Source: Sulfurihydrogenibium sp. (GTDB taxonomy: Bacteria > Aquificota > Aquificia > Aquificales > Hydrogenothermaceae). Taken from it: 45,611 nt of DNA. Of this stretch, positions 1 through 45,611 are shown one piece after another. The notes under the pieces are model-generated. The model worked only from the letters and a program-made list of their open reading frames with translations, was not told the origin of the DNA and did no database searches. Each line of letters starts with the position of its first letter. The first letter of the stretch is position 1. The translations under genes and the position numbers were made by a program. The stretch spans positions 1-45,611 of the forward strand of contig NZ_JAPYVU010000008.1 in NCBI RefSeq assembly GCF_028276765.1. Direction: 5' to 3'.

Positions 1-563
1 GCTGCTCTTGCCTCTGTAAGCATACCGGCACCAACGTGGATGTAGTTTCCAGCTGGTCCTTTTGTAAGCATAGTTTCATAAATTCTTGTTGCAACTTCTG
101 TTATTGCTTCATCCCAGGATATTCTTTTCCACTTTCCTTCTCCTCTTTCTCCAACTCTTTTCATTGGATAGAGGATTCTGTCTTTTTCATACATTACTTG
201 AGAGTGTTGAACGCCTTTATTACATCCCCTTGGGTTAGCATCAGGAATTTTTGGGTTGATTTGTGGATAGTTAGCTGCTTGGTTTTCTCTTGTAACTATA
301 CCGTTTTGAACCCAAACATCCCAAGCACAGTTTCCTTGACAATTTACACAGTGATAAGCAGTACCGTGCTCTTCTTTCTTTCCATAAGTATATGCAAACT
401 CTCTTCTGTACATATTTTCAACAAAAGAGCTGTTTGGATAAGATGCTCTTGGGTCATCTACTACAACAGCTTTAGCTTTAGCAAAAGCTTCGCTTGACCC
501 AAGACCTAAAGCTCCACCTGCTACTGACATTACTTTTAAAAAGTCCCTTCTTGAGATCGCCAT
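1..563 (-). CDS. Tat-exported molybdopterin oxidoreductase, catalytic subunit (N-terminal part)
   Basis: The gene runs off the left edge, so only about 187 N-terminal residues are visible. It opens with a twin-arginine signal (SRRDFLKV, then a hydrophobic stretch), so the enzyme should be folded with its cofactor and exported. Residues around 69-77 read HCVNCQGNC, an H-x3-C-x3-C iron-sulfur site like that of NarG and other type II DMSO-reductase-family enzymes, followed by the family pattern PRGCNQG and a KRISWDEA stretch. These indicate a Mo-bisMGD oxidoreductase; the substrate cannot be read from this part. It is the last visible gene of the sulfur operon, 22 bases after the rhodanese-like gene, with a good AGGAGG site. 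Context suggests a reduced-sulfur substrate, but nitrate, selenate or a related oxyanion cannot be excluded. Confidence 0.85.
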   Translation of the reverse strand, partial: MAISRRDFLKVMSVAGGALGLGSSEAFAKAKAVVVDDPRASYPNSSFVENMYRREFAYTYGKKEEHGTAYHCVNCQGNCAWDVWVQNGIVTRENQAANYPQINPKIPDANPRGCNKGVQHSQVMYEKDRILYPMKRVGERGEGKWKRISWDEAITEVATRIYETMLTKGPAGNYIHVGAGMLTEARA

Positions 564-585
564 CTAAAAACCTCCTATGGTATTT

Positions 586-1077
586 TTATAAACAACCGCC
601 ACCGCCACCTGCTTTTGGTGGAGTGTATTCGCCAGATTCATCCGGTAATCCAGCATCCTGCCATGCCTTCATACCACCGGCAAGGTTTTGAACGTTTGTA
701 AATTTAGATGCACATTTTTTAAACATCTCCTGATTTCCATCTGTAGAAACAATTACAGTATAAACATACGGATTAATTCTTTTTAATGCTTCTTTTAGGT
801 TTTCAGTTGTCATTTTAGATTCATCACAGTTTGGAAATGGTAATGCACCGGGTATTCTCGAGTCTTCATAGCCACCAACTTCATCGCTTGAAGTTAACTC
901 TCTTACGTCTATAATTTGTACCTTAATTTTTGGATTTGAAAGTTTTTTATAAAGCTCTTCTGCGGTTATAGGTATTTGCTTTTTAAGTTCAACTTCTTTC
1001 TTACCAAGTGTAAAAAGAACGAATGCTAAAACTAAGATGACTACTATATATACGCTTCTTTCAATTTTAGGGTTCAT
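586..1077 (-). CDS. membrane-anchored rhodanese-like protein with C-terminal Gly5-Cys tail
   Basis: The 163-residue protein has one N-terminal membrane helix (about residues 9-24) and one rhodanese fold: IDVRE near the start, RIPGALPFPN in the middle, and the closing GGMKAWQDAGLP motif. The segment where an active rhodanese has Cys followed by a loop (CxxGxR) reads VSTDGNQ, so the catalytic cysteine is missing there. The protein instead ends GGGGGCL, a glycine-rich tail with the cysteine second from the end. This resembles the swinging GGCGG arm of SoxY in design, though not in sequence family. The start codon overlaps the stop of the upstream 49-residue gene (ATGA), implying translational coupling. 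I infer a tethered periplasmic sulfur carrier or sulfur-binding partner; ordinary sulfurtransferase activity looks unlikely. Confidence 0.85.
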   Translation of the reverse strand: MNPKIERSVYIVVILVLAFVLFTLGKKEVELKKQIPITAEELYKKLSNPKIKVQIIDVRELTSSDEVGGYEDSRIPGALPFPNCDESKMTTENLKEALKRINPYVYTVIVSTDGNQEMFKKCASKFTNVQNLAGGMKAWQDAGLPDESGEYTPPKAGGGGGCL

Positions 1078-1223
1078 TGCTGGTTGCCTCCGTTAGCAGG
1101 TTGTTGCTGACTTACTTGTGAAAGCTGTTTTTCTAAATTATCAACTTTTCCTTTAACTCCGAAGGTTGCAACTATTAAAACTATAATTGCAATCCAAAAT
1201 AAAAGTCTTTCTGTCATGCTCAT
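1074..1223 (-). CDS. small membrane protein of the sulfur operon (49 aa)
   Basis: A short gene begins with ATG at 1223 behind a GAGGTGAG ribosome site and ends in a TGA overlapping the next start. The product has one transmembrane helix (about residues 7-23, LLFWIAIIVLIVATFG), then a short amphipathic or coiled segment (KVDNLEKQLSQVSQQQ) and a Gln/Asn/Gly tail. No family is recognised. Its tight placement between the YeeE-type transporter and the rhodanese-like protein, with four-base overlap, argues that it is a real gene and probably a structural subunit or anchor for the same membrane assembly. Confidence 0.7.
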   Translation of the reverse strand: MSMTERLLFWIAIIVLIVATFGVKGKVDNLEKQLSQVSQQQPANGGNQQ

Positions 1224-1235
1224 TTTTCTCACCTC

Positions 1236-2357
1236 TTAGTCGTATACTTCTTCTGATGCTTTTTTAGCTTCAATAAATCTTGACCATCTTCCCATGTAAA
1301 TAAGGTTTGCTGTTAAAACTCCAACTATGAAGTAGGTTCCAGACATAACCATGCTACCGATAGATAAGGTTGGATATGCTGATAAGAATGCTCCGGTTGT
1401 ACATCCACCGCCGATTAACGCACCAATCGCCAAGAACATTCCAGCAAAGAAAACAAGGATCATTCTTACCCATGGCATAGGTGCAACTTGAGCAAAAGCT
1501 GGTGGAACTGGGTCAAATTTGAATTTACCAGAGATGATTGCAGCTAAAAATGCTCCCGGTAATACACCAATGATTAAACCTGCATGCCAAATAATACCTT
1601 CTGTTACTTTAGGAACAACGTTTGATAATGGATGTCCAAGAGAATCTGCAACCCATCCAACTAAAGCAAGTAAAGCACCAGAAAATCCAAGATATTCGCC
1701 CTGAGCTGTTGCCCATGCAATTATAGAACCTGCCGCAACTCCACCTAACGCCCAATGCCACTCATCTCTTATAAAATTTAGACTAAATTTTTCTTGATAG
1801 AACTTTTTAGCCGGGTCTACATAATCAGCTATTAATGCAAAAATTAAGAATAACACACCCCATACAACAGCTAAAGGTCCATAAGATACGCCTAAAACAC
1901 CATATAATGTAAGGTCTTGTTTGTTTCCGAGAATACCGGCTTCAACCAATGACGGCTGTATTGCGTTGTAGATTAAAACGCCAATAATTAAGCCAATAAC
2001 ACCCGCCGCTGATATAAACTTACCAGCCCCTACCCTTGCAACGCAAGTTCCAGGACAAAAACCGGCAGAAGCCATAGCTATCCCAAACATAATACCACCT
2101 ATAATATGAGCAACACCCATGTAAGGCATTATTCTTGGAATTAAATTTGTACTTTCTGCAAACCCGAGAATATCAGCTAATCCATAAATGATAGAAGCAG
2201 TTGCTATCCCTGTAAAGGCAAACTTCATTATTTTTAAATCTCTAAGTAAAAGCATACCCTCAACTCTTGAATATCTAACCGCCCCTACTTTGAATAAAAC
2301 GATACCAAAAAGCATTCCTGTTATTATTCCCATGATTAAATGATGTGAATGTTCCAT
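1236..2357 (-). CDS. YeeE/YedE (TsuA-like) thiosulfate/sulfur transporter
   Basis: A 373-residue polytopic membrane protein with many hydrophobic helices. Two cysteine signatures of the YeeE/YedE family are present: SAGFCPGTC at residues 98-105 (Cys101, Cys105) and GGGCTTGAF around Cys319. In TsuA-type members such buried cysteines pass thiosulfate or sulfane sulfur through the membrane; that role is known for the family and inferred here. The length fits the two-repeat form. It lies between an exported rhodanese and a membrane rhodanese-like protein, which fits sulfur import or delivery. The start at 2357 has an AGGAGG-like site a few bases upstream. Confidence 0.9.
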   Translation of the reverse strand: MEHSHHLIMGIITGMLFGIVLFKVGAVRYSRVEGMLLLRDLKIMKFAFTGIATASIIYGLADILGFAESTNLIPRIMPYMGVAHIIGGIMFGIAMASAGFCPGTCVARVGAGKFISAAGVIGLIIGVLIYNAIQPSLVEAGILGNKQDLTLYGVLGVSYGPLAVVWGVLFLIFALIADYVDPAKKFYQEKFSLNFIRDEWHWALGGVAAGSIIAWATAQGEYLGFSGALLALVGWVADSLGHPLSNVVPKVTEGIIWHAGLIIGVLPGAFLAAIISGKFKFDPVPPAFAQVAPMPWVRMILVFFAGMFLAIGALIGGGCTTGAFLSAYPTLSIGSMVMSGTYFIVGVLTANLIYMGRWSRFIEAKKASEEVYD

Positions 2358-2415
2358 GATACTAACCTCCTTGAAAAATATGTGAAGCCGGCATAGAGCC
2401 GGCTTGATTGACTAA

Positions 2416-3333
2416 TTATTGTTCGATTGGTAAAGATTTATCGTTACCCCATTCGTCCCAAGAACCAACGTAAACCTTAGCTTTTGGATATCCAGCTAAT
2501 TTTAAAGCGGCATATACGAACGAACCTCTACCTAAGCCTACGTGACAGTAAGTAATAACAGTTTTATCCGGAGTAATTCCAGCTTTTTCAAGTTGTTTTT
2601 TAATTTGGTCAACCGGTTTGAATAATGGCTTGTCAGGTTCACCGTTAGGGTTTCCTGCAACTTTTTTCCATTCGAAGAACTTAGCTCCAGGTATATGACC
2701 ACCTCTTTCAACCTGCTTGTGCTTTCCAGGAGCTTCTAATGCTTCTAACAATGTTTTTCCTGTGTATTCTTCAAATCTTCTTGCATCAAGGATAACGTAA
2801 TTTGGATCTTTAGAAGCTTTTAAAACCTCATCTTTTGTAGCGAGAATTTCTTTTCTAACTTTAACAGTAAACTTTCCAGGAGCTGGTTTTTTAGCCGGTC
2901 CTGTTTCTACCGGTAAACCTTTTGCTTTCCAAGTAGCAAATCCACCGTCTAACATTTGAACGTTGTCTACACCGTATAAGTATAAGAAGAACCATACACC
3001 AGAAGCGTTTGGACCTTTACCATCGTCATAAGCTATAACGTGAGAGTTGTTGCTGATACCAAGTTCGCTGATAACCTTTTGTGCGTTTTTCTCGCACATT
3101 GGAAGACCGCCACACTTTTTAATATCTTCTAAGTAGTGAAGGTCGTGAGCGTACGCGTTAACAGACCCAGGAATGTGACCTTGTGCGAATACTTTTGGGT
3201 CGTCTCCGTTTACAAATACTGCCTTTCCAACCAAGTCTTTTGCTTGGTCTACTGAGATAACTAAGTCAGTCGCTTTTGATGATGCTGATACTGCAAGTAA
3301 ACCTGCTGCTGCGAGTGTTAAAACTTTTTTCAT
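2416..3333 (-). CDS. exported tandem-domain rhodanese (thiosulfate/3-mercaptopyruvate sulfurtransferase family)
   Basis: The 305-residue protein starts with a signal peptide (MKKVLTLAAAGLLAVSASSKA), so it should act in the periplasm. Two rhodanese domains follow. The first (about residues 25-150) has QGHIPGSVNA and GGFATWKAKGLP, but its active position reads AYDDGKG, without cysteine. The second (about 165-300) has ILDARRFEEY, GGHIPGAKFF and the active loop TYCHVGLGRG with the catalytic Cys. The pairing of an inactive first and an active second domain is normal for this family. It is the first gene of the minus-strand sulfur operon and lies downstream of a sigma-54-like promoter. It probably moves sulfane sulfur from thiosulfate or polysulfide to the membrane partners encoded next to it. 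Confidence 0.92.
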   Translation of the reverse strand: MKKVLTLAAAGLLAVSASSKATDLVISVDQAKDLVGKAVFVNGDDPKVFAQGHIPGSVNAYAHDLHYLEDIKKCGGLPMCEKNAQKVISELGISNNSHVIAYDDGKGPNASGVWFFLYLYGVDNVQMLDGGFATWKAKGLPVETGPAKKPAPGKFTVKVRKEILATKDEVLKASKDPNYVILDARRFEEYTGKTLLEALEAPGKHKQVERGGHIPGAKFFEWKKVAGNPNGEPDKPLFKPVDQIKKQLEKAGITPDKTVITYCHVGLGRGSFVYAALKLAGYPKAKVYVGSWDEWGNDKSLPIEQ

Positions 3334-3448
3334 CTGAAAACCTCCTATAAAATTAATAGTATTCAGATATTAATATCTCATTATTCGTGCTTGGTTGTCA
3401 AATACTAACCAAAGACCTATTCTTTCGAAGTCTTAATTTATTATATAA

Positions 3449-3464
3449 TCAAAAATCGTGCCAA
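3449..3464 (-). promoter_or_regulatory. sigma-54 (RpoN)-like promoter of the sulfur operon
   Basis: On the minus strand the sequence TTGGCACGATTTTTGAT begins at 3464. The -24 element TTGGCACG is a perfect match to the RpoN consensus; after the correct ten-base spacing the -12 element reads TTGA instead of TTGC. The start codon of the exported rhodanese is about 115 bases downstream. A sigma-70-like TATAAT lies just downstream (3443-3448) but has no good -35, so both readings remain possible. Confidence 0.5.
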
Positions 3465-3549
3465 TTGTTAAGAAATTTTAATAATTAAATCCGTTATCTT
3501 TCGTTTAATTAGTAAGTATTAACTTATTCGATTATTTGAATATAAGCAT

Positions 3550-3584
3550 ATTTCAAAATGAAATATAATATTTCAAAATGAAAT
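3550..3584. promoter_or_regulatory. two identical 15-bp palindromes, candidate enhancer-binding-protein sites
   Basis: ATTTCAAAATGAAAT (inverted arms ATTTCA/TGAAAT) occurs at 3550-3564 and again at 3570-3584, so the centres are 20 bp apart, on about the same face of the helix. They lie about 100-140 bp upstream of the start expected from the sigma-54-like promoter, the usual place for NtrC-type activator sites. The binding protein is not known. Confidence 0.5.
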
Positions 3585-3625
3585 ACATTTCTTTTTCCTT
3601 AAATACAAGATAAAACAACGTTAAA

Positions 3626-3764
3626 GGTGTTCCAAAATTTTCGTAAATTTAACTTTTCTTTGTCATCCTAAGGACGCAAGTCGGAAGGATCTCCTTTTTT
3701 GATTTTTTGACTTGAAAAGAAAAAACACGAGATTCTTCGCTTCGCTCAGAATGACAACACAATA
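3626..3764 (+). repeat. MITE-1 copy, right end missing
   Basis: It begins with GTGTTCCAAAATTTTCG, then has the TGTCATCC...GGATCTCC module, an AT-rich spacer and the inverted GAGATTCTTCGC...AGAATGACA module. The right-hand TTTTGGAACA end seen in complete copies is absent. It shares its whole layout with the copies at 25188, 38586 and 44069. Confidence 0.7.
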
Positions 3765-3767
3765 GCC

Positions 3768-3848
3768 CCTACTCTTACCTTGTCATCCTGAGGTCGTGGC
3801 CGAAGGATCTTCTTTTTAAATTTTATAAAAATCGCTAATTTTTCATCC
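3768..3848 (+). repeat. older, truncated MITE-2 copy
   Basis: It contains the TGTCATCCTGAGG...CCGAAGGATCT module and the right end CGCTAATTTTTCATCC, with several differences from the intact copy at 3885-4061. With the MITE-1 copy before it and the MITE-2 copy after it, this accounts for most of the 780-base stretch between the two divergent operons. Confidence 0.6.
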
Positions 3849-3884
3849 ATGGATTAAGTTATAATAAATTATTTTAAAAATCAT
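3849..3884 (+). repeat. 36-bp direct repeat, left copy (target-site duplication of MITE-2)
   Basis: These 36 bases, starting ATGGATTAAGTTATAATAAA, are identical to 4062-4097. The two copies exactly bracket the MITE-2 element at 3885-4061. The repeat contains a TATAAT box, so the insertion duplicated the likely promoter of the ttuB operon. Confidence 0.8.
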
Positions 3885-4061
3885 ACGTCGGGTGAGAAAT
3901 TCATTAAAAACATGAGATTCTTCGCCGGCTGCAGAATGACGAATAAGGTTATCCTTCCTTTAACACTTATTAATCAACCTTTTCCTTGTCATCCTGAGGC
4001 CTTAAGGCCGAAGGATCTCATTTTTAAATTCTATAAAAACCGCTAATTTCTCACCCAAGGT
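3885..4061 (+). mobile_element. MITE-2 copy flanked by a 36-bp duplication
   Basis: This is a 177-bp non-coding element with terminal inverted repeats: ACGTCGGGTGAGAAATT at the left, and ACCTTGGGTGAGAAATT when the right end is read on the other strand. Inside are the two palindromic modules seen all over the window, GAGATTCTTCGCCGGCTGC and ATCCTGAGGCCTTAAGGCCG. It has no coding capacity, so a transposase from elsewhere must move it. Confidence 0.75.
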
Positions 4062-4097
4062 ATGGATTAAGTTATAATAAATTATTTTAAAAATCAT
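4062..4097 (+). promoter_or_regulatory. promoter region of the ttuB operon (right copy of the 36-bp repeat)
   Basis: TATAAT at 4073-4078 lies 38 bases before the ttuB start. No clear -35 element is visible. It is the second copy of the duplicated 36-bp segment, and it is the copy next to the gene. Confidence 0.4.
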
Positions 4098-4115
4098 CAG
4101 TAGGAGTCTTAAAAC

Positions 4116-4325
4116 TTGAAAATAACAGTTGAGTACAGAAACAACAAAATAGAGCTTGAGTTTGAAAGCAGTAAAGTGAAAGCAAAAGATATTCTAAAAA
4201 AGTTGAATCTATCAAGGGATTATGCTTTTGTAGTTAAAAATGATGAAATAGTTGATTTAGATGAGTATATTACACAGTCAGATAAAGTTAAAGTTATCAA
4301 TGCAATTTCTGGAGGAAAGTTTTGA
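4116..4325 (+). CDS. ttuB: TtuB-like ubiquitin-fold sulfur carrier with post-GG extension
   Basis: A 69-residue beta-grasp protein of the MoaD/ThiS/TtuB type, starting at TTG behind TAGGAG. It is immediately followed by ttuA, which identifies it as the sulfur donor for tRNA 2-thioribothymidine-54. In the family the C-terminal Gly-Gly is adenylated and turned into a thiocarboxylate. Here the Gly-Gly (residues 66-67) is followed by Lys-Phe, so the protein would have to be trimmed before activation, as QbsE or CysO-like carriers are by JAMM-type proteases. The two Gly codons (GGAGGA) also form the Shine-Dalgarno sequence for ttuA, whose TTG start lies inside the last codons. A ThiS or MoaD role is possible but less likely given the neighbour. 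Confidence 0.8.
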   Translation: MKITVEYRNNKIELEFESSKVKAKDILKKLNLSRDYAFVVKNDEIVDLDEYITQSDKVKVINAISGGKF

Positions 4326-5236
4326 GAAAATGTTATAAATGTGATAAAAAAGCACAGATTTATCTTCCACAGCATAGATTAGCATTCTGTAAAGACCACT
4401 ATTTAGAATGGTTTGATAGCAGAGTTGAAAAAACAATCAAAGAATTTAAAATGTTTGATAAAAACAGTAAAATTTTAGTAGCTGTATCAGGTGGTAAAGA
4501 TAGTTTGTCTTTATGGAATGCTCTTGTAAAGCTTGGATACAACGTAGATGGTTTTTATATAAATCTTGGAATAGGAGATTATTCTCAAAAATCTAAGGAA
4601 TTAGCTTTAAAATTTACAGAAAAGATAGGAAAAACTCTTCATATTGTTGAGCTTAAAGATGAGATAGCAACCATTCCGGAGATGAAAACATACGACAACA
4701 GACCAGCCTGCTCTATCTGTGGAACGATTAAAAGATACTTTATGAACAAAAAAGCCAAAGAGCTTGGATATGACATAATAGCAACAGGCCATAACTTGGA
4801 CGATGAAGCAGCGGTTTTATTTTCCAATACTTTAAATTGGAGCGTTGAATACTTAAAAAGACAGTATCCTGTATTAAAAGAAGAAAACGGATTTATAAGA
4901 AAAGTAAAGCCTTTATGTAAAATATCAGAGAAAGAAAGCGCCATGTATGCTATTTTATCAGGCATTGAGTACATAGAAGAAGAATGTCCATACTCAGTGG
5001 GAGCAACTTCTATTGACTATAAATTATTTTTATCACAGCTTGAAGAAAAAAGTCCAGGCACAAAATTAAGATTTTATTCAGAATTTTTAAGAAAAATGTA
5101 TCCGATCCTTCAAAGTTATGAAGAAAAAGTAGAGCTTGGAAGATGTGAAATCTGCGGAGAGCCGTCTATGAATAGAATTTGTTCATATTGCAGTTTAAAG
5201 ATGAAACTACAAGCAAAAAAGGAGAAAACTGTATGA
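4322..5236 (+). CDS. ttuA: TtuA, tRNA-5-methyluridine(54) 2-sulfurtransferase
   Basis: The 304-residue protein thiolates ribothymidine-54 in the T-loop, which stiffens tRNA in thermophiles. Visible features are an N-terminal zinc finger (CYKC at 4-7, with C23 and H26), the PP-loop SGGKDS at residues 56-61 that adenylates the tRNA base, the iron-sulfur cysteines C130, C133 (ACSIC) and C222 (EECPYS), and a C-terminal zinc finger (CEICGEP...CSYC). This architecture is TtuA rather than TtcA. It starts with TTG, overlapping ttuB by four bases, and its own stop overlaps the rpe start (ATGA). The length and all key residues fit an active enzyme. Confidence 0.93.
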   Translation: MRKCYKCDKKAQIYLPQHRLAFCKDHYLEWFDSRVEKTIKEFKMFDKNSKILVAVSGGKDSLSLWNALVKLGYNVDGFYINLGIGDYSQKSKELALKFTEKIGKTLHIVELKDEIATIPEMKTYDNRPACSICGTIKRYFMNKKAKELGYDIIATGHNLDDEAAVLFSNTLNWSVEYLKRQYPVLKEENGFIRKVKPLCKISEKESAMYAILSGIEYIEEECPYSVGATSIDYKLFLSQLEEKSPGTKLRFYSEFLRKMYPILQSYEEKVELGRCEICGEPSMNRICSYCSLKMKLQAKKEKTV

Positions 5237-5898
5237 AACTATTGGCACCATCTATTTTATCAGCAGATTTTTCTATTCTTGGACAGCAAATAAAAGACGT
5301 AGAAGAAGCAGGAGCTGATATAATTCATTTGGATATAATGGATGGTCGCTACGTTCCAAACATAACATTTGGACCACCTGTGGTTGAATCTATCAGGAAA
5401 ATAACAGACCTGCCATTTGATGCACATCTTATGATAGTTGAGCCGGAAAAATACATACCGGATTTTATAAAAGCGGGAGTAAATATGATATCTTTTCACA
5501 TGGACGCAACCATACATGCTCATAGAGTTGTTGATATGATTAAATCTAACGATGTAAAAGCCGGAGTAGTTTTAAATCCAGCAACGCCTGTAAACACTTT
5601 AGAAGAAATTATTCATTATATAGATTATGTTCTTATTATGTCGGTCAATCCGGGATTTGGTGGTCAAAAGTTTATTCCACAAACAGCAGAAAAGGTTAAA
5701 AAATTAAAACTACTGATGGAAGAGACAAACAGAACAGATATATTAATCGAAATAGACGGCGGAGTTAATCAAGAAAATATAAACTATTTATCCATGCTTG
5801 GAGTAAATATTTTCGTAGCCGGAAATGCTGTATTTAAAGGAAATATTAAAGAGAATGTTATTAATTTAAAAAGGAAGATGTTAGGATGTGTAATTTAA
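5233..5898 (+). CDS. rpe: ribulose-phosphate 3-epimerase
   Basis: A 221-residue TIM-barrel enzyme interconverting ribulose-5-phosphate and xylulose-5-phosphate. Signatures include LAPSILSADF at the start, HLDIMDGRYVPNITFGP, DAHLMI, the phosphate-binding VNPGFGGQKF and IEIDGGVN. The start at 5233 is chosen because MKLLAPSILSADF is the family N-terminus, an AAGGAGA site precedes it, and it overlaps the ttuA stop by four bases; the reading frame stays open further upstream, but that part lies inside ttuA. Confidence 0.95.
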   Translation: MKLLAPSILSADFSILGQQIKDVEEAGADIIHLDIMDGRYVPNITFGPPVVESIRKITDLPFDAHLMIVEPEKYIPDFIKAGVNMISFHMDATIHAHRVVDMIKSNDVKAGVVLNPATPVNTLEEIIHYIDYVLIMSVNPGFGGQKFIPQTAEKVKKLKLLMEETNRTDILIEIDGGVNQENINYLSMLGVNIFVAGNAVFKGNIKENVINLKRKMLGCVI

Positions 5899-6620
5899 AG
5901 AGAATGGCTTTATTAATCTTGATTTTATCAAGCTTATTGGTAGGATGTCAAAAAGAAGCAAGTAAAAGTGATGTGGGAAACAAACAGGAAGTTAAAAGAA
6001 ACGATGAAGTTGTATTTACTTTTAAAAGTGTAAAAGAAGACAATGGTGATTTGAATGTTAAATATCCAGTTTTTGAAGGAGAGGCTTTTAAGGATGTAAA
6101 CGATTTTATAGATAAGGAAGTTAAAAAATTCATCAATGACTACCATGATGTAAAAAAAGATGCAAAAGAAGACAACATAGAACCATTTTATCATATAAGT
6201 ATGGCAGCTTATTTAATAGATAACGATATAGTAAATCTGAAAGAAAGTCTATCTATTTACCAGGGCGGAGCACATGGATCTGCAGATGAAATTTGGACAG
6301 TATTCATAAAAGACGAAAATCAAAAAAAGTACGTTCAGATTAGGCTATCTGATATTATAAATTTAAACGGTAAATGCGAAAAAGATTTGAGACAAGCAAT
6401 ATATGAAGAATTAAAGAGACAAAATGCGTCATCATCAAAAGATGTATTAAAACAAGATTTAGCTTTAGATAATTTCTATTTAGACCAATATGCCATAGTA
6501 TTTGTCTTTAATCCATATGAAGTAGGATCATTTGCAGAAGGGATTTATAAAGCTGAAATACCGTACAATTCTCTTCCTTGTATTAAAAATAATAGCATAA
6601 CCAAAAAAATTTTAGACTAA
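5886..6620 (+). CDS. lipoprotein with DUF3298-like domain
   Basis: The 244-residue product has a lipoprotein signal (LILILSSLLVGC, lipobox cysteine about residue 21), then a charged linker and a domain with the SIYQGGAHGSADE motif typical of DUF3298/RsiV-PdaC-like extracytoplasmic domains. Its exact role is unknown. The start at 5886 overlaps the end of rpe; an ATG at 5904 would give a more compact signal peptide and cannot be excluded. It sits two genes before lgt, the enzyme that would attach its lipid. Confidence 0.75.
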   Translation: MCNLKRMALLILILSSLLVGCQKEASKSDVGNKQEVKRNDEVVFTFKSVKEDNGDLNVKYPVFEGEAFKDVNDFIDKEVKKFINDYHDVKKDAKEDNIEPFYHISMAAYLIDNDIVNLKESLSIYQGGAHGSADEIWTVFIKDENQKKYVQIRLSDIINLNGKCEKDLRQAIYEELKRQNASSSKDVLKQDLALDNFYLDQYAIVFVFNPYEVGSFAEGIYKAEIPYNSLPCIKNNSITKKILD

Positions 6621-6632
6621 CAAGGAGCTAAA

Positions 6633-7166
6633 ATGGATTATAAAATCAGAACATGGCCAGACCCAATTTTAAAAGAGCCAACAAAAGAAGTAGATTTTTT
6701 TGATGAAAAATTACAAGAGTATATAAATAAAATGTGGGAATTTATGTATAAAGAAGAAGGTGTTGGACTTGCTGCAAATCAAATTGGCATTCCATATCAA
6801 ATTTTAGTTATCGATACGTCTTTAAGAGAAAACAGAAGCGAAGAAGAGACAGAACCACCGGTAAAGATGGTTTTGATAAATCCAAAAATTGTTGAAAAAG
6901 AAGGAGAAGTTCAATCAACGGAAGGATGCTTAAGCTTTCCGGGTGTGCGAATTACAATTCCAAGAGCAAAAAGGGTTAAAGTAGTAGGTAAAAATGAAAA
7001 AGGTGAAGATGTAGAAATAGAAAGCTCAGAGTTTTTAGCTATCGTACTTCAGCATGAGATAGACCATCTAAACGGCATTCCATTTATAAATTATCTTTCA
7101 CCATTAAAAAGAAAGCTTGTGTTAGATAAATACTTAAAATCTTTGAAAGAGCTTGAAAAAGCTTAA
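6633..7166 (+). CDS. def: peptide deformylase
   Basis: A 177-residue metalloenzyme that removes the formyl group from nascent proteins. All three active-site motifs are present: GVGLAANQIG (residues 43-52), EGCLS with metal ligand Cys99, and HEIDH with His141, Glu142 and His145. It starts at ATG 6633 after AAGGAG. It lies between a lipoprotein gene and lgt in a closely spaced operon. The EEETEPP insert near residue 70 is somewhat longer than in E. coli. Confidence 0.96.
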   Translation: MDYKIRTWPDPILKEPTKEVDFFDEKLQEYINKMWEFMYKEEGVGLAANQIGIPYQILVIDTSLRENRSEEETEPPVKMVLINPKIVEKEGEVQSTEGCLSFPGVRITIPRAKRVKVVGKNEKGEDVEIESSEFLAIVLQHEIDHLNGIPFINYLSPLKRKLVLDKYLKSLKELEKA

Positions 7167-7175
7167 GGAGAGATT

Positions 7176-7958
7176 ATGTTTCCAGACTTAATCAGTATTG
7201 GTGGTATCACTATACATACATACGGCGTTTTGACGGCTATTGGTCTTATAGTTGGTTTTTATGTTGGACTTTATCATGCTAAAAAAGAAGGTATTAACGA
7301 AAAAGATTACGAAAATGCCTTTATTCTTACAGTCTTAAGTGGTATTGTAGGAGCAAGAATTGCTTACATAATAGAGCATAAAGAAGATTTTGGTTCATTT
7401 TTAGATTTTTTCGCAATTTGGAATGGTGGAATTGATTGGTTTGGCGGTTTTTTAGGTGGTTTAGCAGCAGCTATATTGTATTTAAAATATAAAAACATAT
7501 CAATATTAAAAGTTGGTGATGTGGCGGGTGTTTCTATACCAATAGGACACTTTTTTGGAAGGCTTGGATGCACATCTGCAGGTTGTTGCTATGGAAAACC
7601 AGTTCCACCAGATTCACCTTTAAGAGATATTGCAATCATTTTTCCAAATGACCCACATTGTTTAGCACCAAAAGGCATACCACTTTATCCAACTCAGCCA
7701 GCGGAAGCAATAGGAAATCTCTTAATCTTTGCCATTTTATTTTATACATACAGAAAAAAGACATTTGACGGACAGATTTTATCTTTGTATCTTATACTTT
7801 ATGGATTTTTAAGATTCTTATTAGAATTTTGGAGAGGAGTAACGCCGCCTTTGCCATACATTGGTTTAACTTGGAATCAGATAATCACTTTATCGATGGT
7901 ATTAGCAGGAATAACTTTATTTTTCTACATGAAGAAAAAATATGCAAAATCTGTATAA
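7176..7958 (+). CDS. lgt: prolipoprotein diacylglyceryl transferase
   Basis: The 260-residue inner-membrane enzyme transfers diacylglycerol from phosphatidylglycerol to the lipobox cysteine. Several membrane helices are evident, together with the Lgt signature HFFGRLGCTSAGCCYGKP region (residues about 126-143) and the C-terminal YGFLRFLLEFWRG stretch with the conserved Arg/Glu residues. Its end overlaps folC by 17 bases, indicating translational coupling. Confidence 0.95.
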   Translation: MFPDLISIGGITIHTYGVLTAIGLIVGFYVGLYHAKKEGINEKDYENAFILTVLSGIVGARIAYIIEHKEDFGSFLDFFAIWNGGIDWFGGFLGGLAAAILYLKYKNISILKVGDVAGVSIPIGHFFGRLGCTSAGCCYGKPVPPDSPLRDIAIIFPNDPHCLAPKGIPLYPTQPAEAIGNLLIFAILFYTYRKKTFDGQILSLYLILYGFLRFLLEFWRGVTPPLPYIGLTWNQIITLSMVLAGITLFFYMKKKYAKSV

Positions 7959-9183
7959 CCTTTTTCAAAAAAAAGTATTTAACATTGAGCCAGGATTAGA
8001 AAGGATAAAGTCAGCGTTAAAAGAACTTAGCTATCCGGAGAAAAATTTTAAATCCATTCTTGTAGCAGGAACAAACGGTAAAGGTTCAACGTCAGCATAC
8101 TTGGAGAGTCTATTTAGACACTATGGCTACAAAACAGGATTGTTTACATCTCCGCATCTGATAAGAGAAAATGAAAGATGGCAGATAGACAGAAAAGAGA
8201 TCGACGATAAAAAATTACAAAATTACATCAATGAACTAAAACCAATCATAGAAAAATGCAATCTTACATATTTTGAAGCATGCACACTTTTAGCTTTTAA
8301 ATACTTTTCTGATGAAAAGGTAGATATTGCAGTTGTAGAGGTTGGTCTTGGTGGAAGGTGGGACTCGACAAATGTTTTAGAGCCGGAGATTTCAGTCATT
8401 ACAAACGTATCCTTTGACCATATGCACATGCTCGGAAACACGCTTTTAGATATAGCATTTGAAAAAACAGGCATTACAAGACAAGATAAACCGGCTGTAG
8501 TAGGAAGAAACCAGCCAGAAATCATCCATTGGCTTAAAGAAAGAAAGATAAAAGAGTATTACATCAAAGATATAGACTACTTTGTAAAAGAGATAGATTT
8601 TAATAAATACGACTATAGATTTAAAGAGTATATCTTTGAAAATTTAGAAATATTAATGCTTGGAAAAAGGCAGATAGAAAATTCAAGCTTAGCGTTAACA
8701 ACTTTCCTGCTATTTTTAGACAAGAACAACCAACCGGTTGTTGAAAACATAATCAGAAAAGCACTCTACAATACAAAATGGAAAGGAAGAATGGAAATTA
8801 TCAGCAAAAATCCTTTTATCATAATTGACGGAGCACATAATGAAGAAGGGCTTATAAAAACATTTCAAGAAATAAAGGAAATCTTTCCAAATAAAAAGAT
8901 TTTCACTATCTTCTCATTCATGAAAGATAAAGACACAGAAAAAATGATAAATATAATCAAGCAAAATAGTGATTTCTACATAGCTACAACAATGCCATTT
9001 TCAAGAGCAATGACAGCAGAAGATTTTAAAAATGTTGGTATTAAAAATGTAAAAGAAAATCATTTAGAAGCAGTTAAAGAGCTTAAAAACAGTGTAGATA
9101 AAGATACAATAATATTAATCACAGGTTCGTTATACTTAATAGGAGAGACCTTAAAAGATGGATGGAATACTTTTAGTAAATAA
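7942..9183 (+). CDS. folC: folylpolyglutamate/dihydrofolate synthase
   Basis: A 413-residue Mur-ligase-fold enzyme that adds glutamate to folates. The ATP-binding loop is GTNGKGST (about residues 43-50). Other family marks are TSPHLIRENER, VGLGGRWDSTN, NVSFDHMHMLG and IIDGAHNEEG. It overlaps lgt at its start and truB at its end, within the ttuB-truB operon. Confidence 0.94.
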   Translation: MQNLYNLFQKKVFNIEPGLERIKSALKELSYPEKNFKSILVAGTNGKGSTSAYLESLFRHYGYKTGLFTSPHLIRENERWQIDRKEIDDKKLQNYINELKPIIEKCNLTYFEACTLLAFKYFSDEKVDIAVVEVGLGGRWDSTNVLEPEISVITNVSFDHMHMLGNTLLDIAFEKTGITRQDKPAVVGRNQPEIIHWLKERKIKEYYIKDIDYFVKEIDFNKYDYRFKEYIFENLEILMLGKRQIENSSLALTTFLLFLDKNNQPVVENIIRKALYNTKWKGRMEIISKNPFIIIDGAHNEEGLIKTFQEIKEIFPNKKIFTIFSFMKDKDTEKMINIIKQNSDFYIATTMPFSRAMTAEDFKNVGIKNVKENHLEAVKELKNSVDKDTIILITGSLYLIGETLKDGWNTFSK

Positions 9184-10024
9184 ACCAAAGTTTATAACTT
9201 CAAACGATTTGGTGATAAAGATAAAGAAGCATCTTAATCAAAAAATGGGTCACACAGGCACGCTTGATTATGCAGCATCGGGTTTGATGGTTTTAACAGT
9301 AGGACAAGGAACAAAAATAACACAGTATTTACAAAAGCTTGACAAACAGTATATAGCAGAGGGAAAACTTGGAGAAATTACAGACACATACGATAGCCAA
9401 GGTAAGATAATAGAGACAAAACCTGTTGAGATTGATGAAGAAAGGTTAAAAGAGATAATTTTTTCTTTTGTAGGAGAATACTATCAGACACCACCGCCGT
9501 ATTCATCAAAAAGGATAGGTGGAACAAGGGCTTACAAACTTGCAAAAAAAGGAGTAGAAGTTCAGCTAAAACCTGTATTAATAAAAATATACAGCATAGA
9601 AATCTTAGAGATAAATCTACCATACTTTAAAATAAAAGTTGACTGTTCTTCAGGTACTTATATTAGAAGCTTAATAAAGGATATTGGAGACAAAGCAGGC
9701 TGCGGAGCTTACATGACAGATTTAATTAGAACTAAAATAGGACAGTTTGATTTAAAAGATGCTTTATCGTTTGAAGAAATATTAAAGAAAAATCCAAATG
9801 AGATAAAGCTAATCAGTCTAAAAGATGCATTATACTTCTTACCAGAAATTAAACTAAATCAAGATTATGAAAAAAGATTTAAACATGGACAAAAATTAAA
9901 AATTGACTGTATAGAATCAAAAGATATAAAGGTTTTAAATGAAAAGCAAGAGCTAATAGGTATAGGAGAGATAATAGACTGTATTTTAAAGCCAAAGATA
10001 GTTTTGGTTAGAAGTGAGAATTAA
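9158..10024 (+). CDS. truB: tRNA pseudouridine-55 synthase
   Basis: The 288-residue enzyme converts U55 in the tRNA T-loop to pseudouridine. It begins MDGILLVNKPKFITS, the family N-terminus, and has the catalytic-Asp motif HTGTLDYAASGLMVL (often GTLDPxAxG; here Tyr replaces Pro), the PPPYSSKRIGG loop, CSSGTYIRSL and a C-terminal extension. An AGGAGA site precedes ATG 9158 inside the end of folC. It closes an operon that opens with the enzymes for the adjacent nucleotide, s2T54. Confidence 0.95.
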   Translation: MDGILLVNKPKFITSNDLVIKIKKHLNQKMGHTGTLDYAASGLMVLTVGQGTKITQYLQKLDKQYIAEGKLGEITDTYDSQGKIIETKPVEIDEERLKEIIFSFVGEYYQTPPPYSSKRIGGTRAYKLAKKGVEVQLKPVLIKIYSIEILEINLPYFKIKVDCSSGTYIRSLIKDIGDKAGCGAYMTDLIRTKIGQFDLKDALSFEEILKKNPNEIKLISLKDALYFLPEIKLNQDYEKRFKHGQKLKIDCIESKDIKVLNEKQELIGIGEIIDCILKPKIVLVRSEN

Positions 10025-10580
10025 CAAGCATTTTTAAACTTTACCCAGAGAATGCTCTAAAATTTTTGGAAAATTACTTTTTAAAATGTTCTAAAATTCT
10101 ATTAAGCTTACCTTTCGGTGCCGGGCTTGAAAGACAAAAACCTGAACCCAAATGTAATAACGTTCTTCAAATATATTTCGTACAATACGTCGAGTGAAAA
10201 ATTCAACAAAAACATGAGATTCTTCGCCGGCTACAGAATGATGATTTGTATTTTTGGAACACTTTCTGCCATGAAGTTGACATCGAGAATTTGCATTTTT
10301 TTATTTTTTTTCGGCATTGATGAACGATAGAGGCTTGTTCTTAAAATAAGAAGTTGAGCATGTTTTAATTTTTTCGAGTTTTGGAATGATTATGTATATA
10401 TAACTTTGTCTTTTTCCTGTTATCTTTATGGCTCTGCTCCGGAGCCTCTCCTCTTTTAAGAAGAAAAGACGAGGAAGTGAGAAATATGTGTAAGAAAGAA
10501 AGAAGATTCTTCGTTGTAGCTGCAGAATAACAATCAAAAGCTAACTAATTTTTAGACTTAGTCAAATTTGAAAGCATTCT
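10025..10580. other. gene-free stretch with decayed MITE pieces
   Basis: No gene is visible. From about 10185 to 10265 lies a hybrid repeat: a MITE-2-like left end (ACGTCGAGTGAAAAATTCAA), the GAGATTCTTCGCCGGC module, then a MITE-1-like right end (ATTTTTGGAACACTT). More decayed pieces of the same modules (GATTCTTCG...CTGCAGAAT) occur near 10503-10530. The convergent truB and protease genes end here; no clear terminator was found. Confidence 0.5.
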
Positions 10581-11264
10581 TTATTGAATTAAAATACTAA
10601 TCAAATAACTGTATATAGGAAATATTATTTTACTTAGAACACCTGACATTAAAAGCAGGATTAAAATAAAAAACCCATATTGCTCGTATGGTGCAACTTT
10701 TTCATACATATGATTAGGTAATAAGTTTAATAAAATATGTCCGCCATCTAATGGTGGAATTGGTAGTAAATTAAATATTCCAATAATAAGATTTGTCATC
10801 ACAGCATACTTAAAGAAAATAATCAAAGGAACAACAATAGCTTCAATCAGATTACTAGGCATAAAAGATGCTAAGAATGTTAAAAATCCTTCGTTTCTAA
10901 ATATCCAGTAGAAAAGACTAAAAATAATTGCAAGAAGAAAGTTAGCTCCTGGTCCGGCAAAAGATGTAATTACCAAACCTTGCCTAAAATTAACTTTTCT
11001 GAAGTTATATGGATTTATCGGAACAGGTTTTGCCCAGCCAAACAAAAACGGAGAATTAATCAAAATCAAAAGTCCTGGAACTAATAAAGAGCCAAATATA
11101 TCAATATGAGGTATTGGATTTAAAGTTAACCTTCCTTCTAATTTTGCGGTATTATCTCCCAGCTTATAAGCAACATACCCATGAGCCACTTCATGAAAGA
11201 TAACTGCAGTAAGTAAAGCCGGTATCATAAAAATAACATCAACTATATTAAAGCTCATAAACAA
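10581..11264 (-). CDS. site-2 protease family (M50) membrane metalloprotease
   Basis: The 227-residue protein has about five to six membrane helices and the two zinc-ligand motifs of site-2 proteases: HEVAHG near residue 25 (HExxH) and NLLPIPPLDGGHIL near residue 166 (the second, NxxPxPxLDGG, motif). There is no PDZ domain, and the size fits the small YwhC-like group rather than full-length RseP. Substrates are unknown; members cleave transmembrane segments, for example of anti-sigma factors. It stands alone on the minus strand. Confidence 0.9.
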   Translation of the reverse strand: MFMSFNIVDVIFMIPALLTAVIFHEVAHGYVAYKLGDNTAKLEGRLTLNPIPHIDIFGSLLVPGLLILINSPFLFGWAKPVPINPYNFRKVNFRQGLVITSFAGPGANFLLAIIFSLFYWIFRNEGFLTFLASFMPSNLIEAIVVPLIIFFKYAVMTNLIIGIFNLLPIPPLDGGHILLNLLPNHMYEKVAPYEQYGFFILILLLMSGVLSKIIFPIYSYLISILIQ

Positions 11265-11311
11265 CCTCGTTAAATTTAGTTAGATACTAATTTTATCATA
11301 ATCTATCTCGG

Positions 11312-11755
11312 ATAAGAAATTAGCGGTTTTTATAAAATTTAAAAATGAGATCCTTCGGCCTTGGAATTGACAGAGTAAGGTTGATTGATAAGCATTAAAG
11401 GAAGTATAACCTTAGATATCTAAGCAAAGCCAAGCAGGAAAGCAATCATTATGAAGTTTAGGAGGAAGTATTTACTCAGTTGGACGCTCGCTCATCTCTG
11501 TCCCATGTTGCATTGCTACCTGAACATCGAGAAGATTACAATTTTGTAATGTTCTGTCCAATAATCGGTCTCCGGGATAAGAAACGACAAGGATCCAATG
11601 AAAACTTGAGTCTGGTATTGTTAAGTTTGACTTTAGAGTAAATATAAAGAGCCCCCTATCCAAGACATAGAACATCCTGAGGCTGTAAGTCGAAGAATCT
11701 ATTTTTGAATTTTACAAAAACGCCAATTTCTCATCCGTAGTATTTGTTAACAATT
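11312..11755. repeat. MITE-2 copy interrupted by about 280 bp of unknown DNA
   Basis: The left part (CGGATAAGAAATTAGCGG, then GAGATCCTTCGGCC) and the right part (CATCCTGAGGCTGTAAGTCG to CCAATTTCTCATCCGTAGT) are both MITE-2 material, but about 11390-11670 does not match the family. In that insert the plus strand is open for about 60 codons (about 11461-11644; contains LLPEHREDYNFVMFC), and the minus strand is also open over 11472-11675. Neither product is recognised; it may be a fragment of a foreign gene. No other gene is seen here. Confidence 0.45.
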
Positions 11756-11757
11756 TT

Positions 11758-13335
11758 TTAAACTTTCGCTAATCCCTTTCCAGGAATATACTGATAAGTC
11801 GCTGCTATTTCTTTATCTGAGTCTTTTTTATATTTGTTAACGCTTACTATTTGACACTTAGCAGATGATTTATCTATATCTAAAATAGAATATCCCCATA
11901 CTCTATGGCTTAAATACTTTGTCCATGGGTTTTGTTTTATTTCTAACTGGGCATATTCGTCAGCATCTTTAACTCCGTAATCTTTCCACCAGTTGGCTTC
12001 TGCTGCAGAGATCGAGGATACTGCAGGCGTCATAAACTCTACTCCTACGATTTTCTCATAATTTTCTTTAAATTCTGTAGGTATTTCTGCAATCAAGCCG
12101 GCGTGTCTATCTCCTGTAAGGGCTACAAATTTGTTTATGTTATTTTTGTTTAAAAATTCTATTATCTCTTGTCTTTCTTTTATATATCCATCCCAAGCAT
12201 CTAAGGAGCCATAAAGTCCATTTATTTTTCCTTGTACAAATTGAACTTCATTAGCTACTATTTTCCAACTATTTCCTTGTTTTAGCTTTTCATAAAACCA
12301 GAATTTTTGATTTTCTCCAAGCATTGAGGTTTTATACTGGTCTTCACAACCTGAAGATGCGTATCTTTTATCGCAAGGTTGCGGAGTTCTGTAAGACCTT
12401 TCATCTAAGCAAATCAAATGTGCTAATTCTCCAATTTTGAAATCTCTATAAATGGTAATCCATTCCAAAGGATTTTGAGCGTTAAGGTTTAATTTAGCCC
12501 TTGAAGGTGTGTAAAAATGCCATGCCAATATTGCAGCTTTTCTTAGGTTAAGGACTTTTTCCCTGTCATTTTCAAAAGGATGTTTTGGAAGTTTATAAAA
12601 CCCTTTTTCGTAGTCAAATGAGTAATCGTTTGCATATTCATGGTCATCCCAGATATAGATAAATGGATGCATTGCTCTTGCAAGCTGATAATCTTTGTCT
12701 GATAAGTATGTTGTATATAGATATTTATAATCTTCTAAATCAAGTGCGATGCTATGACCTGATGGAAAAGCTAAATCTCTGCCTGGAACTCTTGCTTTGC
12801 CATAAATTCTCTCGTAGATTTGGTCTCCAAGATGCAGGATAAATCCTACATCTTCATTGGCTAAGTGTCTGTAGGCTGTAAAATATCCATCGGCGTAGTT
12901 TTGACAGGTAACAAATCCCATTCTGTAATTTTCAACATTTCCTGCCGGCAGAGTTTTAAACCTACCTATCATTGAAGGCACATCTGCATAGGAAAATCTG
13001 TAATAGTAAGTATTTCCTGGTTTTAGATTGTCTATTGTTAATCTGATTGTGTAGTCTCTTTCTTTTATAATCTTATCTCCGGGTATTTTTATGACTGATG
13101 ATTCTTTCATCTCTGGACTTTGTGATATCTCTAATATAAGGTCTTTGTTTAATTTACTGTGAATATTGGGATTGATTCTTGTCCATAGTATAATGCCGTC
13201 TTGTGTTGGGTCTGCGCTTGCAATTCCAAGGTCAAAAATTTCTACTGCATCGCCCGCCAATACTTCTAAGTTATGTGTAAGTAAATACAAGGTTGATAAT
13301 GATAAGCTTATAAACTCTCTTCTGTTTAAAAGCAT
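11758..13335 (-). CDS. phoD: PhoD-like alkaline phosphatase/phosphodiesterase, Tat-exported
   Basis: The 525-residue protein has a twin-arginine signal (NRREFISLSLSTLYLL). The PhoD N-terminal domain is marked by GIASADPTQDGIILWTRI. Metal-site motifs of the PhoD metallophosphatase domain follow: HLGDQIYE, IWDDHEYANDY and GDRHAG. It releases phosphate from phosphoesters outside the cytoplasm. It is the last gene of a TonB-system operon, 11 bases after tonB, so the upstream receptor may import a phosphorus compound or a product of this enzyme. The start at 13335 has a GGAGAAG site. Confidence 0.9.
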   Translation of the reverse strand: MLLNRREFISLSLSTLYLLTHNLEVLAGDAVEIFDLGIASADPTQDGIILWTRINPNIHSKLNKDLILEISQSPEMKESSVIKIPGDKIIKERDYTIRLTIDNLKPGNTYYYRFSYADVPSMIGRFKTLPAGNVENYRMGFVTCQNYADGYFTAYRHLANEDVGFILHLGDQIYERIYGKARVPGRDLAFPSGHSIALDLEDYKYLYTTYLSDKDYQLARAMHPFIYIWDDHEYANDYSFDYEKGFYKLPKHPFENDREKVLNLRKAAILAWHFYTPSRAKLNLNAQNPLEWITIYRDFKIGELAHLICLDERSYRTPQPCDKRYASSGCEDQYKTSMLGENQKFWFYEKLKQGNSWKIVANEVQFVQGKINGLYGSLDAWDGYIKERQEIIEFLNKNNINKFVALTGDRHAGLIAEIPTEFKENYEKIVGVEFMTPAVSSISAAEANWWKDYGVKDADEYAQLEIKQNPWTKYLSHRVWGYSILDIDKSSAKCQIVSVNKYKKDSDKEIAATYQYIPGKGLAKV

Positions 13336-13346
13336 TTTACTTCTCC

Positions 13347-14105
13347 TTAGTTTAGTTTGTATTCTATCTCTAAATTTAGCGTTATAGACTTTCCTTCCGG
13401 TGGTGGAGGAAATTTTAAGCTCTTTAAAAGCTTTAAAGTTTCTCTATCCAAGATGTTACTGTCGCTTGACCTAACAAGTGATACATCTTTAACATTACCA
13501 TCTTCATCTATTGTAAATCTTACTAAAACAGTCCCCTCTTCTTCCTTTCTTTTTGCTTCTTCTGGGTATCGTTTTTTGGATTCTATGATTTTTCTAACAG
13601 TTGCATAATAATGGTTAATTTCTGATTGGTCAGGTTTTTTTGGTGGTGGAGGTGGTGGCGAAGGTAGCTCTTCATGCTTTGGTGGCGGAGGTGGCGGTTC
13701 TGGTTTTTTTATTTCTGGTGGTTTTTCTACGATTTCTGGTTTTTTAAAATCTTGTTTTGGCTCTTCTTTTATTGGCTCTATTGGTTTATTCTCTGTCTTA
13801 ACTTCTTGCTTTACTTCTTGCTTTACTTCAGGTTTTTGTTTTTCTATTGGTTCTTTGTGCTTAACAATCTGTTTTAGCTTATGAATTTCTTTTTTAACTT
13901 CTTTTGTAATCTGTTTTTTTGGTTGCTCGGGTCTCTTAATTTCCGGTTTTTCTTTCGGAAACTCAACTATTTCTATGATGGTAGGTGGTTTTGGTGGCTC
14001 GTGAAGTTTAATATTAAAAAGTAGATAAGTTCCATAGGCTGATAAGGAAGAAAAAAGCAAAGAAAGAATAAATGAAACTGGTTTTTTATCATCAGAAAAT
14101 TTCAT
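13347..14105 (-). CDS. tonB: TonB energy-transducing protein
   Basis: The 252-residue protein has one N-terminal membrane anchor (about residues 10-30), a long Pro/Lys/Glu-rich periplasm-spanning region with EP/KP repeats and three PPPPP runs (residues about 35-160), and a C-terminal TonB domain (YPEEAKRKEEEGTVLVRFTI... to the end, YKLN). It connects the ExbB/ExbD proton channel to the outer-membrane receptor. Its start overlaps the exbD stop by four bases. The proline-rich section explains the GGTGG-rich codons at 13640-13700. Confidence 0.93.
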   Translation of the reverse strand: MKFSDDKKPVSFILSLLFSSLSAYGTYLLFNIKLHEPPKPPTIIEIVEFPKEKPEIKRPEQPKKQITKEVKKEIHKLKQIVKHKEPIEKQKPEVKQEVKQEVKTENKPIEPIKEEPKQDFKKPEIVEKPPEIKKPEPPPPPPKHEELPSPPPPPPKKPDQSEINHYYATVRKIIESKKRYPEEAKRKEEEGTVLVRFTIDEDGNVKDVSLVRSSDSNILDRETLKLLKSLKFPPPPEGKSITLNLEIEYKLN

Positions 14106-14533
14106 TTCTTTTCACCGGCGATAGATATTTTTGTTATTTTGTTTTCTTTAAGAGTGTCTATTGCTACCATCAGTGATTGGGCTGTTGCGTCTTTGTCTGG
14201 AATTAGAATAACTATAGCTTCTTCCGGAGATTTAACTGTTTTAAGGTACTGTTTTAAAGCTTCTACTCCTGTTCCAAATTTTTCTGTTTTAATATTTCCT
14301 TCTTTGTCTATATATACTTTCAAAGGTTCTTGAATTTGGTTTTGTTCTACTGTCGAAGATGTAGGGAGTTTAATGTTTTGATACAACATAGGCAGTACAT
14401 TAAGAGTATAAAGAATGAAAAAGGTGAGTAGAAATAGCATAACATCTATCATAGGAATTATTTGAATTTCTTCCTTTTCGTTCTCCTGCTCTTCAAGGAG
14501 GTAAAGCAATGAAAGCTTTTTATGTTTGTTCAT
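14102..14533 (-). CDS. exbD: ExbD/TolR-family biopolymer transport protein
   Basis: The 143-residue protein has the single membrane helix with the family motif IPMIDVMLFLLTFFI (about residues 26-40), containing the essential membrane aspartate, and a periplasmic domain. It forms the proton channel with ExbB to power TonB. It overlaps exbB by 14 bases and tonB by 4, so all three should be co-translated. Confidence 0.93.
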   Translation of the reverse strand: MNKHKKLSLLYLLEEQENEKEEIQIIPMIDVMLFLLTFFILYTLNVLPMLYQNIKLPTSSTVEQNQIQEPLKVYIDKEGNIKTEKFGTGVEALKQYLKTVKSPEEAIVILIPDKDATAQSLMVAIDTLKENKITKISIAGEKK

Positions 14534-14957
14534 TCAAAACCTCCATCAATATCTTGCTTTTAATATCCTCTTTCTTTTCTTGGATTTTGGAATTAAAGAA
14601 TTTAAACCATAGATAAAACCATAATGATAATGCTATCCCTATTGCAGTTGCAACAAGGGCTAATCCAATTGCGGCGCTTATTTCTCCGGCTCCTGATACA
14701 CCTTTTTTACCAAGCTCTTGGAAAGCTATGATAAGACCTATTACAGTTCCTAAGAGTCCAAGCAGTGGTGATGTAGTAGCTGCAAAATCTAAAAACCATA
14801 ATCCTTTTTTAAAATCTTTAGCCCAGTGGAGGGCATCCACCGGGTTAGCATTTCCACTTGGTTTTTTTATCATGAAAAATTTTTGAAATATGATAAAGTT
14901 TCCATAAACAAAAACAATAAACATTAGCAGAAAGACTGCTGATTTAATCTCAACCAT
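14520..14957 (-). CDS. exbB: ExbB/TolQ/MotA-family proton channel protein
   Basis: A 145-residue protein with three membrane helices, much shorter than E. coli ExbB (about 244) and close to the minimal MotA/TolQ/ExbB domain. The conserved core is TSPLLGLLGTVIGLI and GISAAIGLALVATAIGIAL-like sequence in the second and third helices. Its start lies directly after the receptor stop. It works with the downstream ExbD and TonB proteins. Confidence 0.9.
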   Translation of the reverse strand: MVEIKSAVFLLMFIVFVYGNFIIFQKFFMIKKPSGNANPVDALHWAKDFKKGLWFLDFAATTSPLLGLLGTVIGLIIAFQELGKKGVSGAGEISAAIGLALVATAIGIALSLWFYLWFKFFNSKIQEKKEDIKSKILMEVLNEQT

Positions 14958-17180
14958 TTAAAACCTCCCGTTGATTCCAAAAGATATCGTGAATGGTGCT
15001 CCTGCATAGTAAGTACCTGATGCTGTCCCTGGGCTTATTCTACCTACGTATTTTTGATTTGTTAGGTTAATTACATCCATATAAAGGTCAAAGTGTTTAT
15101 AAATCTTTCTTGTAGCTGATAGGTTTACGATTGTGTAGTTATCAACTTTTTCTGTATTTGTGAAATTACCATATCTTGAACCTATAAACTGGATGCTTGG
15201 AGAGACTTTAAAATCATGCACATCAAAACGAGAGCCTAATTTGACCATATATCTTGGAGTGTCTGGGACGCTTTTGTCTTTAATGTCATATCTTGTACTT
15301 CCATCATAGAAAGAGTCATCTTTGAATTTAGCTTCGTTGTATGAGAAGGATGCGTAAATGTTAGTTTTTGGCATAGGATTTGCTCCCACTTCTAACTCAA
15401 ACCCTTTAGCATCTACTTTTCCGGCGTTTCTAATGTATAGTAAAGTTGGGTTAGTTGGGTCAGCAACTCTGATTAGTCTGTTTTTGTATCTTACAATATA
15501 TGCTGTTGGAGCAATGTAAAACTTATCGTAAGTTAATCTTGCACCTATATCATAGCTATCTGACTCTTCAGGCTTTAGTTGGTCAGCTACAAATTGCGCT
15601 GAACTGCTTGTTGGTATAGTTCCCAGAAAATTCTGAGGTACTCTAAAGTTCTTAGCATAAGAAGCATAAAGATATAGATTGTCTAAAACGCTAAATCCTA
15701 ATCCAAAATTAGGTAAAGTTTTTTTGTATGTTTTTTCGTATGATGTAGTTTGATTTTTGCTTAATCTTGGGTCGTCGTAAACACCATCCTCTGGATAATA
15801 AGGCAGTCCAGTCGTACTATAATCGTTAAACTTTCTTTTAATGCTTGCAAATCTAAAGCCGAGATTAAAATCTAATTTACCTAAAAGCTCTTTTGATTCA
15901 AATGAAACGTAAGGAGTATTTGTTGTTGTCTTTGTCCTTTGAATGTAGTTGTATCTAAAGGATGCAGAATTATTCAATGTGTAAGTTCCATCTGAATTTA
16001 TATCTACCCGTCTTGATGGTTGCCATTGTTTTAAGTCTGCGTATTCATACCAGTATCCTAAGAAAAATTTAGAATTATGCGGTAAATCCACCTTTAACTC
16101 AGTTGTAAATCCAGGTCTATCTGTATAGTTAAAAGATTCTTTAAAGAAAACATAGTAATTAGATCCAATTTTACTAGATGTTGCACTCGTTCCACTTCCT
16201 CTACCAACCCACATGTAAGGTTTGAAATTAAGGGATATTTTGTCTGTAAAGTTAAGATTAAAGATGGCTCTATATTGCTGGTTTGTATAAGGGTTTTGAT
16301 AGAATTCATAGTAAAGTGTGTTATTGGTAGTATTACCTGGGATTAATTTATTAGTATAATCTCTACTTCTAAAAATGTTTCCGTCTTTGGTTTCTGCGTA
16401 TGTAAACCCTCTGTAGAAATAGTTTAATTGAACGTTTCTGTCATAGTAAAATTCATAATCAAGAATTCCGATTGTTTGTGCTATTCCTAAGGTATAGTGG
16501 TCTCTGTACTGAGGTGCACCACCAGGTCCTTTCCATTTATCAGCTTCTGTGTGAGAGTAAGAGAAGAATATTTTTGGAAGATTCTTGTTTCCAAATAAAT
16601 ATCCAGTGTCTAATCTATAAAATACTCTCTTAAAGTTATAAGAACCAAATTTTAGACCAAATGAGTTTGTAAACTTGCTTCTTGGTGGAGCAGTTCTAAC
16701 TTTTAAAGCACCGCCAATTTCTGTATAGAAAGGAGACCTTTTGTTTACAGAACCTCTTGTAATAGTTATAGTCTCAAGATTTTCTACATCTGCATACTCA
16801 TGAGGATAAAGGGCAAAATTTCCTGAGTCGTTTAGTGGCATATCATCAATAGTTACTCCAATTTGAGAATTTTCAAAACCTCTTATTCTTATGGTACCAC
16901 CACCAAGTCCATATGCATCATCAGTTTGAACGTTTACAGATGGAGTAAGTTCAATAGCCTTAAAGATGTTAACCGAACCAGCTCCGGCTCTTGTTTGAAT
17001 CTCTTCTTTTTTTACTGTTGTTTCAGTAGCCGGTACATTTTTCTTGATTTCAATCGGAAGTTCTTTTTCTAAGCCTGTTTGGTCTTCGACTCTAACTTTT
17101 AAAGTTGCTTCTTGTGCATAAACAAAACTACCACTTACCATAGCAGCATAAAAAAGTGCTAAAGCCTTTTTTCTTTTCAC
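14958..17180 (-). CDS. TonB-dependent outer-membrane receptor
   Basis: The 740-residue protein has a signal peptide (to about residue 22, VYAQ), a plug domain (residues about 50-180, with GAGSVNIFKAIELTPSVNV and GGGTIRIRGFENSQIGV), and a beta-barrel ending in the terminal aromatic signature ISFGINGRF. The ligand cannot be told from sequence. It is co-directional with exbB, exbD, tonB and phoD in one operon, so it has a private energising system. A phosphoester, siderophore or metal ligand is possible; phoD makes a phosphorus compound attractive. Confidence 0.92.
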   Translation of the reverse strand: MKRKKALALFYAAMVSGSFVYAQEATLKVRVEDQTGLEKELPIEIKKNVPATETTVKKEEIQTRAGAGSVNIFKAIELTPSVNVQTDDAYGLGGGTIRIRGFENSQIGVTIDDMPLNDSGNFALYPHEYADVENLETITITRGSVNKRSPFYTEIGGALKVRTAPPRSKFTNSFGLKFGSYNFKRVFYRLDTGYLFGNKNLPKIFFSYSHTEADKWKGPGGAPQYRDHYTLGIAQTIGILDYEFYYDRNVQLNYFYRGFTYAETKDGNIFRSRDYTNKLIPGNTTNNTLYYEFYQNPYTNQQYRAIFNLNFTDKISLNFKPYMWVGRGSGTSATSSKIGSNYYVFFKESFNYTDRPGFTTELKVDLPHNSKFFLGYWYEYADLKQWQPSRRVDINSDGTYTLNNSASFRYNYIQRTKTTTNTPYVSFESKELLGKLDFNLGFRFASIKRKFNDYSTTGLPYYPEDGVYDDPRLSKNQTTSYEKTYKKTLPNFGLGFSVLDNLYLYASYAKNFRVPQNFLGTIPTSSSAQFVADQLKPEESDSYDIGARLTYDKFYIAPTAYIVRYKNRLIRVADPTNPTLLYIRNAGKVDAKGFELEVGANPMPKTNIYASFSYNEAKFKDDSFYDGSTRYDIKDKSVPDTPRYMVKLGSRFDVHDFKVSPSIQFIGSRYGNFTNTEKVDNYTIVNLSATRKIYKHFDLYMDVINLTNQKYVGRISPGTASGTYYAGAPFTISFGINGRF

Positions 17181-17263
17181 AGCATTTCCTCCTCTTTGAT
17201 TTAATTTTTGTCTATTTTATAGATAGAGTTTTAAGATTTAATAAAAGAATGGTTAAAATTATT

Positions 17264-17285
17264 TAAGTTTCTAATAAGTTTCTAA
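17264..17285 (-). promoter_or_regulatory. tandem 11-bp direct repeat upstream of the TonB-receptor operon
   Basis: On the minus strand TTAGAAACTTA occurs twice without a gap. An 11-bp period is typical of OmpR/PhoB-family operators, in which the half-sites face the same side of the helix. It lies about 85 bases upstream of the receptor start. The sequence does not match the E. coli Pho box, so the regulator remains open. Confidence 0.35.
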
Positions 17286-17327
17286 AAAGATAACATTTAA
17301 AAATCTTAACTTTATTTTCATAAAACT

Positions 17328-17354
17328 TTTACAGTTCTGTGTTAACTTTATAAT
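17328..17354 (+). promoter_or_regulatory. probable promoter of the small DUF2934-like gene
   Basis: TTTACA (17328-17333) and TATAAT (17349-17354) are separated by 15 bases, slightly short. The start codon is 27 bases downstream, with CGGAG as the ribosome site. Confidence 0.4.
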
Positions 17355-17380
17355 CAATTATTGACTCCGGAGATGTAAAA

Positions 17381-17575
17381 ATGAATAAAGAAGAATTGAT
17401 CAAGAAAGTTGCAGAAAAGATCTATCACATTACTGGCAAAGATGATTCAAGAACTGTCCAAAACTGGATTGACGCTGAAGAAATAGTGAATATGATTCTT
17501 GAAGATTGCAAAAAAGAAGAAAAAACAGAAGAAAAGCCTAAGAGAGGAAGAAAAACTAAAAAAGCAGGAAGTTAG
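17381..17575 (+). CDS. small DUF2934-like protein (64 aa)
   Basis: The short acidic-then-basic protein contains ITGKDDSRTVQNWIDAEEIV, like the helical WxxAE core of DUF2934 proteins, followed by a Lys/Glu/Arg-rich tail (EEKPKRGRKTKKAGS) that could touch nucleic acid. The function is unknown. It stands alone, divergent from the TonB-receptor operon. Confidence 0.65.
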   Translation: MNKEELIKKVAEKIYHITGKDDSRTVQNWIDAEEIVNMILEDCKKEEKTEEKPKRGRKTKKAGS

Positions 17576-17816
17576 ATAATTCACTTTTTTCGTATTCGTT
17601 GCGTGAAAAATTAAAAAATTATGAGATCTTTATTTGTTTTAAAAATTTATCACCCTTTAATACCTTCGCGAATACCTTCTGATTAAAAATTAGTGATTTT
17701 TATAGAATTCAGGAATAGATCTTTTGGACTTACGTCTTCAGAATGATAGCAAAAATGAAAGTATTAGCGGTTTTTATTGAATTTAAAAATGAGATCCTTC
17801 AGCCTTAATGCCTTAG
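17576..17816. other. gene-free, repeat-derived DNA
   Basis: It contains decayed MITE-2 pieces (GCGTGAAAAATT, then TTAGTGATTTTTATAGAATT) and the beginning of a MITE-2 copy that starts at about 17763 and continues into the 1038-bp duplicated unit. Confidence 0.5.
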
Positions 17817-17917
17817 GATGACAGAGAAAGCAAAAGTATGTTAACGATTGCCTTATTTGTCATTCTGCAGCCGACAAAGAATCTCTTAGTTTTATTGATT
17901 TATTCACTCTGACGTAT
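17763..17917 (-). repeat. MITE-2 copy at the left edge of the rpsP-khpA duplication
   Basis: It runs from TTAGCGGTTTTTATTGAATT through GAGATCCTTCAGCC and CATTCTGCAGCCGACAAAG to CACTCTGACGTAT, in the same layout as the copy at 27988-28153. Its right half is the recombining sequence in the tandem duplication. Confidence 0.65.
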
Positions 17918-17958
17918 CATTTAAGGAGATTAAAGATATTAAAGATATTCAGACTATA

Positions 17959-17986
17959 GAGGGTCCTTTTAGACCCTCAAACATTT
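17959..17986 (+). terminator. hairpin plus T-run beyond khpA
   Basis: GAGGGTC (17959-17965) pairs with GACCCTC (17972-17978) and is followed by a run of T at about 17983. In this direction it would stop plus-strand transcripts; for khpA on the minus strand the hairpin comes just after the stop codon but lacks the T-run. The same structure recurs at 18997-19024. Confidence 0.6.
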
Positions 17987-17989
17987 TTT

Positions 17990-18235
17990 TTATTCTAAAA
18001 TTTCAAGGACAGCTTTTTTATTTTCTTTTCTTGCAACTGAAGCTAAGATTACTCTCATCGCTCTTGCTGTTCTACCTTGTTTACCGATAACTTTTCCAAG
18101 GTCTTCTGGAGCAACTTTTAATTCAATAACTGTTACTTTTTCTCCTTCAATTTCTTTTACTTCAACTTTTTCTGGATGGTCAACGATAGCTTTTGCCATT
18201 TGCTCAACGATTTCCGTAAGTTTGCTCATATACAT
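17990..18235 (-). CDS. khpA: KhpA-type KH-domain RNA-binding protein, copy 1
   Basis: An 81-residue single KH domain with the RNA-binding GxxG loop in [15 protein letters not shown] (about residues 53-67). Such proteins bind RNA and are often encoded after rpsP, as here (5 bases after it). The start ATG at 18235 follows AGGAGG. Its product is identical to copy 2 at 19028-19273. Confidence 0.92.
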
Positions 18236-18240
18236 CCTCC

Positions 18241-18483
18241 TTATGCGTTAGTATTTAATCCAAAAGCTTTGAGAATTTTTAGCGCTCTTTCAGAAGGCTG
18301 TGCACCTTTTTTTATCCATTCTAAAGCCTTTTCTACATTAATATTTCCAGTTTTTAATATTGGATCATAGGTTCCAATATAGTCGATTGCTTTAGTTTCT
18401 CTTGGTTTTTTGCTATCTACTACAATCATTCTGTAAACTGGATGCTTTTTTCTACCTGCTCTTGATAATCTTATTCTAACCAA
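18241..18483 (-). CDS. rpsP: 30S ribosomal protein S16, copy 1
   Basis: The 80-residue protein begins [20 protein letters not shown], the S16 signature, and continues with [19 protein letters not shown]. It binds 16S rRNA in the small subunit. Two identical full copies in one genome are unusual. In many bacteria rpsP is followed by khpA, rimM and trmD; here the block stops after khpA. Confidence 0.97.
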
Positions 18484-18518
18484 AAAATAAACCTCCTCTA
18501 AAAAGAATTTAGTTAAAA

Positions 18519-18527
18519 ATTATATCA
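18519..18527 (-). promoter_or_regulatory. extended -10 promoter of rpsP-khpA, copy 1
   Basis: On the minus strand the sequence reads TGATATAAT, a TGnTATAAT extended -10 element, 36 bases before the rpsP start; no good -35 is visible. The same element is present in copy 2 at 19557-19565, so both copies should be expressed. Confidence 0.55.
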
Positions 18528-18570
18528 TATTTTTTGATTTCATTTTATGTATAATTCTCTGCAGTATTTG

Positions 18571-18850
18571 TTAAACCTTATTGCTGATAATGCTGCCTGT
18601 AAAATATCTTTCTTGCATAGGATTTCCATTTTCTTTATTTTGCCACTTTTCTTTACACATGCTGCACTCTCCTGCTATAAAGTATGAATCAGCTTTATCT
18701 GTTTGACTCTTGTCATTTAGCTTCCGTAAACTTCTTTATTGAAAAAGGCAATGACAAAAACTTGATCTATCCTTCCTTTTTCTCTCATGTCTGCAATTAT
18801 TATAAAACTTATTCTCTTAAGGCTTAAAAATTTTTGGTATACTTAATATA
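18571..18850 (-). pseudogene. possible decayed gene upstream of rpsP (unit 1)
   Basis: Two adjacent minus-strand segments in different frames look protein-like: 18717-18788 (MREKGRIDQVFVIAFFNKEV, then a stop) and one ending at 18571 that contains DSYFIAGECSMCKEKW. A single frameshift near 18720 would join them. The CSMC pair could be half of a metal site. No family is recognised. The same remnant is duplicated at 19609-19888. It could equally be chance. Confidence 0.35.
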
Positions 18851-19027
18851 CGACGATGACAGAGAAAGTAAAAGCATGTTAACAATTACCTTATTTGTCA
18901 TTCTGCAGCCGACAAAGAATCTCTTAGTTTTATTGATTTATTCACTCTGACGTATCATTTAAGGAGATTAAAGATATTAAAGATATTCAGACTATAGAGG
19001 GTCCTTTTAGACCCTCAAACATTTTTT

Positions 19028-19273
19028 TTATTCTAAAATTTCAAGGACAGCTTTTTTATTTTCTTTTCTTGCAACTGAAGCTAAGATTACTCTCATCGCT
19101 CTTGCTGTTCTACCTTGTTTACCGATAACTTTTCCAAGGTCTTCTGGAGCAACTTTTAATTCAATAACTGTTACTTTTTCTCCTTCAATTTCTTTTACTT
19201 CAACTTTTTCTGGATGGTCAACGATAGCTTTTGCCATTTGCTCAACGATTTCCGTAAGTTTGCTCATATACAT
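19028..19273 (-). CDS. khpA: KhpA-type KH-domain RNA-binding protein, copy 2
   Basis: Identical in protein sequence to copy 1, with the same AGGAGG ribosome site and the same following hairpin. The GxxG loop GKQG is intact. The lack of any difference implies a very recent duplication or ongoing homogenisation. Confidence 0.92.
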
Positions 19274-19278
19274 CCTCC

Positions 19279-19521
19279 TTATGCGTTAGTATTTAATCCA
19301 AAAGCTTTGAGAATTTTTAGCGCTCTTTCAGAAGGCTGTGCACCTTTTTTTATCCATTCTAAAGCCTTTTCTACATTAATATTTCCAGTTTTTAATATTG
19401 GATCATAGGTTCCAATATAGTCGATTGCTTTAGTTTCTCTTGGTTTTTTGCTATCTACTACAATCATTCTGTAAACTGGATGCTTTTTTCTACCTGCTCT
19501 TGATAATCTTATTCTAACCAA
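19279..19521 (-). CDS. rpsP: 30S ribosomal protein S16, copy 2
   Basis: Identical to copy 1 in protein sequence and in its upstream region, including the extended -10 promoter. It is the upstream half of the second rpsP-khpA unit. Whether both copies are needed cannot be told from sequence. Confidence 0.97.
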
Positions 19522-19556
19522 AAAATAAACCTCCTCTAAAAAGAATTTAGTTAAAA

Positions 19557-19565
19557 ATTATATCA
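19557..19565 (-). promoter_or_regulatory. extended -10 promoter of rpsP-khpA, copy 2
   Basis: TGATATAAT on the minus strand, in the same place as in copy 1. Confidence 0.55.
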
Positions 19566-19608
19566 TATTTTTTGATTTCATTTTATGTATAATTCTCTGC
19601 AGTATTTG

Positions 19609-19888
19609 TTAAACCTTATTGCTGATAATGCTGCCTGTAAAATATCTTTCTTGCATAGGATTTCCATTTTCTTTATTTTGCCACTTTTCTTTACACATGC
19701 TGCACTCTCCTGCTATAAAGTATGAATCAGCTTTATCTGTTTGACTCTTGTCATTTAGCTTCCGTAAACTTCTTTATTGAAAAAGGCAATGACAAAAACT
19801 TGATCTATCCTTCCTTTTTCTCTCATGTCTGCAATTATTATAAAACTTATTCTCTTAAGGCTTAAAAATTTTTGGTATACTTAATATA
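19609..19888 (-). pseudogene. possible decayed gene upstream of rpsP (unit 2)
   Basis: Duplicate of the frame-broken segment described at 18571-18850; the sequence is the same and no separate evidence exists. Confidence 0.3.
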
Positions 19889-19892
19889 CGAC

Positions 19893-19989
19893 GATGACAG
19901 AGAAAGTAAAAGCATGTTAACAATTACCTTATTTGTCATTCTGCAGCCGGCGAAGAATTCCTACTTTTATTAGATTTCTCACCCGACGT
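19893..19989 (-). repeat. partial MITE-2 copy at the right edge of the duplication
   Basis: It begins like the tandem unit (GATGACAGAGAAAGTAAAAG) but continues into the end GATTTCTCACCCGACGT, so it is the original right-hand repeat that took part in the crossover. The DNA from here to 20142 shows no gene. Confidence 0.65.
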
Positions 19990-20142
19990 GATGTAAACTT
20001 GAGTCAGATTTATTAAAGTGAATGAGTGAATAAAGAAGAGATAATAAAGTTAAACGATATATCAGGAGTACGTTGCTGTATATAGAGCGTTAAAGAGATT
20101 AAACAAGGTAGAGAAATTACTTTTAAGCGTTGTGGATTTAAT

Positions 20143-20190
20143 ACGTGAGACGTGAAACGTGAGACGTGAGACGTTAAAGCGTTCAACGTT
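20143..20190 (+). repeat. heptanucleotide tandem repeat (ACGTGAR) upstream of the AAA+ gene
   Basis: About four 7-base units ACGTGAG/ACGTGAA run in tandem, then ACGTTAA and related bases up to the AAAGGAGGG ribosome site of the next gene. Related heptamers occur at 20822, 24566 and 44329. Confidence 0.85.
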
Positions 20191-20207
20191 AAAGGAGGGA
20201 AATAGAC

Positions 20208-21689
20208 ATGTACTACTATGACGAAGAAGCAGCTAATAGAGCACGTGCTAAAGCTATTTTATTCATCCTTAGCATTCCTATTTTAATCGTGATTGGTGAA
20301 TCACTTTTTCTTTTGTCAATGCCTGGAGTTGCTTTTGCTTTATTAGGCGTTCAGTATGGATATGAAGCATTGGGTTTAAACGTTAGCCATTCAGTCATAA
20401 TCGGCACTTTCCTATTCCTTCTCTTCCTAACCATGTTTCTTACAGCTTTTATAATATTCAAACGCATTCGTAAAGATAAAACATACAAAAGAATATTAAG
20501 GATATTAGAAATTTTTATTGTTTTAACAGGCATTTACTTCGGACATAAATCTTCAGACTCAAATGATGACGGTTATCTACTCTTAATCGGTGCTCTTCTG
20601 CCTTTCATCTTCCTATACATCTCTCTTAGAATTCTAAGAATATTCAGACGTAGCAACAGCACATACGAAAGAGCATTAGAGAAGTTGCAACTTTTCAACC
20701 AAACAGGAGACAGAAAATACCTTTTAACACCTGAAGAATCTAACGCTATCTTACAAAAGGCAAGGGAAAGAAGAATAAAAGAAGGAATTTCATTAAATCA
20801 ACCAACAAACACACCATCTCCCGTTCAACGTTCAACGTCCAACGTCCAACGTTTAGAATTAGATGTAGATGACTTAGAAAAATACTTAAAAGAGAAAATC
20901 GTAGGTCAAGATGATGCTATTAAGATGCTAACAGACGGGATTTATCAGCAAGCAAAAGCAGGAAATCAAAACTTTGGCTCATATCTATTTGTAGGACAAA
21001 CAGGTGTAGGTAAAACTGAAACTGCAAAGGCGTTGGCTGAGTATTTAAAGCCTTACGGATATGCATTCTATAGATTTGATATGAATAACTTTACAGAAGC
21101 TCATACTGCTTCAACGCTTCTTGGTGCTCCAAAGGGATATATTGGCTCTGAAGAAGGTGGATTGCTTCCAAGAAAGCTTCTTGAAAATCCAAGGGCTGTA
21201 ATACTGTTTGACGAGATAGAAAAAGCTCATCCGTCTCTTTACAGAATCTTTATGACGCTTATAGATGAAGGATACGTGCAAGAAGTAACTACAGGAATGA
21301 GAGTTCCTGCTAAAAACTCTATATTCATCTTTACCTCTAACCTATATCAAGAGACCATATCTGCCATTATGTCTTCTGATAAAGATGAGATAGAGAAAGA
21401 GATGCTAATATTAGATGTCTTGACAGGCAAAATACAGCCACTACCTACTGACTATATATACACAGACCAATACGGCATGCCATTTAAATTCCCTGCTGAA
21501 TTTGTAGCAAGAATAACTAAAGTAGTGCCATTTAGAAAACTAAGCTACCAAGACTTAGAAAAAATTGCCATTAAAATAGTAGGAGATAAAGATAAAGCAG
21601 TAAGACTTACAAAAGAGCTGTATCCGTTGGCTGAAAAGTATGGAGTTAGAGTGTTTGTTAAGAAGCTTAGAGAGAGAGTGTATAATTGA
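20208..21689 (+). CDS. membrane-anchored HSP100-like AAA+ ATPase
   Basis: The 493-residue protein has an N-terminal membrane part with about four helices (residues 16-34, 36-48, 62-84, 102-142 region), a linker, then one AAA+ module of the ClpB-D2/AAA_2 type. It shows Walker A GQTGVGKT (263-270), the aromatic pore loop GYIG (310-313), Walker B ILFDEIEKAHP (Asp335, Glu336), a likely arginine finger Arg435 (EFVARI) and sensor-2 Arg481 (YGVRV). All parts for ATP-driven threading of proteins are present, with no ClpP-docking IGF loop visible. It probably pulls or remodels membrane-linked protein substrates. Two unknown genes follow in the same direction. A strong AAAGGAGGG site precedes ATG 20208. 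No characterised system is recognised. Confidence 0.85.
   Translation: MYYYDEEAANRARAKAILFILSIPILIVIGESLFLLSMPGVAFALLGVQYGYEALGLNVSHSVIIGTFLFLLFLTMFLTAFIIFKRIRKDKTYKRILRILEIFIVLTGIYFGHKSSDSNDDGYLLLIGALLPFIFLYISLRILRIFRRSNSTYERALEKLQLFNQTGDRKYLLTPEESNAILQKARERRIKEGISLNQPTNTPSPVQRSTSNVQRLELDVDDLEKYLKEKIVGQDDAIKMLTDGIYQQAKAGNQNFGSYLFVGQTGVGKTETAKALAEYLKPYGYAFYRFDMNNFTEAHTASTLLGAPKGYIGSEEGGLLPRKLLENPRAVILFDEIEKAHPSLYRIFMTLIDEGYVQEVTTGMRVPAKNSIFIFTSNLYQETISAIMSSDKDEIEKEMLILDVLTGKIQPLPTDYIYTDQYGMPFKFPAEFVARITKVVPFRKLSYQDLEKIAIKIVGDKDKAVRLTKELYPLAEKYGVRVFVKKLRERVYN
20822..20853 (+). repeat. heptamer microsatellite inside the AAA+ gene
   Basis: Four units CGTTCAA, CGTTCAA, CGTCCAA, CGTCCAA encode the linker VQRSTSNVQR (residues 206-215) between the membrane part and the ATPase. 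Since the unit is 7 bases, gain or loss of one unit would shift the frame and remove the ATPase domain. Confidence 0.85.
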
Positions 21690-21769
21690 GTAAGAGTGAT
21701 TTCAGATAAGTTCAAATTTTGGTGTAATATAAATAATAAGGAGAAGTTAAATAAGGGAGGAATGATAAG

Positions 21770-22612
21770 ATGATGATTACAAAACACCCGTACTTATTTT
21801 GTGGAACGTTTGATGAAAATCCACTGTATTACCTATTCTTTAGCGAAAGTGGAGAGTTTGATGACGGCTTTGTTTATCCAATAAAGGCACAGATAGTTCC
21901 GTTGAAGTTTGAAGACGGTCCAAATGATCCGGTAGGGTCTAAAAGAAAGATAGAACTTTTGACATTCATAGCCAACATTAACATCATACTCTCATACAGA
22001 CATAATAAGTGGTTTAAAGAAAATATAAACACGCCTGCATCTCTTGAATCAAAGTCGGTAGTGCATTACAAAATCTTTTGGAACAGGGATAACATTGAGA
22101 TATTAGAAGACTTGGGAGAGCATGCAGAAGCTATAGACCGTCTTTTTGCGAAGAAAGGAGAGATACTCAAAAGACTTAAAATCTCTCAAGAAGAATACGA
22201 TAAATATTATCCTTTAGCAAGGGAGTATGTAATGTACTTAAGAAAAAGACATATGGAAGATAAAACAAAAATTCACGAACGTTTTTATGATTTGGAGATG
22301 GCCAGATATTTAAGTTCCTTCTATATCTACAACGAAAACGGACATCCATTGATAGATAGATATGTTAAAGACCACCATAAGATGTCTAAGTATCCACATT
22401 ACTTACATTATTTCTTCCAAGATGGTTTATATTATCCTTCATATGAAGCATGGGCAATTCCTTCAAGAAGGCTTGGAATACCTGAAAGTCTCATTATAGA
22501 GAAATACATTGAATATGCTAATAAACATACTCCTCCTGAGCTTGAGCCATTTAAGATGATTGCCTTTGAAGAAATGAGAAAATGGGGGGCTTATTTAAAA
22601 GTTATCAATTGA
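21770..22612 (+). CDS. unknown protein following the membrane AAA+ ATPase
   Basis: A 280-residue, mostly soluble protein rich in aromatic and charged residues, with no signal peptide or membrane helix. No family is recognised. Visible features are a beta-like N-terminal part (YLFCGTFDENPLYYLFF), a helical middle (KISQEEYDKYYPLAREYVMYL, residues about 141-161) and a His/Tyr-rich segment (DHHKMSKYPHYLHYFF, about 206-221). It starts at ATG 21770 behind a GGGAGGA site, 80 bases after the ATPase gene, and may be a substrate or adaptor for it. Confidence 0.7.
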   Translation: MMITKHPYLFCGTFDENPLYYLFFSESGEFDDGFVYPIKAQIVPLKFEDGPNDPVGSKRKIELLTFIANINIILSYRHNKWFKENINTPASLESKSVVHYKIFWNRDNIEILEDLGEHAEAIDRLFAKKGEILKRLKISQEEYDKYYPLAREYVMYLRKRHMEDKTKIHERFYDLEMARYLSSFYIYNENGHPLIDRYVKDHHKMSKYPHYLHYFFQDGLYYPSYEAWAIPSRRLGIPESLIIEKYIEYANKHTPPELEPFKMIAFEEMRKWGAYLKVIN

Positions 22613-22649
22613 TTTTAATATTTTAATACTTAAATGGAGGTATGTCGTC

Positions 22650-22925
22650 ATGAGAAAGATAATTCTTCAAGACGTGGAAGCAGAAAAAGAAGAGATAAGA
22701 AGAGAGCTTAACATTAAGGAAGATAAGGAAGTAAGAAATAATCAGGCAACTTCCCAGCCACAGCAACAATACTATCAACAATACTATCAGCAACCACAAC
22801 AACAAAACCCATTTCAAACAGACACAAAGTACGAGTTTATGTTAATTGCAATGAACCCAATTGTTGGTTTCATGTATCAGATATTTAAAGGATTGGCTTG
22901 GTTGATTTCAGGTAATAAAAGGTGA
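22650..22925 (+). CDS. small Gln/Tyr-rich protein with hydrophobic C-terminus
   Basis: The 91-residue protein has a charged helical start (QDVEAEKEEIRRELNIKEDKE), a low-complexity Gln/Tyr stretch (QQQYYQQYYQQPQQQ, about residues 38-52) and a hydrophobic or amphipathic C-terminal segment (LIAMNPIVGFMYQIFKGLAW). It resembles prion-like or condensate-forming tails. The start at 22650 follows GGAGG; an earlier ATG at 22642 stops after three codons. It is the third gene of the AAA+ cassette. The function is unknown. Confidence 0.7.
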   Translation: MRKIILQDVEAEKEEIRRELNIKEDKEVRNNQATSQPQQQYYQQYYQQPQQQNPFQTDTKYEFMLIAMNPIVGFMYQIFKGLAWLISGNKR

Positions 22926-23013
22926 GGAAGTAAGGTAAAAGTTGTGGGATGATAAAGGAATCTTCTTTCTTTTACTAAATTTCTCATCCCAGATGTATAT
23001 TTTTTAATTTTTC
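22926..23013. other. short spacer between converging genes
   Basis: It contains a small piece resembling a MITE-2 end (AAATTTCTCATCCCAGATGTA). No terminator is clear. Confidence 0.35.
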
Positions 23014-23910
23014 TTATTTCTTTCCACGCCTTTTTTCTAATTCCATATTTTCTTTTTCTACAAGCTTAAAAAGTATTTCAAGCAGTCTCCTTCTTACGGT
23101 TTTAAGTGCTTTTACTTTATATATCCAGTGATATGTTATATATTTATTCAAATCTTTTAGTTTTTCATCCTTGTGTGTTATTTTGTATAGGTTTACTATT
23201 TCTATCGGTCTATATATTGTGTCTATTTTATCATCTCCTTCTTTCGATGCTTCTTTTAACTTTTCTGAAATCTCTTGCAGACTTATATCATGAACCGTTA
23301 AACTTTCTTTTTCTTCTGTGTTTTTGTTGACATTGTTCAGAAATTTTCGTTTCTTTTCTATTTCTTGATTTAAGAGTTCTATATCGTTTCTGATTGCTAC
23401 TTTTAATCTCATAGCATGTCCTATCGCATCTTCTAATGTTTTATGAATATCCAATTCTACTACATCTTTGATTAGGTCCTGTTTTAGTATCTCTATGCTT
23501 TCTATTGTTTCCGGTGAAAAATATTTTGTGTTTTTAAATACTATGATTAGATTGTATTTAAGTATGTCTGTATATTGTTTTATTTTGTCAAACTCATCTT
23601 CTTCTATTTCTATTTTTGAGTCTATTTCTTTTAAGGTTGATATTACAAACCCTACAAAGTCTTTCTCTGCTTGGATAAATTTTTGAATATTTTGTAGTTG
23701 GTTTTTTTCTTTTTTCATTTTAACTATAGAGAGAATAAATTCCATGAAAGCTTTTTTGCTTTTTATTAAACCTATTGCTTCTTCTTCTACTTTTGATGGG
23801 TCTTTTAGGAATTTAATATGCTCTCTCATTAGGCTTAATGATTGCAATGCTTGGAATAGGATGAAAGTTCCAAATTTTTCAAAGTTTTTAGGTTCTTTTT
23901 CTAAGATTTT
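23014..23910 (-). pseudogene. C-terminal part of a split helical-protein gene
   Basis: From the shift point to 23014 this frame encodes about 300 residues (277 from the first TTG, at 23847), almost entirely predicted helix and rich in Lys/Glu (for example IKSKKAFMEFILSIVKMKKE and VRRRLLEILFKLVEKENMEL). There is no membrane helix and no known family. No ATG or ribosome site marks a start. The frame is open upstream to a stop at the A8 run, and joining it to the next ORF gives the smooth sequence LNKTKKKRWEKILEKEPKNF. This points to one original gene of about 421 residues. Confidence 0.6.
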
Positions 23911-24280
23911 TTCCCACCTTTTTTTTAGTTTTATTTAGGTATTCTCCAAAAATCTTTAACCTTTCTTTATCTTCAATAAACTTATCCAATGTTATATTTT
24001 TATCTAAACTTTCTTTCTTTTTTATCTCTTCAAATGTTTTATTTATAAGCTTATCCACTTCAAGCTCAAACAAATAGCCTTCTGCCATTTCTTTCGAAAG
24101 CTTTTCTAACTCTCTTTTGTCTATATTGATGCTGTAGCTATCGAAAATAGACAGTATCTCTTTTGATAGAGCTTCTACATCTTGTCTTTGAATGTCTGAT
24201 GGAAATATTATTGGTCTGGTTCCTTCTCTATGCTCTTCATACATTTGTGCTAATTTTGATAATAAATCTTTTTTGTTCAT
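23888..24280 (-). pseudogene. N-terminal part of the same split gene
   Basis: It starts at ATG 24280 (MNKKDLLSKLAQMYEEHREG) and encodes a charged helical region for about 120 residues before entering a poly-A run (T8 on the plus strand, 23919-23926). Removing one base there continues into the downstream ORF. As it stands the product is 130 residues ending VGKNLRKRT. It could be a decayed gene, a sequencing slip at the homopolymer, or a case of transcriptional slippage, which is known at A8-A9 runs. Confidence 0.6.
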
Positions 24281-24352
24281 TCTTAACCTGGTCAGCCAAA
24301 CTGTACAAAATTCGCACAGCTTGGGTTGGGGTATTTGTATTCCGCCATTTCA

Positions 24353-24392
24353 GACACTTCCGTCCCCCAACAGGCGGTATTTTGGAAGTGTC
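24353..24392 (-). other. strong hairpin in the leader of the split gene
   Basis: GACACTTCC and GGAAGTGTC form a 9-bp perfect stem, with a further G/C-rich inner part (CCGCC facing GGGGG). It lies 73-112 bases upstream of the ATG at 24280. No T-run follows on either side, so it is not an ordinary terminator. Confidence 0.5.
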
Positions 24393-24565
24393 CTATTAGC
24401 CACTACTATCCAATCCTTTGAAATTATAACACGTTTCAAGCAGAAAGCTAAGGCTATGGAAAGAACTTGCCAACTTTTATGTCTGATTGCAGGCAAACGT
24501 CTCATCTGCTGCTTCCGTTGTCTGACAGGTTGTTGGGTAGCTGTCTTACTCTTTCCACTTTCTGA

Positions 24566-24591
24566 ACGTGAGACGTGAGAAGTGAGACGTG
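24566..24591 (+). repeat. heptamer repeat (ACGTGAG family)
   Basis: Units ACGTGAG, ACGTGAG, AAGTGAG, ACGTG in tandem, of the same family as at 20143 and 44329. Confidence 0.8.
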
Positions 24592-24661
24592 TTTTTGTAA
24601 TGTTTTTAAGTTTTTTCTTAGTTTTGCTAATGTGCTTTTTAGTTTATTTCTCTTGTATTCG

Positions 24662-24722
24662 TAAGACTGTTTCAAAAATCCAAACTGTCATTCTGAGCGT
24701 CAGCGAAGAATCTCTTTTTTCA
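24662..24722 (+). repeat. MITE-1 fragment (one end)
   Basis: AGACTGTTTCAAAAATCC, then TGTCATTCTGAGCGTCAGCG and AAGAATCTC: one end of a MITE-1 element cut at the 3' end of the next gene. Confidence 0.65.
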
Positions 24723-25100
24723 TCAATTTTTAAAATTAGCTAAAAGTTCTAAAGAGTTTTGATTCAAAATTACTATAATTGCAATCAAAATGATAACCGC
24801 AATTCTTAAGTCTTTCTTGAATTCCAGTCTTGTTATTTCAATTTCTTTCCTAACAACATCAATCTCTTTCTTAAATTCAACTTCCATTGTTTTCATTTCT
24901 TGTCTTAGCAACTCAATATCGTACTTAGAAGCAAGTTCTTTTTTAAGGTCTTCTGAAATAGAGATTTTTAATTTTTCTTCAAAAGACTCTAAGGATTCAT
25001 TAATAGATTTTTGGAGTATTTCAACGGCTTTTTTAGCATCTTCTTTTCCAAGCACTTTTTCAAACATTTGATATACTTCAAGTGGTATTCCATATGCCAT
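24723..25100 (-). CDS. coiled-coil protein with C-terminal membrane anchor (125 aa)
   Basis: The product has an N-terminal helical region (GIPLEVYQMFEKVLGKEDAKK), a long heptad-rich coiled coil (residues about 35-100) and a C-terminal membrane helix (AVIILIAIIVILN, about 102-114). The architecture resembles DUF1640/CCDC90-like or Bdr-like proteins, which are common but poorly characterised. It starts at ATG 25100. No partner is evident; the flanking genes do not form an operon with it. Confidence 0.7.
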   Translation of the reverse strand: MAYGIPLEVYQMFEKVLGKEDAKKAVEILQKSINESLESFEEKLKISISEDLKKELASKYDIELLRQEMKTMEVEFKKEIDVVRKEIEITRLEFKKDLRIAVIILIAIIVILNQNSLELLANFKN

Positions 25101-25187
25101 AAGTCAACACCCCTTATGTTAACTGTAATTTTAATTTAAATCCATCAAAATAATTTTACAATAAAATACATTAGGGTGAGAAATAAT

Positions 25188-25335
25188 AGTGTTCCAAAAT
25201 TCCCGTAAGTTTACCTTTCCTTGTCATCCCGAGGCCGTAATGTCGAAAGATCTCGTTTTTGATTTTTTGATTTGAAAAGAAAATTATGAGATTCTTCGCC
25301 GGCTGCAGAATGACAATTTTGATTTTTGGAACAGC
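25188..25335 (+). mobile_element. MITE-1, complete copy
   Basis: Ends AGTGTTCCAAAATTCC and ATTTTTGGAACAGC are inverted. Inside are TGTCATCCCGAGGCCG, AAAGATCTC, an AT-rich spacer, and GAGATTCTTCGCCGGCTGC. GGGTGAGAAAT lies directly on both sides, which could be an 11-12-bp target duplication. Confidence 0.75.
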
Positions 25336-25521
25336 CTCGGGTGAGAAATTGGGGAAAAGTGGGAGATTCTTTGCACAGCTTCAGAAATGACAGATTTTTA
25401 TTTTCCTCGTCATTCAACAGCGAAGTAAATGATCTCATTTTTATTTTTCTTTAAAGAGACATAAAAAGAGCCTTAACTTCAATCAAAATTAAAAACTTTC
25501 TAATTTCTAATCCAAACCCTT

Positions 25522-25530
25522 TGTTATAAT
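25522..25530 (+). promoter_or_regulatory. extended -10 promoter of the helicase gene
   Basis: TGTTATAAT, a TGnTATAAT element, lies 43 bases before the start codon; no -35 is clear. Confidence 0.45.
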
Positions 25531-25573
25531 ATTTCTTTCAAACTGAGCAATAAAACCATGAGACAGTAGAAAA

Positions 25574-27985
25574 ATGAAAATAGTCTATGAGAAATTAATA
25601 CCGGCTACAAAACCAGAATACAAAGAATTTGAATTTAAATCTCAAAAAATTAACAACTTTATAAAAGAAAACAGTATAAAACTTTACAGCCATCAAGCCG
25701 ATGCAATAGAGCAGATACTCAAAGGAAATGACATAATCGTTATTACACCTACAGCTTCAGGAAAGTCTTTAATCTATACTTTATCTATCTTAGAAAAAAT
25801 AGACCAAAACCCGGACACAACAGCCATTTTAATTTTTCCCCTTGTTGCCCTCGCAAGAGACCAAAAAGAAAAAATAGAAAACCTTATAAAAAAGACAAAA
25901 ATCAAAGCAACCGTTGAAACATACTACGGAGACACTTCAAATACTGAAAGAGCAAGAATTAGGTCAAATCCGCCAAACTTTTTAATCACAACCCCGGATA
26001 TGTTAAATAAGGGAATTTTGCCAAATCATTGGAGCTGGGATAAATTTTTTACAAATTTAGAGTTTGTCGTTGTTGACGAAATTCACGCCTACAGAGGAGT
26101 GCTTGGGTCTCATGTTGCAAATATTTTTAGAAGATTAAACAGATTAGCTAACTTTTACACAGGGAAAGAGCCTTTATACATCTGCAACTCTGCAACCATT
26201 AGAAACCCAAGCCTTTTTGCAGAAAAGCTTACAGGAAAGAAAAATTTTATAGAAATATCAAAATCCGGAGCACCATCTCCAAAAAAATTAATATACATTA
26301 CAGAGCCGGCTTCTAATCATCAACTTATGGAGCTTATAATAGAATATCTAAAAACAGGGACATCAACGATAGTTTTTATAGACAGCAGAAAAGATATAGA
26401 AGTTATTTATCTAAACATAAAAAAAGAGCTTGAAAAAAGAAAGCTTTTCCATCTTATAGGCAAGGTAAAACCTTACAGGTCTGGATACAGACAGGAAGAA
26501 AGGAGAGAAATAGAAAAAGGTTTGGCTAATGGAGATATAACGGTCGTACTTTCTACAAGTGCGTTAGAAATGGGAATAGATATTGGAGAGATTCAGTGCG
26601 TCGTTTTAAAAGGTTTTCCTGGGACGCTGGCTGCTATGTGGCAACGTTTTGGAAGAGCCGGCAGAAGAGGACAAACAGCATACAACTACCTAATCACAAA
26701 ACAAAATGCCTTAGACCAGTATTATCTTAAAAACCCGGAAGACATTTTTAACAGAAACGTAGAGGAGCCAATCATCAATCCGGAAAATAAATACATTCTT
26801 AAAAAACATCTAATATTATCAGCTAAAGAACTTCCTATTCATATCAAAGACATAAAGCCATCAGAAAAAGAAGCGGTAAAAGAGCTTTTAGAAGAAAAAA
26901 TTCTTTACATTGATAAGGATAAAATCAAATCAAGGAAAAAAATCTCCTTTAGCATCAGGTCGGCAGGGGATAGTTATGAAATAGTAGACATACAGACCAA
27001 TCGTTCTATCGGAAATCTTAATCAAGAGTATGTATTTTATGAAGCTTTTCCAAACGCAGTCTATATTCACTCTGGAAGAACTTATAAAGTTATCAATGTA
27101 GATAATGATGATAAGGTGGTGTATGTTGAAGAAGCGGATTTAAATTACTTTACCCAACCAGTATTGGCTTCAGAGACAGAGATACAAAACATTGAAAAAT
27201 CAAGAAAATTTAAAGATATAGAGATCTTTTATGGAAGCGTTAACGTTAGGTCTATGATAATAGGATACTCAAAAATAGAAATAGAATCTAATAAAAGAAT
27301 CAACGATGTTATGTTCGATGATGAAAAAATTTTAGAAAGAAATTTTGCAACAAAAGCAGTATGGTTTACCATTCCGGATTATTATGAAAGTTTGATAAAA
27401 AAGCACACATTAGAAAACAGTCAGAAAATAGTTTTATCGTTGCTTGAAAGAAAGCTTGAAAAACCGGTCTATGAGATGGTTTTAAACATAGTTTCAAACA
27501 GTAAAACTCCATACAAAAAACTTGGAGAAATTTTAAAAGAGAATGATGCTAATTTCATAAAAAATTATTTAAAAAATCTATCTAAAACAGAGATTGAGAT
27601 TTTGATGGCAGAAGCTGAAAGATTATTGAACGAGAAAAATATTTTCATAGGTGCTTTACATGGAGCCGAGCATGGAATGATTGGCATTTATTCCATCTTT
27701 GCCATGAATGACAGATGGGATATTGGCGGATTGTCTACAAACTACCATCCACAGACAGAAAAAGCAAGTATATTTATTTATGATGGCTACGAAGGCGGGA
27801 TAGGCTACGCAGAAGCAGGTTTTGAAAGATTGGAAGATATTTTAAAAGCAACTTACAAAAACATTAAAAACTGTAAATGTTTAAACGGCTGTCCGTCTTG
27901 TATCTTGTCTCCAAAGTGTGGAAACGCAAACGAGCATCTTGATAAACTAGCAACAGAAAAATTTTTAGAATTAATCTTAGCATGA
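25574..27985 (+). CDS. MrfA/YprA-type DEAD/DEAH-box helicase with DUF1998
   Basis: The 803-residue protein has SF2 motif I PTASGKS (about residues 60-66), motif II VVDEIH, motif III NSATIR, and motif VI QRFGRAGRRGQ, followed by a C-terminal DUF1998 domain with four cysteines (CKCLNGCPSCILSPKCG). This is the YprA/MrfA family; B. subtilis MrfA acts in repair of mitomycin damage. A 3'-5' DNA helicase in DNA repair is the likely role. Its stop originally overlapped the hemW start, before the MITE-2 insertion at 27988. Confidence 0.9.
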   Translation: MKIVYEKLIPATKPEYKEFEFKSQKINNFIKENSIKLYSHQADAIEQILKGNDIIVITPTASGKSLIYTLSILEKIDQNPDTTAILIFPLVALARDQKEKIENLIKKTKIKATVETYYGDTSNTERARIRSNPPNFLITTPDMLNKGILPNHWSWDKFFTNLEFVVVDEIHAYRGVLGSHVANIFRRLNRLANFYTGKEPLYICNSATIRNPSLFAEKLTGKKNFIEISKSGAPSPKKLIYITEPASNHQLMELIIEYLKTGTSTIVFIDSRKDIEVIYLNIKKELEKRKLFHLIGKVKPYRSGYRQEERREIEKGLANGDITVVLSTSALEMGIDIGEIQCVVLKGFPGTLAAMWQRFGRAGRRGQTAYNYLITKQNALDQYYLKNPEDIFNRNVEEPIINPENKYILKKHLILSAKELPIHIKDIKPSEKEAVKELLEEKILYIDKDKIKSRKKISFSIRSAGDSYEIVDIQTNRSIGNLNQEYVFYEAFPNAVYIHSGRTYKVINVDNDDKVVYVEEADLNYFTQPVLASETEIQNIEKSRKFKDIEIFYGSVNVRSMIIGYSKIEIESNKRINDVMFDDEKILERNFATKAVWFTIPDYYESLIKKHTLENSQKIVLSLLERKLEKPVYEMVLNIVSNSKTPYKKLGEILKENDANFIKNYLKNLSKTEIEILMAEAERLLNEKNIFIGALHGAEHGMIGIYSIFAMNDRWDIGGLSTNYHPQTEKASIFIYDGYEGGIGYAEAGFERLEDILKATYKNIKNCKCLNGCPSCILSPKCGNANEHLDKLATEKFLELILA

Positions 27986-27987
27986 TA
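27961..27987 (+). repeat. 27-bp direct repeat, left copy (MITE-2 target duplication)
   Basis: It covers the end of the helicase gene (TTAATCTTAGCATGATA) and matches 28154-28180 in 25 of 27 positions. The two copies bracket the MITE-2 element at 27988-28153. Confidence 0.75.
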
Positions 27988-28153
27988 CCTATGGATGAGA
28001 AATTAATGATTTTTATAGAATTTAAAAAGGAGATCCTTCGGACTTACGTCTTCAGGAAGGTTAAATGATAAATATTAGAGAAAAGATAATCTTATTTGTC
28101 ATTCTGAGCGAAGCGAAGAATCTCCTGCTTTTATTGAATTTCTCGCCTGACGT
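27988..28153 (-). mobile_element. MITE-2 copy between the helicase gene and hemW
   Basis: A 166-bp element with ends CCTATGGATGAGAAATT and (other strand) ACGTCAGGCGAGAAATT. The internal modules GAGATCCTTCGGACTTACG and CATTCTGAGCGAAGCGAAG are present. It is flanked by the 27-bp direct repeat and carries no gene. Confidence 0.75.
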
Positions 28154-28180
28154 ATTTTTAGAGTTAGTCTTAGCATGATA
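28154..28180 (+). repeat. 27-bp direct repeat, right copy, carrying the hemW start
   Basis: It contains the sequence CTTAGCATGATA with the hemW ATG at 28175. The duplication left both neighbouring genes complete. Confidence 0.75.
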
Positions 28181-29272
28181 AAAGGAATTTATATACACAT
28201 ACCATTTTGCAATATAAAATGTCCATACTGTGATTTTACATCTTTTGTTTGGCAAGAAGATAAATTGAAAGATAGGTACGTAGAAGCTTTAAAAAAAGAG
28301 CTTTTGATGTACTTAGATAGTGATTTTGATATTCAAACCATCTACTTTGGAGGTGGGACACCATCAACGCTAAAACCTGAAAAGATCGCTGAAATAATAG
28401 AGTTTATAAAAAACAACGTAAAGCATCAAAAAAATCTTGAAATAACAGTTGAAATAAATCCAAAAACCTATGAATATCAAGAGTTTAAAATCATAAAAGA
28501 TGCAGGAGTAAACAGAATAAGCATTGGCAATCAATCATTTTTAGAAAAAAATCTTGCAATGCTTGGAAGAGACCACAAACCGGAAGATAGCTATAAAACC
28601 ATAGAAAACTGCCTTAAAGCCGGAATATCTAACATAAACCTTGATTTGATTTATGGAATTCAAAATCAAACTTTACAAGACCTTGAAAAAGATTTAGAAA
28701 TATACACATCACTACCTATAACTCACATATCAGCTTATATGCTAACTGCCTACGAAGACACACCCCTTGGAACACTTGTAGAAAAAGGACTTTATCATCT
28801 ACCTGACGAAGATTTAGTATATCAAATGTTTTTAATGATAGACCAAGCTTTACATAACAAAGGTTTTGAAAGATATGAACTTTCAAATTGGGCAAAAAAA
28901 GGCTATGAATGTAAACACAATCTTTTTTATTGGACAGATGTAAACTTTCTCGGCATTGGCGTTTCTGCTTGGTCTTATGTAGACAATAAAAGGTTTGGAA
29001 ATACTAAGAATATAAACGAGTATTTAGAGAATGTTGAAAAAGGCATCAAACCTGTCAAGTTTAGTGAGGTTTTAGATGAAAAGAAAAAGCTTGAAGAAAA
29101 AATCTTCTTAGGCTTAAGGCTTAAAGAGGGTATAGATGTAGATTTGATTAAGAATAAAGATTTTCTAAAAGAGTTAGTGGATGAAGGCTATGGAGATATA
29201 AAAGATAGAAGGTTTTATCTACTTCCAAAGGGAATAATGGTTATTAATGAAATAGTTAGGAAGGTTTTATAG
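28175..29272 (+). CDS. hemW: HemW-like radical SAM heme chaperone
   Basis: The 365-residue radical SAM protein has the cluster motif CNIKCPYC (CxxxCxxC) followed by Asp-Phe; the CPYCDF form indicates HemW rather than the HemN coproporphyrinogen oxidase, which has CxxCxC. Other marks are YFGGGTPSTL, EINPKT, RISIGNQSF and YELSNWAKKGYECKHN. HemW carries heme to respiratory enzymes. It has no clear ribosome site, and the start lies in the duplicated 27-bp segment, formerly coupled to the helicase stop. Confidence 0.88.
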   Translation: MIKGIYIHIPFCNIKCPYCDFTSFVWQEDKLKDRYVEALKKELLMYLDSDFDIQTIYFGGGTPSTLKPEKIAEIIEFIKNNVKHQKNLEITVEINPKTYEYQEFKIIKDAGVNRISIGNQSFLEKNLAMLGRDHKPEDSYKTIENCLKAGISNINLDLIYGIQNQTLQDLEKDLEIYTSLPITHISAYMLTAYEDTPLGTLVEKGLYHLPDEDLVYQMFLMIDQALHNKGFERYELSNWAKKGYECKHNLFYWTDVNFLGIGVSAWSYVDNKRFGNTKNINEYLENVEKGIKPVKFSEVLDEKKKLEEKIFLGLRLKEGIDVDLIKNKDFLKELVDEGYGDIKDRRFYLLPKGIMVINEIVRKVL

Positions 29273-29303
29273 TAAAATTTTTTAATAAAAATAGGAGAGC
29301 ATC

Positions 29304-30749
29304 ATGGCAAAGAAAACAAAAGTAAAAAATAATGAGCCGTTAGAGGCTAAGCTTTGGAAAGCAGCAGACACTCTTAGAAAAAATATTGACGCAGCAGAAT
29401 ATAAACATGTTGTATTAGGCTTGATCTTTTTAAAGTACATTTCAGATGCCTTTGAAGAACTTTATGAAGAACTCAAAAAAGACCCTTACGCCGACCCGGA
29501 GGATAAAGACGAATATTTAGCAAAAAATGTTTTTTATATTCCAGAAAAGGCAAGATGGAGTGAGATTAAAAAACATGCAAAAAGTCCGGAGATAGGAAAA
29601 TACCTTGACGAAGCAATGGATGAAATAGAAAGAGAAAACCCACAATTAAAAGGTGTTTTACCAAAGGTTTATTCGAAAGGAAACATAGACCCATTATCTC
29701 TTGGCGGGCTTATAGACCTATTTGATAACATTGAGTTAGAAGCTGCAAAAGAAAAAAGCTCTGATGTGTTAGGTTATGTCTTTGAATACTTTTTAGGACA
29801 GTTTGCATTAGCTGAAGGAAAGAAAGGCGGGCAATTCTACACTCCAAAAAGCGTTGTAGAGCTGTTGGTAGAAATGATACAGCCGTTCAAAGGAAGAGTA
29901 TTCGACCCTTGCTGTGGCTCTGGCGGGATGTTTGTTCAATCTGAAAAGTTTGTATTAGCACATCAGGGAAGAATTGATGACATTTCTATATACGGACAAG
30001 AGAGTAACCAAACCACTTGGAAGCTTTGCAAAATGAATTTAGCAATCAGGCATATAGACAGCTCACAGGTAAAATGGAACAGTGAAGGCTCACTTTTAAA
30101 CGATGCACACAAAGACTTAAAGGCAGATTTCATATTGGCAAACCCGCCGTTTAATCAAAAAGAATGGGGAAGAGAACATTTAGAGAATGACCCAAGATGG
30201 CAGTATGGAATACCACCGGCAGGAAATGCAAACTATGCTTGGATACAGCATTTTATTTATCATTTAAGCAATAAAGGAAAAGCTGGGTTTGTTCTTGCTA
30301 AAGGTTCTTTAACATCTAAACAAAAAGAAGAGTATGAGATAAGAAAAAACTTAATAGAGGCTGATTTGATAGAGTGTATAGTAAATTTACCCCCTAAGCT
30401 GTTTTTAAATACAGGTATTCCTGCCTGTTTGTGGTTTATAAATAAAAACAAAAAAAGGAAAGGAGAAATTCTTTTTATAGATGCAAGGGATATGGGAGAG
30501 CTAATAAAAAGAAGACTAAGAGTTTTAAGACCTGAGGATATACGAAAGATTGCAGATACTTATCATCAGTGGCAAAAAGGTAGCGACGGAAATTATCAAG
30601 ATATAGCAGGTTTTTGCAAATCTGCAAGTTTGGATGAGGTAAGGAATTTAGATTATGTTTTAACCCCTGGCAGGTATGTTGGGCTTCCTGATGAAGATGA
30701 TGATTTTGACTTTGTAGAAAGGTTTAATAAGTTAAAGGCTGAGTTTTAA
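29304..30749 (+). CDS. hsdM: type I restriction-modification methyltransferase, C-terminally truncated
   Basis: The 481-residue protein has the HsdM N-terminal helical domain (LWKAADTLRKNIDAAEYKHV), the SAM-binding motif I FDPCCGSGGMF, and the catalytic NPPF motif (LANPPFNQ), so it is an N6-adenine methyltransferase. After Glu-Phe at 30741-30746 the frame has TAA (30747-30749) and then continues for 24 more codons (EQIKEEERLNKLILENLARL..., stop at 30822-30824). Those codons look exactly like the usual charged C-terminal helix of HsdM, so the stop appears to be a recent GAA-to-TAA change. The C-terminal helix helps dock HsdS, so assembly may be weakened. Confidence 0.92.
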   Translation: MAKKTKVKNNEPLEAKLWKAADTLRKNIDAAEYKHVVLGLIFLKYISDAFEELYEELKKDPYADPEDKDEYLAKNVFYIPEKARWSEIKKHAKSPEIGKYLDEAMDEIERENPQLKGVLPKVYSKGNIDPLSLGGLIDLFDNIELEAAKEKSSDVLGYVFEYFLGQFALAEGKKGGQFYTPKSVVELLVEMIQPFKGRVFDPCCGSGGMFVQSEKFVLAHQGRIDDISIYGQESNQTTWKLCKMNLAIRHIDSSQVKWNSEGSLLNDAHKDLKADFILANPPFNQKEWGREHLENDPRWQYGIPPAGNANYAWIQHFIYHLSNKGKAGFVLAKGSLTSKQKEEYEIRKNLIEADLIECIVNLPPKLFLNTGIPACLWFINKNKKRKGEILFIDARDMGELIKRRLRVLRPEDIRKIADTYHQWQKGSDGNYQDIAGFCKSASLDEVRNLDYVLTPGRYVGLPDEDDDFDFVERFNKLKAEF

Positions 30750-30824
30750 GAGCAAATAAAGGAAGAGGAGAGATTGAATAAACTTATCTTAGAGAATTTG
30801 GCAAGGTTGGATTTGGAGGGTTAA
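30750..30824 (+). pseudogene. stranded C-terminal tail of hsdM
   Basis: In frame after the hsdM TAA, these bases encode 24 residues beginning EQIKEEERLNKLILENLARL and ending in a second TAA. The heptad-like Leu/Glu/Lys pattern fits the HsdM tail. Restoring one base would give a 506-residue HsdM. Confidence 0.7.
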
Positions 30825-30837
30825 AGGTAAAGAGTTT

Positions 30838-32034
30838 TTGGAAGAGATAGAGTATATGGAAGATATTCCTGAAGGTTGGAAGTGTATGAAAGTAGAGGAA
30901 TTTGCAGAAGTTGTGAGTGGAGGAACACCGAGAACAGATAAACTAGAATTTTGGAATGGAGATATAGCTTGGATTACTCCAAAAGATTTATCTAATTTCA
31001 AATTTCGTTATATAGAGAGGGGAGAAAGGAACATTTCGAGAGAAGGGTTAGAAAATTCAAATGCAAAATTATTACCAAAAGGAACTGTTTTATTAAGCAG
31101 TAGAGCACCTGTAGGATATCTTGCTATTGCAAAAAATGAACTTTCTACAAATCAAGGCTTTCAAAGTTTAATACCTAAAGAAAATGTTATTTCGGAATTT
31201 TTATACTATCTTTTAAAAAATAATGTTGAATATTTAAAGTCGCAAGCATCAGGAACTACTTTTGGGGAACTATCAAAAAGCACATTAAAAAAGTTGACTT
31301 TCCCCCTCCCCCCTCTCCAAGAGCAAAAGGCTATAGCTGATGTTCTTTCAAGCATAGACGATAAAATAGAGCTATTACATCGTCAAAATAAAACACTTGA
31401 AGAAATGGCAATGACTTTATTCAGGCAGTGGTTTATTGAGCCAACAAAAGATGGATTGCCTGATGGATGGGAAGAAAAAAAGCTGAAAGATATTTATGTT
31501 TTTGAAAAAGGCATAGAACCAGGAAGCAGAAATTATTTAGAAACTCCAAGCGTTGATGCTATTAGATTTATAAGAGTTGGTGATATGTTAGACAATAAAG
31601 CTGATGTTTATATTAAGAAGGATTTAGCGGGAGATAGTATTTGTAAATTTGACGACCTTTTAGTTTCTTTTGACGGTACAGTTGGCAGGGTTTCATTTGG
31701 TTTAGTTGGTTGTTATTCATCAGGAATTAGGAAAATCTATTCAAAATATGAAATTTATAATAAGCTTTGGTTAAAGCACCAGATATTTATTAGCGAAGAA
31801 GTCCAAGATGAAATAAACATGCACGCAGAAGGCACAACAATTTTACATGCAAGCAGTAGCATTGATTATTTATCCTTTGCATTTCCACCAAAAGAAAAAA
31901 TTAAAGAATACGATAAATTTTTTGACCCTATCTATAAAAAGATATTACACAATAAAGCTCAAATCCAAACCCTTGAAAAACTAAGAGATGCACTACTACC
32001 AAAATTAATGAGCGGGGAGGTGAAAATAATATGA
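30838..32034 (+). CDS. hsdS: type I restriction-modification specificity subunit
   Basis: The 398-residue protein has the two-target-recognition-domain layout: TRD1 (about residues 1-160, WKCMKVEEFAEVVSGGTP), a conserved helical spacer (PLPPLQEQKAIADVLSSIDD), TRD2 (about 210-350), and a second helical spacer (KIQTLEKLRDALLPKLMSGE). It decides which DNA sequence HsdM and HsdR act on. The start may be TTG 30838 or ATG 30856. Its stop overlaps the OLD-like gene start by four bases. Confidence 0.9.
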   Translation: MEEIEYMEDIPEGWKCMKVEEFAEVVSGGTPRTDKLEFWNGDIAWITPKDLSNFKFRYIERGERNISREGLENSNAKLLPKGTVLLSSRAPVGYLAIAKNELSTNQGFQSLIPKENVISEFLYYLLKNNVEYLKSQASGTTFGELSKSTLKKLTFPLPPLQEQKAIADVLSSIDDKIELLHRQNKTLEEMAMTLFRQWFIEPTKDGLPDGWEEKKLKDIYVFEKGIEPGSRNYLETPSVDAIRFIRVGDMLDNKADVYIKKDLAGDSICKFDDLLVSFDGTVGRVSFGLVGCYSSGIRKIYSKYEIYNKLWLKHQIFISEEVQDEINMHAEGTTILHASSSIDYLSFAFPPKEKIKEYDKFFDPIYKKILHNKAQIQTLEKLRDALLPKLMSGEVKII

Positions 32035-33902
32035 AGATATCAAAATTAATTTTAGAAAACTTCAGAGGGTTTTATGGTAAACATGAAATTTTATTCGATA
32101 ATTTTAATGTTTTTATAGGAAAAAATGACCAAGGTAAATCTTCAATCTTGGAAGCAATAGATATTTTTATCTATGATGGGAAAGGGAATGTTAAAACAGA
32201 ATCAAAAGATTTAAATATTGACGCTGAAAAAAATGGAATTTCAGAATTTAAAATTGCTATAGAGTTTTCCGATGTCCCAAAATATGTGATTATTGATGCC
32301 TCCAATCCTACCTCCTTAGAAGATGAGTATTTGTTAAATGAGAACAATTTGTTAGAAATTTGGAAAATATTTAGGAATGGCAAGGTTGCAGATACCATTT
32401 TAAGATGCAAACATCCTGTTAATGATGATTTTTTGAAAAATATTATGAAAAAAAAGAGAAGTGAATTGCAAGAATTTGTAGAAGAAAAAGGAATATATGT
32501 AGCTGATAAACGAAAGGCAGCAGAGTTGCGAAAATCTATTAGAGAATATTACATAAAGAAAGATGGTGAACTTAAATATGATATTATAGATTTACCTATT
32601 AATGCTGAAGGTTTAAAAGATATTTGGAGTCAATTAAATAAATATCTTCCCATATATGCCCTTTTCCAATCGGATAGAAAAAACATAGATCAAGATGCAG
32701 AAATACAGGACCCATTAAAAATAAAAATTGAACAAGTTTTTAAAAAAGAGGAAATACAAGAAGCTCTTGAAAACATAGCTAAAAAAGTGAATAACGAAAT
32801 TAAAGAGATTGCTGATTTAATAATTCATAAATTCAAAGAAATATCAACCATTGAAACTTCAATATACCCAGATATCCCTAATGTCTCGGATCTTAAATGG
32901 AAGGATGTTTATAAGAATCTTGGGTTTAAGACTGAAGATGATATACCTTTAAACAAGAGGGGGAGTGGTTTTAGAAGAATTGTACTGCTAAGCTCTTTAT
33001 TAGTTGATGTTGAGAAAAAAACAGAAGGAAATGAAGATTCTCATGTGATATATGCAATTGAAGAACCAGAAACTTCTCTACACCCAGACCTACAGATAAA
33101 ATTGGTAAATTCTTTAATTGAATTATCAAAGAAAGCTAATTATCAAATAATATTGACTACGCATAGTCCAGCCTTAATAAGGTTGTTTGAGACTAAACAT
33201 ATAAAGTATGTTGAAAAAGTAGAAGGAAAATCTAGGGTTTTTGATTTTTCGGAGGAAATTGTCGGAAAAATTATTGAAAATCTTGGATTACTACCTGAAA
33301 TATCAAAGGTGGTTTTATGCGTAGAAGGCAAAATTGATGAACTATTTCTTAAAAATATAAATCAAAATATTGAAGAACTAAGAAAAATAATAGATTTAGA
33401 GGGTTGTATAAATAATGGACTTTTAGCCATTATTCCTATGAATGGAAGCAATCTAAAAGATTGGATTAATAGACATGCTTTAAAGAATACAAACGTAATC
33501 GAATATCATTTATACGATAGAGATCATAACGAGCAATATAAAAAAGCGATTGAAATCGTAAAATCAAGAGAAGATGGTTCAAAAGCTCAATTAACCAAAA
33601 AGAGAGAGATAGAAAATTATGTTCCGAAAGAAATCATAGAGGCAGAACTTGGAATTACTTTGAATATAGAAGACTCAGAATGGGATAATGCAGATATTGT
33701 GGAAGCTATTAAAAATTATGATAAATACAAAAAAATGAAAGACTCGGATATTAAAAAAATCATTTGCGGATCATGTGCAAAAAAAATAACCAAAGACCAC
33801 CTTGTAAAATTAGGTGCATGGGATGAGGTTAAGGGTTGGTTTGAGGATATAAAAGGCCTTATAGATAAGGCATGGAAAAGGAGGGATAATTCTCGTGCCT
33901 AA
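32031..33902 (+). CDS. OLD-like ATPase/TOPRIM nuclease embedded in the type I locus
   Basis: The 623-residue protein has an SMC/ABC-like ATPase: Walker A FIGKNDQGKSS (residues 28-38), Walker B IEEPETSLHPD, and the switch-like ILTTHSPALIRLF. A TOPRIM domain follows, with VLCVEGKIDELFL and YDRDHNEQ (Glu, and Asp-x-Asp). This is the design of OLD-family nucleases such as GajA. ATG 32031 overlaps the hsdS stop (ATGA), so it is translated with the restriction system. It is likely an extra defence effector; genes of this kind linked to hsd loci are known as restriction-linked ORFs. Confidence 0.85.
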   Translation: MKISKLILENFRGFYGKHEILFDNFNVFIGKNDQGKSSILEAIDIFIYDGKGNVKTESKDLNIDAEKNGISEFKIAIEFSDVPKYVIIDASNPTSLEDEYLLNENNLLEIWKIFRNGKVADTILRCKHPVNDDFLKNIMKKKRSELQEFVEEKGIYVADKRKAAELRKSIREYYIKKDGELKYDIIDLPINAEGLKDIWSQLNKYLPIYALFQSDRKNIDQDAEIQDPLKIKIEQVFKKEEIQEALENIAKKVNNEIKEIADLIIHKFKEISTIETSIYPDIPNVSDLKWKDVYKNLGFKTEDDIPLNKRGSGFRRIVLLSSLLVDVEKKTEGNEDSHVIYAIEEPETSLHPDLQIKLVNSLIELSKKANYQIILTTHSPALIRLFETKHIKYVEKVEGKSRVFDFSEEIVGKIIENLGLLPEISKVVLCVEGKIDELFLKNINQNIEELRKIIDLEGCINNGLLAIIPMNGSNLKDWINRHALKNTNVIEYHLYDRDHNEQYKKAIEIVKSREDGSKAQLTKKREIENYVPKEIIEAELGITLNIEDSEWDNADIVEAIKNYDKYKKMKDSDIKKIICGSCAKKITKDHLVKLGAWDEVKGWFEDIKGLIDKAWKRRDNSRA

Positions 33903-33954
33903 CCTTAACGAGTTTTCCATCAATATGAAAAGATAATAAAATGCGAGGGTTTTC

Positions 33955-36900
33955 ATGATATACGAAAACGAAATAGAACAGTTAGCTATAGACCAGCTAA
34001 AAGAAATTGGCTATGAATACTATCACGGACAAGAAATAGCTCCAAACAGCCAAAATCCAAAGAGACAATCTATAGAAGAAGTCATACACGAAGGAGACTT
34101 AAGAAATGCACTAAAAAGAATAAATCCAAACGTTCAATCAAACTTAATAGAAGAAGCTATAAAAACTATAAAGCATCCACACAGCCAAAACCTAATAGAC
34201 AACAACGAAAAATTTCATAAAATGCTTATAGAAGGCGTTAGTGTAAACTATATAAAAGACGGAGAAGAAAGAGCAGAAATTATAAAAATAATAGATTTTC
34301 AAAACCCAGAAAACAACCACTTTTTAGCAGTAAATCAATATACAGTAAAAGAGAAAAACAACATTAAAATACCTGATATAGTGCTGTTTATAAATGGCTT
34401 ACCGTTAGTAGTTATGGAGCTAAAAAATCCAACAGAAGAAGATGTAAATATCATGTCAGCCTACAATCAACTTCAAACCTACAAAGAAACTATACCATCA
34501 CTATTTACCTATAACGAAATACTCATAATCTCTGACGGAGAGGAAGCAAGAGCAGGGAGTTTGACAGCAGGATTTGACAGATTTCTTGCTTGGAAGTCAG
34601 CAGATGGAAAAACGATATCAAAAACTAATCAGCTGGAAACCATCATAAAAGGATTACTAAATAAAAAAACAATCATAGATTTTATAAAAAACTTTGCAGT
34701 ATTTCAAAAATCAAAATATGAAGATGAAAAAACAAGACAAATATTTATAACATTAGATAAAAAAATAGCAGCATATCATCAATACTACGCAGTAAATAAA
34801 GCTATCGAAACCACTATAAAGGCAATATTAGATAAAACAAGAAAAGCAGGCGTCATATGGCATACACAAGGCAGCGGAAAGTCTTTAACGATGGTATACT
34901 ACGCAGGGAAAATCATTCAACATCTAAACAATCCTACCATAGTAGTTTTAACAGATAGAAATGATTTAGACGACCAGCTTTTTGAAACATTTTCTCAATC
35001 TAAGGATCTTTTAAGACAAGAACCAAAAAAAGCAGAAAGTAGAGAAGATTTAAAACGGTTATTAAAAGTAAACTCAGGAGGTATTATTTTTACCACCATT
35101 CAAAAATTCTTGCCAGAAGATGGAAACGTCTTTGAGTTGTTATCAGAAAGAGAAAACATAATTGTTATAGCAGATGAAGCACACAGGACACAGTATGGCT
35201 TTAAAGCAAAGATAGATAAAAAGACAGGAGAGACCACCTACGGTTATGCAAAATACATAAGAGATGCATTACCAAACGCCACATTTATAGCCTTTACGGG
35301 AACGCCAATAGAAAAAGAAGATAAAAACACGCCAGCAGTGTTTGGAGACTATATAGACATATACTACATCTCACAATCAATAGAAGACAAAATGACAGTT
35401 CCTATATACTACGAAAGCAGGTTAATAAAAGTATCATTAACAGAGGAAGGAAAACAGCTTATAAAAGAGTTTGAAGAAGAATTGGAAGAAGTAGGCTTAG
35501 AATTGGTAGAACAAAGCGATAAGACAAAAAGACTTGAACAAATACTTGGAGCAGAAGACCGACTAAATCAGCTTGCAAAAGATATAGTAGAACATTTTGA
35601 AAAAAGGCAAGAAGTCTTCGAAGGAAAAGCCATGATAGTGGCATTATCAAGACCAATAGCAGCAAAGCTATATCAAAAAATCATACAGCTAAGACCGGAT
35701 TGGCACAGCGACGACCTGACAAAAGGAAAAATAAAAGTAGTCTATACCCGTAGCTCTTCTGATGGATCAGAAATAGCAAAGCACCATACCACAAAAGAGC
35801 AAAGAAAACTACTTCAAAAAAGAATGAAAGACCCACAAGATGAGCTAAAGCTTGTAATAGTAGTTGATATGTGGTTAACAGGCTTTGATGTACCATGCTT
35901 GCATACAATGTATATAGACAAACCAATGAAAGGACATACCCTTATGCAGGCTATAGCAAGAGTTAACAGAGTATACAAAGATAAACCAGGCGGATTAATA
36001 GTAGATTATCACGGAATAGCAACAGACCTAAAAGAAGCCCTTTCTTTCTACTCAAAAAGTGGAGGAAGAGGAGACCCGGCAATAATACAAGAAAAAGCGG
36101 TAGATTTAATGATAGATAAATACGAAATCGTCTCAAACATGCTGCATGGATTTAATTATAAAGAATACTTTACAACATCAGATACAAGGAAAAAGCTTGA
36201 TATATTAAGAGATGCAGTAGAATATGTACTTGGATTAGAAGATGGCAAAAAGAGATTTATAAAACATGTAACAGAACTTTCAAAATCTTTTGCACTGGCA
36301 ATACCACACGAAAAAGCATTAGAGATAAAGGACCATGTAGCATTTTTCCAAGCCGTAAAATCAAGAATATTAAAACTAACAAGCACAGGCGGAAACACAG
36401 ATAGAACATCAAAAGCAAACTACGAGATAGAAACAACCATAAAGCAGATATTAGACAAAGCTTTAATATCAGAACAAGTAATAGATGTATTTGAAATAGC
36501 AGGCATCAAAAAGCCAGAAATCAGTATATTATCTGAAGAATTCCTGTTAGAAATAAAAAATATGCAACATAAAAATATAGCAATAGAACTATTAAAAAGA
36601 ATTATAAACGACCAAATAAAGATAATAACAAAAAGAAGCTATGTAAAAAGCAAATCCTTATTAGAGCTATACGAGGAAATTATTAAAAAATATCAAAACA
36701 AAATCCTTACCGCAGCCCAAGTAATAGAAGAACTTCTTAATCTTGCAAGAGAAATAAGAGAAATAAGTAAAGAGCCAGAGCAAATGGGACTTACAGAATA
36801 CGAATACGCATTTTATACAGCAGTAGCAGACAATAAAAGTGCATTGGAATTGATGGGAAAAGAAAAATTAAAAGAGCTTGCGACAGTTTTATTCCAAGAG

Positions 36901-37077
36901 GTAAGAAAAAATGCTACTATAGACTGGACGATCAGAGAAAACGTTAAAGCCAAGCTAAGAGTTGCTGTAAAAAGAATCTTGAGAAAATACGGATATCCAC
37001 CGGATATGCAAGAATTAGCAACAGAAACTGTAATAAAACAAGCAGAAATGATAGCTCAGGAAATAGCGGATATGTAA
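33955..37077 (+). CDS. hsdR: type I restriction endonuclease, motor subunit
   Basis: The 1040-residue protein has an N-terminal PD-(D/E)xK nuclease domain (IPDIVLFINGLPLVVMELKNP region, residues about 138-160, Asp and E-x-K), the SF2 translocase motifs HTQGSGKSLTM (I), ADEAHRTQYG (II), FTGTPIEKED (III) and QAIARVNRVY (VI), and a helical C-terminal region. Nothing is missing, so the restriction arm looks intact although hsdM is shortened. It starts 52 bases after the OLD-like gene. Confidence 0.95.
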   Translation: MIYENEIEQLAIDQLKEIGYEYYHGQEIAPNSQNPKRQSIEEVIHEGDLRNALKRINPNVQSNLIEEAIKTIKHPHSQNLIDNNEKFHKMLIEGVSVNYIKDGEERAEIIKIIDFQNPENNHFLAVNQYTVKEKNNIKIPDIVLFINGLPLVVMELKNPTEEDVNIMSAYNQLQTYKETIPSLFTYNEILIISDGEEARAGSLTAGFDRFLAWKSADGKTISKTNQLETIIKGLLNKKTIIDFIKNFAVFQKSKYEDEKTRQIFITLDKKIAAYHQYYAVNKAIETTIKAILDKTRKAGVIWHTQGSGKSLTMVYYAGKIIQHLNNPTIVVLTDRNDLDDQLFETFSQSKDLLRQEPKKAESREDLKRLLKVNSGGIIFTTIQKFLPEDGNVFELLSERENIIVIADEAHRTQYGFKAKIDKKTGETTYGYAKYIRDALPNATFIAFTGTPIEKEDKNTPAVFGDYIDIYYISQSIEDKMTVPIYYESRLIKVSLTEEGKQLIKEFEEELEEVGLELVEQSDKTKRLEQILGAEDRLNQLAKDIVEHFEKRQEVFEGKAMIVALSRPIAAKLYQKIIQLRPDWHSDDLTKGKIKVVYTRSSSDGSEIAKHHTTKEQRKLLQKRMKDPQDELKLVIVVDMWLTGFDVPCLHTMYIDKPMKGHTLMQAIARVNRVYKDKPGGLIVDYHGIATDLKEALSFYSKSGGRGDPAIIQEKAVDLMIDKYEIVSNMLHGFNYKEYFTTSDTRKKLDILRDAVEYVLGLEDGKKRFIKHVTELSKSFALAIPHEKALEIKDHVAFFQAVKSRILKLTSTGGNTDRTSKANYEIETTIKQILDKALISEQVIDVFEIAGIKKPEISILSEEFLLEIKNMQHKNIAIELLKRIINDQIKIITKRSYVKSKSLLELYEEIIKKYQNKILTAAQVIEELLNLAREIREISKEPEQMGLTEYEYAFYTAVADNKSALELMGKEKLKELATVLFQEVRKNATIDWTIRENVKAKLRVAVKRILRKYGYPPDMQELATETVIKQAEMIAQEIADM

Positions 37078-37150
37078 GCAGAAGTAGCCTCAGGATAACG
37101 AATTGAAGTTTATATTAGTTTTAGGCAGACTAGAATTTTAGCAGCAGTCC

Positions 37151-37939
37151 CTAACTCAATTCCTTGCTTCTTTTTGTTGCAGATTCTACCGCAGACATTA
37201 CAGCATCTTTAAAATTTTTCTTTTCAAGCTCATGTAAACCATAGATAGTCGTTCCTGCCGGAGAAGTCACCATATCCCTTAAAACTACCGGATGCTGACC
37301 GGATTCTTTTAATAACTTGGCAGAGCCTAAAACTGTTTGAGTTGCAATTTTTAAAGCCATATCATAAGATAATCCCATTTTAACTCCGCCTTGAGCCAAA
37401 GCATCAATAAAATTAAACACATAAGCAGGACCACTTCCGGACAAACCTGTGATTACGTCTAACAACTCTTCCTTGACCTCATAAACTTCTCCCAAAGTTT
37501 TAAGCAAGCTTAGAATATAGTCCTTTTTTTCTGTATTTTTTTCAAAGCTAACACCAATCACACCCTCACCAATCAAGGCAGGAGTGTTTGGCATGATTCT
37601 AACTATCAAAGGCTTTTCAGCAAACTTTTTTATCTTTTCTATCTTTACACCGGCTAAAACTGATATTAATATCTGATTTTCTTTGAATAAATCCTTAACC
37701 GGCTCCAAAGTACTTTCAATGTCTTTTGGCTTTACTGCAAGAAATATTATTTCAGACAGATTTACAACCTTTCTTATATCAGCACCGGCTACGTTATACT
37801 TTTCTATAATATCTTTTACTCTGACTTGATTAATATCTGTGATGACAATTTCCGGCCCATTTATACCTGCTTTTTCAATCAAACCTTTTAAAATAGCTTC
37901 TCCCATATTTCCAACGCCAATGATTCCTATCTTAAACAT
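37151..37939 (-). CDS. proC: pyrroline-5-carboxylate reductase
   Basis: The 262-residue enzyme makes the last step of proline synthesis with NAD(P)H. It has an N-terminal Rossmann motif (IGIIGVGNMGEAILKG), the family motifs FLAVKP and RIMPNTPALIGEG, and the C-terminal signature SGSGPAYVFNFIDAL...DMVTSPAGTTIYGL. Its start overlaps the end of the exonuclease gene by eight bases. Confidence 0.95.
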   Translation of the reverse strand: MFKIGIIGVGNMGEAILKGLIEKAGINGPEIVITDINQVRVKDIIEKYNVAGADIRKVVNLSEIIFLAVKPKDIESTLEPVKDLFKENQILISVLAGVKIEKIKKFAEKPLIVRIMPNTPALIGEGVIGVSFEKNTEKKDYILSLLKTLGEVYEVKEELLDVITGLSGSGPAYVFNFIDALAQGGVKMGLSYDMALKIATQTVLGSAKLLKESGQHPVVLRDMVTSPAGTTIYGLHELEKKNFKDAVMSAVESATKRSKELS

Positions 37940-38549
37940 ACCTTCTCCTTTTTGATGGCAGTTTTAAATCTTTACCATTAGAAAGCCTTATTAAATCAAT
38001 AACTTTATTAACTTTATAGTTTTGAAGATAGTCAACAAACTTTTTAAAAAGCTCATAAGTAACTTCTGCATCTGCCAAAGCTCTGTGCTTTCTATGGTAA
38101 GGAATATTAAAATGATAAGCTAAGTTAGTAAGTGATTTACTTTTTAAATCCGGAAACAATCTATTTGCAAGAACCAAAGTGCATATAACAGGATTTTGAA
38201 TAAGCTTTCCTGTCAATTGAAATGATGCTTCGTTTAAAAATGATATATCAAATTTGGCATTATGGGCTATGATGATTGAGTTTTTAGTAAACTCTAAAAA
38301 ATGTGGAAAAACCTGTTCAATTTTTAGTTTATCTATTACCAACGGGTTTGTGATTCCTGTAAGCTTTGTAATATGCTCTGGAATAAATCCAATGGATGGT
38401 TTTACTAATGTATGAAATCTTTCTGTGATAACATTCCCTTCAACCTTTATCGCGGCAATTTCTATTATCTCGCTTGTTTTAGGATTTAGTCCTGTTGTTT
38501 CTAAGTCTACTACTGTAAACGTTGCTTCTTCTATTGTTAAGTTAATCAT
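37932..38549 (-). CDS. DnaQ-like 3'-5' exonuclease (DEDDh family)
   Basis: The 205-residue protein carries all three exonuclease motifs: VVDLETTGLNP (Asp, Glu), HNAKFDISFL and HRALADAEVT (His, Asp). It resembles the proofreading epsilon subunit of DNA polymerase III and related free-standing exonucleases; the assignment to the polymerase itself is not certain. It is upstream of and overlapping proC. Confidence 0.85.
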   Translation of the reverse strand: MINLTIEEATFTVVDLETTGLNPKTSEIIEIAAIKVEGNVITERFHTLVKPSIGFIPEHITKLTGITNPLVIDKLKIEQVFPHFLEFTKNSIIIAHNAKFDISFLNEASFQLTGKLIQNPVICTLVLANRLFPDLKSKSLTNLAYHFNIPYHRKHRALADAEVTYELFKKFVDYLQNYKVNKVIDLIRLSNGKDLKLPSKRRRYV

Positions 38550-38585
38550 TTTAGTATCCTTTAATGCAAGATGTAAATATTATAC

Positions 38586-38740
38586 AGAGACTGTTCCAAA
38601 AATCAATGTTGTCATTCTGAGCGAAGCGAAGAATCTCATATTTTTCTTTTCAAGTCAAAAAATCAAAAAAGGAGATCCTTCGGACTTACGTCCTCAGGAT
38701 GACGGATAAGGGTAATCTTGTAAAAATTTTGGAACACTCT
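38586..38740 (-). mobile_element. MITE-1, complete copy (inverted)
   Basis: Ends AGACTGTTCCAAAAATC and AATTTTGGAACACTCT. Inside are CATTCTGAGCGAAGCGAAG and GGAGATCCTTCGGACTTACG, in the opposite order to the copy at 25188. Confidence 0.75.
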
Positions 38741-38791
38741 CCTTATTGTATGAAAAAATTCATGAATTATTGTCTCTACTCACAATCTCAC

Positions 38792-39859
38792 CTATCTTAT
38801 CTTTAACGTTGAAAGTGCTATAATTGATAATAATAAAGAAATTATCCACACTCTAACAACTATTTTCGGCTCTGGAAGTCCTGCCAGTTCAAAATGATGA
38901 TGAATCGGAGCCATTTTAAACAGCCTTTTACCGCCTGTTAATCTAAAATATGCTACCTGTGCAATTACCGACAAAGTTTCTACTACAAAAATACCTCCTA
39001 CAACTGCAAGGATTAATTCTTGTTTTGTAATTATAGATGCTATTCCTAAAACTGCTCCAATTGATAATGACCCACCATCTCCCATAAACATTTCAGCCGG
39101 AAAAGAATTAAACCACAGAAAACCAAGACCACCGCCTAACAAAGCCATTAAGAAAACCGTTATCTCTCCACTACCATCTATGTAAGGTATAAATAAATAT
39201 TTTGATAATACCGCATTACCGGTTATGTATGCAAAGATTGAAAACGTTGCAACAGATATTAAAGAAGGACCTATTGCCAAGCCATCAAGACCATCTGTTA
39301 AATTTACCGCGTTGGATGTACCAACGATTATAAAAATCATCCAAAATAGATAAAACACCCCTAAATCAATAGATAAATTTTTAAAAAACGGAACATATAA
39401 AACTGTATTAAATTTTGGATAAGTATAAAGAATAAAAGCTACAATAGAAGCCGCAGAAAGTTGCATAAGAAACTTGGCTTTTGAAGATAGACCTTTTTTA
39501 TCTTTTATTTTTTTATAATCATCGATAAATCCAATCAGTCCAAATGATAAAAATGTTAAGATTAAAAGCCATACATATAGATTATCTAATCTACACCATA
39601 ATAAAGATGTTAAACTCACAACAATCAAAATCATCACACCGCCCATTGTTGGTGTGTGCTTTTTCATCTGATGCCAGTCTGGTGTATCTTCTCTTACATA
39701 ACCACCTTGCTTATTTTGAAAAATTTTTAATTTATTAATTACATAAGGACCAATAAGCAATGAAATAAAAAATGCAGTAATTAATGCATAAAAACCTCTA
39801 AATGTTATGTATTTAAAAAGATTAATATCAAAGTGTTCATAAAATAAATGATAAAACAT
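38792..39859 (-). CDS. mraY: phospho-MurNAc-pentapeptide transferase
   Basis: The 355-residue membrane enzyme makes lipid I for peptidoglycan. Family marks are TPTMGGVMIL, GFIDDYKKI, NLTDGLDGLA, FMGDGGSLSIG and the cytoplasmic MAPIHHHFEL. About ten membrane helices are visible. It starts at ATG 39859 behind AAGGAGAGG. It is separated from any mur cluster within this window. Confidence 0.96.
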   Translation of the reverse strand: MFYHLFYEHFDINLFKYITFRGFYALITAFFISLLIGPYVINKLKIFQNKQGGYVREDTPDWHQMKKHTPTMGGVMILIVVSLTSLLWCRLDNLYVWLLILTFLSFGLIGFIDDYKKIKDKKGLSSKAKFLMQLSAASIVAFILYTYPKFNTVLYVPFFKNLSIDLGVFYLFWMIFIIVGTSNAVNLTDGLDGLAIGPSLISVATFSIFAYITGNAVLSKYLFIPYIDGSGEITVFLMALLGGGLGFLWFNSFPAEMFMGDGGSLSIGAVLGIASIITKQELILAVVGGIFVVETLSVIAQVAYFRLTGGKRLFKMAPIHHHFELAGLPEPKIVVRVWIISLLLSIIALSTLKIR

Positions 39860-39868
39860 AACCTCTCC

Positions 39869-40441
39869 TTAGCATCTATTTATTGAAAATAGTCTATCTA
39901 ATATTATCGCGGCGGCGTTTCTTACAGAAAGATGATTATAATCGCCCGGACCTAAAATAGGTTCTAATATATAATCGCAGCTTGAAACTAACTCCTCAGG
40001 CATTCCCCAACCTGTGCCAAGAAGTATTAAAAATATTTCATCTTTATTTTTTAAAATTTTTCTCATCTCACCATAACTTACAGTTTGTGGATATTTTTTT
40101 GCTGATGTAGCTATTAACTTTGGATATTTTCCTTTTTCTTTCTTTATTTCTTCAAGCATCTGTGTAATGGATGAAACAACTCTTACCATACTACCGGCCA
40201 TGGACCTTTTCGGATTGAATTTAGAGCCAAATCCTTCTGTCCAGTATTTAAGTTGTTCTTTGATGATAAACTGTTGTGCTTCTAATGGTTGGACTATGTA
40301 ATATGCTTGGAGTTCATATGTTCTTGCCGGTCTTGCTACATCATGAAAGTCTAATGTTGTAAAAGATGTACATATCCATCTTCCTTCTTTATTCTTTGCC
40401 GGATAATGAATAACAGAAATATAAACATTATCGTTTGTCAA
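39869..40441 (-). CDS. SPOUT-type RNA methyltransferase family protein
   Basis: The 190-residue protein starts at TTG 40441 behind CGGAGG. Its C-terminal part (ILLGTGWGMPEE...LEPILGPGDYNHLSVRNAA) is a SPOUT knot-like SAM-binding region, as in the SAM-dependent RNA methyltransferase family PF09936. The RNA target is unknown. It is placed just upstream of mraY, 9 bases from its start, and is probably co-transcribed with it. Confidence 0.75.
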   Translation of the reverse strand: MTNDNVYISVIHYPAKNKEGRWICTSFTTLDFHDVARPARTYELQAYYIVQPLEAQQFIIKEQLKYWTEGFGSKFNPKRSMAGSMVRVVSSITQMLEEIKKEKGKYPKLIATSAKKYPQTVSYGEMRKILKNKDEIFLILLGTGWGMPEELVSSCDYILEPILGPGDYNHLSVRNAAAIILDRLFSINRC

Positions 40442-40495
40442 TTTATCCTCCGTTTTTATGTTGCTGACCTATTTCTGACTTTTCAATTATAATAT

Positions 40496-41434
40496 TTATA
40501 AACTATTTAGCTTTTCTCTCACTTCATCCAAGCTGTGACTTTTTCCGACTATTCTTAAAATTTGCTTTAGAGTTTCTATATTATCTATTTGATTAACTTT
40601 TTCTACTATAGATTTATCAACCACTCCAAACTTTACATCTATCAAATCTATTATATTCTCTCTTAAATTTTCTATTTTTCCTTCTATTTTCAATTTATCA
40701 GTGAATAACATCATTTTTTCTTCACCTCCTCTTATTTCTCTTAAAACTTCTTCGACCTTTTCATAATCTTTTTTTACTAATACAAGATAATTAAGAATTA
40801 TAACAAAACAATCTTCCGAACATTCAACTTTCACATCTTTGAGTAAAGTTTTTATCCTTTCTAACCTATCATGAATGTGCTTCATTATAAGCATTTCCAT
40901 GATTAAATCAACATTTTTCTTTAAGTGCCTTTTTAGATTTTCATCTTCTATTTCGTTTAGGTCTATGAGGATATAGTTGAGTTTTTGGATGTATTTGTCT
41001 AACTCTTCATCTTCTATTTCTGGAATGGTTGTCGGAAAGTTCCATTTTACCCGTCCATGGTAAAAGACTATGTTTATGATTGGTGGATAGTAATCTTTTT
41101 CTTTTAACGCTTCTTCCCAAATAACGGCGTTGTACTGCATAAGCTGAAGTGGTAGTTTTTTGTCTACGTATGATTTATGTTCGAATATCAATCTTATATA
41201 TGCATCTTTGTCGTTTAGTTTACATTTGTATAGCAAATCAAGAAAATGTTTTTTCTGATTATTTGAGAATTTTTCTGATGGTACTATTTCTAATGAGTTT
41301 AGCTGTATTTTTTGAGACAGGTCGGGTAGAAAAATACTAATAAAGTCTTGAACGTTTTTTGGGTTTGAGAATACTTGCTTAAAAAACCAATCGTGAGGTT
41401 GTATACTTTCTTTGTTTTCCACTCTAACTCCCAT
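40496..41434 (-). CDS. Rpn/YhgA-type (Transposase_31) PD-(D/E)xK nuclease
   Basis: The 312-residue protein has the family start HDWFFKQVFSNPKNVQDFI and the catalytic region FLDLLYKCKL...YIRLIFEHKS (Asp, then E-x-K), followed by a helical tail with a cluster of charged residues. E. coli RpnA promotes RecA-independent recombination by cutting DNA; whether this copy does so is not known. There is no good ribosome site before ATG 41434. Confidence 0.8.
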   Translation of the reverse strand: MGVRVENKESIQPHDWFFKQVFSNPKNVQDFISIFLPDLSQKIQLNSLEIVPSEKFSNNQKKHFLDLLYKCKLNDKDAYIRLIFEHKSYVDKKLPLQLMQYNAVIWEEALKEKDYYPPIINIVFYHGRVKWNFPTTIPEIEDEELDKYIQKLNYILIDLNEIEDENLKRHLKKNVDLIMEMLIMKHIHDRLERIKTLLKDVKVECSEDCFVIILNYLVLVKKDYEKVEEVLREIRGGEEKMMLFTDKLKIEGKIENLRENIIDLIDVKFGVVDKSIVEKVNQIDNIETLKQILRIVGKSHSLDEVREKLNSL

Positions 41435-41589
41435 CTTGTTTGTCGTTTTGAGTTTTCCATTCTTTTACACAAAAATTAACAAGCCCAATGCCTTATATGT
41501 TTTGCCTAAGCCTCCATTTTAATATCTTTAGAAATGAAAAAATTAAAACAAATCTCATCACGAAAAATAAAATCTCTCATTTTACTCTT

Positions 41590-43173
41590 TTATGCTGGTT
41601 GTATGTTATCCTTCACCAATTTATAAATAAGGCTATCTACAACAGCCTGCCAAGAGGCTTCTATAATGTTATCTGAAACTCCAACAGTACCCCATTTTTT
41701 GGTTTTATCTCTACTTTCGACCAACACTCTTATTTTTGCTGCTGTTCCTCCACTTTCATTCACGATTCTAACTTTGTAGTCTATAAGCTCCACCTCTGCT
41801 AAAGATGGATACTTAGATATTAAAGCTTTTTTTAAAGCATTATCAAGTGCGTTAACCGGTCCATGTCCAAGAGATGCTGTATGTTCATAATGATTTTCTA
41901 TCTTTATTCTTACAGTAGCTTCGGATATAGGTGTTTTGTCTGTATATCTACGTGCTATTAAAACTCTATAAGCGTCAAGGTCAAAATACTTTGGTAGCGT
42001 TCCAAGATGTTTTCTTATAAGTAATTCTAAGGATGCTTCTGCTGCCTCAAAATGATATCCTTGATTTTCAAGCTCTTTTATTTCTTGAACAAGAGAAACT
42101 AATCTTTCATCTTTTTCATCTATTTCTATACCTATTTCTCTTGCTTTATAAATAATATTGCTTTTACCTGCCAGGTCTGAAACAAGAACTTTTCTTCTAT
42201 TTCCAACTTCTTCCGGCAAAATATGTTCATAACTTCTTGGGTTTTTAAGAACAGCTGAGGCATGAACGCCACCTTTATGAGCAAAGGCACTATCTCCTAC
42301 GTATGGCATATTCTTAGGAACAGGCATGTTTACGATATCAGAAACAAAGTTTGAAATTTCTTTTAATCTTCTAAGATTTTCTCTTGGTATTGCCTCATAT
42401 CCAAGTTTTAACATAAGGTTTGGTATTATAGAACAAAGGTTTGCATTTCCGCATCTTTCACCAATACCGTTTATAGTTCCATGAATTTGAACAGCTCCAT
42501 TTAAGACTGCAACGATAGAGTTCCAAACAGCTGTGTCTGAGTCATTATGAGCATGAATTCCAAGTTTTGCAGTAATTCCGGTATCCTTTACAGCTTTAAA
42601 AGCTTTTTCTATATCTGTTGGAAGACTTCCACCATTTGTATCACAAAGTATTAAATAATCTGCTCCTGCTTCTTGCGCTGTTTTTAAAACTTTGATTGCA
42701 TACTCAGGATTTTCTTTAAATCCATCAAAAAAGTGTTCAGCATCAAATATTACTTCGTCAGTGTATTTTTTTAAATAAACAATAGAATCGTAAATCATTT
42801 CAAGATTTTTTTCTAAGGTTGTTTTAAGTGCCTCAGTAACATGTAGGTCCCATGATTTTCCAAAAATTGTAATAGCCGGTGTTTCTGCCTTTATCAGGTC
42901 TTGAATCTGTGGATCATCTTTAACTTTTAAGCTTGCTCTTCTTGTAGAACCAAATGCTGTTAGTTTTGTGTTTTTAAGATTTAGTTTTTTAGCCTCTTTA
43001 AAAAATGCCATGTCTTTTGGATTAGAGCCTGGCCATCCACCTTCTATGTAATGAACGCCGAAATCTGCAAGCTTTTCTGCTATTCTTAATTTGTCTTCAA
43101 CAGAAACACTAACACCCTCAGCCTGAGTTCCATCTCTCAGTGTTGTATCGTATATTAAAACTTTCTTTTCCAT
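41590..43173 (-). CDS. cimA: (R)-citramalate synthase
   Basis: The 527-residue enzyme condenses pyruvate and acetyl-CoA, the first step of the threonine-independent isoleucine pathway. N-terminal marks are [27 protein letters not shown] and DAEHFFDGF, with the metal-binding HAHND and the [15 protein letters not shown] motif; a C-terminal LeuA-type regulatory domain follows. The EGGWPGSN form separates citramalate synthase from isopropylmalate synthase. It starts one base after hisF ends. Confidence 0.93.
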
Positions 43174-43174
43174 T

Positions 43175-43933
43175 TTACAACCTCACGTTTATACCTTTAT
43201 TTTTTAGAAAGTTTTTAAGCTCGGAAATCTCTATTTCTTTAAAATGAAATAAGGATGCAGCAAGGCATGCATCAGCCTTTCCATATTCAAATGCTTCATA
43301 AAAATGCTGCACATTCCCAGCTCCACCGGATGCAATAACAGGTATTTTAACAGCCTCTGAAACAGCTTTTGTAAGTTCTATATCATATCCGCTTTTTGTT
43401 CCGTCTTTATCCATAGAGGTAAGAAGTATTTCGCCAGCTCCAAGGCTCTCTACAGCTTTAGCCCATTCTATTGCATCTATTCCTGTAGGAGTCCTCCCGC
43501 CATGAATGTAAACTTCCCATTTATTTTCTCCTACTTTTTTAGCATCTATCGCCACCACAATAGTTGAAGAGCCAAATCTAATTGCTGCACTTTCTACGAG
43601 AGATGGATTTTTTACAGCTGCCGTATTGATAGAAACTTTATCTGCGCCATTTTCAAGAAGCTTTCTAATATCTTCTAATGACCTAACACCGCCACCAACG
43701 GTTAAAGGCATAAAAACAGTTTCTGCCGTCTTTTTAACAACATCTAAAATTATATTTCTATCTTCAGATGATGCGGTTATATCAAGAAACACAAGCTCAT
43801 CTGCACCTTCTTTATCATATACAGATGCTATTTCCACAGGATCTCCTGCATCAATAAGATTTACAAAATTAACACCTTTTACAACTCTTCCTTTATCAAC
43901 ATCAAGGCAAGGTATAATTCTCTTGGCTAACAA
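43175..43933 (-). CDS. hisF: imidazole glycerol phosphate synthase, cyclase subunit
   Basis: The 252-residue TIM barrel makes imidazole glycerol phosphate with HisH in histidine synthesis. It begins [20 protein letters not shown] from a TTG codon and has [23 protein letters not shown] and ASGGAG motifs. It is co-directional with cimA, an operon of amino-acid genes. Confidence 0.95.
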
Positions 43934-44068
43934 CTCTTAGCTCCTACTGTAATAAATAGTTATTTTAACATATAAACCTCGGGCAAGAAAATTTAATAAA
44001 AACATGAAATTCTTTGCCGGCTGCAGAATGACAATGCGGATTTTCGGAACATCCTCATACATTCACTA

Positions 44069-44221
44069 AGAGTGTTCCAAAAAAAACCAAACTGTCCTTC
44101 TGAGCAAAGCGAAGAATCTCATAATTTTCTTTTCAAATCAAAAAATCAAAAACAAGATCCTTCGGCTTACAGCCTCGGGATGACAAGGAAAGGTAAACTC
44201 ACGGGAATTTTGGAACACTCT
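44069..44221 (-). mobile_element. MITE-1, complete copy with perfect 14-bp ends
   Basis: AGAGTGTTCCAAAA at the left and TTTTGGAACACTCT at the right form perfect 14-bp inverted repeats over 153 bp. Inside are GAGCAAAGCGAAGAATCTC and AAGATCCTTCGGCTTACAGC. No clear target duplication is seen. Confidence 0.8.
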
Positions 44222-44231
44222 CATTTTCTGC

Positions 44232-44260
44232 TTGACAGGTAGAAAATTTTTTTGTATATT
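44232..44260 (+). promoter_or_regulatory. near-consensus sigma-70 promoter with no gene after it
   Basis: TTGACA (44232-44237), 17-base spacing and TATATT (44255-44260). This is the best -35/-10 pair seen in the window. Transcription from about 44267 would enter non-coding DNA toward the CRISPR array. Confidence 0.6.
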
Positions 44261-44290
44261 TATATTAGCTTTTTAATTTTTTAACTGTAC

Positions 44291-44305
44291 CTTGGCAATT
44301 GAATA
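44291..44305 (+). repeat. 15-bp leader motif, distal copy
   Basis: CTTGGCAATTGAATA is repeated exactly at 44801-44815, in the CRISPR leader. This distal copy follows the promoter at 44232-44260. Confidence 0.7.
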
Positions 44306-44328
44306 TGTTAGCCCATGCAAGCCTGTTT

Positions 44329-44362
44329 ACGTGAAACGTGAAACGTGAGAAGTGAGACGTTG
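44329..44362 (+). repeat. heptamer repeat (ACGTGAA/ACGTGAG)
   Basis: Five 7-base units (ACGTGAA twice, ACGTGAG, AAGTGAG, ACGTTGA), of the same family as 20143 and 24566. Confidence 0.8.
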
Positions 44363-44762
44363 AAAATTGATTTATCAATATCTTAGCTATTTTTGTTTGA
44401 TTATGTGATAGTTTGGTGAGATGATTTAAAAGTCAGTAAAGCTAAGGTATTGGCGATGTGATTTTATTTTTTGATGTTTGATTTAAGCTTGCGTAATGAT
44501 GGTTTGAAAGGGATTTTTTGAAGAGCAGTTGTAAGTATCTGTTGAATTAAACTTTTTGATTTTTAATTTTTTAATGCTTTATTTTTTGAAAATTTGTAAT
44601 TTTTTATTTTAAAATTTTTTGATATCGGCAAGTTAAAGATTGATATTTGCAGCGAGCTTCTGAGTTTGTGGTTTTCAGCGGTTGGCTTGTGATGGGAAGT
44701 TAAAGGATAAAATATAATAATATATTTTCTGTATATCGAGGTTTGCTGCAAAAAACTTCAAC

Positions 44763-44815
44763 TTGCGGATTTTTTAAAAATTTGGTATAATGTTTTATAA
44801 CTTGGCAATTGAATA
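44763..44815 (+). promoter_or_regulatory. CRISPR leader promoter and leader motif
   Basis: TTGCGG (44763-44768), 17 bases, then TATAAT (44786-44791) with an extended TGG before it; the motif CTTGGCAATTGAATA follows at 44801-44815. The first repeat begins 40 bases later. This orients the array left to right, in agreement with the decayed last repeat at the right end. Confidence 0.6.
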
Positions 44816-44854
44816 AGATTTTTACGAATTTATTTTTGAGTTAAAATTTAACGG

Positions 44855-45219
44855 GTTTGTAGCCTACCTATGAGGAATTGAAACAATACAGCATTTCCAT
44901 TAAGCAATTTAGCACGAAGCGGGTTTGTAGCCTACCTATGAGGAATTGAAACTATGTTGAAACAAAAACAACAACAAAAAGTTATAGAGTTTGTAGCCTA
45001 CCTATGAGGAATTGAAACATAACAGGTTTAGAGTTTACACTGCAAATATTCTCTTGTTTGTAGCCTACCTATGAGGAATTGAAACTTCTCATAATTTTCA
45101 TTTTCTGTTATCATGATAGTTGTTTGTAGCCTACCTATGAGGAATTGAAACATTAATCCATGTTGTCTATAATTTCTGTCTCCGTACGTGTTTGTAGCCT
45201 ACCTATGAGGAATGAGATT
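44855..45219 (+). CRISPR. CRISPR array, six repeats and five spacers
   Basis: The 30-bp repeat starts GTTTGTAGCCTACCTATGAG and ends GAATTGAAAC. Repeats begin at 44855, 44923, 44989, 45056, 45122 and 45190; the first five look identical. The last keeps its first 24 bases and then decays (GAGATT instead of TGAAAC), marking the end distal to the leader. Spacers are 38, 36, 37, 36 and 38 bp. The ATTGAAAC end is typical of type I-B and type III arrays processed by Cas6. No spacer matches elsewhere in this window by eye. The only cas gene nearby is the broken cas6 that follows. Confidence 0.97.
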
Positions 45220-45307
45220 GCTTTTAAAACAGTTTTCAAAAACCTATTGACAACTCATCAAAAAATCTCATAAAATTATTCAGAAAAAATAAAAGAGAGA
45301 AAGAATT

Positions 45308-45556
45308 TTGAGAATAAAATTAGAATTAGAAAAAGAGGGGAAAGATTTAACACTGCCTGTTCATTACAATCAAATCATACAAGGAATGCTTTATCGTAGC
45401 CTGCCAAGACTACTTGCTAAATTTCTTCATGATGTAGGATTTTTCCATAACAACAGACCATTTAAACTATTTACATTCTCTAAAATACTTTGGGTGAGAA
45501 ATTCAAATATAAATAAAACATCTAAAAAAACTCCTTGGTGGCAGTTAAAATTGTAA
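45308..45556 (+). pseudogene. cas6: cas6 fragment, disrupted by an insertion sequence
   Basis: From a TTG start after AAAGAGAG, the first 60 residues (MRIKLELEKEGKDLTLPVHY to PFKLFTFSKI) resemble the N-terminal ferredoxin-like domain of Cas6, the CRISPR RNA endonuclease. Homology ends at 45487, exactly where an element end begins (ACTTTGGGTGAGAAATT). The frame then runs through element DNA and stops at 45556, far short of the usual 220-260 residues. The array's processing enzyme is therefore broken here, unless another copy exists elsewhere or the element is excised. Confidence 0.75.
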
Positions 45557-45611
45557 TAGCAAAAATTCCACCAAGGAGGTAAAAATGCAAAACTCTAATC
45601 TTTATTTTACA
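45487..45611 (+). mobile_element. left end of an insertion sequence inside cas6
   Basis: The end ACTTTGGGTGAGAAATTC matches the MITE-2 end ACCTTGGGTGAGAAATTA at 16 of its first 17 positions. A hairpin (45531-45578, CTCCTTGGTGG/CCACCAAGGAG) follows, then a gene start. The element continues beyond the window. It is the natural candidate for the autonomous partner of the MITE-2 copies. Confidence 0.65.
45585..45611 (+). CDS. start of a gene in the insertion sequence, probably its transposase
   Basis: ATG 45585 follows AAGGAGG (45573-45579) and encodes MQNSNLYFT up to the window edge. Nine residues are too few to name a family. The ribosome site forms part of the right arm of the preceding hairpin, so translation may be held low when the transcript folds, for example in read-through RNA from cas6. 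Confidence 0.5.

Follow-up and report, generated by a model that had tools for sequence, protein, structure and literature searches.

We find that the first of three co-directional genes in a stretch of Sulfurihydrogenibium DNA (45,611 nucleotides, called the window here) encodes an HSP100-like ATPase with a single AAA+ domain behind a four-helix membrane domain. The protein belongs to a small and patchily spread branch apart from ClpA, ClpB and ClpC, and the genes beside it change from one relative to the next. Our preferred reading, which we hold tentatively and at a little under an even chance, is that the gene 1 product is an accessory ATPase that remodels proteins while tethered to the membrane and whose partners can be exchanged, and that a role in conflict or defence is more likely than a housekeeping one. 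Three observations incline us toward defence: the spread is patchy, the closest relative has a CRISPR/CARF link, and the region behaves like an island. The features on which the argument draws are as follows.

20143..20174, plus strand: 7-bp tandem repeat ACGTGAG, 4.6 copies, just 5′ of gene 1
20208..21689, plus strand: gene 1, single-ring HSP100-like ATPase, 493 aa
20208..20650, plus strand: four-helix membrane domain of gene 1 (AlphaFold2 helices at residues 6–46, 59–85, 91–114 and 122–165)
20822..20853, plus strand: 7-bp tandem repeat CGTTCAA, 4.6 copies, in the membrane-to-AAA linker of gene 1
20877..21689, plus strand: AAA+ domain of gene 1, with the pore-loop family signature [SA]PKG[YF][IVL]GSE
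21770..22612, plus strand: gene 2, soluble aromatic-rich orphan, 280 aa
22650..22925, plus strand: gene 3, Q/Y-rich protein with a C-terminal hydrophobic helix, 91 aa
23014..23847, minus strand: gene 4, the 3′ piece of a disrupted coding region, which the sister genome G103 carries intact as a single 420-aa ORF
23888..24280, minus strand: gene 5, the 5′ part of the same broken 420-aa region, where the frame changes near an A8 homopolymer

The three open reading frames lie exactly where an earlier, sequence-only reading of this DNA had placed them, and codon usage supports all three. All three are on the plus strand, with 80 bp between genes 1 and 2 and 37 bp between genes 2 and 3. Each start is preceded by an AGGAGG-like ribosome site. 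Their in-frame codon-usage scores (0.26, 0.23 and 0.28 bits per codon for genes 1, 2 and 3) resemble those of well-known neighbour genes. In most other frames the scores are zero to negative, and all three are therefore plausible as genes. Promoter and terminator scans gave nothing better than shuffled sequence, and no RNA family was found between 17 and 30 kb of the window.

The AAA+ domain of gene 1 spans approximately residues 216–493 and matches AAA_2 with an E-value of 2.8e-35 in a profile search. We located Walker A (GQTGVGKT, 263), an aromatic pore loop (GYIG, 310), Walker B (ILFDEIEK, 332), sensor 1 (N378), the arginine finger (R435) and sensor 2 (R481), so that the protein carries the full set of features expected of the second nucleotide-binding module (NBD2) of HSP100 proteins. 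In an alignment of seven single-ring relatives, K269, D335, E336, N378, R435 and R481 are invariant, and the pore-loop aromatic position is the only one of the listed motifs that varies. The ClpP-binding tripeptide [LIVMF]G[FLMIV] was not found between sensor 1 and the arginine finger, so gene 1 has none of the IGL, IGF or LGF loops of ClpP-associated unfoldases; as controls from the same genome, a ClpC-like protein has MGF there and a ClpB-like protein is without the motif. Neither Peptidase_M41 nor the Clp N-domain gave a profile match anywhere in the 493-aa product. The closest solved structures by sequence are the second rings of ClpC and ClpB, and the top structural matches to the predicted model include ClpB NBD2 and the single-ring protein Skd3.

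N-terminal to this domain, and separated from it by a linker, lie four helices. Hydropathy gives three strong helices and one borderline, and AlphaFold2, run with seven sequences, models the first ~165 residues as four long helices before the AAA domain, with pLDDT values of 45–67 for this membrane part and mostly 75–95 for the AAA part. Positive charges precede helix 1, lie in the stretch that joins helix 2 to helix 3, and follow helix 4, and by this positive-inside pattern both ends of the membrane domain would be cytoplasmic. The anatomy that the sequence-only reading had described (pore loop, Walker motifs, arginine finger, sensor 2, a membrane domain and no ClpP loop) was thus read correctly. 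The membrane domain has no sequence relative in the 136 Aquificota genomes searched, with a pattern that sees close relatives only. A change in copy number of the 7-bp repeat in the linker would shift the frame, since the unit is not divisible by three, and judged from its sequence this repeat (20822–20853) could act as an on/off phase switch.

The gene 1 branch is present in 5 of 136 Aquificota genomes, spread over two families, and gene 1 itself was not found in a closed sister genome. The four Aquificota relatives recovered by the 136-genome search stand clearly above the ClpA/B/C background and have one AAA+ domain each. The closest is from Persephonella (L094/L206, ~50–51% identity over the AAA+ domain), followed by one from Aquificaceae (L095/L207, 46%) and two from Thermocrinis (L096/L209 and L097/L208, 44–45%). 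Their N-termini differ: the Persephonella protein has one strong hydrophobic segment by hydropathy, which we read by eye as a two-helix hairpin, the Aquificaceae protein (L207) is soluble there, and the two Thermocrinis proteins (L209 and L208) have four helices each. In viral contigs, searches by full length or generic motif returned only ordinary double-ring Clp proteins, and this was resolved with the signature pattern [SA]PKG[YF][IVL]GSE. That pattern occurs 20 times in 257 Gb of GTDB contigs, nine times in ATPases, and four of these nine are the same four Aquificota relatives.

A tree built from 43 AAA+ domains sets the five proteins from Aquificota apart from all other single- and double-ring HSP100s at a branch starred for its support (99/98), in a group that also takes in two long-branched PDC-M37B rows whose placement is unsure. 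Gene 1 and the Persephonella ATPase are sisters (97/84). Two membrane ATPases, one cyanobacterial (L211) and one acetobacterial (L212), were candidates for membership of the family until the tree excluded them, and the membrane proteins that flank them are dissimilar. The cyanobacterial ATPase, a membrane-anchored single-ring protein, is encoded directly 3′ of a TrwC relaxase and a TrwB coupling protein (L211 1594–9651). Plasmid matches in Capnocytophaga and Tenacibaculum were also rejected as relatives, being parts of type VI secretion loci or double-ring Clps.

The sequence-only reading had taken genes 1, 2 and 3 for a three-gene system, and it is here that we part from it. When we checked co-occurrence, all four Aquificota ATPase relatives were without genes 2 and 3, an outcome that the sequence-only reading had itself named as refuting, and gene 2 had no relative in the searched collections, with patterns that see close relatives only. 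We conclude that the trio is not a conserved system. Genes 4, 5 and 6 are also missing from all four neighbourhoods. The neighbours differ in each relative, and so the partners of the ATPase change between loci. Of the two Thermocrinis copies, one has a 106-aa orphan after it and the other has several orphans, among them a 472-aa protein and a Ser/Thr kinase-like protein. A CRISPR locus surrounds only the Persephonella relative; the other three lie amid unrelated genes or at contig ends.

The Persephonella ATPase (7761–8900) heads an apparent operon (L206 7761–10238) of three genes on the same strand, being followed after 61 bp by a 134-aa lipoprotein and after a further 8 bp by a 287-aa CARF protein with N-terminal membrane helices. 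The CARF protein matches the profiles Card1 CARF (E 9.8e-5), CARF8/CARF_TM (E 2e-39) and TM+CARF (E 2.7e-44). The operon adjoins a CRISPR-Lon/SAVED protein (E 6e-113, CalpL-like), a CRISPR-T-like protein, an HTH protein, Cas6, Cas2 and Cas1. Persephonella belongs to the same family as Sulfurihydrogenibium sp. YO3AOP1. It is from that strain that CalpL/T/S, the characterised version of the CRISPR-Lon cascade, comes (PMC11417357). The combination seen in Persephonella, with the ATPase, lipoprotein and CARF protein beside a CRISPR-Lon/T/HTH cascade, is apparently undescribed. We sought the CARF–ATPase operon elsewhere, and plasmids and viral contigs held no relative of the Persephonella CARF protein.

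A role in defence, which the sequence-only reading had raised, has indirect support, from the CRISPR/CARF locus of the closest relative, from the patchy distribution and from a type I restriction system nearby; against it, defence profiles gave no specific match for any gene of the trio, and the PDC-M37B and DolB matches are at the general AAA level. The profile searches that matched nothing specific also lend something to a different reading, in which the ATPase is an accessory membrane protein quality-control factor that in a thermophile draws damaged or mislocalised proteins out of the membrane; it would have no connection with phage and would resemble the heat-tolerance Clp proteins that plasmids carry. 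The ClpB-NBD2 core and the Skd3-like single ring favour this reading, and a motor that has no protease fits disaggregation. We consider it possible but unlikely, given that the phylum is thermophilic throughout and yet only 5 of its 136 genomes carry the branch, that the closed sister genome is without it, that its partners vary, and that its nearest relative sits inside a CRISPR ancillary locus.

Gene 2 encodes a soluble protein of 16% F+W+Y, and AlphaFold2 without an alignment gave it a mean pLDDT of 37. For gene 2, no relative was found in the 136 Aquificota genomes, plasmids, phages, IMG/VR or GTDB contigs, with patterns that see close relatives only. Gene 3 is kept in the sister genome G103 at 93% DNA identity with Ka 0.052, Ks 0.163 and Ka/Ks 0.32, and so is under purifying selection between species. 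A third match to gene 3 is weak (E 9e-4) and contains a stop codon. Glutamine makes up 16.5% of the gene 3 product, which contains QQQYYQQYYQQPQQQ and has a hydrophobic stretch at its C-terminus. Its Q/Y stretch had been described as prion-like, and a phase-separating partner had been raised as possible. We find this weak: the Q/Y-rich stretch is only ~19 residues long and arises partly from a 12-bp tandem DNA repeat, well short of the ~60 or more Q/N-rich, disordered residues of a prion-like domain.

The shortness of gene 3, its single hydrophobic C-terminal helix, its Ka/Ks of 0.32 and its place as the last gene in a co-directional set would also suit an addiction or abortive-infection module, in which gene 3 is a small toxic membrane peptide restrained or activated by the ATPase and gene 2. 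We regard this as improbable, since profile searches gave no toxin-family match and since the helix of gene 3 is only moderately hydrophobic. A further reading, which we hold very improbable, makes the ATPase a component of the apparatus of a transferable element, a motor in the membrane by which proteins would be unfolded or put in place during conjugation or mobilisation. It draws on the distant TrwC/TrwB-linked cyanobacterial ATPase described above and on a relative in another cyanobacterial genome that is followed by small ORFs resembling T4SS genes by eye, not by profile. That TrwC/TrwB-linked protein, however, lies across the starred branch from the Aquificota group, and no relaxase or secretion gene is found, either among the window's annotated genes or around the relatives.

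The sister genome G103, of the same genus, places gene 3 in an island. There, gene 3 sits right at one end of contig C183, in convergent orientation to uvrA, and contig C189 starts with the intact 420-aa ORF, followed by orphans of 131 and 169 aa and then pepA. The closed relative G100 has uvrA and pepA side by side with 187 bp between them, and so the ends of the two contigs border one insertion. Its genes share a single orientation, in the order 169-aa orphan, 131-aa orphan, 420-aa ORF, gap and gene 3, with uvrA beyond. The assembly gap starts a few bases into gene 3, where genes 1 and 2 would sit, which is suggestive of the gap holding them; neither gene was recovered from this genome, which is ~82% complete. 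The two orphans (L270 1312–2290) are absent from the window and from all other loci compared. The 420-aa protein and gene 3 have convincing matches in the same 2 of 136 genomes only. Because gene 3 persists in G103 under purifying selection and is linked there to the gene 4/5 product, we conclude that the island is real but that its membership is other than the trio.

In the window, the 420-aa frame, whose product is coiled-coil-like, is broken near the A8 run on the minus strand (~23919–23926). The break may reflect a real mutation, a site of slippage or an error in the sequencing. Since this region is broken and genes 1 and 2 were not recovered from G103, the copy of the island in the window may be decaying.

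To the right, the window continues with a DEAD/MZB helicase and a radical-SAM gene, both conserved in sister genomes. Still further right is the type I restriction system (29304–37077), with an AAA_15 (OLD-like) ATPase gene between its S and R genes; nothing at the equivalent place in closed G100 matches this region, and its first part has homologous sequence in G103. No cas, CARF or SAVED match was found by profile search among the scanned neighbours in the window itself. Left of the helicase, synteny is broken in every sister genome, and dispersed repeats of 100–200 bp lie at many places there. More widely, dispersed repeats of 100–400 bp number in the tens in this genome and in its sisters and frequently sit at synteny breaks; among their many sites are 24285–24660, 25188–25338 and 28000–28150. 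A tandem duplication with ~1038-bp spacing (17804–18534 and 18842–19572) carries two copies each of the rpsP and khpA-like ORFs, and closed G100 has a single copy of this unit. That the trio is a decaying remnant, strain-specific genes left by repeat-driven rearrangement with no present function, is the least probable of the readings, for although the adjoining gene 4/5 is frameshifted, the dispersed repeats are dense and nearby synteny is broken in every sister genome, the motifs and frames of genes 1–3 are intact, their codon usage is native-like, and gene 3 is under purifying selection between species.

Under our preferred reading of an accessory remodelling ATPase, membrane-tethered and horizontally variable, the single AAA+ domain of gene 1, a relative of ClpB NBD2, would most likely assemble into a hexamer that the four helices anchor to the inner membrane on its cytoplasmic side. 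The pore-loop aromatic would thread substrates and release them without a hand-over to ClpP, as in single-ring Skd3/CLPB. Across the branch the motor core is retained and the N-terminal anchor and adjacent partner genes differ, which suggests a motor with exchangeable sensor or substrate modules. These would be the membrane CARF protein in Persephonella and, in the window, the products of genes 2 and 3, probably joined by that of gene 4/5. As a partner or substrate at the membrane, gene 3 is the strongest candidate; gene 2 may be an adaptor. The role would lie in conflict between cell and genome, either as defence against phage and mobile DNA or as an element's own equipment.

A bolder proposal, which we consider doubtful, is that the Aquificota single-ring ATPases form a new class of sensor-coupled membrane unfoldases in immunity, in which a four- or two-helix motor that exchangeable sensors switch on (the cyclic-oligoadenylate-binding CARF membrane protein in Persephonella; genes 2, 3 and 4/5 in the window) converts infection into the remodelling of membrane proteins. 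If so, bacteria would have anchored a pared-down HSP100 motor in their membrane and coupled it to infection sensing, as a bacterial counterpart of single-ring Skd3. We found no such effector type in the texts of two surveys of type III CRISPR (PMC11229360, PMC12669027). The Persephonella operon, as the best-connected member of the family, would make an immune role testable.

Compared with known systems, gene 1 resembles FtsH in being a membrane-anchored AAA+ unfoldase, but it is of AAA_2/HSP100 rather than classic AAA type and is without the M41 zinc-protease domain. PDC-M37 and Dodola (DolB) also have ClpB-like single AAA+ proteins, and PDC-M37 pairs one with a membrane protein. Gene 1, however, matches PDC-M37B at E 4.9e-32 versus 1e-107 to 1e-129 in true members, roughly 80 to 100 orders of magnitude weaker, with no PDC-M37A match among its neighbours, and it matches DolB at the general AAA level (2.2e-27) with no DolA among the neighbours scanned. 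A link to a cas locus or to CARF/SAVED, the mark of a type III CRISPR ancillary protein, is present for the Persephonella relative and not in the window. The Persephonella ATPase shares membrane anchoring with gene 1 and is its sister, and it differs in having two membrane helices, with a lipoprotein and a CARF-TM protein as partners instead of genes 2 and 3. With NBD2 of ClpB, ClpA and ClpC, gene 1 shares AAA+ sequence, predicted fold, pore loop, sensor 1, arginine finger and sensor 2; in contrast to these proteins, it has one ring, four membrane helices in place of an N-domain or middle domain, a truncated C-terminal end and a separate branch in the tree. It is thus not a canonical HSP100 protein with two rings and a Clp N-domain, and it scores 165.8 bits versus an equivalog cut-off of 993. 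Skd3/CLPB is a single-ring mitochondrial disaggregase (PMC7343390, PMC9934407) that shares with gene 1 a single HSP100-type ring without ClpP and is a structural match to its model. Skd3 has ankyrin repeats and is mitochondrial, whereas gene 1 is bacterial and has a four-helix membrane anchor, and its architecture and predicted structure are compatible with a Skd3-like single-ring disaggregase.
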